NCBI GenBank assembly: GCA_009746045.1
Contig: RPFO01000175.1
Span: 1,956,898 to 2,020,897, forward strand
DNA: 64,000 nt
Source: Mesostigma viride
Lineage: Eukaryota; Streptophyta; Mesostigmatophyceae; Mesostigmatales; Mesostigmataceae
Reading direction: 5' to 3'
In this document: positions 1 through 64,000 of the stretch, piece after piece
Numbering within the stretch: position 1 is the first letter of the stretch
How the letters are laid out: each line of letters starts with the position of its first letter
Position numbers and translations under genes: made by a program
Notes under the pieces: model-generated
What the model was told of the DNA's origin: nothing
The model's input: the letters and a program-made list of their open reading frames with translations, nothing else
Database searches by the model: none

Positions 1-826
1 ACGATAAGTCCACGGGTGGCGGCCCTGCCGCGCGCGGCCGGGGGCACGCCAGGTGAGGACATATCTCCCAGGCTGGGCGGGCTTGGTGCCAGCTAGTCTA
101 TCTGATGTATCTACCTGATCTGTGCGGGTCAGGTGCCCGGCTAGGCCCAGGCGCCTGTGCCTAATAATGTGGGAAACATAGGGCAAATCAGCGTACAAAT
201 CCTCATTACTAATGTGCAAACCAAAGGGGATGTTAAGGGCCTTGCGCAGCATCTTGGTGACGGCGCCGTCGAGTCGTTGCTCCAGCTCCTGCGTCAATGT
301 CCAGGTCTCGGCGCCGTAGGTCAGGATCGTCAGAATGACGACCTTGAAGAGGTCACGCTTGACGATCCGGGGTAGGGCGGGGTTGCTCCACCAGCGGCGG
401 TGGTCATGGAGGTGCGCCCACGCCATGCCGATCCGTGTCGTCATGTCGTCCTCGCAGTCGGGAAGCCAACTGCCGAGCAGCTTGAAGCGGCCTGAAGGAG
501 GGTAGTTGACCTCGGCATCGTCTAAGAGGCGGAGTGTGGGTGGGGGCCCTGCCATGCCGAGGGCCAGGGCCTCCGTTTTGGGGCTGATTTCTAGACCAAC
601 CGCCCGAGCCTCGAGCGCCAGGCAGTCCAGCCAAAGTTGGGCAGACTCCGGCTTCTCGATGAGCGTGATGTCGTCGGCATAAATGAGGTCAGCTAGTAAA
701 TTCTGCTTGTTAGTCGGCCCCCCTTCTCCAAGCTCGTTTGTGATCGCTAGGCCACCTGGGGGCACGGCCTGCAATGCTAGCAAAGCGAGCACGGGCCTGG
801 CGCATAACATAATCCACTACAATAAT
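1..826 (-). pseudogene. LINE-A copy 1, reverse transcriptase C-terminal part (interrupted, runs off window)
   Basis: On the minus strand this encodes the second half of a non-LTR retrotransposon reverse transcriptase. Reading inward from 826 it gives VVDYVMRQARARF, then after one frameshift near 770 LADLIYADD (catalytic YADD near 670-681), LGSWLPD, TYGAETWTL and GHLTRTDQVD, ending in QPGRYVLTW near the window edge. The same blocks occur in the same order in the plus-strand LINE at 44,063-45,259, so the two belong to one family, called LINE-A here. The upstream half of this RT lies at 3,451-3,990, separated by an inserted 2.6-kb element. Frameshifts show it is dead. The 3' end lies outside the window. 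Confidence 0.85.
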
Positions 827-1968
827 TGTCGCGTTTGCGTGCCATTTCATCCTGGACTGGTCATTACCGCTACTTGGAATGCATCCACTATCAGCAGTAA
901 TCATGTGTGTGATATGCCACCAGTGATATTAATAACCAGTGAGATGCAGGTCACGGACATACTTGGCCGCCGACCTCATGACAGGCAATTCCGTAGCCAG
1001 GTGTAGAATAAAACCATGATGCTTTATATATTTGGAAAGCAACCAAACCATTCACATTTAATTTCAAAAGACATCGACAAGAATACAAGTGTTGTCTAGT
1101 CGTATAATGTCGTACTTGTGCGTCACTGTCCAAATAAGGCTAAGCGGTTCTTGATAACCTAGCAGGCCTCGGGTGACGCCACACTGCTCCGCTTGGCTTA
1201 CGGCTGGCAGTGTCCTTTAGCGCCCCCTATCCTGTCTACCTATCCCGCTTACCCCAGCTATGGCTCACTGGCCAACGACGACCGGGTTCCTTCCCGAGTC
1301 TCGCCCACAATACACACATCATCTTGACGAAACCAAACAGTTATCACTTCGATCCGTCAACCAATCTCATGACAATTACTCATTGCAACCACTCTCGGGG
1401 GCTGCTCCGGATTGTTCCACTATTAACCCCCTTGACGACAACACCAAGTTGTGAGGGAGAGTAACGAGCGAACAACGACCACCATGGCCGCTGCTGTGCT
1501 CCTAAATACCTCCAAAAATCCCGGCATCCATGCGCTGTCGCATTTGCCAGCAAGCCGCCTGACGTGCAGTTAGACTGCCAGCAAAATGTAGAGCAAGTCT
1601 GTTCGACAGCCACGTGCGAGCCAGCACACCGCACACTGCGATCTGCGTATCTAGCTTTGTCAGATGGACTGAACATCATTCCGTCTGGACAATACAAAAG
1701 ATTCATAACTGCCAAATGTCACGCACCGGAATATTGCGCAAGCCACCAAGGATTTGCGCCCCAAAGTCTTGCGCCTGAACCTAAGTCAGGTCACCTAAGA
1801 CTGTCACTCTAGAAATTCAGGCCTTTCCGGCGCGGCGCTCCACACCGGCCCAAGGAACAAAGCCTGCGGCCTACTGAATCGGAACCAACCAAACGTCGGT
1901 AACGATTCCGATTACGGCAACCGCGTAACTTCTTGAGTGCACGGACGTAAATGATCACGGACGTGACA
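827..1968. repeat. Copy A of the TG...CA element
   Basis: This 1142-bp unit runs from TGTCGCG to CGTGACA and is repeated in direct orientation as copy B. It is non-coding as far as can be seen. Near its 3' end it has ACGGACGTAAAT, a string also found near the start of the Gypsy-2 LTR, which may hint at a distant relation between the two repeats. Confidence 0.75.
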
Positions 1969-1970
1969 GC

Positions 1971-3450
1971 TGTCGCGTTTGCGTGCCATTTCATCCTGGA
2001 CTGGTCATTACCGCTACTTGGAATGCATCCACTATCAGCAGTAATCATGTGTGTGATATGCCACCTCCCCCCCCCACTCTTTAGCTCACAACAACTTGAG
2101 AGCAAAAAGTGAAAGAAAGGCATCTCACACAAAAGAAGGAAGCCCAAAGAGGGCTTCATTCCAGGCAGCCCCCCCCCCAAAAAATTCCAGCTGCTCAAAG
2201 ATGCTTTTCCAGGATCAGCAACAACCTTAACATGCATGCTTTTAAAGGCTTAGCAATAACCCCTTCTTCAATGGCTTTTTACAGGGAAAAGCCTAACCTC
2301 TTCAGATGCTTTTGAAGGCTAAGCAATAACCTCTTCCTTGTGCTTCCCCGGGTGAAGCAGGAGGAACCCCCAGGCTGGCCGGACTGAACCCATCATGGGT
2401 TGTTCGCTCGTTAATAACCAGTGAGATGCAGGTCACGGACATACTTGGCCGCCGACCTCATGACAGGCAATTCCGTAGCCAGGTGTAGAATAAAACCATG
2501 ATGCTTTATATATTTGGAAAGCAACCAAACCATTCACATTTAATTTCAAAAGACATCGACAAGAATACAAGTGTTGTCTAGTCGTATAATGTCGTACTTG
2601 TGCGTCACTGTCCAAATAAGGCTAAGCGGTTCTTGATAACCTAGCAGGCCTCGGGTGACGCCACACTGCTCCGCTTGGCTTACGGCTGGCAGTGTCCTTT
2701 AGCGCCCCCTATCCTGTCTACCTATCCCGCTTACCCCAGCTATGGCTCACTGGCCAACGACGACCGGGTTCCTTCCCGAGTCTCGCCCACAATACACACA
2801 TCATCTTGACGAAACCAAACAGTTATCACTTCGATCCGTCAACCAATCTCATGACAATTACTCATTGCAACCACTCTCGGGGGCTGCTCCGGATTGTTCC
2901 ACTATTAACCCCCTTGACGACAACACCAAGTTGTGAGGGAGAGTAACGAGCGAACAACGACCACCATGGCCGCTGCTGTGCTCCTAAATACCTCCAAAAA
3001 TCCCGGCATCCATGCGCTGTCGCATTTGCCAGCAAGCCGCCTGACGTGCAGTTAGACTGCCAGCAAAATGTAGAGCAAGTCTGTTCGACAGCCACGTGCG
3101 AGCCAGCACACCGCACACTGCGATCTGCGTATCTAGCTTTGTCAGATGGACTGAACATCATTCCGTCTGGACAATACAAAAGATTCATAACTGCCAAATG
3201 TCACGCACCGGAATATTGCGCAAGCCACCAAGGATTTGCGCCCCAAAGTCTTGCGCCTGAACCTAAGTCAGGTCACCTAAGACTGTCACTCTAGAAATTC
3301 AGGCCTTTCCGGCGCGGCGCTCCACACCGGCCCAAGGAACAAAGCCTGCGGCCTACTGAATCGGAACCAACCAAACGTCGGTAACGATTCCGATTACGGC
3401 AACCGCGTAACTTCTTGAGTGCACGGACGTAAATGATCACGGACGTGACA
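1971..3450. repeat. Copy B of the TG...CA element, with internal insertion/replacement
   Basis: The copy matches copy A at both ends, but 2066-2410 replaces a few bases of copy A. The replaced block starts with a C-run and ends with GGTTGTTCGCTCGTTA. That end is the reverse complement of a segment present in both copies (about 1460-1477 and 2941-2958). Confidence 0.7.
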
Positions 3451-3990
3451 TAATAAACAGGTACGGCGACAGGACGCAACCCTGCCAGACGCCGGTCTGC
3501 AGTGGGCATGGCGGGGTAATGCCGTGTTGAGTGCGCACCGAAGTGGTCGACCCCTCATACAGCGTGCGGATGACGGTAATCAGGGGAGTGGGGACGCGAG
3601 CGCGAGCAATTACAGCCCATAGAGCGTCCCAGAGGACCGAATCAAAAGCCTTGATGAAGTCGACGAAGATCAGGATGGCGGGAAACTCACCAGGCTGCAG
3701 GAGAGCGATTTCCTCGAAGAGGCGACGCGCGACGAAGACGGATGGCCATGACGGTGTTGCGCCCCGGACGAAAGCCCATTTGACTTTCCCCAAGGTGACA
3801 GTCGAGAGCAGAACAAAGGCGGTTGAGGATCATGCGCAGCCCGGGTAATCCAAACCGATTATCATCCGCTAAAAACTGCCCTAGTCGCCGGCCATGCATG
3901 CCAGCGAAACTGGAACCCCAAGAGCGTGCCACGTAACCTTTGCCGCCGTCAGGAACACTTCGATTGCGGCGTTCATTCTCGCCCATTATA
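3451..3990 (-). pseudogene. LINE-A copy 1, reverse transcriptase N-terminal part (5'-truncated)
   Basis: Read on the minus strand, this contains RT block MGFRPGRNT, then in a shifted frame FVDFIKAFDSVLWDALW (motif A, FxxAFD) and GVWQGCVLSPYLFI (motif B region). These align directly with AFDTVLWEALW and GVWQGCVLSPYLFI of the LINE-A copy at 44.1-44.3 kb. It joins the fragment at 1-826 once the TG...CA insertion is removed. At least one frameshift separates the FRPGR and AFD blocks. The upstream boundary near 3,990 is approximate, and no endonuclease or ORF1 precedes it. Confidence 0.8.
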
Positions 3991-5276
3991 AGAAACTATT
4001 TTCAGAGAAATCTGATTTCTTAAAATTATACTTAACGAATAAAAATATACTACCTCCGGGCCATTAAAATATCTACAATGCCACTTTTTGCCAAATTTTC
4101 AAAATTTGTATAGTGGCAAACAAAAACTGTGGAAAAAATAGGAAATGGGTGGCCCAACAAACTAGATATTCTTAAAGGGTAGGAAAAGTACTTTTTTTGG
4201 CCCAAGGGCTGCCAGCATTAGACATTGGGAGTACCTTGAAAAGTACCTCAGAAAACTCGTGGCAAAAAAATGCGTTTTAGGGGTACCTGTGGTAAATTAA
4301 CGCAAATGAGAAATCGGAGGATTTTGTCCGTCCAGATGATTCGGTTGGTCCAAGTAGGTCGTACCGGATCTCGGATGCTCGGGGTAGGTCGGTCAGACCA
4401 GGAAATTCACGAAAGCACTTGACGAGGAATGCGGTTTGGCCATGAAAAAGTAGAGCTTTCCTCACTGGACCCGAGTGCGGAAAGCAATTTGTCGCCACGC
4501 GGCCTCGTGGGCGAAAAGCAGCCCGCGTGGCGACAAATTGCTTTCCGCACTCGGGTCCAGTGAGGAAAGCGGCTTGTCCACTTTTTTAGCCCACGGACCG
4601 GAATCTAAGGATATTTGACAGATTTCGGTGATCTAAGAGATAGAATCTTCTCTGTAAGTCTTAGAATTCGCACTAACACAAGAGAATATCAGTCGCCACT
4701 CAAAGAATCGGATCTACCCTGGATCTACTCGGGTTTGGAGCTCCGAAACATGGAAACGTAGTGTTTAGTGCCAGGTGGTTGGGGCGTAGTGAATCCCAGG
4801 TTCTTGGGGCGCGACAGCCGTAGATTTTAGATCTTAATGACGGTTACGCAATCTTGACCTTGGCCTGCACCCTGGCATCTCGTCGCGGGTCCTCAACGCT
4901 TCGCCGCCCTGGGCCTGCCGCTGCGATGGAGGATTCATGACCCAGGGATCCAGGATCTTCCTGAATAACCCACAGTTGTGTATCAACCTGTAGTTTGCGA
5001 TTCCACGAAGCTGGGCATCTATCCGGTCCATCCGTCATCACCAGAGAAGGAATCAGATTTGGGCAGATTTGCTGGTGCGGAAGTTTGGAATCTATTAGGG
5101 GTGTACGGCAATGAAGTGAATGCAAGGCTAGAATCCCGTTGCAGCCATCCGTCTACATGAATCCAGGGACGTCTTCTGACAGGATTTAGGTATTCCGGTT
5201 TCGTAACTCCCCGGGCCATTGTTAGTTGGTCCACGTCACATTGCCCCGATAAGTACCACCGGTACTCAAATCCGCG
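3991..5276. other. Non-coding stretch with dispersed repeats
   Basis: No gene is visible apart from the hairpin at 4455-4570. A short dispersed motif near 4045-4075 (ACTACCTCCGGGCCATTAAA) recurs inverted near 37,375-37,405. Confidence 0.5.
4455..4570. repeat. Perfect 48-bp inverted repeat (long hairpin)
   Basis: The arms 4455-4502 and 4523-4570 are exact reverse complements over 48 bp, separated by a 20-nt loop. Transcription from either side would give a fully paired hairpin, the kind that can feed small-RNA production. It could instead be a palindromic foldback repeat. No protein is encoded. Confidence 0.9.
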
Positions 5277-5290
5277 GCTCCATGTATATA

Positions 5291-5486
5291 TTAAAAATAT
5301 AATTACTTACAGCAGAGTGAAATCACTCAAACCAAAGCAAACGCCCAGCTATAAACCTATATACAGAGCCATGTCAAAGCTCTATACTACGATAAGACCA
5401 ATGGAAACGCCTAACGGGAGGAACCTAATAGCCCTGCTGCACCGCAAAATCAGCCCGCGTACGGCGGAGCATGATGTCAGCCACTA
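5291..5486 (-). mobile_element. LINE-B copy, severely 5'-truncated
   Basis: This minus-strand segment matches the last ~200 bp of the LINE-B element at 39,039-43,614, including the C-terminal codons for RRTRADFAVQQGY, the stop and the 3' UTR. It is flanked by 14-bp direct repeats GCTCCATGTATATA (5277-5290 and 5487-5500), a clear target-site duplication. About three bases (tag/cta) at its 5' junction are not explained by the element. Confidence 0.92.
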
Positions 5487-5500
5487 GCTCCATGTATATA

Positions 5501-6244
5501 CGGCCCCCGGCCACTATAGATTCTGCGCGGCCCATGAGCGGCGAATCCCAGGGAGTCCCCGGACGTATAGTAAGTCCCGAGGATACGAAAGATTCTGCGG
5601 TTGACAAGAACCTGGTGGAATCTTTCCGTATCCCGCTCCCGCTGCCGCGCCCATACAGCTGACTGACTGTAGCCGGTGCCCTAAATCCCCGGGTACATTC
5701 AAGTGTATGAAGCCAAGTGTTGTAACGGAAGATTCCGCCGTTAACCAGAGGGAATCGTTCCCGCTCCCGTGTGGGAACACCACCACCACAACAATAGATT
5801 CCGTCGTGGATCCTGGCGGACGGAAGATTCCATCAGCGCTCCCAAAAAACTGGGTTGCTTAGCGCCGATGCAACGGTCAGAAACGCCCACAAAAAAAAAA
5901 AAGGCGACGCGCCCAGACGTAAAAAAAAAAACCTGAAGCCCAAGAGGGAAAAAAAAAAAACGCCTCATAAAAAGCGCCAAAACAGAGCGCCCGCTAAACC
6001 CGTCGACGTCCCCCCCCCCCCACGCTACGCTCGCCCACCCGCCTCCCTCACCTCTCCGCGCCGCTTAAACCTCCTCCGCTTGCCATGGCCTCGTACTGGG
6101 TTTCTGGAGTCGAAATCGGACGGTGGCAAATCTCATCCACGGCTGATAAATGGCGCGCGCCGACTGAGGATAAACATTTCAAGGAAAGGCTAAACGTTTC
6201 AAGGAAACTTTTCGAACTTTAAAAGTGACATCCTACGGCTCGAA
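5501..6244. other. Non-coding stretch with A-runs
   Basis: No gene is recognised. Several runs of 10 or more A (near 5890-5960) and a C-run near 6010 are present. The bases just before 6250 (ACGGC) form the left target duplication of Gypsy-2. Confidence 0.45.
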
Positions 6245-6249
6245 ACGGC

Positions 6250-8598
6250 TGTTACGTCGCGTAACAATTCGTTGTAGTTACGGACGTAAATTAGTTCCTT
6301 GGCCTCGGTTGTTCCTAGGTTTACGTGTAGTCCTAGCTGGGACATTATTGTCCTCGTAACAGTACTGTGGTATATTGGGTGCCTTTGGGCGCCGCGCCGC
6401 GTACTTTATTAGTGGTCCTTATTGTCCATCTTCCCAGTAAAAGTCCTAAATTTAGGACCAAGTGGAATTAAAAAATATATATGCAAACATTAAAATTTGA
6501 CCCTGGCATTCGTGCCCATGACAGATAACACACTTTTTTAGTTTCTATCAAAAACCTGGGGTCAAATAATTACATTTAGTGCATGAATGGGCCCTGCCAC
6601 CTGCCAGACCTCAAAGCGCGAATTTGGCCAAAATGTGGGTTTTAGGACCATTAGGACCAATTATTGTCAACGCATGACCATGCTATCCACACGGTCCCTT
6701 GAGCATCTTACAAGCGCTAGGGGACCCTACGAGGCCTTGGGATGGCGGGGCAGCGTATAACAAGGCCATACCCTGCTGTGGCTGCCTCTATATATACGCG
6801 TGATTAACGGTGTCACAGATGGTGCAGGTAATGCAATATAGGGTTGCATGGTTGCTGAGGTTGCCCGGCTTGAACATGGCCCACCCCTTGCGGTAAACTT
6901 TCTCAAAGCATATGCCAAACCTTCTTTGACATCACGGACATGCTGGCCACCACCCAGCGATGAAAAAACATTGCATTTGCATTGCAACTAACACATGAAT
7001 GCAGCCAAATCAAGTTACAAAACAACGTTGTGCTAACATGCAACGCTTTGTGAGCGAATTCAGGGTGCATGTAACACGTAAACCATACTGTATATACTGT
7101 CTGAGAACACCCTGAACAACTGCAGGCCATAGGACCATGGTTTATAACTAACACATGAGTAAAACTGCTCTTACGCATGTGTGTTTTAGCTGCAGCGGAC
7201 GACGAAGATAGAGACGTAAAAAATTGTATGACGTAAACCAACTATGTGTGACAGTTATGTGCACAGAGAGCGTCCCCTCTTTTTAGGCATAGCTGGCTGA
7301 CTCAAAACACCACGACAGCGTTGCCAGTTACACTCATGATCTAGGACAACCCGGCACTTACCTGCTACTTACGTCGCCTCATTCCAGATGGTTGCAAAAA
7401 AGTCGCTGAAATCCGCAGCGAGGTCAGCTTTCCGAGAGCTGAGCGCACCAAAGCTGGCCAACCGGTTCGACAATGATATAAACCACGCTTGAGCTGCGTT
7501 CTAGGTCCAAGAAATACCGAAAGTGAAGACCTATAAGGTGCGCTCGCTGCCCAGCCTGAACGTCCCTAAAACATGGTCGACAATGGAAATCGGGCAAGAA
7601 TATCAGGTCCCAGGCGCTCCCATGTGAAATACTCCGTTTCTAAACTCCAGACTATAGTAAAAATCGTCCAAAAAAATTTCCTGGCTTGATTCGCACCACC
7701 ATTGCTAATACACTAACATGTTTGTGCCAAAATCGACCCTCCGCGAGCAGGCGATCTGCGACCCATTTGTGTTGTGCCGCTGTGATACAGCGCTACACAT
7801 AAAAACTTGCGCAGAAAATATTCACAGCCTTTAAGCATAACTAACAACCTTTCGTTTTTGCTACTGGGCGCCCGAAATGATAAACGCACGTGAAAACGCC
7901 GGCCACGATTGTCAGGTCGCCATATCCACCTCACTTCATTCCCGCACCCACTTTTTCGCTCCAAAATCGGTTATATTTTTGGTCGAGGTACCTACTTTCC
8001 CGCCATTATACCCGGTACCCGGGTACGGAATCCGGGTACCATGTGCCGGTACCACGGGTCGGGTACATCATGCCGGGTACGGTCCACATGGGGTACGGTC
8101 CATATAGTGACCCCCCCCCCCGGTACCTCGGTTATAGTGACCACTAGGACGATTTAGGACAAAGTCCTAAATTTAGGACCGTGGGATGATTAACATTATC
8201 CTTTGGTAGAATGTAGTGGACCGGCGTGCATCTGTGCACCTGCCTGTGTTTCTGTGTTTCTGCAGGCGAGGGCCAGGTCGGCCCGAGCCTGTTGGACCGT
8301 TGGTGACCATTTATGCACGTTCCACTCCTTGTGTGGACACTCGGCGTGTGTTAAATGAATTAACACATATTAGCTTGGGTCACGGCAGTGTAGTTGTGTT
8401 TCCTTCCTCTATTCCTGGAGTAAACGGGTTTGGTTAAATGGCTTATGGCGTATTACAGTAGCACATATGTAAATGCATTGAGATCTGGATCGTCTCGTTC
8501 GTCTTTCGCTAGGGGTTTAACTAAAGGCGGCCTTACTAGTTTAGGTAGTATCAGGACAGGTAGAGGTAGAGGTGGCGGTAGAGGCTTGCGGCGTAACA
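6250..8598 (+). repeat. Gypsy-2 5' LTR, split by a 1.77-kb insertion
   Basis: Segments 6250-6422 and 8200-8598 together reproduce the 3' LTR at 29613-30182. The first 17 bases, TGTTACGTCGCGTAACA, form a small palindrome, and the LTR ends in CGTAACA, giving terminal inverted repeats. An open frame starting near 8430 in the LTR runs into the leader with an RG-rich segment (GRGRGGGRG), but its coding status is doubtful. Confidence 0.88.
6423..8195. mobile_element. 1.77-kb TIR element inserted in the Gypsy-2 5' LTR
   Basis: TTAT duplications (6419-6422 and 8196-8199) flank it, and removal restores the LTR exactly as in the 3' copy. Its ends are imperfect inverted repeats (TGTCCATCTTCCCA versus TGTTAATCATCCCA), each followed by the 16-bp perfect palindrome GTCCTAAATTTAGGAC. 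Near 8010-8115 it has a cluster of GGTACC-like repeats. No transposase is visible, so it is probably non-autonomous. The 4-bp A/T duplication and TGT start recall the element at 827-3450. Confidence 0.82.
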
Positions 8599-8599
8599 A

Positions 8600-8612
8600 T
8601 GGACTCGGAGGT
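8600..8612 (+). other. Candidate primer-binding site of Gypsy-2
   Basis: One base after the 5' LTR the sequence is TGGACTCGGAGG. It starts with TGG, as expected for pairing with a tRNA 3'-CCA end. The priming tRNA cannot be named from this. Confidence 0.5.
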
Positions 8613-10463
8613 AGTTTAGATAGAGAGCGAGACGACGATCCTCTGCAACATACGTCATTGAATCAACCCTTCCGCGGCTGGGAAAATGAAGACGACACCT
8701 ACTTGACAGGTAAAGGGCGGGTCGCCTGCGAGCTGGGGGGGTAGTGCTGCCCGATTCGGGACACGCCCTGCCTAGAAGATAGACCTGCTCGAAGCGGAAA
8801 ATCCTTTTTTAGATAGCTCCTTTTCCTCGTTTTGTTTTCCTGAGAAATGTTGCTTACTGTCGTAGAAAGGTGATGGTTTTGGTTCTACGGTAGAGAGACG
8901 ACTAGCGTCTCGTAGATTACACTTTTTCTGCATCTTGCCTGCTTTGTATTTAGACGACCCATCGCCGGACGCAGAATTCTTGAAACCGGATACTTACGAC
9001 CACCCAGTGATTGGCCATACGCGATACGCGTGTCACGGACGCGCGCTATGTCATCCGGGCGCCCACTATGCACAAGACCGGTGACGTGCGCAAGGAATTT
9101 GTCTTCTACGCATTTTCGACAAAGGCTAGTGACCGGGGGGGGACACTAGCACTTGCAGCATAAGAGCGGACGAAAGTGTACGTGCACGCGCGCCGGGCCA
9201 GGCACAGCTGGGCGCGCAGCACTGACTTGAGCGGACGGCAGCACAAGTGTGCAGCGTCGAGAGGATCATACGCGTGTTAGTGGACAGCTGGAGCTGAAGC
9301 TGTACTGCTGGACTTCAACAGCGCCGAGGCTATTGACAGGCCAGGTGTCTTTGTGGTGTAGAATAGCGGGTCAACGTTATGAGGACTGGACAGAAAATGG
9401 AAAAGGACAATTTGCGGTGCGGAGCCAGATCGCTGGAATGAATGCGAAATCGCTGGCAGCCCTAAAAAGGGATTTCTTCTAGAAAGGAACGATTAGACGC
9501 AATGTTTGCTGGGCCACTCACACGCAAGGTGTGAGCGTGCAGATTGTCTGAAGGATATTATGCTTCGACCTTGCTGGACGTGACTCAATGTCGGACATTC
9601 CCAGGGACAGAAATGCCGGAGCCTCTAGGAGATGAGATCGGCAACAGGGTAGCAATTTAGATTTGTCGGGATGCCTTCCTGCTTTTGTTGGCATGTGTGG
9701 TAGAAAGCCAGGACGGCAACTGGAATGCGGTTTCTATTCGCATGGTTCAGGCAGCAAGATAGTTTTGGCATTCCTGGCTGGACTGACAAGTGTGGCGTGT
9801 GTCATGCGTGTGGCATGACGAATGGTTTGGTTCATAGTCGAAGAGGACTCTCACGCAGCGTGTAGTCTCTTCGAGTCTCTCGTTAGTGGCCTTCGTGTTT
9901 CTCCCTTTCCTTGGGAGCAAGGCCGGTAGCATGTCATGGAGCGCTGCCTAACTGCGGGCTCGTGAGCATGGAGTGCATCGATATTGAGACTATCAACGTG
10001 TTGTAATTGTATTAACTTTCTCAATAAACTCCGCATGTGCGGCTTCATCATCAGACTGTGCAAAGTGTGTGTTTTGAAAGCATTATTCTATAGCAGGGGA
10101 GGCAATAAGGTGGTTATCAGGCACGAGGGACAGTTCCTTGTCCTCGGCTGAGAGCCCTCCTTTCTTTACTCGAAGAGACTACCCGGTAGTCTGCTTCCTT
10201 CTGTTCGAAGCCAAGACGTTGGCTTTAGTGTTTAGCAACCATCAGCAGTACAGGGAACGGCCTGGCTGACAGTTTGTAAAGGAAGTGTCTTGAGACAGAT
10301 TTTAAGAAAATAGAACTAGCCAGAATTTGCTGGCTCTTGTCTTTTTCTGGCAGGCTAGTCGAGTCGTTATCCTTGACACCTGTTATAAAGCCTTTGGTTG
10401 TTGCTTCTTCTCAGCGAAACCTAGGCTTGTTGGTTCTTGTTTTGCCCATCGGTCAGCTGGTGC
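8613..10463 (+). other. Gypsy-2 leader / Gypsy-1 upstream region, no gene recognised
   Basis: The junction between the Gypsy-2 leader and the Gypsy-1 insertion should lie here. I found no Gypsy-1 LTR that also appears downstream of 18,310. Short ORFs show no recognisable protein. Confidence 0.4.
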
Positions 10464-12272
10464 ATGCCACTGACGCGAGCGCAGACTCGAGCCATGGCAG
10501 ATGCAAATAGAGCAGATGCCGACACGTCCGCTCCGGGGTCGAATGGCGGGATTCCTCCCGCCGTACCCGCAGTGGGTGAGAGTCGCGACCAAGAAGCGCC
10601 GCTGAGTATGGTGGCGCTGTTCGCGCAGATGCAAGCGCAGATGCAGCAACAGTCGCAACAGTTGCAGCAGCAATTGGCGCTGCAGATGCGGGAAGTGACC
10701 GACAGATTGGTGGCCGTAGAGGGTCGTCATCTGCAGTCCACACCATGGGACGGGCAGGCATCGATGCCGGGCCCCAGTGGTGTTGCCGCGGAGCCGAGGG
10801 AGCGGGACCAGCCGCCAACCTCAGGTAATGCGGCGGGAAGGGCTTCGATGGAACCGGGGGTTTTGGCTGGGTCGCTAACCCAACACGACTTGCTTGGTGA
10901 GGCGGATGGTCAGCCACGGGGCGAGTATACGCTGGCGCCCAGGCGCCTGCCTTTCGATCAAGCGCGAGACGGATTGCACGAGGAGAACGGGGCAGGGCTG
11001 GCGCGCGCGATGGACCCACACAGGGGTGCACCAGGACGCATGCTGCCAGGCGGGGCCTCAATTCCGTTTGGGCGAGGCGGTGGGGCGCTGACCGGCGGGT
11101 CGACTGCACGGTGGTCAAGTGTGCCAATCGGGCGCATTCCGCCCATGGAGGACATAACCACGCCGCTGGCTTTCCGAGTACGGGAGGCAGCACGACCAAG
11201 CACGCTGGCGCAGGGACGCGCAGCTCAGCGACCGCCGGAGGATGCCGATGGGGTGCAGTACCCGCAAAGGGTGCGCCTCATACCGGAAGGCGCGAAGATG
11301 CCCACCCTACCACGGGTGGACATGCGCGAGAAGTTCTCCACAACCGGCAATCTGGCCACGCTGGCGCAGGCCTACAACGCGTACAAGTCATGGATTGATC
11401 TGCAATACATGACTACGCAAGGCGCTGTAATGCATGAGTTTGTGATGAACAACATGCATTTTTTCTTTCACGGCCTTACGCTGAGGCGAGTGGCTAGGCT
11501 GGTGGAGCAGTGGAGAGAGGTCTCGCTGTACACGCGTCACACGGACGTGTGGTTCGGCTTCGACGGGCGTGGCCAGCCCGACTATGACAACATCATGTAT
11601 GGTGTCGACCCTGCCGAGGAACTGTGGGGCCTCCTTCGCCAGGAATACCCGGTGGAGACCATCAAGGCAGAGCGTGAGTGGCGCAGTTTCAAGATAGCCG
11701 AGGGTGAAACCCCGGAGCAATCTTACGAGCGCCTCATGGAGTTCGCCGGCGAAGTGGAGGACTGGTCCGAAAAGCTGGCGTGTCAGAAATGGCTGCAAGC
11801 GCTAGGCTCCAAGGAGATGGAGCTGCCCACGCCGCCCAACGGCCAGCCGTGGCGATTGCGGTCACTGTGCATTGAGGTCAGGGCCATGATGCGACGACAC
11901 GCGCAAGGCCGGATCTCGGTAAGCACGGTGGTGGCCGAGCTGCAGGCCAAGGTCGACGCGCTGACCAAGGCCAAGTCGGGTGAGTCGTCTGCCACAAGAC
12001 AAGCGCGCCCGCAAGGCGGCCACGGTGCTAGCAGGAACCAAGGGGGGTCTCGCAACGCCTCATCGCATGATGCAACCCAGGGTAACGCCGCTGGCGGCAA
12101 CAAAGACGCTGCCGCCCCGACGCGAGCTGGGGGGGCACGTCCTCACAGACGGGTACTAGGACGGATGCGCGCAAATCGGGCTGCTTCCTTTGCGACAAGG
12201 ATGGGCACCTTAGTCGCGAGTGTCCAAGCCGCTGCACGAAGCCGCATGGGGCAGACACGAAGTGGCACCTGA
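10464..12272 (+). CDS. gag: Gypsy-1 gag polyprotein
   Basis: The protein forms the retrotransposon particle. From the first ATG at 10464 (the frame is open slightly further upstream but only from a TTG) it gives about 602 residues. A Gln-rich coiled-coil-like segment (MQAQMQQQSQQLQQQ) lies near residues 50-85. A long Pro/Gly/Arg-rich linker follows, then a capsid-like helical domain near residues 290-480 (WGLLRQEYP ... EREWRSFKIAEGETPEQSYERL). The expected nucleocapsid zinc knuckle, CFLCDKDGHLSREC, is not in this frame. It sits in the pol frame immediately after a G7 run at 12129-12135, so the last ~45 gag residues here are probably out-of-frame. The stop overlaps the next ATG as TGATG. Confidence 0.85.
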   Translation: MPLTRAQTRAMADANRADADTSAPGSNGGIPPAVPAVGESRDQEAPLSMVALFAQMQAQMQQQSQQLQQQLALQMREVTDRLVAVEGRHLQSTPWDGQASMPGPSGVAAEPRERDQPPTSGNAAGRASMEPGVLAGSLTQHDLLGEADGQPRGEYTLAPRRLPFDQARDGLHEENGAGLARAMDPHRGAPGRMLPGGASIPFGRGGGALTGGSTARWSSVPIGRIPPMEDITTPLAFRVREAARPSTLAQGRAAQRPPEDADGVQYPQRVRLIPEGAKMPTLPRVDMREKFSTTGNLATLAQAYNAYKSWIDLQYMTTQGAVMHEFVMNNMHFFFHGLTLRRVARLVEQWREVSLYTRHTDVWFGFDGRGQPDYDNIMYGVDPAEELWGLLRQEYPVETIKAEREWRSFKIAEGETPEQSYERLMEFAGEVEDWSEKLACQKWLQALGSKEMELPTPPNGQPWRLRSLCIEVRAMMRRHAQGRISVSTVVAELQAKVDALTKAKSGESSATRQARPQGGHGASRNQGGSRNASSHDATQGNAAGGNKDAAAPTRAGGARPHRRVLGRMRANRAASFATRMGTLVASVQAAARSRMGQTRSGT

Positions 12273-15200
12273 TGAACAAGTGTCCAGCCGCGGGCATCAA
12301 GACGGTCCACTTCGCCGAGATGGCGGGCAAGACCGACTCGATGGAAGCCCAGGTGGCTGCCATCAAGCATGGTGAGGAGGCGACGGCGCCCCCCAACCAA
12401 TTCGAGACGGTGTACCGGGAGGACCCATTCTGGGCGCCCATGCCGGGTGACGTCGAGATCAACGCTGCGGAGGCTACCAAAGGCAAGCAGGCACGCAGCC
12501 CGCTTTCTTTTCAGCAGGCACCCATGTTGCCTGCCGGGCAGTTGCCCGCGTCCTTTTCCATGCCGCTGGCTGGGGTGCAATCTGCTTTTGAGCATGCGAA
12601 CCCTGCTGGGCTGGAGCAGCGTAGGCGATTGGCGCCTGTGTACCCAATGCCGTTCATTGTGGACGTACCCATGTTTTCAGCACGGCAGGTGGTCGACACC
12701 TTCGGGCAGAAGGGGGTTGAGTGGCTGGGGTCGGTTGTGTCCGAGATCCAGTTGTTCGCAGATGGGCATGATGTGCGCACCTTGCGCAATTCTGAGTCCG
12801 TCACCTACGGGCGCCAGCCGGTAGAAGCCGCAGTGCCCGTGGTGCAAGCGGGAGTGGTCAGCACAAGTAGCCAGCAGCGCACTAGTGCAGTCCCCCAGGT
12901 TCCCACGGTGGTTCCATACCCCAATGGTGAGCCGTCCATGGCGTTCCAAGCAGTTGGAGCCTGTGGAGATGTATGGAGCGACATGGTGACATGTCCGTTG
13001 GTTGGCGCAGTCAAGCTTGATAGCGGTGCTCAGCCGCTAGTCATCAGCACGGACTTGGCCACCATGCTGAACCTGACCTACGAGAACGGTGGCTTAGTGG
13101 AAAGCCCCGTGTCTGTGTCAGGTTGGCAGGGTCCGGCTAGTAAGCCGTACGCTATGACGGCGGTTAAAGTCAACGTGATTTTCAATCCGTTGCGCGCCTC
13201 TAGCATGACCACCGTGTCCGCGTATGCGCTGGTGGTCAACAAGTGTGGATATTCCGCACTACTCGGGGTGGATGTCCTTGCTCGCGCCATGGTTCAGGTG
13301 GACTATAGGGCGGAGGAGGCATCTTACATCCCTGATTGGGATGGGGCTGGCCTGAAGCGGGCCAGCGTGCCGGTCTCATGCTTCAGTTCTTCAGCCGGGG
13401 CTGCACGCCTCAACCCTTCCGCGGCTGCGGGCGTGGTGGAGGTCAGCATGGTGGAGGTACGGGCGGCGGGCTCATCGGCGTGGGACAAGCATCGGACGGT
13501 GCTGCCCCAGCCAACGGCGAGCATTGCCAAGATGCGCACGCAGTGGTCGCTGGATGCTGTGACGTCCACGCGGCAGCTGGCTATGCGCAAGCGGGTAACT
13601 GAAGCCGTCATCACCATTCCTCAGATGGCCAGCCATGGCCTCACTTTGCTGCAACCGGGTGTCTCGGAGGCCCAAGGTAATTTTTCTGCTGCAATCTTAC
13701 CGCAGGCCCCTGATTTTGCCAAGGGTGCGGTAGTGTTGGAACTGTTTGCGGGGATCGGAGGGGGCATTGCAGGCTTTTTGGCCGCAGGCGGCGTGTGCCG
13801 TAAACTCATCGCGGTAGAGCCATCGCACAAGGCGCGTCAGGTGTACTTCAGTCACTGTGGCGTGTTGTCGCGAGAGTATCCCGCGCAGTTTCCGCCATCA
13901 GCATGGCGTGACCCGTTTGGGGAATGTCCTCAAGATATCCGAGCCATCGGTGAGGTGCAGGTGCAGCAGTTGTTGCGCAGGCATCATGCCATCGACTTGG
14001 TAATTGCGGGTTGGGAGTGCCAGGGCCTGAGCCAGGCAGGGCAAGGGCGGGGGCTAGCCGATCCGCGTAGCGCGCTGTTCTGGGAACTGTTGCGTGTGGT
14101 GGGACTGTTGCAGTCGCGTCAGCCCCATCCGCCTGCGTATCTGTTTGAGAACGTTGTGGCGGGTGACAGCCCACATCAGGCGGTGCGGGAGGACTGGGCT
14201 ACAATCGTGGCACTCCTGGGGGAGCCCATCGTGTGTGACAACGCAGGGCTGGGTGGGCTCACGCATCGTTTGCGTGCCTATTGGACCAACGTGGCGTGTG
14301 CGACCGATGTGCAGGCGGTCTTGGGGGCCGTAGCAAGGCAGCATCCGAGTGTGTCTGCGGAGGTAGCATTGCCTTCCCACCTAGTCACGCAGAAGGTGGA
14401 TAGCGAGGATCGCCCACCGTATGCACGCGTCAACCGGGTCGGGAGCCCCATGTGTGCACTGCCGACCCTGGTCAGTTACCAAGGGTCGACAGCATACCGT
14501 GATCGGGGTAAGGGTCTCGTTTGGGACACTACCACCGGTCTGTTGGTGCAGCCACCCGCAGAATTTCGTGAGGCCAGCATGGGTTTTCATGTCGGGGCCT
14601 CGGCGCTGCCGGGCGTGCTCGAGAGTGAGCGCTGGTCTTTGATAGGCCAGGCTATGTCGGTGTTGCAGGTCGGGTATGTGCTGCTTGCATCGGTTGCCGT
14701 GCGCCAGTCTGGGGGGGCGTCCCCAGCCAATCCGCCTCAGCAGGTTGAGGCGCGCGCAGCCAAACTGAAGCGCCCTGCAGCGACGGGGACTTCATCAGCA
14801 TGGGGGTGGCGTCTGCGACAGGTGTGGACTATCATTCTCATGACCGCCCTGCTGACCAGCACCGTGCTGGCCGGCGAGCCCACGCTGCATCGGGTAATAC
14901 ACCGTGCGGCACGCGAGGCTCCGGCGGTGGGTGTCACACCAGGCGTGGCAGCCTTTTCCTTGTTCCACGACGATGCGGCTAGGGCGCCGCATCTTGAGGC
15001 ACATGCGGTAGCTGTGGGTGATCCCGCGGATACGCACCCCTGGGCTATTGGCGAACACCTTTCTGATGCGCAGCGCTCAGCCATGCTAAAGTGGCTAGGC
15101 ACTGCAAGGGGGGCCTTCGCTTTCACAAGTGATGAACTGGGGTGTTTCAATGGTGGGACCATGCGTGTTCCATTGGACACTGACACCCCTTTGTTCCGAC

Positions 15201-15673
15201 GCCAGCATCGCCTGAGTCAGGCCGAGTTGGATTTTGTAGCCGAGCAATGCAAGGAGTTAGAGGATGCCGGTATCATCAGGCAATCTTCCTCCAGCTATGC
15301 CGCTGCCGTTGTCGTTGCGCCCAAGAAGGACGCTATCACCGGGGCATGGACGGGTATGCGCATGGCCACCGATCTGCGGTTGCTGAATGCACACACACCC
15401 GTGGACCGTTACCCCATGCCACGTGTGGATGATGTCCTGGATAAGATATCTCCTCATGTGAAGTTTGTGTCCTCGCTGGACCTGCGTAGCGGCTTTCATC
15501 AGATCGCAGTTGCGCCGGAGGATCAGCGGAAGCTTGCATTCTGGGGGGCGGCAATTTGTATGAGTGGGTGCGCATGCCCTTTGGGCACCGCAACGCTAGT
15601 GCTGTTTTCCAACGAGCTATGGACAAAGTGCTTGCAGGTCTTCCTTTCGCCGCTTGTTACATTGATGATGTAA
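12272..15673 (+). CDS. pol: Gypsy-1 pol, first part: protease, C5 DNA methyltransferase, start of RT
   Basis: This is frame 2, 1133 residues from the ATG at 12272. The frame is open upstream and includes the gag-type zinc knuckle CFLCDKDGHLSREC at about 12,182-12,223, so frameshifting from gag is more likely than a new start. Residue ~247 begins a retropepsin-like LDSGAQPLVIS, with GVDVLARA further on. Residues ~486-806 are a cytosine-5 DNA methyltransferase. A hydrophobic stretch (WTIILMTALLTSTVLAG) lies near 852-869. Reverse transcriptase begins near 985 (IIRQSSSSYAAAVVVAPKK) and reaches SLDLRSGFHQIAVAPEDQ. The RT breaks at a G6 run (15543-15548) and continues in frame 1. Residues after the break are spurious. 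Confidence 0.85.
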   Translation: MNKCPAAGIKTVHFAEMAGKTDSMEAQVAAIKHGEEATAPPNQFETVYREDPFWAPMPGDVEINAAEATKGKQARSPLSFQQAPMLPAGQLPASFSMPLAGVQSAFEHANPAGLEQRRRLAPVYPMPFIVDVPMFSARQVVDTFGQKGVEWLGSVVSEIQLFADGHDVRTLRNSESVTYGRQPVEAAVPVVQAGVVSTSSQQRTSAVPQVPTVVPYPNGEPSMAFQAVGACGDVWSDMVTCPLVGAVKLDSGAQPLVISTDLATMLNLTYENGGLVESPVSVSGWQGPASKPYAMTAVKVNVIFNPLRASSMTTVSAYALVVNKCGYSALLGVDVLARAMVQVDYRAEEASYIPDWDGAGLKRASVPVSCFSSSAGAARLNPSAAAGVVEVSMVEVRAAGSSAWDKHRTVLPQPTASIAKMRTQWSLDAVTSTRQLAMRKRVTEAVITIPQMASHGLTLLQPGVSEAQGNFSAAILPQAPDFAKGAVVLELFAGIGGGIAGFLAAGGVCRKLIAVEPSHKARQVYFSHCGVLSREYPAQFPPSAWRDPFGECPQDIRAIGEVQVQQLLRRHHAIDLVIAGWECQGLSQAGQGRGLADPRSALFWELLRVVGLLQSRQPHPPAYLFENVVAGDSPHQAVREDWATIVALLGEPIVCDNAGLGGLTHRLRAYWTNVACATDVQAVLGAVARQHPSVSAEVALPSHLVTQKVDSEDRPPYARVNRVGSPMCALPTLVSYQGSTAYRDRGKGLVWDTTTGLLVQPPAEFREASMGFHVGASALPGVLESERWSLIGQAMSVLQVGYVLLASVAVRQSGGASPANPPQQVEARAAKLKRPAATGTSSAWGWRLRQVWTIILMTALLTSTVLAGEPTLHRVIHRAAREAPAVGVTPGVAAFSLFHDDAARAPHLEAHAVAVGDPADTHPWAIGEHLSDAQRSAMLKWLGTARGAFAFTSDELGCFNGGTMRVPLDTDTPLFRRQHRLSQAELDFVAEQCKELEDAGIIRQSSSSYAAAVVVAPKKDAITGAWTGMRMATDLRLLNAHTPVDRYPMPRVDDVLDKISPHVKFVSSLDLRSGFHQIAVAPEDQRKLAFWGAAICMSGCACPLGTATLVLFSNELWTKCLQVFLSPLVTLMM
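13726..14692 (+). other. C5 cytosine DNA methyltransferase domain inside Gypsy-1 pol
   Basis: Visible motifs in canonical order: I (LELFAGIGGG, AdoMet binding, residues ~489-498), the acidic V-E-P at the end of strand 2 (IAVEPSHKA), IV (AGWECQGLSQAG, catalytic Cys583), VI (LFENV, Glu626), VIII (THRLRAYWTN, ~664) and X (IGQAMSVLQVGYVLLAS, ~791). Between VIII and X lies a ~110-residue target-recognition-like region. C5 methyltransferases transfer a methyl group from AdoMet to cytosine in DNA through the motif IV cysteine. Canonical motif IV is PCQ; here Glu replaces Pro before Cys. The domain is in one uninterrupted frame with the protease, so it looks like an integral part of the polyprotein. 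Activity is inferred only. Confidence 0.88.
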
Positions 15674-18309
15674 TCGTCTTTAGCGCGACATTTGAGGAGC
15701 ACCTGGCGCACTTGGAGCAGGTTCGCTTGGCTCTCGAGGAGCATAATATGCGGCTGCACCCTGAGAAGTGCAAGTTCGCCCAGCGGACCCTCTCATTCCT
15801 TGGTCATCAGATTGTGCCGGGTGGCCGGACGCCTGATGCCGCCAAGGTCGAATCCATTGTGCAGGCCGCCGTACCCACGGATGTCTCAGGGGTGCGGGCG
15901 TATTTGGGTTTGGCTGGCTATTACCGAGGTTACATTGAGAACTTCAGCAGCAAGGTGAAGCCCTTGACCGAGTTACTCAAGAAGGGGTGCGTGTGGGCGT
16001 GGGGTCCCGCACAGCAACGCGCCATCGAGACAATCAAGCAGGAGCTCACGTCGGCCCCGATTCTGCGCGCCCCTGACTATGCTTTGCCGTTTGTGTTATA
16101 TACCGACTGGTCCAAGGTAGGACTGGGTGCGGTCTTGGCGCAAAAGGATGGTGATGGGCGCGAGCACGTTATTGCTTATGCTAGTCGCAGCAACAACCCA
16201 GCGGAGAGCCGGTATTCTTCCTATGAGGGGGAGGCACTGGCTGTGGTGTGGGCCATCAAGCACTTTCGCCCGTATTTAGTTGGGCGCGTGTTTACTCTGG
16301 TGACAGACCACCAGCCGCTTCAGTGGCTAATGACCAACACCAACCTGACGGGTAAGCTCGCCCGATGGGCCATGATTATCCAGGAGTACCACATGACCAT
16401 TGTGCATCGGGCCGGCAAGGACCATGTCAACGCCGATGTGCTATCCCGATACGCCATGCCTACCACTGTTGACCACACTGGAGCCCGGGCCATGGGTGCC
16501 GAGGGCTCGTCGGGTTCTGTGGTCTTTGTGAACGCTGCTGGGTATGCGGCCGACGATGAGGAGGAGGCGTGGTGGCGCAGTGTCGAGTACTCTGTGGCGG
16601 ACTTCGGCATCAGCGACGACCCGGTGCGGCCGTCGCCATTCACGCCATCCAAAGCTGTGTGCGCTATGGAAGAGGGTAGGTCTCTGTCCTTTGACATTGA
16701 TCCTTCTCTGCAGCAGCTGATCGCTGTGCAGGCTCTCTTAGCGCGTAGCTCTCTTGCTGATTGCTACACCGCTGATATCTGGCTAGATGGTCGAGTTTTG
16801 GAGCAAGTGCAGGGTGCTGTCTTGACTCCTACTCCAGTCGATTGGACTCCTGCTCAGAAGGCGACGGAGTTGAACAGGGTGCAGCACAGGGCTGCAACCT
16901 ATGGTTGGGAAGATGGGGTTTTGTACAAGCTGTTGGGCAAGCGTAGGGTGGTCGTCCCACCGCCTGACAAGCGCGTTGCTATAGTGCAGGCGTACCACGA
17001 GCGGTATGGTCACTTGGGTGGCAATCGCACGCTCAGCCTCGTACGGACCAGCTATTGGTGGAATAACATGCGACACACAGTGGCCCAGGTAGTGGCCAGC
17101 TGTGTCCCGTGTGCTCGAACCAAGGCTAACTTTAGCGCAGATCATGGTGCCAAGGAGCTGATGTCGCTTCCCATCAAGGGCTTGTTTTATCGCTGGCACG
17201 TCGATCTGTGCGGGCCGTTTCAGGAGAGCCCTGACGGCAACCTCTATGTCATGGTATGCGTGGAGAGCTTTAGCAAATGGGTTGAGTTGATCCCCATTGC
17301 TGACAAGCATGCCGCTACCACAGCGAAGCATTTTGCAGACATCATCACCAGGTTTGGGGCTCCCGCGGAGGTAGTCACGGACCAGGGTGGTGAGTTCAGG
17401 GGTGAGTTCCAGGAGTTGCTGGATGGATGTCTTATTGATCACCGTCGCACTTCTCGGGAGCATCCTCAGGCCAATGGTTTGGCTGAGAGATTGGTGCAGA
17501 CCGTCAAGCAGGCGCTGCGCAAGTGGAGCCTGCAGGTGCCGGAGTCGGCCAGGTGGGATCGCGAGTTGGCATGGATTGCCATGGGTTATCGCATGTCTCC
17601 CCAGGAGTCTCTCGCTACCTTCTCCCCGTATTTCCTTCTGTTCGGGCGTAATCCTCTTTTGCCTACGGAGGCACAGGTTGCGCACCCCGAACCCATGGCC
17701 TTCGACAACGCTCAGCAATTTTTGGTTGAGGTGCTGGCCAGGGCAGAGACTTTTAAGAAGGTCATGCCCATCGCGATGAACAACTTGTTCATTGCTCAGC
17801 ACAGGGACTCCCTGCGTTACGCTCAGCGCCGGGGGGGCGCATACATGGCTCGCCAGCTGCGGTTTAGGCCAGGGCAGTATGTTTTCCTGCGCACTCAGCT
17901 GAAGCACACTTTGGATGTGGAGGCGGGGCCCACCATTTTGCGCATTGTGGCTATCAAACCATCGGGAGTGGCAATTTTGGAGGGCGCCGACGGGAGCCGT
18001 ACGACAGACAACCTCAGCAATCTCAGTCCCTGCTCACTGCCCAATTTGGTCCACGACCTCCAACCGCACACATCTCGCCGAGTCAAGGACGCCCAGTGTC
18101 AGGTTTGTCACCGGGTCGATCAGGCGGAGTCCATGTTATTGTGTGATCAGTGTAACTGTGGTTGGCACATGCAGTGCTTGCAGCCCGTGGTCACCAGCAT
18201 TCCGGAGGGGGATTGGTTTTGTCCAGTGTGCACCGCTGCGCAGTTTACCTCCCGCAGCTTGACTGCGGTCACCGCTGCCCTTGTCTTGGTACGATCGCTG
18301 TCTTCGTGA
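15556..18309 (+). CDS. pol: Gypsy-1 pol, second part: RT, RNase H, integrase, PHD finger
   Basis: This is frame 1, 917 residues, continuing the RT interrupted at the G6 run. It shows YEWVRMPFG, the catalytic YIDD (residues 35-38), and GYYRGYIENFS of the RT connection. RNase H follows at ~180-300 (LYTDWSKVGLGAVL, YEGEALAVVWA, TDHQPL). The integrase zinc domain HHCC spans ~481-520. The DDE core has Asp in HVDLCGPF (~549), Asp in VTDQGGEF (~607) and Glu in LAERL (~644). The C-terminus is a PHD finger at ~848-892, where chromoviruses would have a chromodomain. Apart from the frameshift no inactivating change is obvious, suggesting a fairly young copy. It ends at TGA 18307-18309. Confidence 0.9.
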   Translation: MYEWVRMPFGHRNASAVFQRAMDKVLAGLPFAACYIDDVIVFSATFEEHLAHLEQVRLALEEHNMRLHPEKCKFAQRTLSFLGHQIVPGGRTPDAAKVESIVQAAVPTDVSGVRAYLGLAGYYRGYIENFSSKVKPLTELLKKGCVWAWGPAQQRAIETIKQELTSAPILRAPDYALPFVLYTDWSKVGLGAVLAQKDGDGREHVIAYASRSNNPAESRYSSYEGEALAVVWAIKHFRPYLVGRVFTLVTDHQPLQWLMTNTNLTGKLARWAMIIQEYHMTIVHRAGKDHVNADVLSRYAMPTTVDHTGARAMGAEGSSGSVVFVNAAGYAADDEEEAWWRSVEYSVADFGISDDPVRPSPFTPSKAVCAMEEGRSLSFDIDPSLQQLIAVQALLARSSLADCYTADIWLDGRVLEQVQGAVLTPTPVDWTPAQKATELNRVQHRAATYGWEDGVLYKLLGKRRVVVPPPDKRVAIVQAYHERYGHLGGNRTLSLVRTSYWWNNMRHTVAQVVASCVPCARTKANFSADHGAKELMSLPIKGLFYRWHVDLCGPFQESPDGNLYVMVCVESFSKWVELIPIADKHAATTAKHFADIITRFGAPAEVVTDQGGEFRGEFQELLDGCLIDHRRTSREHPQANGLAERLVQTVKQALRKWSLQVPESARWDRELAWIAMGYRMSPQESLATFSPYFLLFGRNPLLPTEAQVAHPEPMAFDNAQQFLVEVLARAETFKKVMPIAMNNLFIAQHRDSLRYAQRRGGAYMARQLRFRPGQYVFLRTQLKHTLDVEAGPTILRIVAIKPSGVAILEGADGSRTTDNLSNLSPCSLPNLVHDLQPHTSRRVKDAQCQVCHRVDQAESMLLCDQCNCGWHMQCLQPVVTSIPEGDWFCPVCTAAQFTSRSLTAVTAALVLVRSLSS
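18098..18232 (+). other. PHD finger at the Gypsy-1 integrase C-terminus
   Basis: The segment has the C4HC3 pattern: CQVC, then CDQC, then W-H-M-Q-C, then CPVC, with the typical aromatic GDWFCP before the last pair. PHD fingers commonly bind histone H3 tails. Here it may direct integration to particular chromatin, in the role a chromodomain plays in chromoviruses. That role is inferred. Confidence 0.9.
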
Positions 18310-18845
18310 TGGGGCCGGTCGCCAGCGAGGGGGGGAATCATGGGACAGGTCCTCGCCCACCCCACAGGGCATGCAGTTAAGGCAGGCACATCAGCTCAGC
18401 TCATTTGGGTTTTACCAAATTAAGCTGAGTGGCCAGCCGCCATGGTGGCGCCGGAGATTGTGGCACGCAGACGCGACACGCGTCGTACGCGGCCCCAGGT
18501 GTATAATGTATAATACGCGGTGTATAATGTATTATACGCTGATCGTACGCTAACTGTTGAAAACCCCTTTTTTGGCAGGCTTTTGAGGGTTTTTCAACAT
18601 TCTGAGCAATCAAGCATGGTCTGCTGGTGTTTTTGCCATACCTTTTGCCTATACCTGACATATATAGCATGACCTTGGCATTGCCATCACTACCTAAATA
18701 CAAGCATAGTTTCTAACGGTCTAACTTGATAGTTTCTCTTCAAAATCGAGACAACATGCAACTAAGTATCAATACCAGTATCAATTCACAACTCACTGGA
18801 AAGGATAATAGATAATGAATTTGTAGAACTCAAGATATGCATGCA
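18310..18845. other. Region after Gypsy-1 pol: polypurine tract, then AT-rich non-coding DNA
   Basis: A purine-rich tract follows the stop. Near 18,475-18,550 there is a cluster of TACGC/GTATAATG-like repeats resembling one at 19,610-19,745. No gene is seen. Confidence 0.4.
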
Positions 18846-19364
18846 CTATACATTGCCCCGAGGTGTCGATGACATTGAAGGGCGTCGATGGCATTGAAAG
18901 GCGCAAATGAATGCCTTGCACAGCTCCTCGTCCAGCTGCTCTTTGCTGAGCCCATAAGGTGCGGGCAAATTACCGTCGGTGGATTGGCCCTTTGATGATC
19001 CGCTTGGCCCAGCCGCCCCAGCAGCGCGCCCCGAGGTGTTGCTGGCATGAGCGGACACCCAGTTAGAGGCGTCGGTTTCTACAACGTCTGCAAGCCTGCC
19101 TTTAAGTGCCGCCCGCACATCAGCCTGCTTCTTGGCGTCACTAGTCGCCTTCCTCTTCCTGGTATTGCTTTCCTTCTCCGCCTGCTCGACCAGCAGCCTG
19201 TAACGGAGTACTCCATCATCCACGTAGTAGTTATCTGTCTGCTGCCCATTCTTGAGGATGCGCTCTTTGCTAATGTATGTCCAGACAGTTTCGGATGTGG
19301 CCTCTTCTTCATCGGGCCGCACATCATCATCGTGTTCCATTGACTCCTCATTCGTGTCAGCCAT
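18846..19364 (-). CDS. Hypothetical acidic/basic protein ORF between the two gypsy bodies
   Basis: This is a 172-residue minus-strand frame from the ATG at 19362-19364 (MADTNEESMEHDDDV). The N-terminus is acidic. A middle segment (YVDDGVLRYRLLVEQAEKES) may be helical, followed by a basic KRKATSDAKKQADVR stretch and a Gly/Ser-rich tail. I recognise no family. It is antisense to the surrounding retroelements and lies between the Gypsy-1 end and the first Gypsy-2 ORF, so it probably belongs to another inserted element or is a remnant exon. A chance ORF is possible. Confidence 0.35.
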   Translation of the reverse strand: MADTNEESMEHDDDVRPDEEEATSETVWTYISKERILKNGQQTDNYYVDDGVLRYRLLVEQAEKESNTRKRKATSDAKKQADVRAALKGRLADVVETDASNWVSAHASNTSGRAAGAAGPSGSSKGQSTDGNLPAPYGLSKEQLDEELCKAFICAFQCHRRPSMSSTPRGNV

Positions 19365-19885
19365 GCCTGAATGTCGATATGCTACGATAGAGGTGCCAGA
19401 CGACCACGACGTCGCTGGCACACCTTATCACCTTCTGGATGATGAATCTTCAGCCTTCCCGCCTTCACATTCCCGCCTTCACAAGTCACAGCGCTTTTAG
19501 CTTTAGTGCATTATACACTAGCTAGCTCATCACGCAATTATTTGTTCCTACTACAGGTCGGCGCGCCGCAGTCTAGGCAAGCAAATTCACCCACCTCGTA
19601 AGCCAAAAATATGCCAAAAATACGCGAAAATACGCAAAAATGCGCAAAAATACGCGTTGCGTATGAAAGTACCCCATTTTCGTACGCGCCGCTTGCGTAT
19701 CGCGCATAATACGCTAAATACGGCGTATAATACGGCGTATGGCCAATCACTGCGACCACCTGGCGCTGGAAACCTCGTCCCTGCGTGCGTCGTCAATCTG
19801 GTTCGGTTTCAGACACCCGAGATAAGTCGACTCCTACCCCTTCCACTCCTATCGTGACTACTCAAGAACAACAAGGTGCGTTACC

Positions 19886-20278
19886 ATGAGCCAGCGGCGA
19901 TCTTTTACTGCTCCTTCCCATTCTTCTAGCGATAATAGTCTAGCTAAATATTACGTAGTGATTACGCCTCAATGGTCCTCCATTTTCCTTTCTTGGTCCG
20001 ACGCTAGGAAGATCGTTCAGAATCGTGTATACAACGTAATTAGGTATAAGAAATTTATGTCCTTCGAAGAAGCTCAGCAGTTCCTTATAGATCATAGCCA
20101 ATCAGATTTAGGCCTGCACGTACGCTCTATTCCTCATGGTCGTCCTCCCGTAGAAGCTCTAGTCTTTGCTACCCCTCCTTCTTCTCCCCCTAAACGGGCT
20201 GCATCTGCATCTGCCTCAGATACTCCTCTCACTTTGGAGTTTGGTTCCCTATCCATTACTGTTGTTAAAAAGGATTGA
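19886..20278 (+). CDS. Gypsy-2 ORF0: RNase H1 hybrid-binding / viroplasmin-like domain protein
   Basis: This is 130 residues from ATG 19886, 92 bp upstream of gag. Residues ~21-68 (KYYVVITPQWSSIFLSWSDA ... FMSFEEAQQFL) resemble the N-terminal domain of eukaryotic RNase H1 and caulimovirus viroplasmin: YYVV, then a W-S-D/E segment, then a Y/F-x-S-x-EEA-xxF helix. That domain binds RNA/DNA hybrids or double-stranded RNA. A Ser/Pro/Ala-rich tail follows. Its position as the first ORF of the retrotransposon suggests a role in reverse transcription or packaging. No catalytic RNase H residues are present. Function is inferred from the fold signature only. Confidence 0.6.
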   Translation: MSQRRSFTAPSHSSSDNSLAKYYVVITPQWSSIFLSWSDARKIVQNRVYNVIRYKKFMSFEEAQQFLIDHSQSDLGLHVRSIPHGRPPVEALVFATPPSSPPKRAASASASDTPLTLEFGSLSITVVKKD

Positions 20279-20369
20279 TTTTAATTTTGTCCTTGTTTCA
20301 GACCTTCAAGGTTTTTCCTTTTTCCTTTGTTGCTTTCATCTAGATTCCTATTCCTTTACTTAATTAAAG

Positions 20370-20408
20370 ATGGATCCAGTGGGTGGAGATATGTCGCCTA
20401 TACCTACC

Positions 20409-20450
<42 letters not shown>

Positions 20451-22133
20451 AATAATAACACTAACAATACTCGTGGTAACCGACGGGACTCCTTGGAAAC
20501 GGTACACCATCTCACTCCTCAAGGTATTCTGCGTACCTCACCTCCTTCTCCTGTTGCTGGTGGTCGCCGTCGTCCCTCAATTACCCCACCTACCTATGAA
20601 CAACGTATTTCACAAGTCAGATTTAGTGATGAACCCTCTTTTGCTGTGAACCAGGCCCCTGCCCCTTCTGCAAACTTGGCTCACCCCTCCAGCAGGTCCT
20701 CACTAACTAACAATGCTTCTAGGCCTCCTTCCCACCCTGTGCCTTCCATGCCTGCTTTTAACACGGGTCGTACTTCTGCCCCTGTCGGCCCTTCTGGGCG
20801 CCCTAGTGCAGTTCCCTTTTACCCACCTGCTTCCTGGTCCTACCCTGAGACGGCCTATGAGGCTGCCCAGGTCCCTACCCGTGTGGCTGATTTAGAAGTT
20901 AATAATGATTTCAGTACCATGCCCCTAGATGATAGGAATTATGATCATTTTGCCTACTCCTCTCTTCGTGAGCAATATACTGTTCCCTTCTCCTATGGGC
21001 ACCATCCTGACACGGTGGCTCCCTCTAGGCCCCTACCCAAAACTTTTCCTATCCCTTCCTTCTATCCCGCTTATGTAGCAGTGGAAGATAGTGGCCCTAT
21101 GGGAAAAACTGATTCTTCTAATCCCCCTAAGCCTCCTGCTCTTCCCCTCTTTGCCAACCTTCCTAAGCTGGATGTCAAGTCTACCCCTCAACAGTTCTTC
21201 ACTTTCATTATGTTGCTCACCCAGAACACAGAGTCTTGGCAGAACCACAATAGGTGGCGCCTCTCTGATGCTGTACTAGTTCCTCATTATCTTACTACCT
21301 GCATTACTCCTGAGCTTGCTAACCTCATCCAGTGTGAGTCTCTTGCCTCTCATGCCTACCCCAACTCTGTAGCAGAATTGTTTAAGCGTTTAGAGAACCA
21401 TTTAGTCCCTCCCGATGCAGATTGGCAGGATAGATTAGCCTTTGGTACCTTGCAGCAGGGTACCAAATCCTTCAAAGAATATATGAAAGAGTTTGATGCC
21501 CAGATGGTACGAATTAGGGATTTGTCGGGTGCAGAAGTACGTGCCCGCTTCCTTCAGGGCCTCAGTAGACCCTTATTGCGTGAAGTCAAGCGCCAGTTCT
21601 CTGCCTACCGTTTTACTGACCTGCCCCTCAAGCATGTGCGCCAGCATCTTTTACGAGTAGCAGATTTCTTCTCCACGCCTTCTCTTCCTACCCGTTCCCG
21701 TATTAATAATATTAGTCTTACCCCTGAGGAGGAGAACTCCTATGTAGAAGAATTAGATATTTGTGTGACTGACCTTTCAGCTCTGGATGTCTCTCATATC
21801 ACCTGCTATCATTGTAAGGAAGTAGGTCATCTTAAACGTGAGTGCCCCAAGTTCCTTTCGGGTGCTCCCCCTCATCCCGACGCTCGCCCTCCTCGTACCC
21901 CTCAGCGTGCTCCTATTCGTCCCACTTCAGGACGCGTTCCTTCAGCTACCCCTAGTAGGCTGAATGCTGTGCAGACAGGATCCCCAGGGTTCCCCTATGA
22001 TAATCAGGCTCCCGCACCCTCTTCAATCCCTCGTGACCCTCCAGCAGTGGCTTTTCCGCCAGGGTCTTCTTCGGGGTTAGTTCCTATGGATTTGGGGGGG
22101 AGGGGGAACAGTAGGCCTGTCAGCCGGGGGTAA
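20370..22133 (+). CDS. gag: Gypsy-2 gag polyprotein
   Basis: The protein is 587 residues from ATG 20370. It starts with a poly-Asn tract encoded by (AAT)n (residues ~11-24, extending as Asn/Thr to ~31), then a Pro/Ser-rich region. A Ty3-type capsid domain lies near 255-450 (TPQQFFTFIMLLTQN, LAFGTLQQGTKSFKEYMKEF, ARFLQGLSRPLLREV). A CCHC zinc knuckle, CYHCKEVGHLKREC, is at 479-492. The end is Pro-rich. It closes just after a G7 run (22094-22100). The pol frame is open across this overlap in a different frame, so pol is probably expressed by frameshifting or the run carries an indel. Confidence 0.9.
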
Positions 22134-22176
22134 CCTGGACAGGTCCTTAGATAGTACCCCAGATAATAATTTTTGC

Positions 22177-23874
22177 TTGCCTGTTTTTATAACCTCTGTA
22201 GGAGCTGAATCATCCCTACCACTACGTGTGCGTCCTCTTATGTTCTTGAATGGTGGCTTAACCGTCCCTCATACTGTTGTAGACCCCTTCTTGCATGCTG
22301 ATGAACTCTTGAATGTCTCTGTGTTAGTGGATAGCGGTGCGGCTAGCTCCTTTGTGAGCGAGGCCCTAGTTAGGCGTTTAGGACTAGTCCCTACCCCTCA
22401 CACAAAAACTGTCACTGTCCATTATGCTGACGGTCGCACCAGTCATTCCCCGGGTACGGTGTCCCTTCCCCTGGTCATACAAGGACGTACGGTCAACCTG
22501 ACGGCCACTATAGGCCCTATCACTACAGCTGATGTATTACTAGGATTAGATTGGCACCAGGATAATAAGATTACTATTAATTATGATACTATGGTCATTT
22601 GGTTTCCAGATAGCTCTTACTGGGTACCGGAACGTCATTATAGATTAGAAAATTTATCCTTGGTAGATATTACTCCTCCTACACCTGTTGATCCTCCTGT
22701 GAGACCTATACCTGAAGTATTAATGTCCAATGACGAATTGCGATCTGAACTAAAGGAATATGGATACCTATTATGTATGTTCCTTCAGTTAGAAGTACAA
22801 GAGATACCTATCACTAATAATAGTGTGGATATAGATGTAAATACAGTGGATACAATAGGAGTGGGATTTACTGAAAATGAAATAGTAAGATACATGGCTG
22901 TGATAGATTCCTCAAAAGTATTTGAAGAAAAGACTCCTTCTTATCCTCCTCCTCGTTCTGTTTTACACCGTGTAGTTATCAAGGACGGTGCAGTTCCTAC
23001 GCACTCTCCGATGTATAGAATGGGCCCTACCGAATTAAAGGAACTAAAACAGATTTTAGTGTCACTATTAGAAGCAGGATTGATAGAGCCTAGTAACTCC
23101 CCCTACTCCGCTGGTGTCCTGTTAGTTCCTAAGCCAAATGGCAAGTTTCGCCTAGTTACTGATTATAGGAAGTTAAACGATATTACTGTGAAGTCTAAAT
23201 ACCCTCTACCTCGTATTGATGATATATTTAATAAGGTTAAAGGTTCTACCTGTTTCACAGTACTAGATTGTGCGGATGGTTTTTGGCAACTACGTATAGC
23301 TCCTGAGGATTGCCACAAAACCGCCTTTGCTACCCCTTTTGGGCATTACCAGTTTAGAGTAGCGGCTATGGGACTCTGTAACTCTCCTGCCTCTTTCCAA
23401 ATGTTAATGAATGAAGTGCTTAGACCTGTTATGGGAAATTCTCACCTTCCTCAAGTGTCCTCTGATTTAAAGGATCCTTCCTTCTCCTCTGTTTCTTTAT
23501 CTGAGCATGACCGTTCTTGTGCTCAAGCTTACTTAGATGATATCCTTATTTATTCTCCTGATTTTGAAACGCACCTACGTGATTTAAAGAAAGTATTAGA
23601 AATCATGGCTGAAAATTCTTTATGGGCGCGCCGTGCTAAAGTTCGCTCTGGTAGGAGTGTCCCATTTTTAGGGCACGTTCTGTCAGATGCCGGGGTTGCT
23701 ACCGACCCGGATAAAACTAAGTCAATTCAGGAATGGCCTACCCCTACCGACGTTAAAGGTGTACGTAGTTTTCTAGGAATTGCTTCTTACTATAGGCGTT
23801 TTATCCCGCGTTTCGCAACTATAGCAGCCCTATTAATCATTATTAAAGAAGGATATCCCCTTTGTTTGGAGTAG
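22177..23874 (+). CDS. pol: Gypsy-2 pol, first part: protease and reverse transcriptase
   Basis: The frame 1 reading begins at a TTG in the track sense but is open upstream into the gag overlap, so there is no true ATG. Aspartic protease: SVLVDSGAASSFVSEALV, followed by VLLGLDW. RT: LVPKPNGKFRLVTDYRKLND, FTVLDCADGFWQLRIAPED, FGHYQFRVAAMGLCNSPASFQ, catalytic YLDD (AYLDDILIYS), FLGHVLSDAG and GIASYYRRFIPRF. A ~22-residue insertion lies between the LRPV and AYLDD blocks. The frame breaks near 23,840-23,852 and continues as RNase H in frame 2. Confidence 0.9.
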   Translation: MPVFITSVGAESSLPLRVRPLMFLNGGLTVPHTVVDPFLHADELLNVSVLVDSGAASSFVSEALVRRLGLVPTPHTKTVTVHYADGRTSHSPGTVSLPLVIQGRTVNLTATIGPITTADVLLGLDWHQDNKITINYDTMVIWFPDSSYWVPERHYRLENLSLVDITPPTPVDPPVRPIPEVLMSNDELRSELKEYGYLLCMFLQLEVQEIPITNNSVDIDVNTVDTIGVGFTENEIVRYMAVIDSSKVFEEKTPSYPPPRSVLHRVVIKDGAVPTHSPMYRMGPTELKELKQILVSLLEAGLIEPSNSPYSAGVLLVPKPNGKFRLVTDYRKLNDITVKSKYPLPRIDDIFNKVKGSTCFTVLDCADGFWQLRIAPEDCHKTAFATPFGHYQFRVAAMGLCNSPASFQMLMNEVLRPVMGNSHLPQVSSDLKDPSFSSVSLSEHDRSCAQAYLDDILIYSPDFETHLRDLKKVLEIMAENSLWARRAKVRSGRSVPFLGHVLSDAGVATDPDKTKSIQEWPTPTDVKGVRSFLGIASYYRRFIPRFATIAALLIIIKEGYPLCLE

Positions 23875-24601
23875 TGAATGTCAGTCGGCTTTTCAGTGTC
23901 TAAAATCCCTACTCCTCTCCCCTCCCGTACTCATCCTACCGGATACTACTAAACCCTTTGTTGTAGCTACAGATGCTAGCAAGGTAGCTATAGGGGGCGT
24001 CCTTCTCCAGGATCAGGGTCAGGGCTTACAGCCAATCGAGTATATCTCTAGGACAATGCTTCCTGCGGAGCGTAACTATCCCGTACACCAGCAGGAACTA
24101 TTAGCTGTGGTGTATTGTTGCCACGCGTGGCAGCACTTTCTTAAAGGTGCTCAATTTGATGTTTGTCTGAATGAACCCTGTGAGATTGATCCTTATAGAT
24201 TAGTTATCCAGACGGATCACCGTCCCCTTACCCATCTTCTCTCACAACCCAACCTTACCCCTCGTCAAGCGCGCTGGATGGAGTTTTTAGCACAGTTTTC
24301 TAAACTTCAGTATGTTAAGGGTGTAGATAACATAGTACCAGATGCACTCTCCCGTCGTGCAGATTACTCCTTTTTCGAGGACCTTGATGTTCTCAATACT
24401 ACTCTAGTTCCTACTACTATGGGTGTAACCCCGTATGGTGAACTACCTGATGATGAATCCTATGCCTACCTCTTTCATACAGCTGTTCGCATGCCTGATC
24501 TCCTTTCTCACGTAGGACTCTCTCTCCCGTGTGAGGCCCTTCCTGTGGCCTCGGTGGGGGGGAGGGGAAAAATAAAATTTCTATACCGCTTAGCCATATA
24601 G
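23842..24601 (+). CDS. pol: Gypsy-2 pol, second part: RNase H (frameshifted)
   Basis: Frame 2 continues the RT tether with KDIPFVWSSECQSAF. It then gives the RNase H domain: VVATDASKVAIGGVLLQDQG (first catalytic Asp), NYPVHQQELLAVVYCCHAW (Glu), VIQTDHRPLTHLL (Asp) and VPDALSRRADY. It is +1 relative to the first part. It ends at a spurious TAG after another shift within GGGGGGGAGGGG (24556-24567), beyond which frame 1 resumes. Confidence 0.85.
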
Positions 24602-26238
24602 CGACTAGGTCAGGAAAGTCTTATGAAAACATAGTCCCTCTAGGACCTCCCCTTCTCTTTGGCAAGGCGGTAGGAGATCTCTTTAAACCTGTTCTGGATA
24701 CCTCTGTAGCGATGCCTACCTCTGATCTTGAACGCCTTATTAGTAGATTTACGGCCACTGAGCCGGAAGCATTAGCTGCCATTGCTGCCCATCCCCAACA
24801 ATTAGGCAAGCACCCTTGTAAATTTGTAGGTGGATTTTTATATGTGCAGATAGCAGATTCTCCCCCTCAATGGCGCCTGTATGTCCCTCCTATCTGTCGC
24901 TCCTCCTTGCTCTTTGAGTTGCATGACTTAGCTGCTCATCAGGGTGGTAAACGGGTACGGGACCTAGTAGCCCGCTCTTACTACTGGCCTTCCCTTTTAA
25001 AGGATGTAGATGAGTATGTTAGAACCTGTCAATCTTGCCAGGAGATGAAACCCAACAATGTAGGACAGATAGCAGAGCCTAGGACCTTACCTGATCCCAT
25101 CATGCCGTGGGACTCCATTATGATGGATTTTGTAGGACCTTTTAGGAAGAATGATAGAGGTAACGCCCAGATCCTTGTTTTCGTAGATCGTTTTACTCGT
25201 ATGTGTCATCTCGTGCCGTGTCCCTTAGAACTCACCGCACGCGATTGCGCACGCCTATACCTTAATAACGTATATAGATATCATGGTTTGAGTAGGCAGT
25301 TTATTAGTGATAAAGATAAGTTATTTACTTCTGATTTTTGGCAGCAGTTCTTCGCTGCTATCGGTACCAAGGTCACCTTCGGTACTGCCTACCACTCCTC
25401 CTCGTCTCATTTAGTAGAACGTTTGAATAGGGTAGTGGAAGAAGCTCTGCGGCACTATGTGAATGGCTCTGGGAGTGATTGGGAGGATTATCTATGTCTG
25501 GTAGAGTTTTCCCTTAACAACTGCCCTCAGGCTGCGCATGGTTATACGCCCTTCTTCCTAGATACTGGTAGACAACCTCTTACCCCTACCTCTCTCTTAG
25601 CTAGTCCTTTAAGGGACAAGGATGATGTGTCCCGGGATACTGTAGAAGGTGTGCAGGCGTTATTAGATAAGATGAAGAATGCACACGACAACGCTATTGC
25701 AGGGTACCATAGGGCGCAGGCCAAATACCTTGCTAGGTTGCGTGCCTCATTAGATAGAAGAGCACCTGAGATAGAAATAGGAGATTTAGTCTTAGTAGAA
25801 GGCCCCCGTGTTGGCCGATTCGCTCATAAGTTCGAAGCTGAACTGAAAGTGAAACTTAGGCCCGCCTTCTTAGGACCCTTCCGTGTGTTGTCTAGAGTAG
25901 GTAATTTCCTGTATGAGATAGATATTCCTACCTCTTGGCAGACCCACTCGCGCACCTTTCATAGAAGCCAGCTGAAGCTCTATCATCAGAGCACGTTCGC
26001 TGGTAGAGAATTAGCCCCTGCCCCTTTAGAGCATAACCCTGATACTGGTGAGGTAGAGGATGAGGTAGAGGGTATCGTGGCCCATAGAGATATCAAAAAG
26101 GGCCGCGGTACCCAGCGCCAGTATAAGGTGAAGTGGATGTATGCTCGTAGTGAGGTAGATAAGGTCTGGTATACGGAGAGTGAGCTAGATGGGTGTAGTC
26201 GCCTGCTGCAGGAGTATAAAACCCTGCATAAGCTCTAG
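24562..26238 (+). CDS. pol: Gypsy-2 pol, third part: integrase with C-terminal chromodomain
   Basis: Frame 1 is open from the G-run; the first ATG is at 24712. The zinc domain HHCC is visible (HDLAAHQGGKR ... CQSCQEM). The DDE core has Asp in MMDFVGPF, Asp in ISDKDKLF and Glu in LVERLNR. The usual HPQTDGQ before the last Glu is replaced by YHSSSSHL. A C-terminal domain (VKLRPAFLGPFRVLSRVGN) follows. The end (EGIVAHRDIKKGRGTQRQYK, VKWMYAR, VWYTESEL) fits a chromodomain, which in chromoviruses binds modified histones. This places the element in the chromovirus clade. Confidence 0.88.
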   Translation, partial: EGKNKISIPLSHIATRSGKSYENIVPLGPPLLFGKAVGDLFKPVLDTSVAMPTSDLERLISRFTATEPEALAAIAAHPQQLGKHPCKFVGGFLYVQIADSPPQWRLYVPPICRSSLLFELHDLAAHQGGKRVRDLVARSYYWPSLLKDVDEYVRTCQSCQEMKPNNVGQIAEPRTLPDPIMPWDSIMMDFVGPFRKNDRGNAQILVFVDRFTRMCHLVPCPLELTARDCARLYLNNVYRYHGLSRQFISDKDKLFTSDFWQQFFAAIGTKVTFGTAYHSSSSHLVERLNRVVEEALRHYVNGSGSDWEDYLCLVEFSLNNCPQAAHGYTPFFLDTGRQPLTPTSLLASPLRDKDDVSRDTVEGVQALLDKMKNAHDNAIAGYHRAQAKYLARLRASLDRRAPEIEIGDLVLVEGPRVGRFAHKFEAELKVKLRPAFLGPFRVLSRVGNFLYEIDIPTSWQTHSRTFHRSQLKLYHQSTFAGRELAPAPLEHNPDTGEVEDEVEGIVAHRDIKKGRGTQRQYKVKWMYARSEVDKVWYTESELDGCSRLLQEYKTLHKL

Positions 26239-26264
26239 TTGTAGACCTTCTCCTCTCTTACGTT

Positions 26265-29236
26265 ATGTCTGCTGTCGACGGGTGGTTGGTTGTCCCCTCC
26301 CCTCCGCAGCCGTCATGTCAGAGCCTACCCCTCCGGCTGAGAGCCGCTGCCGTCCCCGCCCCCACCGGATCCTGAGCTGTACTTCGAGGCCCTTCCGGGC
26401 CGCTGGGTGTCGCGGTCCAGTTATCCGGGTGGCATCGTGCAGCCGGCCCTCCAGGCCCAACATGCGAGTTTAGTCAGGGCTGCTCTCTTTGGGGTCGCGT
26501 GGTACGGCCCATCCCCTGCTGAACCGCACCAGCTTGTTTTGCACGGGTTCGACGATGCCGGGCATTGCCTGTTAGGTTGTGGCTCCCGCTGTCCAGCCCT
26601 GGGACAGATCGATAGACGCGGTTCTCCAGTGTTCCCGGGTGTTCTCCTACCTTTCTACCCCTGTGGGCCGCTCCTGCCTACGGGATGTGTTCCCATGGCT
26701 TCCGGCTGAGGGTGATGCAGAAGTAGATGAGAACCCCTGCGACCTTCTACGGGCAGTAGAGTTCATGGAAATCGCAGACCAGTCAGCGGGAGTAGCAGTT
26801 GGTGATCCTGCCCCTACGGACGCCCCAGTCGAGGCACACTACACTCCAGAATATTCAGCCTCGAGCGCAGCGTCCTCCTCCTCAGCGTCGGCTCCCTCCC
26901 CTGTCCCGTCGTCACCACGGTCGACCCGGCGTGCTTCAGTGGAGCCTACCCCTTTGGGTTTGCCTGATCCTCTCTCGGCGACTGTTTCGGCGATGCAGGC
27001 CCAGATCAGTCCCTGACCACGGCGTTCGGGGCCTTCATGGCGGCCCAAGCGCAGGCCCCGGCCACGCCAGGTGGGGTGTCTGTTGTGTCCGCGCCCCCTA
27101 CCCCTTCGGTTGTTTCGGCACCTGTGGTTTCGCCTGCTCCGCGCGAACCTTCGGTAGCTGCGGTTTCTTCGGTTGCTGCGGCCCCGACACCTCTGGTTGC
27201 CTCTGTGCTTGCGACCGACGTTTCTGCGCCGCGACGCGAGTCTTCCGCCCCAGCGGCTGTGCCCGCCGTCGCCTCCTCTGGGCCGCCCGCTGCACCAACG
27301 CAGCCAGTGCGGGGTTTCTTCAGCGACACGGGCGATCATCCCAGGCTTTGGGAGGGTGGTCCCCCGCAGAGGATTCCGGTGCCCGACTGGAGCTTGGATG
27401 GCAACCAATCTTATGCCGGACTGCCTGTCCCTACGGGCCCTATTTTCAATATGTGGCCTGAGGGTGCGCCGGCAACGGAGACCGGCGCGCCAGCTGCGGT
27501 GGCGGGTCCGTCACGGCCCTCTCTGGCTTCGGGTCCGGCGCGACCTCCTGTTGTACCAGTGCCACCTGCGTCGGTGTCGGCTCCCGGGTGGTCCCACGCC
27601 GAATGGGGTAGTTTTTCGCGCACTTTGCAAGAAAAAAACGCTGTTTTCGACTTTCTGTTTCGAAATTTTTTCTGGCGATTTGAGAACGCCCGCAAAATTT
27701 TGCACAATTTCGCGTGATTTTCGCACGATTTTCGCACAATTTCACACAATTTCACACGATTTCACAGGATTTCGCATAATTTTACACGAAGGGTCTAGCT
27801 GCGGAGAGACCCTTTGAAAATTTTCGCATGAATTCACGCATTTTTTACATGTCGTAATTTTTTTACAATCGAACTTTTTTGCATGAATTCGCACTTTTTT
27901 GGTCAGTTTTTGGTCAATTTCAGCAAAATTTTCAAGATTTCGCATGATTTTACACTTTTTTGGCCTGGTTTTGGTCAATTTCAGCAAATTTTGCGCGATT
28001 TCGCACGATTTGCGAAGGGTCTAGCTGCAGAGAGACCCTTTCCGGCCGGCGGAAAATTCGCTCGGCTGCAAATTTTTCGGCAAGAATTTCGGCGCAATGT
28101 CCGTTTTTCGGACGATTGAAACTAGCGTTTTTTTCTTGCAAAAATCTACCCCATTCCGCGTGGGACCACCCTCCCGCCCCTGCTTCGGCCCCTGCTTCGG
28201 CCCCTGCCCCTTCGGCCTCGCGGTCTTTGGCTGCGGTTGTTCGGTCCACCGGTCAGGATCCTCGCGCCACCCGCGCTACCGATTCCCTCCGGGAGTTGTC
28301 CCAGGGTGATCGGGACAGGGCCCCTTCTGTGGTGCATGCGACGCCGGAGTCGCGCGACACGCCCGTTCCTGGGTATGGTATGTCCGCACTCGCCTGCCGC
28401 CAGTGTGACCTGCCGCGCGCCTCCGCCGAGCTTGCCATCTCGTCCATGTCCTACGGGTTCTCCCAGGTGTGTCGGGCGCCGCGGGATCGTGGCCTACCCA
28501 TTGAGACTGATCGGCCCCCGTTCGACATGGTTATTTTAGCTGATCCGGTGTTCCAGGGTGAGATCCTGGTTCGGCGCGTTCTGTATCGCTGGGCTAGGCG
28601 CCACAACGACTTGGACACCTACGGTGGGTTCCAGTGGGCTTACCCTCCGCCTCTGGGCATTATGGCTTCGGATGCCGCCTTACGGTAGAGTTTCCTGCGG
28701 TACCGGGTGCTACGTACAACACGGTCCTCCAGCCCATCCTTGAGTGGGATGCCCGTCGCCCGGCGCCCATCCCGGGCCAGGGTCTAGACTCCCGTGGTCA
28801 CCCTCCTCCTCGGGCCAGCGACTACCTAGAGACATTCGGGTCGCGACAGTGTGCTCGTCGGTGGCGCTCCCGAGAGGTTCGGCACATCCGGATGTGGCCG
28901 TCCAACGTGGAGCCCCTGGTGGATCTGTTCTTCCCGACGGGTTTGCGCCCTCGGATCCGGTACCATCGCCTCCTCCTGCGGGCCCTCTGTTTGATCGCGG
29001 TAGAGCCTTTCCTTCGCCTCTTTGCCTGTGGTTTCCTGGACTGGGCCCGTGGCCAGGTCGTTCTTACGCAGCATAGGTATTACTGGGCCTTTCTGGGCCT
29101 TTTCCCTGACGGCGTGTGGGCCGATGTTTTCCTCACTGTAGATAGGCATGACAATGCCGAGGATGTGGCCCACTACCAGGCCTACCTGGAGGTCCTGCTG
29201 GCCTCTCGTGGCACTTATCAGACGGATGGCCACTAG
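26265..29236 (+). pseudogene. Decayed extra ORF downstream of Gypsy-2 pol
   Basis: Between pol and the polypurine tract lies ~3 kb with coding-like, GC-rich, Pro/Ala/Ser-rich sequence in sense orientation, switching frame several times (near 26,360, 26,575, 27,010, 28,680) and interrupted by a MITE. Recognisable blocks are ELYFEALPGRWVSRSSYPGG, VAWYGPSPAEPHQLVLHGFD, a ~200-residue low-complexity Pro/Ala/Ser region, PPFDMVILADPVFQGEILV and a hydrophobic, Arg-rich C-terminal part (RLLLRALCLIAVEPFLRLF, RYYWAFLGLFPDGVWADVF). It is not a known envelope, and no clear signal peptide is seen. It resembles an extra 3' ORF of some plant gypsy elements by position only. Function unknown. Confidence 0.5.
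27587..28170. mobile_element. 584-bp MITE inside the Gypsy-2 third ORF
   Basis: Terminal inverted repeats of about 25 bp match closely and extend imperfectly to ~60 bp (GGTGGTCCCACGC then GAATGGGGTAG), flanked by CTCCCG on both sides (27581-27586 and 28171-28176). Inside are two copies of a hairpin, AAGGGTCT ... AGACCCTT (near 27,786 and 28,015), and many TTTCGCA/TTTCACA repeats. It has no coding capacity, so it is non-autonomous. Confidence 0.85.
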
Positions 29237-29597
29237 ATAGAGGGCCTTAGGCCCGACCTGAGGGTGTTGTCCCTCCGGTATATAGAGTCGCCCTCATATT
29301 CTGGCCAGTTGGTTGGCTGTTCTTGGTCCTTAGTACTGATGTGTTTACTCTGTGTGTCCTGCCCAGTGCCGTCCCCCCCCGGCAAGGACTCCGTTCCAGG
29401 CAGTTAGGGGAACCTCCCACCAGGCTTGGTGCTGGCTAACCCTACACCACCCGGCGTGGTGGTGGAGACCGTGTGAACTATTGGTGCTTTGTATCTGGGA
29501 TGGTCTATCGATTGTGTTGGTGTGTGTTGGGTGCATTAGGTTTTTCCTACCCCTTTTGTTTCCTCCCTGTGCGTAGGGAGAGGGCTCCCTACCTTTT

Positions 29598-29612
29598 GTG
29601 GGGGGGAAGGTG
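29598..29612 (+). other. Gypsy-2 polypurine tract
   Basis: A purine-rich stretch, GTGGGGGGGAAGG, directly abuts the 3' LTR start TGTTACG, as expected for the plus-strand primer of an LTR retrotransposon. Confidence 0.8.
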
Positions 29613-30182
29613 TTACGTCGCGTAACAATTCGTTGTAGTTACGGACGTAAATTAGTTCCTTGGCCTCGGTTGTTCCTAGGTTTACGTGTAGTCCTAGCTG
29701 GGACATTATTGTCCTCGTAACAGTACTGTGGTATATTGGGTGCCTTTGGGCGCCGCGCCGCGTACTTTATTAGTGGTCCTTATCCTTTGGTAGAATGTAG
29801 TGGACCGGCGTGCATCTGTGCACCTGCCTGTGTTTCTGTGTTTCTGCAGGCGAGGGCCAGGTCGGCCCGAGCCTGTTGGACCGTTGGTGACCATTTATGC
29901 ACGTTCCACTCCTTGTGTGGACACTCGGCGTGTGTTAAATGAATTAACACATATTAGCTTGGGTCACGGCAGTGTAGTTGTGTTTCCTTCCTCTATTCCT
30001 GGAGTAAACGGGTTTGGTTAAATGGCTTATGGCGTATTACAGTAGCACATATGTAAATGCATTGAGATCTGGATCGTCTCGTTCGTCTTTCGCTAGGGGT
30101 TTAACTAAAGGCGGCCTTACTAGTTTAGGTAGTATCAGGACAGGTAGAGGTAGAGGTGGCGGTAGAGGCTTGCGGCGTAACA
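29613..30182 (+). repeat. Gypsy-2 3' LTR (intact, 570 bp)
   Basis: It starts TGTTACGTCGCG and ends GGCGTAACA, followed by the ACGGC target duplication. It matches the two halves of the 5' LTR essentially throughout, implying recent insertion or few substitutions since. Confidence 0.92.
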
Positions 30183-30187
30183 ACGGC

Positions 30188-31955
30188 GGGCCGAGATCTA
30201 GACGGTTGAAAATGCGCGTGCGACAAGCAATTTGTTCCCCCCGTGACAATAAACGAAATGGCGCACTGCTTACCACCAAAAGTGGACAAGCGAATTTGGC
30301 GATGGGCTGGCTATGGAGTTCATGCTTGCCAGCGTAAAACGCGTTGCTGAGTTAGTAGAATACTTGTTTATGACTAAACATGTTCGCGCCTGAAAACTGG
30401 TCTGGTTTGGGGGGGCGCAGCGGTCCTTTTTTTTATGGTTGTTTATACCTGAGTACTAGCTTGATTTTCGCAGCAGCGGCCTGCTGAGCGTCATATTTTA
30501 TTCCGCAGTTTTCGTTGCGTAATAAGATGTTCTACGATATGGGTTTTCCTTAGCAATCCATTTAAACTTACTGGGCGGGAAATGTTCGCCTGCGGAGGAG
30601 TAGTCGGTGGTCAGATAGTGCAAGGTCGCTGCTGCGAGCCCGAGAGCTGCTGGGACCTCAGCGGACAGGCATACGATGCCATGGTTGAGATAGAAACGCA
30701 GCAGCCAGTGCGTGGGATCGGTATTCTCGTTATTTCGCAACTATAAAACGATTTTCAACGCGACAGTGCAGATATTGCGCGTGAAAATGGCGGCGGAAAC
30801 TGCGGGCGCTGGCCGGCTTCCTAAACAGCACATCGCTGAAAGGTACGCGCTTCTCAAACATGGTAGACAGCGCCTAGAAAGGGGAGAATGACATGCGGTT
30901 ATCTTACTAAGCTTTGACAACACTGCAGAAAGTGGAAAAGGTGTGGAGTTCTGATGGATGAACAGGTGCTGGAAGTATAGGGTCCTGGATCACGTTAGAA
31001 AATGAGCAAGTGTTTTGTAAAAATGCTGCAGTAAATTCGTCAGTATTTTGTGGTTCGTGTAAGAATGCATGCAACTTTAGCAACAAGATAGCCCTTTTTA
31101 AGAATGCTGTTGGAAAGATGCCAGCAAGGCAGCCTAGGGCTTAAGAAAGTTAGTACTATTTTCCTCTTGCCTCTGCCCACTTTCCCATTGGTAAATTCTC
31201 AGCATGTGAAGGTAAAAACAATGGATGGGTTTCTTAGTAGGATTGGCATTCAAATGACCAGCCAGCATTTACACAAGCAACTATAGTGTGCAACACCACT
31301 GGTTTATACCACTATAAAGGCAGATGCGAGGTTCCAATGGGGTGCAAGAAAGCGGCACTAGCGTAGTAAGGTGACTAAAGACCTTGAAATAGGACAGTTT
31401 GCATTCATCTACATGCCAAGCGTGCTTCTTTAGCACTGGTTTTGCGGCCTTTAGCACTGGTTTAATTGTCATTAGTAATGATATGCCGCCACTTCAAGGG
31501 TGAAGCGGTTTTGCCCAGTTTTTTGAACCATAAGCTTGTCACAGGTGATATGGTTGATGTTTGGTGGCACGAGATGGGCATGCCCATGCGTGCATCTCTT
31601 CTCCTAGTACACTGCAGGCCCACATGCTGGGTGCTGGGATTTAGACTCTCTACATTGTATTGCACCAATTTTGAGTGTGGCAGCCTCTCCCCTTGCCATT
31701 TAAGGAATGTAAGTAAGTAAGTAAGTACTTGCGTGTCATGCGCAAAGGCATGCCACGGAGTACTATGCTAATAATCTCATTAGAAAAATAATTACACAAA
31801 ATTTTAAACAAATATCGTCTGCATGCATCATCCCCCACCCATTAAGGAATGTATTGCACAGATTGTCAAGTTTGTAGGGCATGGGAAGGTCCTTTTTTGT
31901 GATGATTTTGTAGGCATTATTTACGCCAGTCATGGGTTAATGGTCCCTGACTGTG
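30188..31955. other. Non-coding stretch between Gypsy-2 and CACTA-1
   Basis: No recognisable gene. It contains a short (AAGT)n run near 31,710. All ORFs are under 90 residues and unremarkable. Confidence 0.45.
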
Positions 31956-32446
31956 CACTAGGAACTCAGATTCTGAGAATTTTCTCAAAACCCTCAATTT
32001 TCTCACCTTTTGTGAGAATTTTTTGAGAAAATTGAGAAAAATCTCAATTTTTTTCCGCAGACGCTAGGCAAAAAATCTCACCAGGGTGAGATTTTGGTGA
32101 GAAAAAGGGGGTTTTGGTGAGATTGGGGTGAGAAAAAACCCTAAAGTGAGAAAAAAGGTGAGAATGGGTGAGAAAAAGTCCGAAAAATTGAGAAAATTGA
32201 GAAAATTGAGAAGTTTCTCACCAACACGAGAAAAATCACAAGTCAACGTGGTGAGAAATTTCTCACCAAGAGTGTAACACGAGAAAAATCATGAGCTTTA
32301 TTTCATTAAGTCCTGAACGTGAAAAAAAACTCAACACCACTTTGATATGCATTATAGGGTGCACAAAGGTGCAATTAATATAGGGTTGTCATACAATATA
32401 AAACAGCACATCATTCCATAAACAATGCTGTCATGCCCAAATTAAA

Positions 32447-33393
32447 TCAATAGTCATCTTCTTCAGAACTGCTGTCCGAGGGGTTGCTTGCATCAACATC
32501 ATCTTCTGATGACATAGTGTCATCCCCACTAGTGTCGCAATAGTTCACAGCTTTACGCTGCCTTCCACTGGCCCTCTTTGCCATAGGGACCTCCTCAATT
32601 ACAACGGTGGGCTGGCTAGGTCCAGCATCTGTGGGAGCACCACGCTTGCGGCTGCGCCCTCGAGCAGGTGCCTTGCCAGCGCGGCGCACCACGTCGCCAT
32701 CACCTAGGTCTGCCGCTGCCACCTTCTTCTTCTTGGACCCCTTCTTCTTGCCTTTCTTCTTGCCACTAGGCGGTGGCGGTGGCATCGGCTCACCCTCCTC
32801 AATCACTTCAAACTGCGGCATGGTGGGGAAATCTGCTGCCACGCTGTGATACACATGGTTACTGAGGGCAGATTGCGCCTGATGTGCCATGCTCCATGGC
32901 AGTTTGGCAGGGATTACCACCATTTCGGGAGCATAGCATTCATCGACGACATACCCAACTGAGCTCACTGCACCTGGCAACACAAGGCACGACGACCTGG
33001 GGGCCTGTGCGCTGCTGATGACCACCAACCTCTCGTGGGGCAGGTGAGCGACATGAAGGCGATCAAAAAGCTCCACCTTCAACAACAGCTGCCATTCCCA
33101 GCCCCCTCGTGGGTACTCTAACCTGGCCTTCAGAATGTGTGTAATGAAACCAAAGTCTACACCGCCCGGGCCATGCACCGCAACTCCCGCATTCTTGTGC
33201 CGCTTTCCCTGGGATTGGTCCGCAGCCTCCGTGCGGTAGTTGAACCCGTGTATCCTGACTTTGTGGAAAGAATCCGCGTAGCGCTTCACGCCCCCACACG
33301 CCGCTACAATGCCTTGCGGCACAAGCGGCGTCAGGTTTAATGATGCCCATGCAAGCACGTTGAACGTTGTGTCAGCACAGCGATCTCGCCTGC
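32447..33393 (-). CDS. CACTA transposase-associated C-terminal exon (DUF4216-like)
   Basis: The minus-strand frame (open to 33,535) gives a ~315-residue C-terminal part. The likely exon start follows a splice acceptor, TTTGAATGCAG, near 33,394. The segment GGVKRYADSFHKVRIHGFNY, then HKNAGVAVHG, then VDFGFITHILKARLEYP, then WQLLLKVELFD follows the layout of DUF4216, found C-terminal in plant CACTA transposases. After it come Lys-rich (KKKGKKKGSKKKK), AT-hook-like (ARGRSRKRG) and acidic Ser/Asp tails, suggesting nuclear DNA binding. No catalytic domain is seen. Family assignment is by pattern only, supported by the CACTA termini around it. Confidence 0.55.
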
Positions 33394-33756
33394 ATTCAAA
33401 CAAACGCACACCGATAACCCAGCAAAGAGTATTATTATTGCAAGTATTGGTTATTAAAAAAAATAGAACAGATACAACACAGGACGCTTTTACTGGCGGC
33501 AAGATCATGGCACCCGGATGGGTAAAACCAAACAAACTAGATATTAATTACTAGGGCTGGCTTTGTGACAGTAAAACATGATTGCATGGCTAATCCCAAG
33601 GCGCCTTTCAATAGGACTGAATTAAAAAAACCAAAGCAGACGGCGTAAGTAGCATTTGCAAAAAACAAGGCTCACCAGTAGGCCTCGTCGCCATTCGCAG
33701 GGTCGCTGTAATCAGCCTTGGGAAGGGCATCTTCTACCAGCAAATCCCTTGCCGCG

Positions 33757-33822
33757 TTGTGTCAGCACAGCGATCCCCCCTGCATCCAAACAAAGGCACA
33801 CCGATAACCAAGCAAAGAGTAT
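33757..33822. repeat. Partial duplication of the exon/acceptor region
   Basis: About 66 bp (GTTGTGTCAGCACAGCGATC onward to GCAAAGAGTAT) repeats, with a few changes, the segment at about 33,366-33,431 that spans the presumed splice acceptor of the CACTA-1 exon. Confidence 0.75.
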
Positions 33823-34893
33823 GCAAATGTGTAGCCTTGTTCATTGAAACTATGGCTGGCTTACGCAAAGAGCGACTGTAAGATGACCTATACAGTGGGG
33901 CCGGAAACAGCTTGCTTGATCAGGGCGTGTTTTTCGAGCTTCACTGGCCGGGAGTGTCTAGTGGTGAGAACCATTGCTGCGATCGCTTTCCCACCATTTA
34001 CGAGGAAATACCCGCAAATGAAAAACCACTGAAACGGTCTAGCTAGTCAGTCATTACATTAGCCACATGCCATCATGCATGTTTCCAAACGTCCAGGAAC
34101 TGCACACGGTGCAAATGCCATTTGCAGTGCAAAAATCCAGAGGACACGACCTCATTGCTTCATATTTGTATGCAGAAGACTAAAAAAGTAACATGCATTA
34201 ATGGCCCGCATGCATAAAGGGCCTGAATTCTGATGCGGGCCCAACGGCAGCACCGCCAAAGCAGATAAGGGCCCGCAGTCTGATGCGGGCCCCACGGCAC
34301 CACCGCCATAGCAGAGCTCGAAGGTCGTGGTGCGCGTGAAACGTACGTATGCCCTTTGTCGGTAGGTGCCGTTGGGGTCAAATTGGGTGCCGCCAAAATC
34401 GGGCCGACGCGTCAATAGACTGAGGCCGTCGATGAGAGCCATCATGCGGCTTGGGGAACTTCAGCTAAGTTAACTTAACGCAAACCACTGGTCGCCCGCG
34501 TCGGGAACCGGCCCAACGGCTCTCCCGCAACAGAAAATTACGCGGCATACTGCATAAGTCGTCGGATTGTTACATTTCGACGGTCAAGATTTCATGATGA
34601 GGTTTGCGTTCAATTTGCCGCAGTTTGCCGCCCAGAGAAAGTAGTTGTTGGACTCGTTGCCCACGATGAAACACAATCAAGCAAGCCGTTTCCGGCCCCA
34701 CCGTGTAGGTCATGTAGTCGCTCTTCACGTCAGCCAGCCGTAATTTCAATGCACAAGGCTACACATTTCCATCTCCATTCATATTCATAATCCTGCACGA
34801 CTCGAAAACGCGGACAAGATAACGGCAGGCTCGAGCTACCATGGTCCGGATTCTCCCGATTTCTGGCCTGCGCTGGTTGTCTCCTTGATATTG
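33822..34893. repeat. Inverted-repeat element within CACTA-1 (dispersed family)
   Basis: The left arm (33,822-34,023) and right arm (about 34,660-34,893) share ~100 bp as inverted repeats, including AAATGTGTAGCCTTG, GGCTGGCT and GGGGCCGGAAAC. Further copies lie at 61,265-61,574 (minus sense) and, shorter, near 61,890-61,985. It is a dispersed, non-coding repeat family. Confidence 0.7.
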
Positions 34894-35970
34894 GCAACTC
34901 TCTCCGGTAAGAGATTTTCCGCAGTTTGGCTGTTTCGAAACGTTAATTAAGTGAGATGCCTTCGGATCAGGAGACTCACACAGCCGCGAAATCATGCCAA
35001 AGGTCATATGTTCGATCCCTTGCTGGTAGCTTCTGAGCTTTCTTATTTTCTGTGTTCCGCGGAATCTCAGATTTGGGCCGCTAGCGTTTTCACGTTTGTT
35101 GCTTTCTGATCCGACGACAACGTTGTGCCTTGCTCGTGTGACATCTGGCGCATGGTGTGATTCATGTGTATGGTGCTGCCTTGCCACATGGGGCTGCTTT
35201 GCCATAAGAGTGAGTGTTGGGTTCTACACATTTGCTGCATGGACCGTTAGGTGCTGGTGAGCTCTTCCTTGTAGAATGGTGATGTCTATGTCAAGGATCT
35301 GATGTCTTTTTTGTCTCTTGCACTGCTTTCATTTTAGGGGGAATTATAGGTGTCATTATTTTGGCATTTGAAGGTATAGATGTTTATCTGCAAGGGCCTG
35401 TTTTTTTTCCCCCGGCCTCTTGCATGCATGGATGTGTAGAATTGTATGTTGATGGAATTATGATTTGCCATACACATTTGCTGCATGGATTTTTAGGTGG
35501 TGCTGAGCTCAAGATCCTTGTAGAACGCTTACATCTATGTCAAGGATCTGATTTCTTTTCCTCTTGCGTATATTGTGTCGGTTTGCTTTATTTCTTGCAG
35601 GGACCACGAGAGTAAAATGCAAGCGGTTCCACTTTCAAGTCAGCATGTGACGCCCTGTCGACCGGCCCGCTTTTTAGCTAGCTACCATATAGTATTTGAT
35701 GATAGGCATTGAATGCGAAAGATGTCATAACGCCATAACAGACTGTGTTGAACAGGCATTGAATGCCGAAGATGTCATAACGCCATAACAGACTGTGTTG
35801 AAAAGGCATATTTGAATGCCGAAGATGTACATAACGCCATAACAGTGTTGAATAGTTGAATCAACGGGTTCTTGCAGCTGTAAACATTAAAATTATTCAA
35901 ACATTTAATGAAAAAATCATTATTGTTCGTGCTGTTTTGAACAGCGGTTGTTACTGGCACTGCATGCATG
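34894..35970. other. CACTA-1 interior with small tandem duplications
   Basis: A ~90-bp unit is duplicated (near 35,225-35,305 and 35,470-35,555). A ~52-bp unit containing GATGTCATAACGCCATAACAG occurs about three times at 35,695-35,850. No gene is recognised. Confidence 0.55.
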
Positions 35971-36786
35971 TGTCTGCTGCCAGCATATTGCATTATGGGT
36001 GTGTTTTTCAGCGCTGTGTTTTCTCACTTTTCTCACTTTTCTCACGTCCTGTTTTTCTCACTTTTCTCACTTTTCTCACGTCCTGATTTTCTCACTTTTC
36101 TCACGTTTCACACCTCCCGTTTTTCTCACTTATCTCATGTCCTGTTTTTTGAGATTTTTCTCACGTTTTTCCCCTTTTTTCACCTTTTTGGGGCAATCTC
36201 ACCCGGGTGAGAAACGTGTTTTCTCACCCATTCTCACCCCATTCTCACCCTTTTTTCTCACCTTTCTCACCCATTCTCACCCATTTCTCACCCTTTTTCT
36301 CACCTTTCTCACCCTTTTTCTCACAATTTCTCACCCATTCTCAAAGCCGAGTTCCTAGTGTGGCTTTAGAGGTGCCACTCTCTTGTACACAAGTCTGGGG
36401 ATGCTACAATAAGAGGGCTCTCAAAGACCTGTTCAGTTGAGGAAGTTATAAGCCTGCATGTAACTGAAAGTGTGAATAAAAAATGTAACTGAAATGTCCC
36501 TGAAAAATACCCATGTGCACCATGGCAGTTTTATGTGCCCAAACGCTTTGCGATTGGGCCCCAACTTGGTGGGCTCATACCCAAGTGTGCCACCAGCATG
36601 GCTGTGATGTCAAATCCCACACGCCGTCCCTATCTCTCATTTGCACTAATTTAACGCGGGCATGTGTGCCAAAATTAGCCAAGGGCCAGGTGACCCCCCT
36701 AGGTGTCTTTTTGTGGTGCCTCTAATTTCAGAGTCCAAACCCAGATTTTTTTTCGTAGGTCTTTGCTATACATCTCTAGGTATGAG

Positions 36787-37273
36787 TATTAATTAATTAA
36801 TTAATTAGACTCGTGCTCCCGTTGGGGAGTCACGGAGCATTAACCCCGATGGATGGATGGGTGCAAACAGACCTACCGGTCTAATCTATCTACATCAGCT
36901 ACATACTACAACTAGCTAACAGCATTCTAACTACAACATCTATCTAGACAGCCGCTGCCCTAGGGGAGCTGTCTGGCGTGCCTCCCACGGGATTGCACAC
37001 GCGGGCGCTTCCCCACTGGGGGGGGCTCGTTGTCCTCTATGACCTGGGCCCACTTGGCCTTGTCCATCATCTTCTTCCAAATCACGGAGAGGCCTAGGCC
37101 CCCCATGTCCTCTACTAGCTGTTCTTTGAAGGTGCGGGCCTTCCGGCGTCTAACATCGCTGGGCCCGGCCCACGTCAGGAGGTGCCGGCCAGGCTGGGCT
37201 GGTCGCAGTCCTGCGGGGGGGCCACGTGAGGTGTCTACTTGGTTGGTGCGAGCTAGGTGCCCTACTAGCTGCA
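36787..37273 (-). pseudogene. LINE-A copy 3: 5'-truncated, RT C-terminus and 3' UTR
   Basis: The minus strand encodes QLVGHLARTNQVDTSRG, then QPGRHLLTWAGP and WKKMMDKAKWAQVIEDNEPP, matching the C-terminus of the LINE-A protein at 44-45 kb. The 3' UTR ends with the hairpin of GACTC...GAGTC (36,808-36,831) and a (TTAA)n-type tail. TATGAGTAT occurs on both sides (36781-36789 and 37274-37282) as a target duplication. It is about 485 bp long. Confidence 0.85.
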
Positions 37274-37461
37274 TATGAGTATATGGAAGGGCTTTGAAAA
37301 TTTCCCATATAAATTACCGGGGTAGTGCCTCATACACATTGTCCAATATGTAGATATTTTAATGGCCCACCCTCGTAGATATTTTAATGGCCCGGAGGTA
37401 GTAATAAAATTATTTAATATATTATGGGTTAAGTAATAACATAATAAGAATTTTAAAAATA

Positions 37462-37490
37462 ATTAATTAATAACACGTAGACTGCGTCAC
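37462..37490 (-). other. LINE 3'-end remnant (hairpin plus TTAA tail)
   Basis: Read on the minus strand: GCTCACGTGACGCAGTCTACGTG followed by TTATTAATTAATT. A nearly identical 3' end with a perfect CACGTGAC...GTCACGTG hairpin is at 61,613-61,650. Confidence 0.6.
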
Positions 37491-37595
37491 GTGAGCATTA
37501 ATTAATTAATTAATTAGGAACATAACTCCGTTGGGAGTATATGTAGCACATAGCCTAGAGAAGGGGCATATGGCCTATCATACATTCTAAGCTAC

Positions 37596-37678
37596 CCCCC
37601 CCCCCCCACCCCACCCCACCCCACCCCACCCCACCCCGTGACTCCCCAACGGGAGCACGAGTCTAATTAATTAATTAA
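37596..37678 (+). mobile_element. 83-bp LINE 3'-end insertion with 15-bp target duplication
   Basis: The insert consists of a C-run and (CCCCA)n, then GTGACTCCCCAACGGGAGC, ACGAGTC and a (TAAT)n tail, which is the LINE-A 3' hairpin and tail. It is flanked by TACATTCTAAGCTAC on both sides (37581-37595 and 37679-37693). It shows that only the 3'-terminal hairpin and tail were inserted. Confidence 0.85.
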
Positions 37679-38114
37679 TACATTCTAAGCTACTAATTCC
37701 TGCAAGGGTGGGAATGTAAAGGGCCCTTGCTCTAGGTGCACCAGGGCACTTGCATCCCCATGATCTTCAAGCTATGCCCAGCGAAGGGGGAGCCTGTCAT
37801 GGGGGGGAAGATCATCATGGCTATACAAAAAGCTAGGGCATGGCATCTCAGCAGAGAGTTACTCCCTGCATGGGCACAACATTACTAAATAAGGCTAGGC
37901 ATCGTCTGGAGTGTGGCACATCATAGGCACACATGTACATGATTAAATAAAGCGCGGGGCTTAGCTGGGATAGTGCCTCTAGGAGGCGTACATGTACATG
38001 GCCACGGTCTATCGTATTCTGCACTACTACTGCTGTATTCCCCTAAGCTGGGGCGTCTGGAGTCGCTGGGGCCGCGGGGGGGGGGGGGGTCGCCTGCCAG
38101 GGCTTGTGGCCGAC

Positions 38115-38447
38115 TTAGATGGCCGCCCCCTTCCAGTACACCGGCTGGCCCGCCTTGGTCTGCCGGAGCTGGAGGTAGGTTGGCCATAGCTCCCGTCGCC
38201 GTTGTTGCTTCGCCAGGGTCAAGTCGTCATCAAGGGTGAAGAGAGTCTTCTCGAGCCGCTTGCGGCGTCTGAGACAAGAAATCTTGTCCGCCGGGGTCTT
38301 AAAGGTGAGAAGGAGCGGGGGCGGCCCTGCCTTACCCCGCGCGCGGGGAAGGCGGTGGGCGGCCAGCTCGATCTCACCGTTAAGGCCCATGGGACCAAGG
38401 ATTTCTCTCTCAAACGCACGCAAAAGCTTTTCGGAAGTCTCACCCAC
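38115..38447 (-). pseudogene. LINE ORF1 C-terminal domain remnant
   Basis: The 110-residue frame includes PPPLLLTFKTPADKISCLRR, TLDDDLTLAKQQRRRELWP and QPVYWKGA. It aligns with the ORF at 60,542-61,087 (PPPVLLTFPSPEDKQRFLSR, TLDDDLTPAQQQQRRDLWP, KVYWRGG). The pattern is that of the RRM end and C-terminal domain of L1-type ORF1 RNA-binding proteins. The N-terminal part is missing or out of frame. Confidence 0.6.
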
Positions 38448-38660
38448 ATCAATCCAAAAACGCGTTTTTACTCCCTGAAAATTATTTCAAGATAGGCTAA
38501 TAGTCAGTTTGGCCTCAAATTTGGCACCAAGGTGCCTAATCAGATATCTTATGGTGGCATGTGGTCAAATAATTTTTTGGGAGTCGGCAGCATGGTGCCA
38601 TGGTGACATTTGCTAGCATAAAAATACCAAATTTTCAGCACTTTCTGGCATGTATGCGTA

Positions 38661-39038
38661 TATAATGACATCAAATGAACTCAGTTGGGCCTGGAACTTT
38701 GAACATGTTATAAACACATTCCATGCAGCATGCCCACAAAGTCTCAGGCTGGTTGGATCACAAAGTGGTGACAGATGCTAGCATAAATACCCCCAAAATG
38801 CAGTTTTTCATGGTTTTCCAAGGGTTTCATCACACATATGCATATATAATGACACCAAATGAACTCAGTTGGGCGTGGAACTTTGCATATGTTCTAAACA
38901 TATCCCATGCAGCATGCCCACAAAGTTTCAGGCTGGTTGGATCACAAAGTGGTGACAGATGCTAGCATAAATACCACAAAAATGCAGTTTTTCATGGTTT
39001 TTCAAGGGTTTCATCACACATTTGCATATATAATGACA
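38661..39038. repeat. 184-bp tandem repeat (two full units plus start of a third)
   Basis: Units begin TATAATGACA at 38,661, 38,845 and 39,029, a period of 184 bp. The third unit is split by LINE-B and resumes at 43,615. Confidence 0.85.
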
Positions 39039-39039
39039 C

Positions 39040-41385
39040 GCGGTCGGGCTCCAGGCCGCCTTCCCCTCGCTCCCTAGGCCCCCGGCCTTCCTGGCCCTAG
39101 TTGCGCAGGTGCGGGCGACATTTCTTTCCGCCGCCCCCCCGGTGACGGCCTCGACTCTTTGGGGGTATGTCTTGGAAGGATATCACGCCGGCTGCCGGCT
39201 GCCGTGGCATCTCCCGGCCGCCCGGCAGGAAGAGCTGCTTTCCCTGGACGAGCGGGTGGGTCAGGAGGTGGTCGAGTTCGTCACGGCGGTGGCTCGAGAC
39301 GCTCAGGTCTCGGTGCGGGCGGCCTACCTCGCGGGCGGCGCCGACCTGGGCCTCATGTCCCCGCGGCAGCTGCGCCTCTTCTTGGACGCCCAGGCCCCGC
39401 CTCCCGGCCCGGTTGCCAGTGGGGGCTTTCTCATCACCTCCCTCAGCCTGGCGCAGGCCGCCATGCTGCGTGTGGAGTTCGGGGCCCCCATCGCGGTTCA
39501 GGGCGGCCAGGCCATCTTGGTGGACTCGGCCGGGCGCGCCCAGCCCCTAACCGCGGGGACGCCTGTTTCTGCCTTCCTCCACGACATCCTGGAGTTGGCA
39601 GGCATCCCGCACGAATGGCACCCCGCGGCTGACCAACCGGTCGGCATCCTCTCGCGCGCCCAGATTGCCGCTCTCCCGGGTTGCTGGGAGGCCGGCTGGG
39701 ACCCGCCCCCCCCTCATGTCCGGTCCCTTCTGGAGGGGGACGACCCCGAGTCGGGCTCCTGTGCCATCTGCCTTGAGCCCTTCCGGCCGGGGGATGGCTT
39801 GTGTCGCCTGCCCGCGTGCGGCCACACATTCCATCAAGCGTGCATCGCGCGCAGCTTGCTCCACTCCGTGCCGCGCTGCCCGTTGTGCCGGGCTGTTGTG
39901 CCGCCCCCTGGGACTGCGCTTCCTCTCGGCCCGCCCCCGGTCTCGCTGGGTCCCCTGCCGGGTCCCCACCGGGCCCCGGGGCCAGCTGCCTCCCCGACCC
40001 CTCGGCCTCCGCCCCCGGCCTCGTTGCCGGGGCCTGGGGTGGTCGCGGGCGCGCTGGCGAGTCCCCCTGGGAGGGGCGCCGGCGTTCTCGATCCCCCTCC
40101 GCTGGGGGTCTCCCCGGTGGGCACTGCCTCCTCCGTGGCCCCGGCGGGCCTGCCGGGCGCTGGTCGGGTCGTGGTGCGCGCGCCTGCCGGCCCGGCTGGG
40201 GAGACGCCGCAGGCCCCACGTCCTGCCTTTGCTGGCGCCGCTCCCCGCCACTCAGCGCCCGCCGACGGCCTTCACCGGTGTGCCGTGCTGCTTCCCACGG
40301 GGTCCCCGTGTGCGGGTGTGTTCCACAACCGTAACCTCCTCTGCCAGCACCTTCGCGCTGTGCACCCCGATCTCGGCGCGGCGGATCTGCAGGCCATGAG
40401 CTGTTACCGGTGCCCGGAAGCTCACTGCCAGCGGGTGTACTCCATTCACGGGCGCGCTCAGCACGCGCGCGCCTGTGTTGCTCAACGGCCCCTCAACCGG
40501 CCAGCAGTCCCGGCCCCCTCCCCCCCTCCCGCCTCGGCTCCCACCGGCTCCCAGCCCCCGCCGCCCGACTACTCGGCCAGTTGGCGTTGGCTTGACACGG
40601 TTCCCTGGGATGCATGCGCCATCAACCCGACGTCTACCCTGACCGACCTCCCCCACCGCGCGCGTAGCCTTTTCGCGCAATGTGCAATCGTTTCTCTCCG
40701 GCGCATGCACGCCGCTCCGGACGACCCGCTGGGCTTTAAACTGCACATGGTGACCCCCCGCCTGCTCCTCACCCCTCTCGGGCGTGGTGTGCGCGGCCTC
40801 CAGGGTGCGGTTATTGCCCGTTGCCGACGCTTTCTGCAGGGGGACTGGGAGGGGCTGTTTGGCGTGCCGCCCCCGCGCACGGCCCGGCTGTCGGGGGAGG
40901 TCAACTTCGAGCGGGTGGCCGCCGACGTCATCCGCCTCGTCCGCGAGGGGCAGCTCAGCCGGGCCATGACCCGCTTGGAAATGGCCAAGCTCGCCCCCGC
41001 CAATGCGGCTACCCTGGCGGCCTTGGAGGCTCTTCACCCTGCGGAGCCCGGATTCCAGCTGCCCGTGCCGGACCCCCTGCCGGCCCCCCTCCGGCTGGAC
41101 CGCGACTGCTTCCTGGAGGTGATGCGTGCGGTCCCGCGGGCTTCCTCTACCGGGCCGTCGGGCTGGCGCTACGAGCACTTGGAGGTCCTGGTGGGGCATG
41201 GGGGCGAGGACATTCTCTTTGACACCCTCATTGACCTGGCGGCTGGTCGCGTTCCTCCCGCTGCGCGCGAGTGGTTAGCGGGCGCTCGCCTCCTCGCTCT
41301 GCTCAAGGGTGTCTTGCCCCCCCCGAGGGCAAGGTGCGCCCGATCGCCTGCGGTGAGGTGCTCCGCAAGCTCGTGGGCAAAGTGA
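39040..41385 (+). CDS. LINE-B protein, N-terminal part: RING-H2, zinc fingers, start of RT
   Basis: The frame is open from the element's 5' edge; the first listed residue at 39,109 is a GTG, so no true start is present. A RING-H2 finger (C3H2C3) spans about 39,760-39,895: CAIC, then CGHTFHQAC, then CPLC. RING domains usually act as E3 ubiquitin ligases, so this is unusual in a retrotransposon. Pro-rich linkers follow, then two C2H2-like fingers near 40,279-40,480 (HLRAVH; CPEAHC ... H), as in other site-selective LINEs. The region before RT includes TGPSGWRYEHLEVL near 41,150. The frame is lost at C8 (41317-41324), and the last ~20 residues are spurious. Confidence 0.85.
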   Translation, partial: AVGLQAAFPSLPRPPAFLALVAQVRATFLSAAPPVTASTLWGYVLEGYHAGCRLPWHLPAARQEELLSLDERVGQEVVEFVTAVARDAQVSVRAAYLAGGADLGLMSPRQLRLFLDAQAPPPGPVASGGFLITSLSLAQAAMLRVEFGAPIAVQGGQAILVDSAGRAQPLTAGTPVSAFLHDILELAGIPHEWHPAADQPVGILSRAQIAALPGCWEAGWDPPPPHVRSLLEGDDPESGSCAICLEPFRPGDGLCRLPACGHTFHQACIARSLLHSVPRCPLCRAVVPPPGTALPLGPPPVSLGPLPGPHRAPGPAASPTPRPPPPASLPGPGVVAGALASPPGRGAGVLDPPPLGVSPVGTASSVAPAGLPGAGRVVVRAPAGPAGETPQAPRPAFAGAAPRHSAPADGLHRCAVLLPTGSPCAGVFHNRNLLCQHLRAVHPDLGAADLQAMSCYRCPEAHCQRVYSIHGRAQHARACVAQRPLNRPAVPAPSPPPASAPTGSQPPPPDYSASWRWLDTVPWDACAINPTSTLTDLPHRARSLFAQCAIVSLRRMHAAPDDPLGFKLHMVTPRLLLTPLGRGVRGLQGAVIARCRRFLQGDWEGLFGVPPPRTARLSGEVNFERVAADVIRLVREGQLSRAMTRLEMAKLAPANAATLAALEALHPAEPGFQLPVPDPLPAPLRLDRDCFLEVMRAVPRASSTGPSGWRYEHLEVLVGHGGEDILFDTLIDLAAGRVPPAAREWLAGARLLALLKGVLPPPRARCARSPAVRCSASSWAK

Positions 41386-43481
41386 TCTGCCGCCAAAAGG
41401 CGCCCGAGCTCCGTGCCTTTTTCTGCCCGCCCCTCGCAGCGGGTGAGACCTCGGTGGCGGCCCAGCTGGGGGTGACGACTCCAGGCGGGGCGGATATCCT
41501 CATCCATTCGGTGCAGGCCTACCTCGAGGCCCACCCCACCCACGCTGTCGTCAAGGTCGACTGCCACAACGCGTTCAACAGTCTGTCCCGCGCCAGCATG
41601 TTTGCGGCCGTCATGGAGTCCTTCGAGGACTTGTACGCTTGGACAGCCGTGTGCTACGGCCAGCCCGGCCAACTGGTTCACATCATGGAGGACGGCACTC
41701 GCGGCGGCCTGCTGTCGCGGTCGGGCACCCAGCAAGGGGACCCCCTGGGACCCCTGTACTTTGCCGCCCCCCTCCAGGGTTGCCTCCAAGCGGTCCATGC
41801 TGCCCACCCGGCGGTCGCTATTCAGGCCTACTTGGATGATATCTACCTTCTGGGCCCTGTGCCGGACACCACCGCGGCTCTGCTGGCACTGCAGACCGCG
41901 GTGGCCGACATCAACCTCCAGTTGACCCTTGCCAAGTGCGCGGTGTACTCGCCCCAAGGTGATTGCTCCGGCTTTCCGCCCCAGCTCTTGGGCCGGGACG
42001 AGCGCCTCCATGGGTTGGATGTCCTCGGCGTTCCGGTTGGCGACCCCGCGTTTGTCATCGATGCTCTGCGGGCCGCCCTCGAGGCACGCACTGAGGTACT
42101 GCCCTTGATTGCGCGCCTTCATGATTCGCAGACCAAGGGTCTGCTTCTGTGGTTTTGCGCTCACCCTCGCGTCGTTCACTGGCTCCGGGGCGCTCTTCCG
42201 TCTCAGGTCCGGCTGGCCGCCGAGGGCCACGACGAACGCATCCAGTCGGCCTTGGCGCAGCTGGTCCCGGGCCCCGACCTCCCGCCACATGCTATTCGCA
42301 TTGCCTCCCTGCCTGCACGGATGGGTGGCTGCGGTCTGACTCGTGCCGCCCGGCTGGCCCCAGCAGCCTTTTTGGGCTCCGTCGCTCAGTCGTGGGCGGA
42401 AAGCTGCCGGCTCCTGCCCCTTTTGGCAACGGCAGCGCCTGACCTCCTGGACCCCAGCAGCCCTTTGCCCTTCGTCACCGCCATCCAGGAGGCCTATGCT
42501 GAGATCCAGCAGGCCTGTTCTCCCGTCCGTGCCGCTCAGGCGGTACAGCGCCACCTCCCTCGCGGCACTCCCTCGGTCGCCTCCGTTCAATCTCCCGCCG
42601 CATTCCCTGCTCGCGTCATCGATAAACACCAGAAAACCTACGCGGGTATTCTGCACACGGCTGATTGGATTGCTCTTTTCGCGGACCTCAACGCCCAGGG
42701 ACGTGCGTGGCTGTTCTCGCTTTCCTTGCGGAGTGTGGGCTCGGCGTACCTTCGTGCTCTTCCCATGGCCCCCCCATTCGCCTTGGCTCCCAGCCACTAC
42801 TCGGTGGCGCTCCGGCACCAGCTATTTGCCCCGCAGCCTCTTGTTCCGGCCGGGCGGCCTTGTGGTAGCTGTGGGCAGCCGCTGGATCCCACGGGGACTC
42901 ACTACCTTGCCTGCATGGGGGGCCAACAGAATCAGAATTGGTATTTGTATTTGCACACTGTCCTCCTGACGGTGGTGCTCGCCATGATTCGGTCGGTTTT
43001 CCCCCACGCGAACATCCGGTCCGAGGATGCGGATGGCGCTGCCTTCTATTCCCCCAACCACCGGCCTGACATCGTGGTGCTGGACTTTGAGGGGGGTGGC
43101 CGGCATCTGCTTATTGACGTTTCGGTGGCGCGGCCCTTGGCTCTTAGCCACGTGGCTGGGGCCTCCCTCACGGCAGGTTACACGGCGGACCGGGCGGAGC
43201 GGGCCAAGCTCCTGGCCTACGGCGACGTCGGGCACCATCGTGTGGTGCCCTTTGTCCTGGAGGAGTTTGGGGCCATGGGGCCCCTGACCTCCGCCTTCTT
43301 CAAGGAGTGTTGCCGGCTCCGGGAGGACCGGCTGGACCTGGAGGGCCAGCGGGCCCCATGGTCGGCGCGGACCTGGACGTCATATTGGCGTCAGCGCCTG
43401 TCGGTGGCGCTGACTCGGGCCATGGCTGACATCATGCTCCGCCGTACGCGGGCTGATTTTGCGGTGCAGCAGGGCTATTAG
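41271..43481 (+). CDS. LINE-B protein, C-terminal part: reverse transcriptase and PD-D endonuclease
   Basis: Frame 3 continues after the C8 run with GKVRPIACGEVLRKL. RT motifs are VVKVDCHNAFNSLSR (A), SGTQQGDPLGPLYFA (B) and AYLDDIYLLG (C, catalytic LDD). A CCHC-like knuckle, CGSCGQPLDPTGTHYLAC, is at ~42,861-42,914. It precedes RPDIVVLDFEGG ... HLLIDVSVARPL, the PD-x(n)-D core of the restriction-like endonuclease of R2/CRE/NeSL-type LINEs. That enzyme nicks target DNA to prime reverse transcription. The protein ends RRTRADFAVQQGY at 43,481. Apart from the frameshift it looks intact. Confidence 0.9.
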   Translation: MVSGRSPPRSAQGCLAPPEGKVRPIACGEVLRKLVGKVICRQKAPELRAFFCPPLAAGETSVAAQLGVTTPGGADILIHSVQAYLEAHPTHAVVKVDCHNAFNSLSRASMFAAVMESFEDLYAWTAVCYGQPGQLVHIMEDGTRGGLLSRSGTQQGDPLGPLYFAAPLQGCLQAVHAAHPAVAIQAYLDDIYLLGPVPDTTAALLALQTAVADINLQLTLAKCAVYSPQGDCSGFPPQLLGRDERLHGLDVLGVPVGDPAFVIDALRAALEARTEVLPLIARLHDSQTKGLLLWFCAHPRVVHWLRGALPSQVRLAAEGHDERIQSALAQLVPGPDLPPHAIRIASLPARMGGCGLTRAARLAPAAFLGSVAQSWAESCRLLPLLATAAPDLLDPSSPLPFVTAIQEAYAEIQQACSPVRAAQAVQRHLPRGTPSVASVQSPAAFPARVIDKHQKTYAGILHTADWIALFADLNAQGRAWLFSLSLRSVGSAYLRALPMAPPFALAPSHYSVALRHQLFAPQPLVPAGRPCGSCGQPLDPTGTHYLACMGGQQNQNWYLYLHTVLLTVVLAMIRSVFPHANIRSEDADGAAFYSPNHRPDIVVLDFEGGGRHLLIDVSVARPLALSHVAGASLTAGYTADRAERAKLLAYGDVGHHRVVPFVLEEFGAMGPLTSAFFKECCRLREDRLDLEGQRAPWSARTWTSYWRQRLSVALTRAMADIMLRRTRADFAVQQGY

Positions 43482-43614
43482 GTTCCTCCCGTTAGGCGTT
43501 TCCATTGGTCTTATCGTAGTATAGAGCTTTGACATGGCTCTGTATATAGGTTTATAGCTGGGCGTTTGCTTTGGTTTGAGTGATTTCACTCTGCTGTAAG
43601 TAATTATATTTTTA

Positions 43615-43850
43615 ATATATAATGACATCAAATGAACTCAGTTGGACCTGGAACTTGGCACATGTTCGAAACACATCCCATGCAGCCTGCCCACAAAGCT
43701 TCAGGCTGGTTGGATAACAAATTGGTGACAGATGCTAGCATAAATACCACAGAAAAAGCAGCTTTCTATTTTTCTTCCAAGGGTTTCATGGCAATCATTC
43801 CACCTTGGTGTACAGAAGGTTCCAAACAACACATGATTACATTATGCATC
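43615..43850. repeat. Continuation of the 184-bp tandem repeat after LINE-B
   Basis: It resumes the interrupted unit (ATGACATCAAATGAACTCAG) and runs to the left target duplication of the LINE-A copy at 43,851. It is diverged from the upstream units after about 43,790. Confidence 0.75.
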
Positions 43851-43861
43851 ATATTTACAAT

Positions 43862-45405
43862 CCTCACGGTGGGGGTGGGCTACGCACCCCATAGTGGTCT
43901 ACCTGCGTTGGAACGCCAGAAGTTCTTCGAGGACTTGCATAGCCTTGAGGGGGCCACCCCGGCCCGCCACTTTTTGGTTATGCTGCTAGACGCCAATGCC
44001 ACGCTCCCCGTGGGTACTGCTGGCAGTCGCTTTGCGCCTGCTGACACTGCTGCTAATGACAGGCCTTTGACACGGTCCTCTGGGAGGCTCTTTGGGCCAT
44101 CCTAGCTCTGGACCGCGTGCCACCAGCGTTTATTGCTGCCATTCGCCGACTGTATGAGGGCTCACAGGCAGTAGTGCGGACTGCGGAAGGCACCACCCCA
44201 CCATTCCCCCTTCACCACGGGGTGTGGCAAGGTTGTGTCCTGTCTCCATACCTGTTCATTATTGTCGTGGACCACGTCATGCGCCAGGCACGTGCGCGCT
44301 TTACTGCTCTTAAGGGGTTCGAGCCAGGCTTGGACATCCTTAACGAGCGTGGGCACGGCGGGGTTAGCACGGGTTACCGCCTGGCTGACCTGATTTATGC
44401 GGACGACACCACCCTCATCGCGCGCCCCGAGCACATTCAGACCTGGCTGGACTGTCTGGGCCTGGAGGCGAGGGCGGTGGGGTTGGAGATTAGTGTCAAA
44501 ACTGAGGCGATGGTGATTGGGGCCTCCAGTCGCCCACCGCTGCCGCGCCTGCTAGACGGGACGGAGGTCCCACTCCGCGACCGCTTCAAGCTGTTGGGGA
44601 GTTGGCTTCCGGACACTGCCGACGATGTGGACACCCGCATCGGCCTTTCCTGGGCCAAGCTCCGTTCGCTCAACACCTACTGGCGCTCCAAGGGCCTGGA
44701 CGAGCACCGCAAGCGCATGCTCTTCAAGGTCCTCGTCCTCACGGTGCTCACGTATGGCGCCGAGGCATGGACACTCACGGCAACCCTGGCAGCCAAGCTA
44801 GACGGCACGGTCACCCGGATGCTCCGACAGGTCCTGAATGTCGGGTTTTCTCAGCGTAGGTCCTTAGAGTCTTTGTATCACGGTATGCCGCGTATTTCGG
44901 ACGAGATTAGACAGCGTAGGATAGCATTTGTAGGACATCTTGCTCGCACCAGCCAGGTCGACACCGCCCTTGGTCTGGCCGGTCCTCAGCGGCTCGGCCA
45001 ACCGGGGCGGCACATTTTGACCTGGCCTGGCCCCAAGAACATTCCTAAAAAGGTAGGGAAACATGCCATGACCTATACCCAGATGTTGCTGGACGACCTA
45101 GTGGTCCCAGCCCAGTTTGAGTACCGCATCCACTCTCTCTCCCGTCTTTGGACTGCCATGCAAGACAAGACGCGGTGGAAGAAGATTGTCAAGGCGCACA
45201 CGCCAGCCCCTGTGGGCAAGCCGCCTCCCCCCAAACGGAGGAGCCGTTTTGATGAGTAGCGTAGATAGGCTTTTCTAGACTAGATATAGCTTAGAGTTAG
45301 GTTAGTTCGATTACGCGGCTTCCTCCACACCACCCATCCAACCTGGAATATGTGCTACATGATCTCCCAACGGAGACATGTTATAATTTAATTTAATTTA
45401 ATTTA
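43862..45405 (+). mobile_element. LINE-A copy 2: internally deleted LINE with endonuclease remnant and RT
   Basis: It is flanked by ATATTTACAAT (43851-43861 and 45406-45416). The 5' end encodes the last part of an apurinic-type endonuclease (YAPHSGLPALERQKFFEDL, then MLLDANATLPVG, matching PHS and DxN motifs). It then jumps to RT motif A at 44,063, so the region between endonuclease and RT motif A is deleted. The 3' UTR ends with the stem-loop CTCCCAACGGAG (45,363-45,374) and a (TTTAA)n tail. Confidence 0.88.
44063..45259 (+). CDS. LINE-A reverse transcriptase, C-terminal two-thirds
   Basis: The frame is open from AFDTVLWEALWAIL (motif A) through GVWQGCVLSPYLF (motif B) and LIYADDTTLIA (catalytic YADD), FKLLGSWLPDTADD, LTVLTYGAEAWTLT and GHLARTSQVDTA to the stop. 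The YGAEAWT block and following sequence are typical of the C-terminal part of APE-type LINE RT proteins. About 399 residues are uninterrupted. There is no start codon because the deletion removed the N-terminus; it is not expected to be functional alone. It is the best-preserved member of the LINE-A family in this window. Confidence 0.88.
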   Translation, partial: AFDTVLWEALWAILALDRVPPAFIAAIRRLYEGSQAVVRTAEGTTPPFPLHHGVWQGCVLSPYLFIIVVDHVMRQARARFTALKGFEPGLDILNERGHGGVSTGYRLADLIYADDTTLIARPEHIQTWLDCLGLEARAVGLEISVKTEAMVIGASSRPPLPRLLDGTEVPLRDRFKLLGSWLPDTADDVDTRIGLSWAKLRSLNTYWRSKGLDEHRKRMLFKVLVLTVLTYGAEAWTLTATLAAKLDGTVTRMLRQVLNVGFSQRRSLESLYHGMPRISDEIRQRRIAFVGHLARTSQVDTALGLAGPQRLGQPGRHILTWPGPKNIPKKVGKHAMTYTQMLLDDLVVPAQFEYRIHSLSRLWTAMQDKTRWKKIVKAHTPAPVGKPPPPKRRSRFDE

Positions 45406-45875
45406 ATATTTACAATGCAGGAAGGCATACTTGGGGGCACATGCCTATAGTACAATGCATTAATAACACAGCTCTAGCCAGCTAGCTAGCTATATAGTGG
45501 CTAATGCCACACCCGGGGGCACGTTCTCACGGCCCTGCTGCATCCTTTTCCTTTTCTTCTTCTCTGCATCTGACAGGGGCCTGCCCCCCATCTTCTCATC
45601 CACCAGCCTGGTGAGCACCCTGACGTTGGTGACTTGCGTCAGCTACCCTACCCCCATGGCACGCTTGGCCTTACGCTTGGTGAAGGTGGAGGGGTGGGTG
45701 CGACAGTTGGTCTGGGTTTTCATCACCCCCTTCCTCCAGTGCATGCGTGTGCTCCAACGCCTAAGCAGAGAAGCACACACACATACACACTCACACACAC
45801 GTCGATCCCTTACCCACCCACCCACACATACCCACATACACATGTATCCACCCACCCATGCATTATTACACGTAG

Positions 45876-45876
<1 letters not shown>

Positions 45877-45922
<46 letters not shown>

Positions 45923-45926
45923 CGTA

Positions 45927-45958
<32 letters not shown>

Positions 45959-45959
45959 T

Positions 45960-46046
<87 letters not shown>

Positions 46047-46050
46047 TGCA
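45877..46050. repeat. (CACG)n microsatellite
   Basis: About 170 bp of nearly uninterrupted GCAC/CACG tetranucleotide, followed by GCCGTGTTGGTCTGTACGGC. All reading frames across it give meaningless ThrHisAla- or CysValArg-type repeats. Confidence 0.95.
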
Positions 46051-46439
46051 CGCCGTGTTGGTCTGTACGGCAGTACGGGGTACTCCGTAAAACCCTTGCG
46101 TACTGTAAAAATACAGGTATTTTTGCGAGGGGTAAAAAATACGCGAAAAAAATACGCAGTACGGCATACACTAGGAAGGGGGGTGTGACATTTTGTGATA
46201 TTTTGTGACATATCACGTGACATTTTGTGATGTGGATGTGACAAAATGTGACATTTTGTGATTTTTTGTGACAAAACTGTGATATTCTGTGACATTTCGT
46301 GACAAATCATGTGATAAAACCAGCATATTCTGTGATTATCTTTGTGACAAAAACAAGGAAATTATCACAAAATATCAATGTCACGACTTGACAAAACGCA
46401 CTGACAAAATCCGTGACATTATCACTGATATATCACGAA

Positions 46440-46640
46440 AAAAAGGGTGACAAATCCGTGACATTATCACTGATATATCACGAAAAAAAGGGTGACAAAT
46501 CCGTGACATTATCACTGATATATCACGAAAAAAGGGTGACAAATCCGTGACATTATCACTGATATATCAGGAAAAAAGGGTGACAAAATCCGTGACATTG
46601 TCACTGATATATCAGGAAAAAAGGGTGACAAAATCCGTGA
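46440..46640. repeat. 45-bp subterminal tandem repeat of CACTA-2
   Basis: GGGTGACAAATCCGTGACAT plus ATCACTGATATATCACG/GAAAA recurs about every 45 bp, four to five times. Similar TGACA units continue on both sides and at the other end of the element. Confidence 0.8.
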
Positions 46641-47103
46641 CATTGTCACTGATAAATCTAGGGAGAAAACAGTGACATAAAACCACGGGCGATCATGACA
46701 TATCACACAGATATATCGTGACATGTCACACAGATATATCAGAACACATTCCAAAGCAAAACGGATGAAAAGCACGCCTCGCGATTTCTTTATTACAAAT
46801 ATAAAGATAAATGTAACAGATCTTCATTCTTCAGTCTTGATTCTTCATTCTTCAACAGTGATTATCGATCAGTGACAGTTTGCAAACGCCGGCTTGGCGC
46901 TTGTCGTTGCGTGACAGAAATCTCGGAATGTTCCTGGAATGCATCAAAAAACGCACATGCGCAAGAAACATGAACGGATGGTTGGTGTCAATTGTCTCAT
47001 CTGCCACCGCACCCAAGTAACCAATTCATGAACAAGAAAGCGCTCGGTATAGATCAAGAAAACAAAAACAAACATGCGCAGCCGTAGTGCCTAGATGACG
47101 ATG

Positions 47104-48676
47104 TCAAGTGGACGACGACGAGGAGGCCGGCACCTTGTCTCCCTGTGAGCAGAAAAAAAAGGCAAGTTTAAACACTCAAGATGTGTCATAGCCTTTCACA
47201 GCCTCGATCAATAGAAATGTTGCACATCAAAATGAACGTGTTGCCTAGAACATCCTTGAATGGGTTTCAAGAACAGCAAGGCGGCCTCCCCCGCCCGCAA
47301 ACTCATAATCCCAGTGTTTACAACCCCCGAGGGGGTTGTAAAATTGCAATCACTCATTAAAAAATAAAAATAAAAAAATCCCAGTTTCACACACTGCCCA
47401 CTCATAAATAATCCCAGGTTCTGACAGCCCCCGCTCAGCCCACTCATGAACAACCCAGTTTAGACCCCCCCCACTCATACACTATCCCAGTTTCCCACAG
47501 CCCCCACTCAGCCCACTCTGACATAAACCACCCCAGTTTAGACCCCCCTCTCATAAATAACCCCAGTTTCCCACAGTCACCACTCAGCCACCCATACACC
47601 ACCCAGTTTCCAACCCGCCCCCCCTCATAAATAATCCCAATGGTTTTCAACCCCCTCAATCAGTAATCAAAAACAAAAAAATCCCACTTTTCACACACTG
47701 CCTACTCATAAATAATCCCAGTTTATGACAGCCCCTGCTCAGCCCACTCATAAACAATCCAGTTAAATACAACCCCCCCACCCACACATTATCCCAGTTT
47801 CCCACAGCCCCACTCAGCCCACTCTGACATAAACCACACCAGTTTAGACCCCCCCTCTCATAAATAACCCCAGGTTCCTACAGCCCCCCACTCAGCCCAC
47901 TCATAAACCACCCATGCAGTTTACAACCTCCCCCTCATATTAACCCCAGTTCTCCACAGCCCCCGGGGGCTATGAAAAACGAGTGCGCCACTCAGCCACC
48001 TCAAATGCCACCGAGTTTACAGTCCCCCCCCCCCCCATAAATAATCCCAAGTGTTTACAACCTCCTCAACCAGTTGTTAAAAAAAAAAAAAAAACAGTTT
48101 CACACACTGCCCACTCATAAATAATCCCAGTTTCCGACAGCCCCCGCCCAGCCCACATAAATAACGCGGCTGACAACCCCCCAACAGCCCCCGCTCAGCC
48201 CACTAAAAAACAACCCAGTTTACAGCCCCTCCACTCATAAATAACCCCAATTTCCCACAGCCCCCACTCTGCCCACTCATGAACTACCCCTGTTTGCAAC
48301 CCCCCAAATCACACCACTCATAACCATGTCCAGGTTTACAACCCCACCCACTCCTGAGACTTACTTCAGGGGTTGCATGGGAGACATCGGCCGCCTTTCT
48401 GGCTGCAATCATTGCCTCCTTCTTGGCAAGGAGCGCGGCCAGCGCCGCCTCTACCGAGGCCATGTCTTCATCTGCTCTTTGCGCAGGCAACATGGATGAT
48501 GGCACCGATGCTGTGGCGGTTGTTGAAGGGAGTGCTGTCGGGGGCAGGATTGTCGGCGCTGCCGGCGGTGGTGGTGCTGCTGCAGGCAGCTTTGCGAGCT
48601 TCGTGCACGGCTGCACTCTTGGATCGGCAGCGCTGCGTTTCTCTCGGCGTGAACCGGCCTTCACTACGCTTCCCAT
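47104..48676 (-). CDS. Predicted two-exon gene inside CACTA-2, unknown function
   Basis: Exon 1 (48,676-48,365) starts MGSVVKAGSRREKRSA and includes an Ala/Pro-rich part and a helical segment (MASVEAALAALLAKKEAMIA). It ends at a consensus donor, GAA|GTAAGT. A ~1.2-kb C-rich intron follows. The acceptor CTGCTCACAG leads to exon 2 (47,142-47,104), which reads GDKVPASSSSST and stops, in phase with exon 1. The splice signals and in-frame stop support the model. The start could be internal to a larger gene. No known domain is recognised; a small CACTA accessory protein is possible. Confidence 0.45.
47280..48350. repeat. C-rich minisatellite-like region in the predicted intron
   Basis: Irregular repeats of CCCACTCATAAATAA, TCCCAGTTT and CCACAGCCCC recur roughly every 50-70 bp for more than 1 kb, with strong C bias on the plus strand (G-rich on the transcribed minus strand). 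Confidence 0.8.
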
Positions 48677-48699
48677 TTCAAATCGATGACCATTGAAGC

Positions 48700-51600
48700 C
48701 TAATTTGACTAAAAATGAGATTGCTGAAGGGCACTAACATTGTAAGGGTGACCAAGTGAGACCCTAGCACTACTATTATGAAGATACCAAAGACCAAGAA
48801 ACCACGAAATTGGATATTATGAGCAACATGTTGAAAGAAGCAAAGCTCATAACTGCGTGTGCTACCAACTCCCTTGCTGCCCCCATGAGGAATTATTAGC
48901 CCCCCTCCGCCTGTCCCATGATAAGGAATACATAACTAACTGACTGACAAGGAATACGCAACACAATCACAATGATTAGAAAGGAGCTATGGCGTTTCAG
49001 AGAAAAAATGATTTTCTTACAAAACCTTAAGCGTGCTGCTCTCAGTCAGTGTTCCAACAAAAAGTTCTGGTTCAAGATAACTCGTCCAGTGGTGTGACTC
49101 TTTGGAGGTTTTATCCCAAAGGACGAGCCTCAAAGTTGATCACACATGTCTCCTAGAGCCCAATGACTGAACTCCTAATAAAAATAGGCACAAGGATTTT
49201 TCTCATATATATTAGACAGTGTCATTTTTACAATTTGCTAACAAGGTTAAAAGCGCTGATTGTCAACAAAAAGGAGCTGATGGAAAGTGCAGCAGAGACG
49301 GGGTCAATGGGGGAAAACCGGAGAAAGTCGCAGCAGACGGGATGTAAATAGCAGAAAGACAGTTTACGGCTTTCAACAACAAAGAAGCCTTATGAAAAAA
49401 TGCAACGCATGTGTGTTTAAATGTAGGCGGAGCATGATTGCAAAAATGCCAAGTAATTGGAGTTAGAAACAGGAAGAACTGGATGCATTCTAGCAATGCC
49501 ACATACAGCACGTCGATAACAAAGTACAGACTCCAGGTATGCGATGGTACCCACTACTCACCACAAGTCTCGACCAGGAGCTAGCCTGCCATTCGCGGGT
49601 AGGCCGCAGGTGAGGCCAGCCCAACGGTATCAGTCACCCGCAGGTACACGCGCAATTGAAGAGGAAAACGGCAATTCGAAGGCACACATAAGATGCCGAG
49701 CGCAGAAAGCACCATGGTATTGAAAGCCTTCAGAGAATACATATTCAAAGCTCTCAAAGACATGGCCAGCTTTACCCGGCCGCCATGAAATGGCCTCATA
49801 CACATGAGCACGGCATGCTAACCGCTGTAAAAGAAGCTGGCAGAATTTTGCTAACCTTAGCGGCTAAGGAGCTTGGCGGCAGGTTCCGGAGATCTTGCTT
49901 GCGCTGTGTTTCAGCGTAAAGAACGGCTTGATTCAGAACTGGATATGATGTGTCTCAGTCCCTCATTGCTACCTCCATGCTTAATTAAACTCGACATACA
50001 TCCTAAGTGCACCTACATCATGATCCAAACTGCTACGCCGCAATTGCTAGAGAAATCACGTCGTTTCGTGGACCTGCAGCCCCGTTTGTTATTGCACACT
50101 CTGTGGTTACATAAAACTAGGTGGCCCCTTCGCTCGAGCGTACCCTCAGCCCCTCACTGCCTTAGCCATTGCGTGCACCTAGTCGTTTGCCATCGGTTTC
50201 GGCGTAATATTTGAATTTTGCGCAAGGATCCTGACGGGTTGATTCCAGACTTGCGCATGTTGCGAAAGATTTTTGTCCATTCATTCCAGACTCCCAAGCT
50301 AGGGGCTGCTGTGGACTGTAGTCTGAACGGTACGGCTAACAGTTACGATGCCAGGCCAGCGGTCCCAACCAAGCGATACTAGAGAGTCATGTCAGTCGTC
50401 TTTTTACTAGTTTCGTCAGTCAGTTATTCCTAATGTATGGCAAAATGCAAACTTCTACTTGGGGCGAGATGTAGTAGCGGCGAAATCGGAAGGGGACGTG
50501 GGCAGGGGGGGGGGCGGGAAGTACGACTGATGCCATCTACCGTACGTTATTATCGTCACAAAGCGAGTGACTGACGATAGTAAAGGCCTAAAGGGCCTCT
50601 AATGACGACAGTAATGACGATAGTATTTGGCACTAATGATTGATGACAGGAAGAGCGACGACACCAGACTTTGCGACGTTGATGGGACTTGGCGAATTGC
50701 GAGCCCTAATTCCAGTGGTTGCGCGGGTGTTACCGTTGAAGTTGAAGTTAAGACGACGCGAAAAAAAAAAGACCTTAGAGTTGCACATCTATCCACGCTG
50801 CACAGGTGGGAAAGGTGGAAGGGAGCTGCGATCGGCTCGCAGCCAAGGCGGGATTATGTGCCTTTTGATTTCCAGCAATGTCGCTTCTGTATGAACGCAC
50901 GTGGTGGTTGGAATAGGAGCATAGGCTCACTGATGACCGTCGTGATTTATGTAGCCATTAGGGCGTCGTCTCAAATGAATTCAGGAGCGAGCTCGGACAA
51001 GGCTACAAGCAGCCATCGGGGGAGAAACATAGGCATGGTCTAGAATAAAGCTTTAATCGATCTGTTCGCTCAGTGGTACGCACAGCACATTCGGACATCC
51101 AGAAGCTGCCCACTCTTTACCAGTTGAGGTGAGCAAGGAATTCCTCGCCTGAAATACTAATAAGTTTGCATCGACTTTAACATGCATGCCGTACGCACGT
51201 GGCATTCTCACGTATCGCCCTAGGGCCAAGGCTGCTGTGGGCCGCTCGGTTTCATGCCAAGTTAGCCGTGCTTGCCATGAATGCTGCAGCAGTTTCACTA
51301 TCTCATTCGTACAAGGTCAATAGACTATGCAAACGACATCTGATTTAGTTTTCATGAAGGGCATAACCTTGTTCAGATTGAGAGTTGCATGACATGGGCT
51401 GCTCTTGCGCCACTTTCCTTGTCTTAACCAACTGATTCTCTGTTTATGCTTTCGGTCGTTATACATTCGTATGTGTGCATCTGTGTTGCCATTGTGGTGT
51501 CAATTTTGCGCGTGTACTTGTGATGCCTAATACCGTTGGGCTTGCACGCGGCCCCATCGCATGTGGCAGCGACAAGCTCTTGGTCGCCTGTCCAGCGCGG

Positions 51601-53450
51601 CGAATTCTTGATGGTGAGCAACGGTGATCATTCTTTATGTAGTGCTCATTCCTCAAATTATCAACGTGCTGTGCGCGTCAGCCACCATTGGCCTTGTTCT
51701 TCCAGCTTCCGTGCATGATTTTTTTGTAGCCCGCTGGTGATGCTCTCAGCTACAAATAGTTGGCATTATTCGTACCAATTCCTTCGCTGTCGGTAGAACC
51801 TTCTTTGCAATCCAGTAGCCTCGGCTGACATTCCTGGCATTGCTGGACTATGTCTCGCTTCCTTGCATGGGTAGCATCTTTGCATATTTATCCTTTTTGC
51901 TCAGATCACAGCTTTTTGTCATTCCCTCCCCCCCACACCCCACCCTGAACGACTCCTGCTAGTGTCAATTGCAGACGTAGAGCCTTCAGCCTCGTTAGAG
52001 TTCATCCTACCTGTAACGGGGCATATTGTTGGTTGATTGGCCTTGCTTTTTCTTGGCACTAATCAGGCGTTTCTTTCTTATTGCCGTATTAACCATACAG
52101 AGATTGCAATGAAGTAGATTGTGAGGCCTCTTGGCATGTTAGGGAACCTTTGCGACTCCAGGATTCCTGGGTGTGCAGTTCCCTACAACTTGTGAGGCAT
52201 GTAGATACAATTTAGGTGAACATCCATGGCCAATTTTTTTCTCGAGCACCCCTGTCTCTCTCTTGGCCCAGTATCTCACCTTCTTTGTCCTAAAACTAGG
52301 CCGGTACTCATAGATAGCCACGCAACTGCTGCGATCTCCCCCGCATCCTTACATACAAGTGAACTGAAGTCATGCAAAGTTGACAGTTGTTGGCGCGTCC
52401 AGCGCGTGGCTTCATCTCACTAACAAATTTTTGTGTGTACCGATGCGTGCTTTGCCGGATGATGTATTTTTGTCTTGCATGCAGGCAATATACCTAACAC
52501 AGTCGGGCTGGGCACATCCGTCAGTCCAACACGGCGAGAGGCCACATGCGGATGCAGATTTTGTAGGCTCTGAGCCTTGGTCACATTGCCGTAGCACTCG
52601 ACAGTGTCCTGTGATTGTTTCTAGAGAGTCATCCAGATATTTCAGCAATGGTGGCTGGGACAGCCCTCGTAATGGTTTCAGTGATGATGAGGATGATGAC
52701 TTTGATGACGAGGACTGTTGAGCCCCGTTGTGCTTGTCGGTCAACAGATTTTATATTGCATTTGTGAGATGATTGTGGGTGTCCATTTTGCACACCACCC
52801 ACAGCCATGCTTGAGTGCACCGTTCCTTGTGTGTGTATCAATACAGTTGGTGTTCGTATTTGATCAGTTGTGCCATTTCATCGGGTTGTTGCATGCCATC
52901 TGAACATGTTCACTCCCCGTTGCCATTTTATCATACCAGTGTTGTGAGCTCAGAGCAATGGATGCATGATGCAGTGTTGTGATTTAGTGTAGATATTGAC
53001 GATGCCACCTTTGATCAGCATGATGGATGCTTGGCCAGCGATGGGTCGGAGGTTGACACTTGATGACCGTGATGACGATTGCCCTGAATGTTCAATATTG
53101 GTGTTTTTCTTAACATCCCAGTCGATATTTTTGCAATAAACCATGTCTCCCACGGCTCATGACATTGTGGTGCATTTTATCATGCACCTGAGGGTGTTTC
53201 CAGCTTGTTTTGTCAGTTCCTTTCAGTACCCCCCTCTGGTTTTTCAAGTTGTCACCTGCAATTAAGAACTTTCTCAGTGGCGAGTTCTTGGTGTCATCCT
53301 TTGAAAGCTTGCCCCGTACCGCTGCACGTGTTGTCTCTCCTGGCATTGCCACCTTGCCGTGTCCCACCTTGGCCTTTTCCTTCTCCATCTCTGCTGCGGC
53401 ATGCACGCACTTCCTTGCTGCGGATGTGCATTATGCGTGCTTTGTGATAT
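48700..53450. other. CACTA-2 interior, no recognisable gene
   Basis: All open frames are below 140 residues. I see no DDE transposase or zinc finger. A small plus-strand ORF near 52,380-52,721 ends in an acidic DDEDDDFDDEDC tail but is otherwise unremarkable. Confidence 0.4.
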
Positions 53451-53814
53451 ATCACTTCCCCTGAGTGGTTGTGATTTATCACCTTATCACATTTTGTTTT
53501 TCTGTGGGTTTGTGACATTTTGTGACACTTTGACATTTTGTGATAATGACGTTATCACAAAATATGCTGGTTTTATCACGTTTGTCACGTTTTGTCACAA
53601 TCATGACATGTCTCGATCACAATTTGTCACAGTTTTATCACATTTTGTCACATTTTGTCACGTTTTATCATTTTTTTATCACAAAATGTCACAAAAGTGA
53701 CATTTTGTGATAAAAAAATATCACAAAATGTCACAGACCCCTTCCTAGTGTACGGGGTATTTTTGAAATTGTGCTAAAAAAGTACGAGGTATTATTGAGG
53801 CCAAGGCTTAAAGT

Positions 53815-54238
53815 ATCGGGGTTCTTTGAACGGAGTTTCTTCTATACGTGAATGCGGGAACAAGAGGCCGCTGGATGAGCGGCTTATAGGTCGTAGTGTT
53901 TACTCGTAGCTGTTTGGCTAGAGCTTTTGTGATTAGTAGATGCAATATAGTGCATGGTTGAAAAATGAATTAAATAAAATGTGCGTTCCGCGCTTGGGTT
54001 GATCAATTATACCCGGGCGGAACGGGGCGTGAGGTGCAGTGCCCCTGAAAAGAACAACCTACGCATTATTTAATACTAGCCGTGGAGATTCGGGATATTC
54101 TACCCCCGGTCTGTACGGTTAGCGTCTTACTAGCATCCACTAAACATAAGGGTTTAATGACGTCAGTTAGCTAGGGATAAGGGAGGTTTTGCGACTAAAA
54201 GCCGCTCTGGCTGGTTTTGTCGGCCTCTTTCTTTGCTC
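53815..54238 (+). repeat. 424-bp direct repeat, copy 1
   Basis: It runs from ATCGGGGTTCTTTG to CTTTCTTTGCTC and is repeated, apparently identically, at 55,207-55,630 with an offset of 1392 bp. No TG/CA ends or coding capacity. Confidence 0.9.
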
Positions 54239-55206
54239 GTTGTCGTTGCGGCGGCAGCCGCAGCTATGGGTGCTGCGGAGCAAAATCCCAAAAGCACTGG
54301 TTGCACTGGCCACTTGGCCAGTGGTGAGACTTCCAGTTGTTAACCGGCCAGGCGTAGTTCCTCGCCCGGTTAACTAAAAGAAAAGAAAATGATTACCTCC
54401 GGTCCGCACCTTTTCCCCAGCTTGGGGTCTTTGGTGGGCCGGATGCCGTGACAGGTGCTCAACTGTCGCTTGGTCGGCCCAGTGCGCGAGCTGGTGCTCC
54501 GTACGTACCTGGGGATGCTTGCACCCCGGGTTGGAGCCGGATGGCTGGCACTGGCGACCCGTGTCTCGGTCCGCGGCCTGCGGCTTTTTCTTCGGAAATT
54601 GCTGCTGGCCAGCAAACTTTGCAATTGCCTTCCGCCGAGGGGGGGGTGGTTGGGGTTGGGGACGGCGATGGGAAAAGCGCCTAAGCTAAAAATTTTTTCC
54701 CCACGCATAGAAACCTCGGGGGGGAATGCGGTCTTGGCTGAACGGACTCTCGTTCAGCCAGGTGCCTGGGGCTGTGGCCTCGGGCATCCGGGCTGGCGGG
54801 GCCTGGGCTAGGTCCACGTTTTTTCTCGAAGCACCCCGGGTCTATGGGGAGACGGCCATAGCGGTACCGACTCGGGGCCCCGAAAGGGGTCATGATAGGC
54901 TGGCCGTGCGCAATCGCAGTGCAAATGCGCTGGGCCTTTTTGGGCCTGGCCATGCATCCACAGCCGCCGGGCACACGCCTCCCGATGTGGGGGGGCTCCC
55001 GTTTTGCGGCAGGGCGGTCACTTGTGACAACGAGCAAGGTGGAGTGCGGCTTCAAGGGAAAGCCAGGGCGGGGGTGATTGGGCAACGTACTTCATGAAGG
55101 GCCTTGAACGGCGTGCCTCCGGGCATGTCAATTAGTGTCACATGTATGCTTCCACTTATTGTTTTAATGAAGATGCTGGTTTTTGTGGGAGCTACGTGGG
55201 ACATGA
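54239..55206. other. Spacer between the 424-bp repeats
   Basis: This is 968 bp of GC-rich sequence without a recognisable gene. The segment GGGCAACGTACTTCATGAAG near 55,079 recurs after the second repeat near 55,663, so the duplication unit was larger than 424 bp. Confidence 0.5.
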
Positions 55207-55630
55207 ATCGGGGTTCTTTGAACGGAGTTTCTTCTATACGTGAATGCGGGAACAAGAGGCCGCTGGATGAGCGGCTTATAGGTCGTAGTGTTTACTCGTA
55301 GCTGTTTGGCTAGAGCTTTTGTGATTAGTAGATGCAATATAGTGCATGGTTGAAAAATGAATTAAATAAAATGTGCGTTCCGCGCTTGGGTTGATCAATT
55401 ATACCCGGGCGGAACGGGGCGTGAGGTGCAGTGCCCCTGAAAAGAACAACCTACGCATTATTTAATACTAGCCGTGGAGATTCGGGATATTCTACCCCCG
55501 GTCTGTACGGTTAGCGTCTTACTAGCATCCACTAAACATAAGGGTTTAATGACGTCAGTTAGCTAGGGATAAGGGAGGTTTTGCGACTAAAAGCCGCTCT
55601 GGCTGGTTTTGTCGGCCTCTTTCTTTGCTC
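55207..55630 (+). repeat. 424-bp direct repeat, copy 2
   Basis: Second copy of 53,815-54,238, followed by a (CCCA)n run and then the shared GGGCAACGTACTTCATGAAG segment. Confidence 0.9.
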
Positions 55631-56033
55631 CCCACCCACCCACCCGTGTCTTGGTTGCCTCTAGGGCAACGTACTTCATGAAGGGCCGTGAACGGCGTCT
55701 CGTTCTAAGGATGGGTGGCCCTGCATCCAACAAATGTTACTATGTACTATGCTCTCTGCTATTCATTAATGAGCATAATGGCAGTGACTTGCCACCTGCC
55801 ACACTTAGATCGACATTTCAATACATCCTTCAAGTACATTTGTATATTGTGGACACGCAAACTATTGACCATCTAACCCCGGTCTCTTTTATTACAATGC
55901 ATTATTGACAACATAATACATGATTGAATGGTACAATGCACCCAGAGATCTGGCAGCCTCGATGCAGAGGATGTCATAGCACTATAGATGGCAGCTTTGC
56001 TGCACAATGACAACAAGTGCATGCCACGAATCC

Positions 56034-56625
56034 CTAAGAAATAAAATAATTGGCAATGAACCCAGAATTGACCTTCACTGCTGCGGCAGGTCCATACTTT
56101 GCCACTGCCGCGATTATGTTCTTGTACGAGGCGCTGGCGGCGACGTGAAACGGAATGCCATTCTCGTAAAAGAAAGAGGCCTGGTCAAGGCGGACTTCCT
56201 GGAGCTGCGCATTGGAAAAGCACTGTGGAATCGTCTTCTGCACTGCCTTGCCAGAGCCACAAGGGCCAGCACCCGGGGCAGCGGCAGGCAGAAGGGCCTT
56301 GGCAACGCGGGCACCGAGCGCTGCCTTTTGCTCCTTCTTTTCCAACCGGGCTGCCTCAGCCACCTGAAGCCTCCCGATCAGGCCTTCTACATTCCTAGAC
56401 TGCTGGCAAAATGTGGCTCCCTTGTTGGGGATGTGGCCGAGATGGCCGACAGCGCGATCCTTGCTAAAGTTGCCAGGCCTGCCGAACTTGTAATCGCACA
56501 GCTTGCACGCCTGGCCACCTCTGGCCGACTACCACGTCTTCCCCACTCACGGTCTTTTCCACCTCGTCAATCAGGTGGAGGTATTGATACTCCTCTCCCA
56601 TTTTGACGACTGGAACTCTAGGCAT
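56034..56625 (-). pseudogene. hAT transposase N-terminal fragment (BED finger)
   Basis: The minus strand begins MPRVPVVKMGEEYQYLHLID. After a frameshift it gives a BED-type zinc finger, CKLCDY ... VGHLGHIPNKGATFC. Continuing in frame it gives FFYENGIPFHVAASASYKN, matching the conserved N-terminal block of hAT transposases (F-x-x-N-G-I-P-F). It ends prematurely at NYFIS, and the catalytic RNase H-like domain and dimerisation domain are absent. This is a truncated, frameshifted hAT relic. Confidence 0.8.
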
Positions 56626-57066
56626 GGTCGCCTCTTTTAGGATTGCCTAGCGCACAATACATGAACCGGCGCACCCGGCACCCTCTATTTGCTTTTGCGT
56701 CTTCACTCTTCTGCGTCTTTCTGGAAGTGCACCCGTCCCTAGCTAAACCTTATGATTCTGCCATGCATATGCTCTGTCCCCTCGCAGCTTTTCTCCCGCG
56801 CAATAAAAAATCCTGTCAAAAAATGTAGAAAGGCACACCGTCACGCGTGTACTAGCAAGTAGCTATGCACTCGCTGCAATTTCAGCAATTTCAGTACCAC
56901 TGACAGGTCTGGGCCTCTCCCCTCCGCGTGACACGTCCGCGACCTCCAAAATCGGCTAAGTCCAAAGTGAAAAACAGTGAAAATCGTACGGCGTACGCGG
57001 TCGAAGGCGTCAGTACCGTGGAATACGGCGTATTTTCATACCCGAGGTGCCGTACGAACCAACACG

Positions 57067-57067
<1 letters not shown>

Positions 57068-57112
<45 letters not shown>
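57068..57112. repeat. Short (CACG)n tract with conserved flank
   Basis: It is preceded by GTGCCGTACGAACCAACACGG, which is the near reverse complement of the sequence following the larger (CACG)n tract at 46,050. Confidence 0.85.
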
Positions 57113-57113
<1 letters not shown>

Positions 57114-57119
57114 GTCATA

Positions 57120-57593
57120 CCCTCCCTCCCTCCCTCCGTCCCTCCCTCCCTCCCTCCCTCCCTCCCTCCCTCCCTCCTCCCTCCTCCCTCCCTCCCTCCC
57201 TCCCTCCCTCCCTCCCTCCCTCCCTCCTCCCTCCCTCCCTCCCTCCTCCCTCCCTCCCTCCCTCCCTCCCTCCCTCCCTCCCTCCCTCCCTCCCTCCCTC
57301 CCTCCCTCCTCCCTCCCTCCCTCCCTCCTCCCTCCCTCCCTCCCTCCCTCCCTCCTCCCTCCCTCCCTCCCTCCTCCCTCCCTCCCTCCCTCCCTCCCTC
57401 CCTCCCTCCCTCCCTCCCTCCCTCCCTCCCTCCCTCCCTCCCTCCCTCCCTCCCTCCCTCCCTCCCTCCCTCCCTCCCTCCCTCCCTCCCTCCCTCCCTC
57501 CCTCCCTCCCTCCCTCCCTCCCTCCCTCCCTCCCTCCCTCCCTCCCTCCCTCCCTCCCTCCCTCCCTCCCTCCCTCCCTCCCTCCCTCCCTCC
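57120..57593. repeat. (CCTC)n microsatellite, ~470 bp
   Basis: Long CCTC tetranucleotide tract with occasional one-base deletions. All six frames are open and give SerLeuPro- or GlyArgGlu-type repeats that should not be called genes. Confidence 0.97.
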
Positions 57594-57719
57594 TATGTTG
57601 CTTAAGGGGACTCGGCGCGGCGAATATTTTCCGCGCCAAAAAAATTCCGCGGTACCCTCCGTACCGTGAAAAGTGGGTGCACGGTGCGCGCACCCCTTGC
57701 GGAAGTGGCCATGGCGACT

Positions 57720-59492
57720 GCTTTTAGACGAAACGTGACAAATCTGGCTCGCGGAAAGCAGAAAAAATGCTTGATTCTTTGAGAAAATTAGTTACTGATT
57801 CTAATTTATGGTGGGATAGTTGCGATTTATAATGTCGCGGGCTCTTTTTCTTTACCATCGGCAGGGGGGGTCCGGCCTGAATTTCTGTCGGGATGAATAA
57901 AGTATAATGGATGCCTGCCGGTGTGATTGTCGATTGTTGCCAGTTTTGATGGTCCTAATGGAAGCTAGTTTAATGATGTTTCTAAAGCCGTAAAAATTCC
58001 CGCTGCTATCTTTACCTTCCCCGTCATTTTGCGGTAAGATAACATTAGGCCTCAGTGCGCGATGCGCGCCCGACCTCTCCATGAAAGGGTGGCCTTTCTT
58101 GTGCGCCTGGGCACGAATAAATGCCCGTTATGGTACCGGCGTTCTTGTATTAAAGGTCCTAAGATAGCGCTTTCCTGCTTTCTTAGCTCGTTGAGCGTAA
58201 GCTTTTTGCCTTCTTTCCGGCCAGATGCAGCCATGAAGTTGCGGGTCCTGGCGCTGCATCGCTGGATTCCTGGATGTTTTTTAGCAAGTTCGTCTGTGAC
58301 GTGGCTGGCTTGCTGCAGCGCGTGGCCCACAACCTGTCGGGAAGGTGTAATGCTTTTATTTCCATGCTTCTCTGAAATTTCTTTTGCTTTATAGACAGTT
58401 GTGTTCGAGGAAATTCACGCGGTCTTCCTAAGCAGCAGCATCATTTTCCCCAGACACTGACGAGCTGGCACCTGTCTCCTAAAGAAAGTGGCTCGTGCTT
58501 GTTAGAAAGGAGGCAGTGTGCATTTTGCGGGACACAATGCTTTGGTGGCACATGCATCAGGTAGGTTGTTCCAATGGTCTCTTCACCTTTCCCACTGAGT
58601 AAATGATAGCCTTTGTCATGCTAACCAGAGCAGCTAGCCACAGGTTGGCTGGATAAAAAGTCAGCTTATTTTCTCTTTATATACTGCGTGTGTGGTCCTC
58701 CACATGTCCGGCTTGTTGGGCATTTTGGAAGAGGGTTTTTAATGTGTTGTTGGGTGGAACAACTTGGTTGTTGGCACAAAATCACACATTATTAGCCTGA
58801 GATAGGCATGACATATGCTGCTCAGGCGTGTCGTCCTACCAGCCTTGAACATTGTTAAGGGTAGACTCACAAGGCTGGCTGTGCCGATGGAGGGGTGGGG
58901 CGTATGACGCTCCGGACATCCTCCTCACACTCCGTGATCAAAGTGGGCGTGTTTTTGGGTGTCTAGGGTAGCAAAACAGATGTCATTTTGGCTCAGCACT
59001 AGCTCAATTCTCTTTTAGCGTCTACCCAGGTGGCATCACAGGAAAATCAATAACTTGAGCTACGCTTGTCAGAATGAGCTCAAACTTTGGGGTTGTGTTT
59101 CCCCCCACTCAGTGGAATATAAAATGTATGGATGACCCAATCTGATGTGTTAATGATTTGATTTATTTTTTTGGCTCAAAAAAGTACCCATTTTGCGGGA
59201 AAATTAATAACTCAAACAAATGTGACCATTTTGGCCATGTATATAGCCCAGCTTTTAAAAAAGTGGGGGAACTTTGCAGAAATGTATGGGCAGGTCATTT
59301 GGATAAGTGGTTTGTCTTGGGCAAAATATCTCATAAACAGCGTCTTTTTCTATTTTTAGCTCGCCACCGGTGCGTGGTTGGGGGTAGTACCCCCAACAAG
59401 TGGTGCCGGCATGAATGTCCAAACATCATATTTATGGTACTCAATCATCACTAGATGGTTCCCGAGTGCATTGGAACTGATATTCATTAAAG
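57720..59492. other. Mostly non-coding; one possible exon
   Basis: The minus strand at 58,335-58,052 gives VVGHALQQASHVTDELAKKH onward for ~93 residues after a TCCCGACAG acceptor-like site. It could be a terminal exon of an unidentified gene, with low confidence. The rest shows nothing recognisable. Confidence 0.25.
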
Positions 59493-60110
59493 TCAGTTTT
59501 TCAGGCTTTTGGACGTGCGAGTCCCCTTAAGCATGTCCGCCCAGGTGGTGATGGGAGGAGCATCGCCGGCCAGGCCAGCCGGGGCTGGCTTGGCGGCAAT
59601 GTCCTTCACCGCCTGGGCGGTGAGGCCTGCGGTGTTCTGCAGAACCTCGATAGCGATGGCGTTGTCCTTAAGACGCTGGTCGATGTCACGGAGCTGGGCG
59701 GTGATGGCGTCGGAGGTGGAGGTGGTGGCGGTGGAGGAGGCGAGGAGGGTGGAGATGGCGGTGGAGATGGTGGAGGTGGCGGTGGAGAGGAGGGGGAGCT
59801 CGGCAGCCAGCGTGCTGCCCATGACCGCCACATCTGCTGCGATGGGGGCCACGTGCTGCTCGAGGGCCTCCTTGAGGAGTGAGCGGATGGAGGATTCGGT
59901 TAAGGTGGTGGTGAGGGGCGTGGGGGGCCAAAGCTCCTCGAGGGAGCGGCCAAGGAGGGAGAAAAGGACGCGTTGCTGAAGGTGGGGGCGGCGGCATTTG
60001 AGGATTTGGTCGAAGGTGTGGGCGCGCCTCTGGAAAGAATCGGTGAGGCGGCCCTGATGGAAGAGTTGCTTGCACATTTCAAGGAGCGAGGCATACGATC
60101 CGAAAAACAC
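59493..60110 (-). CDS. Hypothetical ORF, possibly LINE ORF1 N-terminal-like
   Basis: This is 205 residues: MFFGSYASLLEMCKQLF, a helical middle with Thr/Ser-Ala heptad-like repeats, and a TTWADMLKGTRTSK ending. The long helical segment and the TWAD motif are reminiscent of LINE ORF1 N-terminal regions, but no domain is certain. It directly abuts a LINE 3' tail at 60,121, and both are on the minus strand, so this ORF may be the site into which that element inserted. Confidence 0.35.
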   Translation of the reverse strand: MFFGSYASLLEMCKQLFHQGRLTDSFQRRAHTFDQILKCRRPHLQQRVLFSLLGRSLEELWPPTPLTTTLTESSIRSLLKEALEQHVAPIAADVAVMGSTLAAELPLLSTATSTISTAISTLLASSTATTSTSDAITAQLRDIDQRLKDNAIAIEVLQNTAGLTAQAVKDIAAKPAPAGLAGDAPPITTWADMLKGTRTSKSLKN

Positions 60111-60120
60111 GTAGCCCAGG

Positions 60121-61087
60121 ATTAATTAATTAATTAATTAAACTCGTGCTCCCGTTGGGGAGTCACGGAGCACCGAAGTGCTTTTAATCCCTGTGTGTGC
60201 ACTACAGGAGAAAGGGCAGAGACCCCCGGTCTCCTTCATGCCAAAGGCATGCCACAGCTGCAATCGGGCGCGGCTAGCTAAAAGGACAGGCTAACGATCC
60301 GGCAAACTGTGGGTGCAATAAGACCCATGTGAGCATATCATAGCAAGGAGCGTGGGCAAGTAATCTGAACATAGCCAGGGCGTAGCATGGCTGTACTAGG
60401 ACTAGGCTAAGGCTATGGCTGCTGGTTGTGTACCGTGCGTTGGCGGCACGTGACTAGGTGTGTTGGCACAGCTAGGCAACAGTCTAGGCATGGCTGCCTT
60501 AGCGGCAGTGACACCAATGGTTACAAGCTAGGGCTATTATTCTAGCCCGCTGGGGGCGTCCACATCTTGTGGTTGATCATCAGGTCCCCGCCCCTCCAGT
60601 ACACCTTGGGCTTCTGGGGGTCCTGCTTATGGCGGAGGTATTCCGGCCACAGGTCGCGTCGCTGCTGTTGCTGAGCGGGGGTGAGGTCGTCATCCAGCGT
60701 CCAGGTGAGGTCGTGCAACCGCTTGCGACGAGAGAGGAACCGCTGCTTATCCTCAGGGGAGGGGAAGGTGAGTAGGACTGGTGGGGGAGCCGCCTTGTCC
60801 CGTGAGTGGTAGCCCAGGATCTTGTCGGGGTTGAGCTTGTCAAAAAAGCCGGGCTGGCTGGCGTCAAAGTCGAACTCCTCCCAGGTCGGCTCGGCAGGGC
60901 GACTGCGCTTGGGTTCAGGCGACGCTGCTGGCGAGGCGGCCAGAGGGGGCTGGGCGACCACTAGAGCTTGGCTAGTGGCGCCGCTGCCTTCTGGACCGGT
61001 GGGCGAGGCTGCAGCCGGAGCTGCAGACGTATTTTCATTGCTGAGCGCAGCCGCCAGGCTGCGTTGTGTCGAGAGGCGTTTGCTCAT
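60121..61087 (-). mobile_element. LINE ORF1-only element with hairpin 3' end
   Basis: On the minus strand ORF1 (61,087-60,542) is followed directly by a ~420-bp 3' UTR ending in the GACTCCCCAACGGGAGCACG hairpin and an (ATTA)n tail at 60,121-60,141. No RT ORF lies between, so the copy is non-autonomous or internally deleted. No clear target duplication was found. Confidence 0.65.
60542..61087 (-). CDS. L1-type ORF1 RNA-binding protein (C-terminal domains)
   Basis: This is 181 residues from MSKRLSTQRSLAAALSNENT. The Ala/Pro-rich N-terminus is followed by PPPVLLTFPSPEDKQRFLSR (end of an RRM-like fold), TLDDDLTPAQQQQRRDLWP (C-terminal domain helix with the D-L-T-x-x-Q-x-x-R pattern) and KVYWRGGDLMINHKMW. 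This arrangement is that of LINE ORF1 proteins, which coat element RNA. The usual coiled coil is missing. A related remnant is at 38,115-38,447. Confidence 0.65.
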   Translation of the reverse strand: MSKRLSTQRSLAAALSNENTSAAPAAASPTGPEGSGATSQALVVAQPPLAASPAASPEPKRSRPAEPTWEEFDFDASQPGFFDKLNPDKILGYHSRDKAAPPPVLLTFPSPEDKQRFLSRRKRLHDLTWTLDDDLTPAQQQQRRDLWPEYLRHKQDPQKPKVYWRGGDLMINHKMWTPPAG

Positions 61088-61264
61088 CGTATATTGCGTA
61101 ACAGCTGCGGAAAATTATATCAGCATGTGCGTCGTAGAAAGACGCGTAGATTGTGATATTCACGGCTGAATTCGGTGCTCAAACGTGAAAGTTATGAGCT
61201 CCGCCGTCAGCCATGGCTATCTCGTGGCTCGTGGCCTTGTCACGTGAGCATAGATTGTCCATTT

Positions 61265-61574
61265 GCGGGTATTTCCTCGTAAATGGTGGGAGAGCGATCG
61301 CAGCAATGGTGCTCACCACTAGACACTCCCGGCCAGTTAGGCTCGAAACACACGCCCTGATCAAGCATGCTGTTTCCGGCCCCACCGTCTAGGTCATCTA
61401 GTCGCTCTACACGTAAGCCAGCCATAATTTCAATGCACAAGGATACACATTTCCATCACCATTCATCTTCATCATCCTGAACGACTCGAACACGCGGACA
61501 AGATAACGGCAGGCTCGAGCTACCATGGTCCGGATTCTCCCGATTTCTGGCCTGCGCTGGTTGTCTCCTTGATA
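61265..61574 (-). repeat. Dispersed repeat, same family as 33,822-34,893
   Basis: The copy matches the right arm at 34,660-34,893 up to TCCTTGATA and, inverted, the left arm at 33,822-34,023. It is the longest continuous copy of this repeat in the window. A short copy in the opposite sense is near 61,890-61,985. Confidence 0.75.
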
Positions 61575-61612
61575 GATCCTCAATTGTGTAGACATAGAGA
61601 TGGGGATGAATT

Positions 61613-61650
61613 AATTAATTAATTAATAGACACGTGACTGCGTCACGTGA
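61613..61650 (-). other. LINE 3'-end remnant with perfect CACGTGAC hairpin
   Basis: Plus-strand (AATT)n followed by AGACACGTGACTGCGTCACG and TG. The stem CACGTGAC/GTCACGTG is perfect with a 3-nt loop. It corresponds to the remnant at 37,462-37,490. Confidence 0.6.
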
Positions 61651-61659
61651 GCATAAGTC

Positions 61660-62980
61660 CTCAGTGGGAGGGGAACATGGGATGGAATGGATGGTGTAAG
61701 CTAGCTAGGTCCTAGTTACAGGGGTTGAAGATGGAAACGATAAGATCAAACTAGCCCCCCCGAGTAGTCAGGTTGCGGGCTCCACAGCCAGATCCGCTGT
61801 TCTTGCCAAATCTAGTGACCCGCTTACCCCCGTTCACCAACATGGGGATGGTGTCTGTCATCACCTTGTGCCATCGCTCCTTGCGGGACATTCAGGACGA
61901 TGGAAATGAATGGAGTAGGAAATGTGTAGCCTTGTGGCTGGCTAACACGCGTCTGAACAGAGCCATTAGACCTAGACGGTGTAGCTAAAAATAGCACCGC
62001 ATGATCAGTGCGGTTGTTCCTGGCTGTCAGGAGTGTCCAGTTGTAAGCACCGGTGCTATGATCCCTCTCCCACCATTAGCATGAGGAATCACCCTCAATG
62101 GGAATCAATATTCTCCTGAGGAGGGGTGCCCCATTCATGTGGGCTACACCGACAGCTCCTGGGGACGACGAATGTAGATTGGGAGTGAGCACTCTACTAG
62201 ATTGTACTAGATTCTACTATCTTCGTAGTAGTATTATGCTCTACTACATGTTACTTATTTGCCGCCGTACACAAACCTTGGCTGCCGATGCAGTAACCTG
62301 CTGCAGCTTGTGAATGTGACTGCCAGCAATCAACCTGAACAGCTGCTCGCGCGGCAAGTGAATGGCTTCAAGCCTGCATAATTATATTCTGTGGCGGATC
62401 CTACAGTAGTCTGACAATGTGACCGACTCAACGACAACTCATGAGGGCCTCAGCTGCTCGGCGCCGCATGATCTGGTCGCTCCCCGCGTCCATAACGTCC
62501 ATAATGGCTGACGACCGACAGTTAAAACCGGGAGCTCCTTGCGGCCAGCCACTTGGCTGGACGATGGCAGTAAAAATTGCGCTGGGAGCTCCTTCCCAAT
62601 CAAAGTCTGGACGACAGATCCCGTTTTGGTAGGACCAAAAGGCTCCCTGCCGTCCTCAATCGGGTCGACGGTGCCGGCCTCAGAACAACCAGTTTGGCTG
62701 GTGGGGCCCCCCTCCGCCCTCCTGTTGACACGAGCCATCGCACAAACCACACCGGAACCTGCGCCCAAGTTTGTGCCCAGATTTGAACCCAAAGTTGCGC
62801 CAAACACGCGCCCCCGAATCTGCGTCCACACTCGTGACCGAATTCCTGCCTCGATTCATGCCAAAATGTGCGCCCCATTACAAGCCCCGAATTCGCCCCA
62901 ATCTCGTCCACGGTGTGCCCTGACTTGCGCCCAGAAATGCGCCCACATTGCGTCATGATTGCGCCCTACGGGCGGCCGTA
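61660..62980. other. Non-coding / 3' flank of the cyclase gene
   Basis: No gene is recognised. Degenerate repeats of GCGCCCA and related strings occur near 62,755-62,960, possibly within the 3' UTR of the minus-strand cyclase. Confidence 0.4.
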
Positions 62981-63481
62981 CTACAACCTGACGTCGATGA
63001 CCAGTTCCACGGCCTCTGGGATCGACCTGGAGGATTTTTGGGGGTTGCTGTGCGAGTTGCTGTCCTCAATGTCCTTCGCCTGCGACATGTCCAGCTCCTT
63101 GGTATCCCCACTATCCCTCCCTGGGCGCGCCATCATCATCTCCGCACGCAGATTCTCCGGTAGGTTCCTCACGCTGCTCTCTAGCCAGTAGGTGATCGTC
63201 TCGCCCTTGCCCTTGAGCAGCACCTTGCCGCGCTTGACGATGCGCAGGCTCCGGTCCTGCCGGCGCAACGCGGCGGCCGCCGCCTGCGAGAGGTGCACGC
63301 AGTCCGGCTGCGAGGACGTCTCGATCCGGCTCGTCATGTTGACCGTGTCGCCAAACAGGCAGTAGCGCGGGTTGAGCGTGCCGACGACGGACGCGACCAC
63401 GGGGCCTGTGTGCACGCCCGTGCGGATGTGGATGGTGCCCATGGAGGGGTCATCGAGCTTGACGGGGATGGTGTTGGCCAC
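62981..63481 (-). CDS. Class III guanylyl/adenylyl cyclase, last exon
   Basis: This exon encodes the C-terminal part of a class III nucleotidyl cyclase catalytic domain, which makes cGMP or cAMP. Visible are [61 protein letters not shown] and [26 protein letters not shown] carries the Asn and Arg of the transition-state-binding motif. The exon begins after a splice acceptor (GCATACAG) at 63,482 and ends at TAG 62,981-62,983 after a ~65-residue tail. The metal-binding aspartates and membrane parts would be in upstream exons, beyond the window or in the intron-rich flank. Substrate choice cannot be decided from this exon. Confidence 0.85.
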
Positions 63482-63811
63482 CTGTATGCATGGGGACATG
63501 CCCGCGCGCGGATGCCAGCATAAAAGGGCCCAGGGTCAGGGGTGTGGAATCGAGAGCGACAGCGTGGAGGACTTCGCACAAGAAAGTGATGGTGGGGGGT
63601 GGGTGGGGGGGCGGGGGGAGTAGACAGTCCGGCCTGTCAGTGACAGATCCACAATACAAAAGGCGGTGCCACTCAACGAGCGCTCGCGACGCGGAACGGA
63701 TAAACATGGGCCCTAGAAACAAGATAACACAATGGCTCCAAACTGTTTAGGGTGTAAGGGTTTAGGGTATCACACGTAGCCGGCATGCAGGTGAGGTGGG
63801 GAGCGCATGGG

Positions 63812-64000
63812 GTGGGCCCACCACACAGAACTAGTGGTATAAGATCAAGACCCCTGATAGTGGGCCCACCACACAGAACTAGTGGTATAAGATCAAGACC
63901 CCTGATAGTAGGCCCACCACACAGAACTAGTGGTATAAGATCAAGACCCCTGATAGTAGGCCCACCACCAGAACTAGTGGTATAAGATCAAGACCCCTGA
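63812..64000. repeat. 48-bp tandem repeat at the window end
   Basis: Units starting GTGGGCCCACC / GTAGGCCCACC recur at 63,812, 63,860, 63,908 and 63,956, a period of 48 bp, and run to the window edge. It lies in the presumed upstream intron of the cyclase gene. Confidence 0.9.

Follow-up and report, generated by a model that had tools for sequence, protein, structure and literature searches.

A Ty3/Gypsy retrotransposon family of Mesostigma viride with a DNMT3-like methyltransferase domain in Pol, split direct repeats and target site duplications

Retrotransposons can carry DNA methyltransferases, as reported for KnitGypsy-Dnmt3 of Klebsormidium nitens, a Gypsy element with a DNMT3-type domain in its Pol (de Mendoza et al., 2018; PMC5890265), and the statement in the initial annotation of this locus that retrotransposons had captured such enzymes is borne out by that paper. 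For KnitGypsy-Dnmt3, a Ka/Ks under 0.2 and selection are reported, while the expressed K. nitens domain gave no methylation activity in yeast, a result called inconclusive by its authors; the element copies are methylated in CHH and CHG contexts and characterised as silent, and for the DNMTs of SymbioDIRS CG methylation is shown (all PMC5890265). DIRS1-like elements are described as using a circle intermediate and as leaving no target site duplication (TSD) (PMC3266345); they carry a tyrosine recombinase.

Here we describe a methyltransferase-bearing Gypsy element in the window, the whole 64,000-nucleotide stretch of M. viride contig RPFO01000175.1 that was analysed. The core idea of a Gypsy element with a methyltransferase in Pol is not new, as the Pol order of the K. 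nitens element was published in 2018. Most deserving of attention are the end structure with the circle that it implies and a second position of the methyltransferase in elements of other green algae. The element brings along the kind of enzyme by which transposons are usually silenced, and, with many near-identical copies in a culturable alga, the question of why can be put to the test.

The methyltransferase domain and its place in Pol

The element occupies 9031-18478 of the window, with its coding parts and motifs on the plus strand, between the two copies of the 4-bp TSD CGCG (left 9027..9030, right 18479-18482). ORF1 (10425..12272), gag by its position, had no match in the Pfam search. 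Pol follows in two frames, of which the first (12086..15673) holds a zinc knuckle, a protease-like stretch, the methyltransferase and the start of the reverse transcriptase (RT), and the second (15490..18309) the end of RT, RNase H (about 16000-16389, by Pfam), an integrase with H2C2 and rve (about 16957-17466, by Pfam) and, 3' of the integrase, a PHD finger (18097..18231, by Pfam and solved relatives). The zinc knuckle and two protease matches to the DSGA stretch upstream of the methyltransferase stay under the Pfam cut-off, as does RVT_1 in the first frame, which reaches 72.6 bits in the second. RT, RNase H and then an integrase with H2C2 and rve is the Ty3/Gypsy order; in the acidic triad of the integrase, as read by eye, 34 residues separate the second D from the E. 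Membership of the DIRS/PAT tyrosine-recombinase elements was rejected, since an rve integrase and 4-bp TSDs are present and a Pfam search of the three ORFs with an E limit of 0.1 yields no tyrosine recombinase. Over 12086-12272, where Pol overlaps ORF1 in the -1 frame, seven consecutive G form a possible frameshift site.

A complete C5 cytosine methyltransferase domain within the Gypsy Pol frame, between protease and RT, is confirmed (335 amino acids, 13688..14692; PF00145 on frame 12086-15673 with E 3.1e-11 and 43.7 bits, cut-off 22). Its motifs, which we take to be I (LELFAGIG, 13736-13759), IV (Cys at 14018-14020), VI (Glu at 14147-14149), VIII (THRLRAYWTN, 14261-14290) and X (14633-14665), stand in canonical order with the catalytic Cys and Glu, just as the initial annotation had read them. 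The uninterrupted frame that it had also claimed is real for the domain, which is open over 13688-14692, but does not extend to the whole Pol, which in the window copy is broken inside RT, where frame 12086-15673 stops and 15490-18309 carries on. Similarly, the motif IV Cys is present, but the motif reads GWECQ and not PCQ.

In C5 methyltransferases, the Pro-Cys of motif IV is highly conserved, although the nucleophile is the Cys and not the Pro. The window domain lacks this dipeptide, the alignment placing Glu-Cys at its position, so that the label 'DNMT3-like' covers sequence profile and fold, not activity or strict membership. GWECQ is common to the window copy and the diverged copies L030 and L032, and among 59 aligned sequences the residue before the Cys is Glu in 11 and Ser in 5, while the motif IV Cys is kept in 58, the motif VI Glu in 54 and the first Arg of motif VIII in 57. 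The best profile matches are vertebrate DNMT3A, DNMT3B and DNMT3C, and the AlphaFold2 model built on 59 sequences (pLDDT 95.7; used in place of an earlier model from 10 sequences with pLDDT 60.2, which was set aside) finds its best fold matches in DNMT3A/3B. By sequence profile and predicted fold the domain classifies as DNMT3-like, at an identity of about 18-24% to the vertebrate DNMT3A/3B catalytic domains that are its top matches and with Glu for Pro in motif IV. A scan of viral contigs gave 19 loci at 26-38% identity.

The nearest relatives of known structure to the PHD finger come from BAZ2B, Lid, BAZ2A and CHD4, whose PHD fingers are readers of unmodified H3K4; the ADD domain of DNMT3 likewise reads unmodified H3K4. 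That a single Pol should combine a putative reader with a methyltransferase writer is at most suggestive.

Copies, selection and relatives

The M. viride genome holds 127 PF00145 matches of all kinds (Pfam search). Twenty copies, those in the score group of the window in this search, were fetched; 17 are open over the domain at 98.8-100% amino acid identity (L026 over residues 3-335), and three are damaged, L017 by a frameshift and L027 and L028 by a cut at residue 170. A query with the window domain gave 517 candidates, the best 120 of which were scored (98 at the top score, 22 at the next) and are all open across the domain, in a sample that best-only scoring biases to intact copies. Among the 98 top-scoring copies, an open frame of 2074 amino acids occurs in 39, one of 1042 in 21 and one of 1195 in 10, the window copy among these last; certain broken forms thus appear to have been amplified as well. 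The family is young and very abundant, and its near-identical copies may be partly homogenised in the polished long-read assembly. The initial annotation had considered that the domain might sit in the window copy only, which is rejected, as other copies of the family carry it open (17/20 fetched; all of the best 120 of 517); nor is it a recent host-gene insertion limited to that copy, since two further families, L030/L031 and L032, hold whole open domains.

Several copies depart from the common form. L010 is a short-form copy that lacks the equivalent of window 17006-18333 (integrase end and PHD finger) and has a 1042-amino-acid frame, and a non-autonomous version of this kind may have spread, as the 21 copies with that frame length would fit. 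L017, L021, L023 and L024 form a subfamily about 99% like the window in A, pol and B and with no BLAST match to it over about 10105-12187, which spans the leader and the greater part of ORF1; an exchange of gag may lie behind this. The two best matches in the protein search are EukProt proteins labelled jgi/Mesvir1, one of which is identical to the sister family L030 in 220/222 residues. At L001-L008 and other places, PF00145 frames of roughly 300-390 amino acids occur in identical-score groups on many contigs; L001-L008 give no tblastn match to the element methyltransferase, and frames of this type possibly belong to another mobile or viral element. The open methyltransferase frames of L040 and L041 (2065 and 1059 amino acids) group apart from the element domains and are, at a guess, CMT/DNMT1-like.

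Selection was assessed by Nei-Gojobori counting on diverged copies with open domains, namely the window, L030 and L031 (one family) and L032 (another), the latter three being 64.8-73.4% identical to the window. Comparisons between families give a pN of 0.182-0.269 and a pS of 0.729-0.781, with dS saturated or undefined (window against L030, L031 and L032: pN 0.18-0.24, pS 0.74-0.78). Low pN next to saturated pS points to purifying selection during the life of the families, and these counts support such selection on the methyltransferase domain. Close pairs (window-L026, ratio 0.82 on 12 changes; L030-L031, ratio 0.41 on 9 changes) behave as expected of copies drifting after insertion. L033-L038, also diverged, are either disrupted or match the domain in part. 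The earlier argument that the intact frame speaks for selection is thus upheld in its conclusion by the comparison between families, but not in its reasoning, the intact frame of one copy being weak evidence because the family is so young. In M. viride DNA, 5mC is reported with CG as the most abundant context (PMC6947507). Transitions among the copies, counted against the window copy only and not independent, number 146 in CpG context and 161 elsewhere, with 2915 of 9448 sites in CpG context, an excess of only about twofold.

A search with the second Pol part returned 431 proteins, and 20 of the best 120 contain a methyltransferase. Among these best 120, five have it before RT as in the window (P0095, P0105 of K. 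nitens, P0119, P0129 and P0131), nine between RNase H and integrase (P0100, P0101, P0102, P0104, P0106, P0107, P0111, P0114 and P0120; P0111 is labelled jgi/Chrzof1, taken as Chromochloris zofingiensis) and four directly before the integrase (P0135, P0137 of Volvox reticuliferus, P0141 and P0154), while P0136 and P0155 of Tetrabaena contain it in partial proteins that were assigned to neither position. Eleven starts were read among the rows in which no methyltransferase was found, all too near RT to reveal an upstream domain. In P0105, the methyltransferase lies at 277-566 and the RT-integrase core begins at 844; P0055 of K. nitens also has the domain upstream of RT, whose start was seen by eye, and the window domain matches it at 33% identity over 45% of the query.

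Both trees were built without host DNMT3. For the RT-integrase tree, 68 of the best 120 proteins and the window passed the filters and nine short ones were dropped, leaving 60 rows, eight of them flagged for odd composition. The window and P0105 fall in a 30-row branch (91/89) within a 49-row clade (100/99), and the chlorophyte-type elements with the methyltransferase before the integrase form one clade of 16 rows (100/100), in three of which the domain was not found. For the methyltransferase tree, 64 rows passed the coverage filters; removal of 24, namely P0155 and metagenome rows from a single group, left 40, in which P0067 and L040 were flagged as long branches. Of these, 32 rows, for part of which an element location is shown, are split 100/100 from the other 8. 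The two Pol-position types stand on separate branches of this tree with weak support (92/79, 75/77). The domain may either have moved within Pol or been captured twice. The second DNMT position in chlorophyte-type elements suggests more than one origin or relocation of the Gypsy-DNMT pairing among green algae, a wider occurrence than the published charophyte case.

Element ends and surroundings

Conventional LTRs were sought and rejected: 8000-20500 contains no suitable direct repeats of at least 20 nt, a comparison of 8590-10600 with 18000-20500 yields no LTR pair of the element, and the LTR pair that does emerge from the self-comparison of the window belongs to an enclosing element. Full copies run A1-ORFs-polypurine tract-B1-GC-A2-B2, an arrangement of split direct repeats. 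In the window, A1 (TGTCACGG...CTTTA, 1138 bp) lies at 9031..10168 and is directly followed by a candidate primer-binding-like site, CTCGAAGAGACTAC (10169..10182); the polypurine tract GAGGGGGGGA (18327..18336) precedes the 142-bp repeat B (ATCATGGG...GACA, 18337..18478), where this copy stops, without GC-A2-B2.

Perfect 4-bp TSDs flank 8/8 full copies checked (L009 CATA, L011 ACAT, L013 GCCT, L017 CAGG, L021 GGTG, L022 GGTT, L023 GACA, L024 ACTT) and 3/3 short copies of the form A-ORFs-B (window CGCG, L016 AACC, L010 GAAC), i.e. 11/11 copies with both ends covered, outside tandems and C133 excepted. The GC spacer is present in all 11 rows with A after B, L014 and L029 showing the same single joint, and the A2|B2 joint is clean in 8/9 pieces and slightly changed in L058. 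B1 equals B2 in L013 and L024, with A1 and A2 identical at 99.4 and 99.7%, respectively. L012 lies in a tandem and off this scheme, and C133 (L049, L014, L029) reads B-GC-A-ORFs-B-GC-A without a TSD. End forms are given here for all but eight (L015, L018, L019, L020, L025-L028) of 21 copies.

The sequence directly after A1, CTCGAAGAGACTA(C), has its reverse complement of 13-14 nt within A in 5/5 copies examined, 306 nt upstream of the end of A in one subfamily and 417-424 nt in the other. In the window these are the 14 nt at 9862..9875, the proposed RNA 5' end and self-primer, and the RNA fold predicted for 9862-10190 (z -2.9) pairs them with the primer-like site. In Tf1 of fission yeast the primer site has its complement further upstream in the RNA itself, and the self-complement, by analogy, suggests Tf1-like self-priming. 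The A2|B2 joint, which is what an LTR-LTR circle would leave, suggests a circle cut by the DDE integrase.

The surroundings are themselves nested. The element sits inside a stretch with hAT-like ends (9005-19752; ends CAGTGATTGGCC...GGCCAATCACTG, 8-bp TSD CGACCACC), whose frame 18846-19421 has no Pfam match and which in turn is nested in an outer LTR element (6250-30182, 5-bp TSD ACGGC). The LTRs of the latter, at 6250-8598 (interrupted at 6423-8195 by some 1.77 kb of inserted DNA) and 29611-30182, are 100% and 99.75% identical over two matching pieces, and it also encloses a chromodomain Gypsy (20364-26238), just upstream of whose gag an ORF at 19826-20278 encodes PF01693, the Cauli_VI / RNase H1 N-terminal domain. 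Further along, a LINE-like RT frame at 39037-43481 has a RING finger in an overlapping upstream frame, and a guanylate cyclase catalytic domain (PF00211) on the minus strand at 62981-63535 is perhaps part of a host gene.

Proposed life cycle, rival readings and known systems

With moderate confidence, we consider the element a young, high-copy streptophyte-alga Ty3/Gypsy of the KnitGypsy-Dnmt3 kind, whose methyltransferase would mark its own cDNA, whose reverse transcription would be self-primed and whose integration would be circle-based. The methyltransferase would be cut from Pol by the protease, travel with the cDNA and methylate it, most likely at CG, before or at integration, and new copies would arrive already marked and be tolerated by the host. 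Since the primer site follows A and the polypurine tract precedes B1, self-primed reverse transcription would produce LTRs of the composition B-GC-A, the A2|B2 joint being the end of one LTR joined to the start of the other in a circle. Cutting of the palindrome GACA-GC-TGTC by the DDE integrase, with loss of two bases, would give the outer ends TGTC/GACA. Opening a two-LTR circle at one palindrome would yield the full form A-ORFs-B-GC-A-B; the short form A-ORFs-B of the window would come from a circle with a single LTR or from a linear molecule in which each palindrome is cut, and C133 would by its look be the uncut linear product. Against the self-marking part of this reading count the Glu of motif IV, the lack of methylation by the K. 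nitens domain in yeast, although its authors call that inconclusive, and the CpG excess of only about twofold; the deviating ends of C133 and L012 and a possible homogenisation of copies in the assembly count against the rest. Only tentatively do we go further and propose that the two-LTR circle is the normal precursor, with its LTR-LTR joint (A2|B2) kept inside full copies, the att palindrome moved into U3, a DNMT3-like writer and a PHD reader in Pol and, among related green-algal elements, acquisition of the writer at two Pol positions. Circular DNA is a dead end in retroviruses; if the circle model is true, an integrase-type element uses this kind of DNA.

That no circle is involved, the full form arising by template switching or similar in reverse transcription and the short copies as B1 x B2 recombinants, is a possibility to be taken seriously, if at somewhat less than even chances. 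Recombination could occur between the direct repeats B1 and B2 (142 bp) or A1 and A2 (about 1.1 kb), with the TSDs surviving either way, and the short copies could equally stem from B1 x B2 recombination after insertion; yet the A2|B2 joint found in every full copy looked at requires that ends be joined at some stage, and LTR boundaries at these places are indicated by the polypurine tract that precedes B1 and the primer-like site that follows A1.

The two remaining alternatives concern the enzyme. A methyltransferase without a self-silencing role, which protects the element DNA from host marks or competes with them, or acts jointly with the PHD finger in marking insertion sites, seems unlikely to us: the BAZ2B/Lid/BAZ2A-like finger behind the integrase, of a type that reads unmodified H3K4 like the DNMT3 ADD, would suit such targeting, but the K. 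nitens copies with their CHH and CHG methylation are described as silent (PMC5890265). Still less probable is that the domain is now carried along as a passenger or serves the polyprotein in a non-enzymatic way, for instance in nucleic-acid binding, with catalysis lost through the Pro to Glu change in motif IV. GWECQ in the window, L030 and L032 and the 11 Glu and 5 Ser among the 59 aligned sequences would agree with this, whereas the retention of the motif IV Cys (58/59), the motif VI Glu (54/59) and the first motif VIII Arg (57/59) and a pN far under pS across the domain speak against it.

In the open-licence PMC literature we found no evident account of DNMT-Gypsy elements in Mesostigma or chlorophytes, nor of circle integration by an integrase-type element. 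Not found in print there either are split-repeat ends with TSDs and an A2|B2 joint, the 14-nt self-complement, a PHD finger after the integrase and a methyltransferase between RNase H and integrase. The primer-like site of the window element, with its complement further upstream in the RNA, recalls Tf1; the ends of Tf1 are conventional LTRs, and to our knowledge it carries no DNMT. Split direct repeats A1-B1-A2-B2 like those of the window family are described for PAT and Kangaroo, which encode a tyrosine recombinase (PMC4157794), whereas the window element has an rve integrase and makes TSDs. SymbioDIRS-Dnmt3 likewise combines a DNMT3-type domain in Pol with paired repeats A and B, but again has a tyrosine recombinase (PMC5890265) where the window element has an rve integrase and 4-bp TSDs. 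The main text of the latter paper does not mention Mesostigma, PHD, split or chlorophyte. The most similar known system is KnitGypsy-Dnmt3, which lives in a different host: both elements have an intronless DNMT3-type domain in a Gypsy Pol, in the window between protease and RT, as is typical of the KnitGypsy-Dnmt3 type, and in P0105 of K. nitens equally upstream of RT, and the DIRS-like repeat arrangement, found in the window family as A1-ORFs-B1-GC-A2-B2, is ascribed to KnitGypsy-Dnmt3 in a figure legend (PMC5890265).
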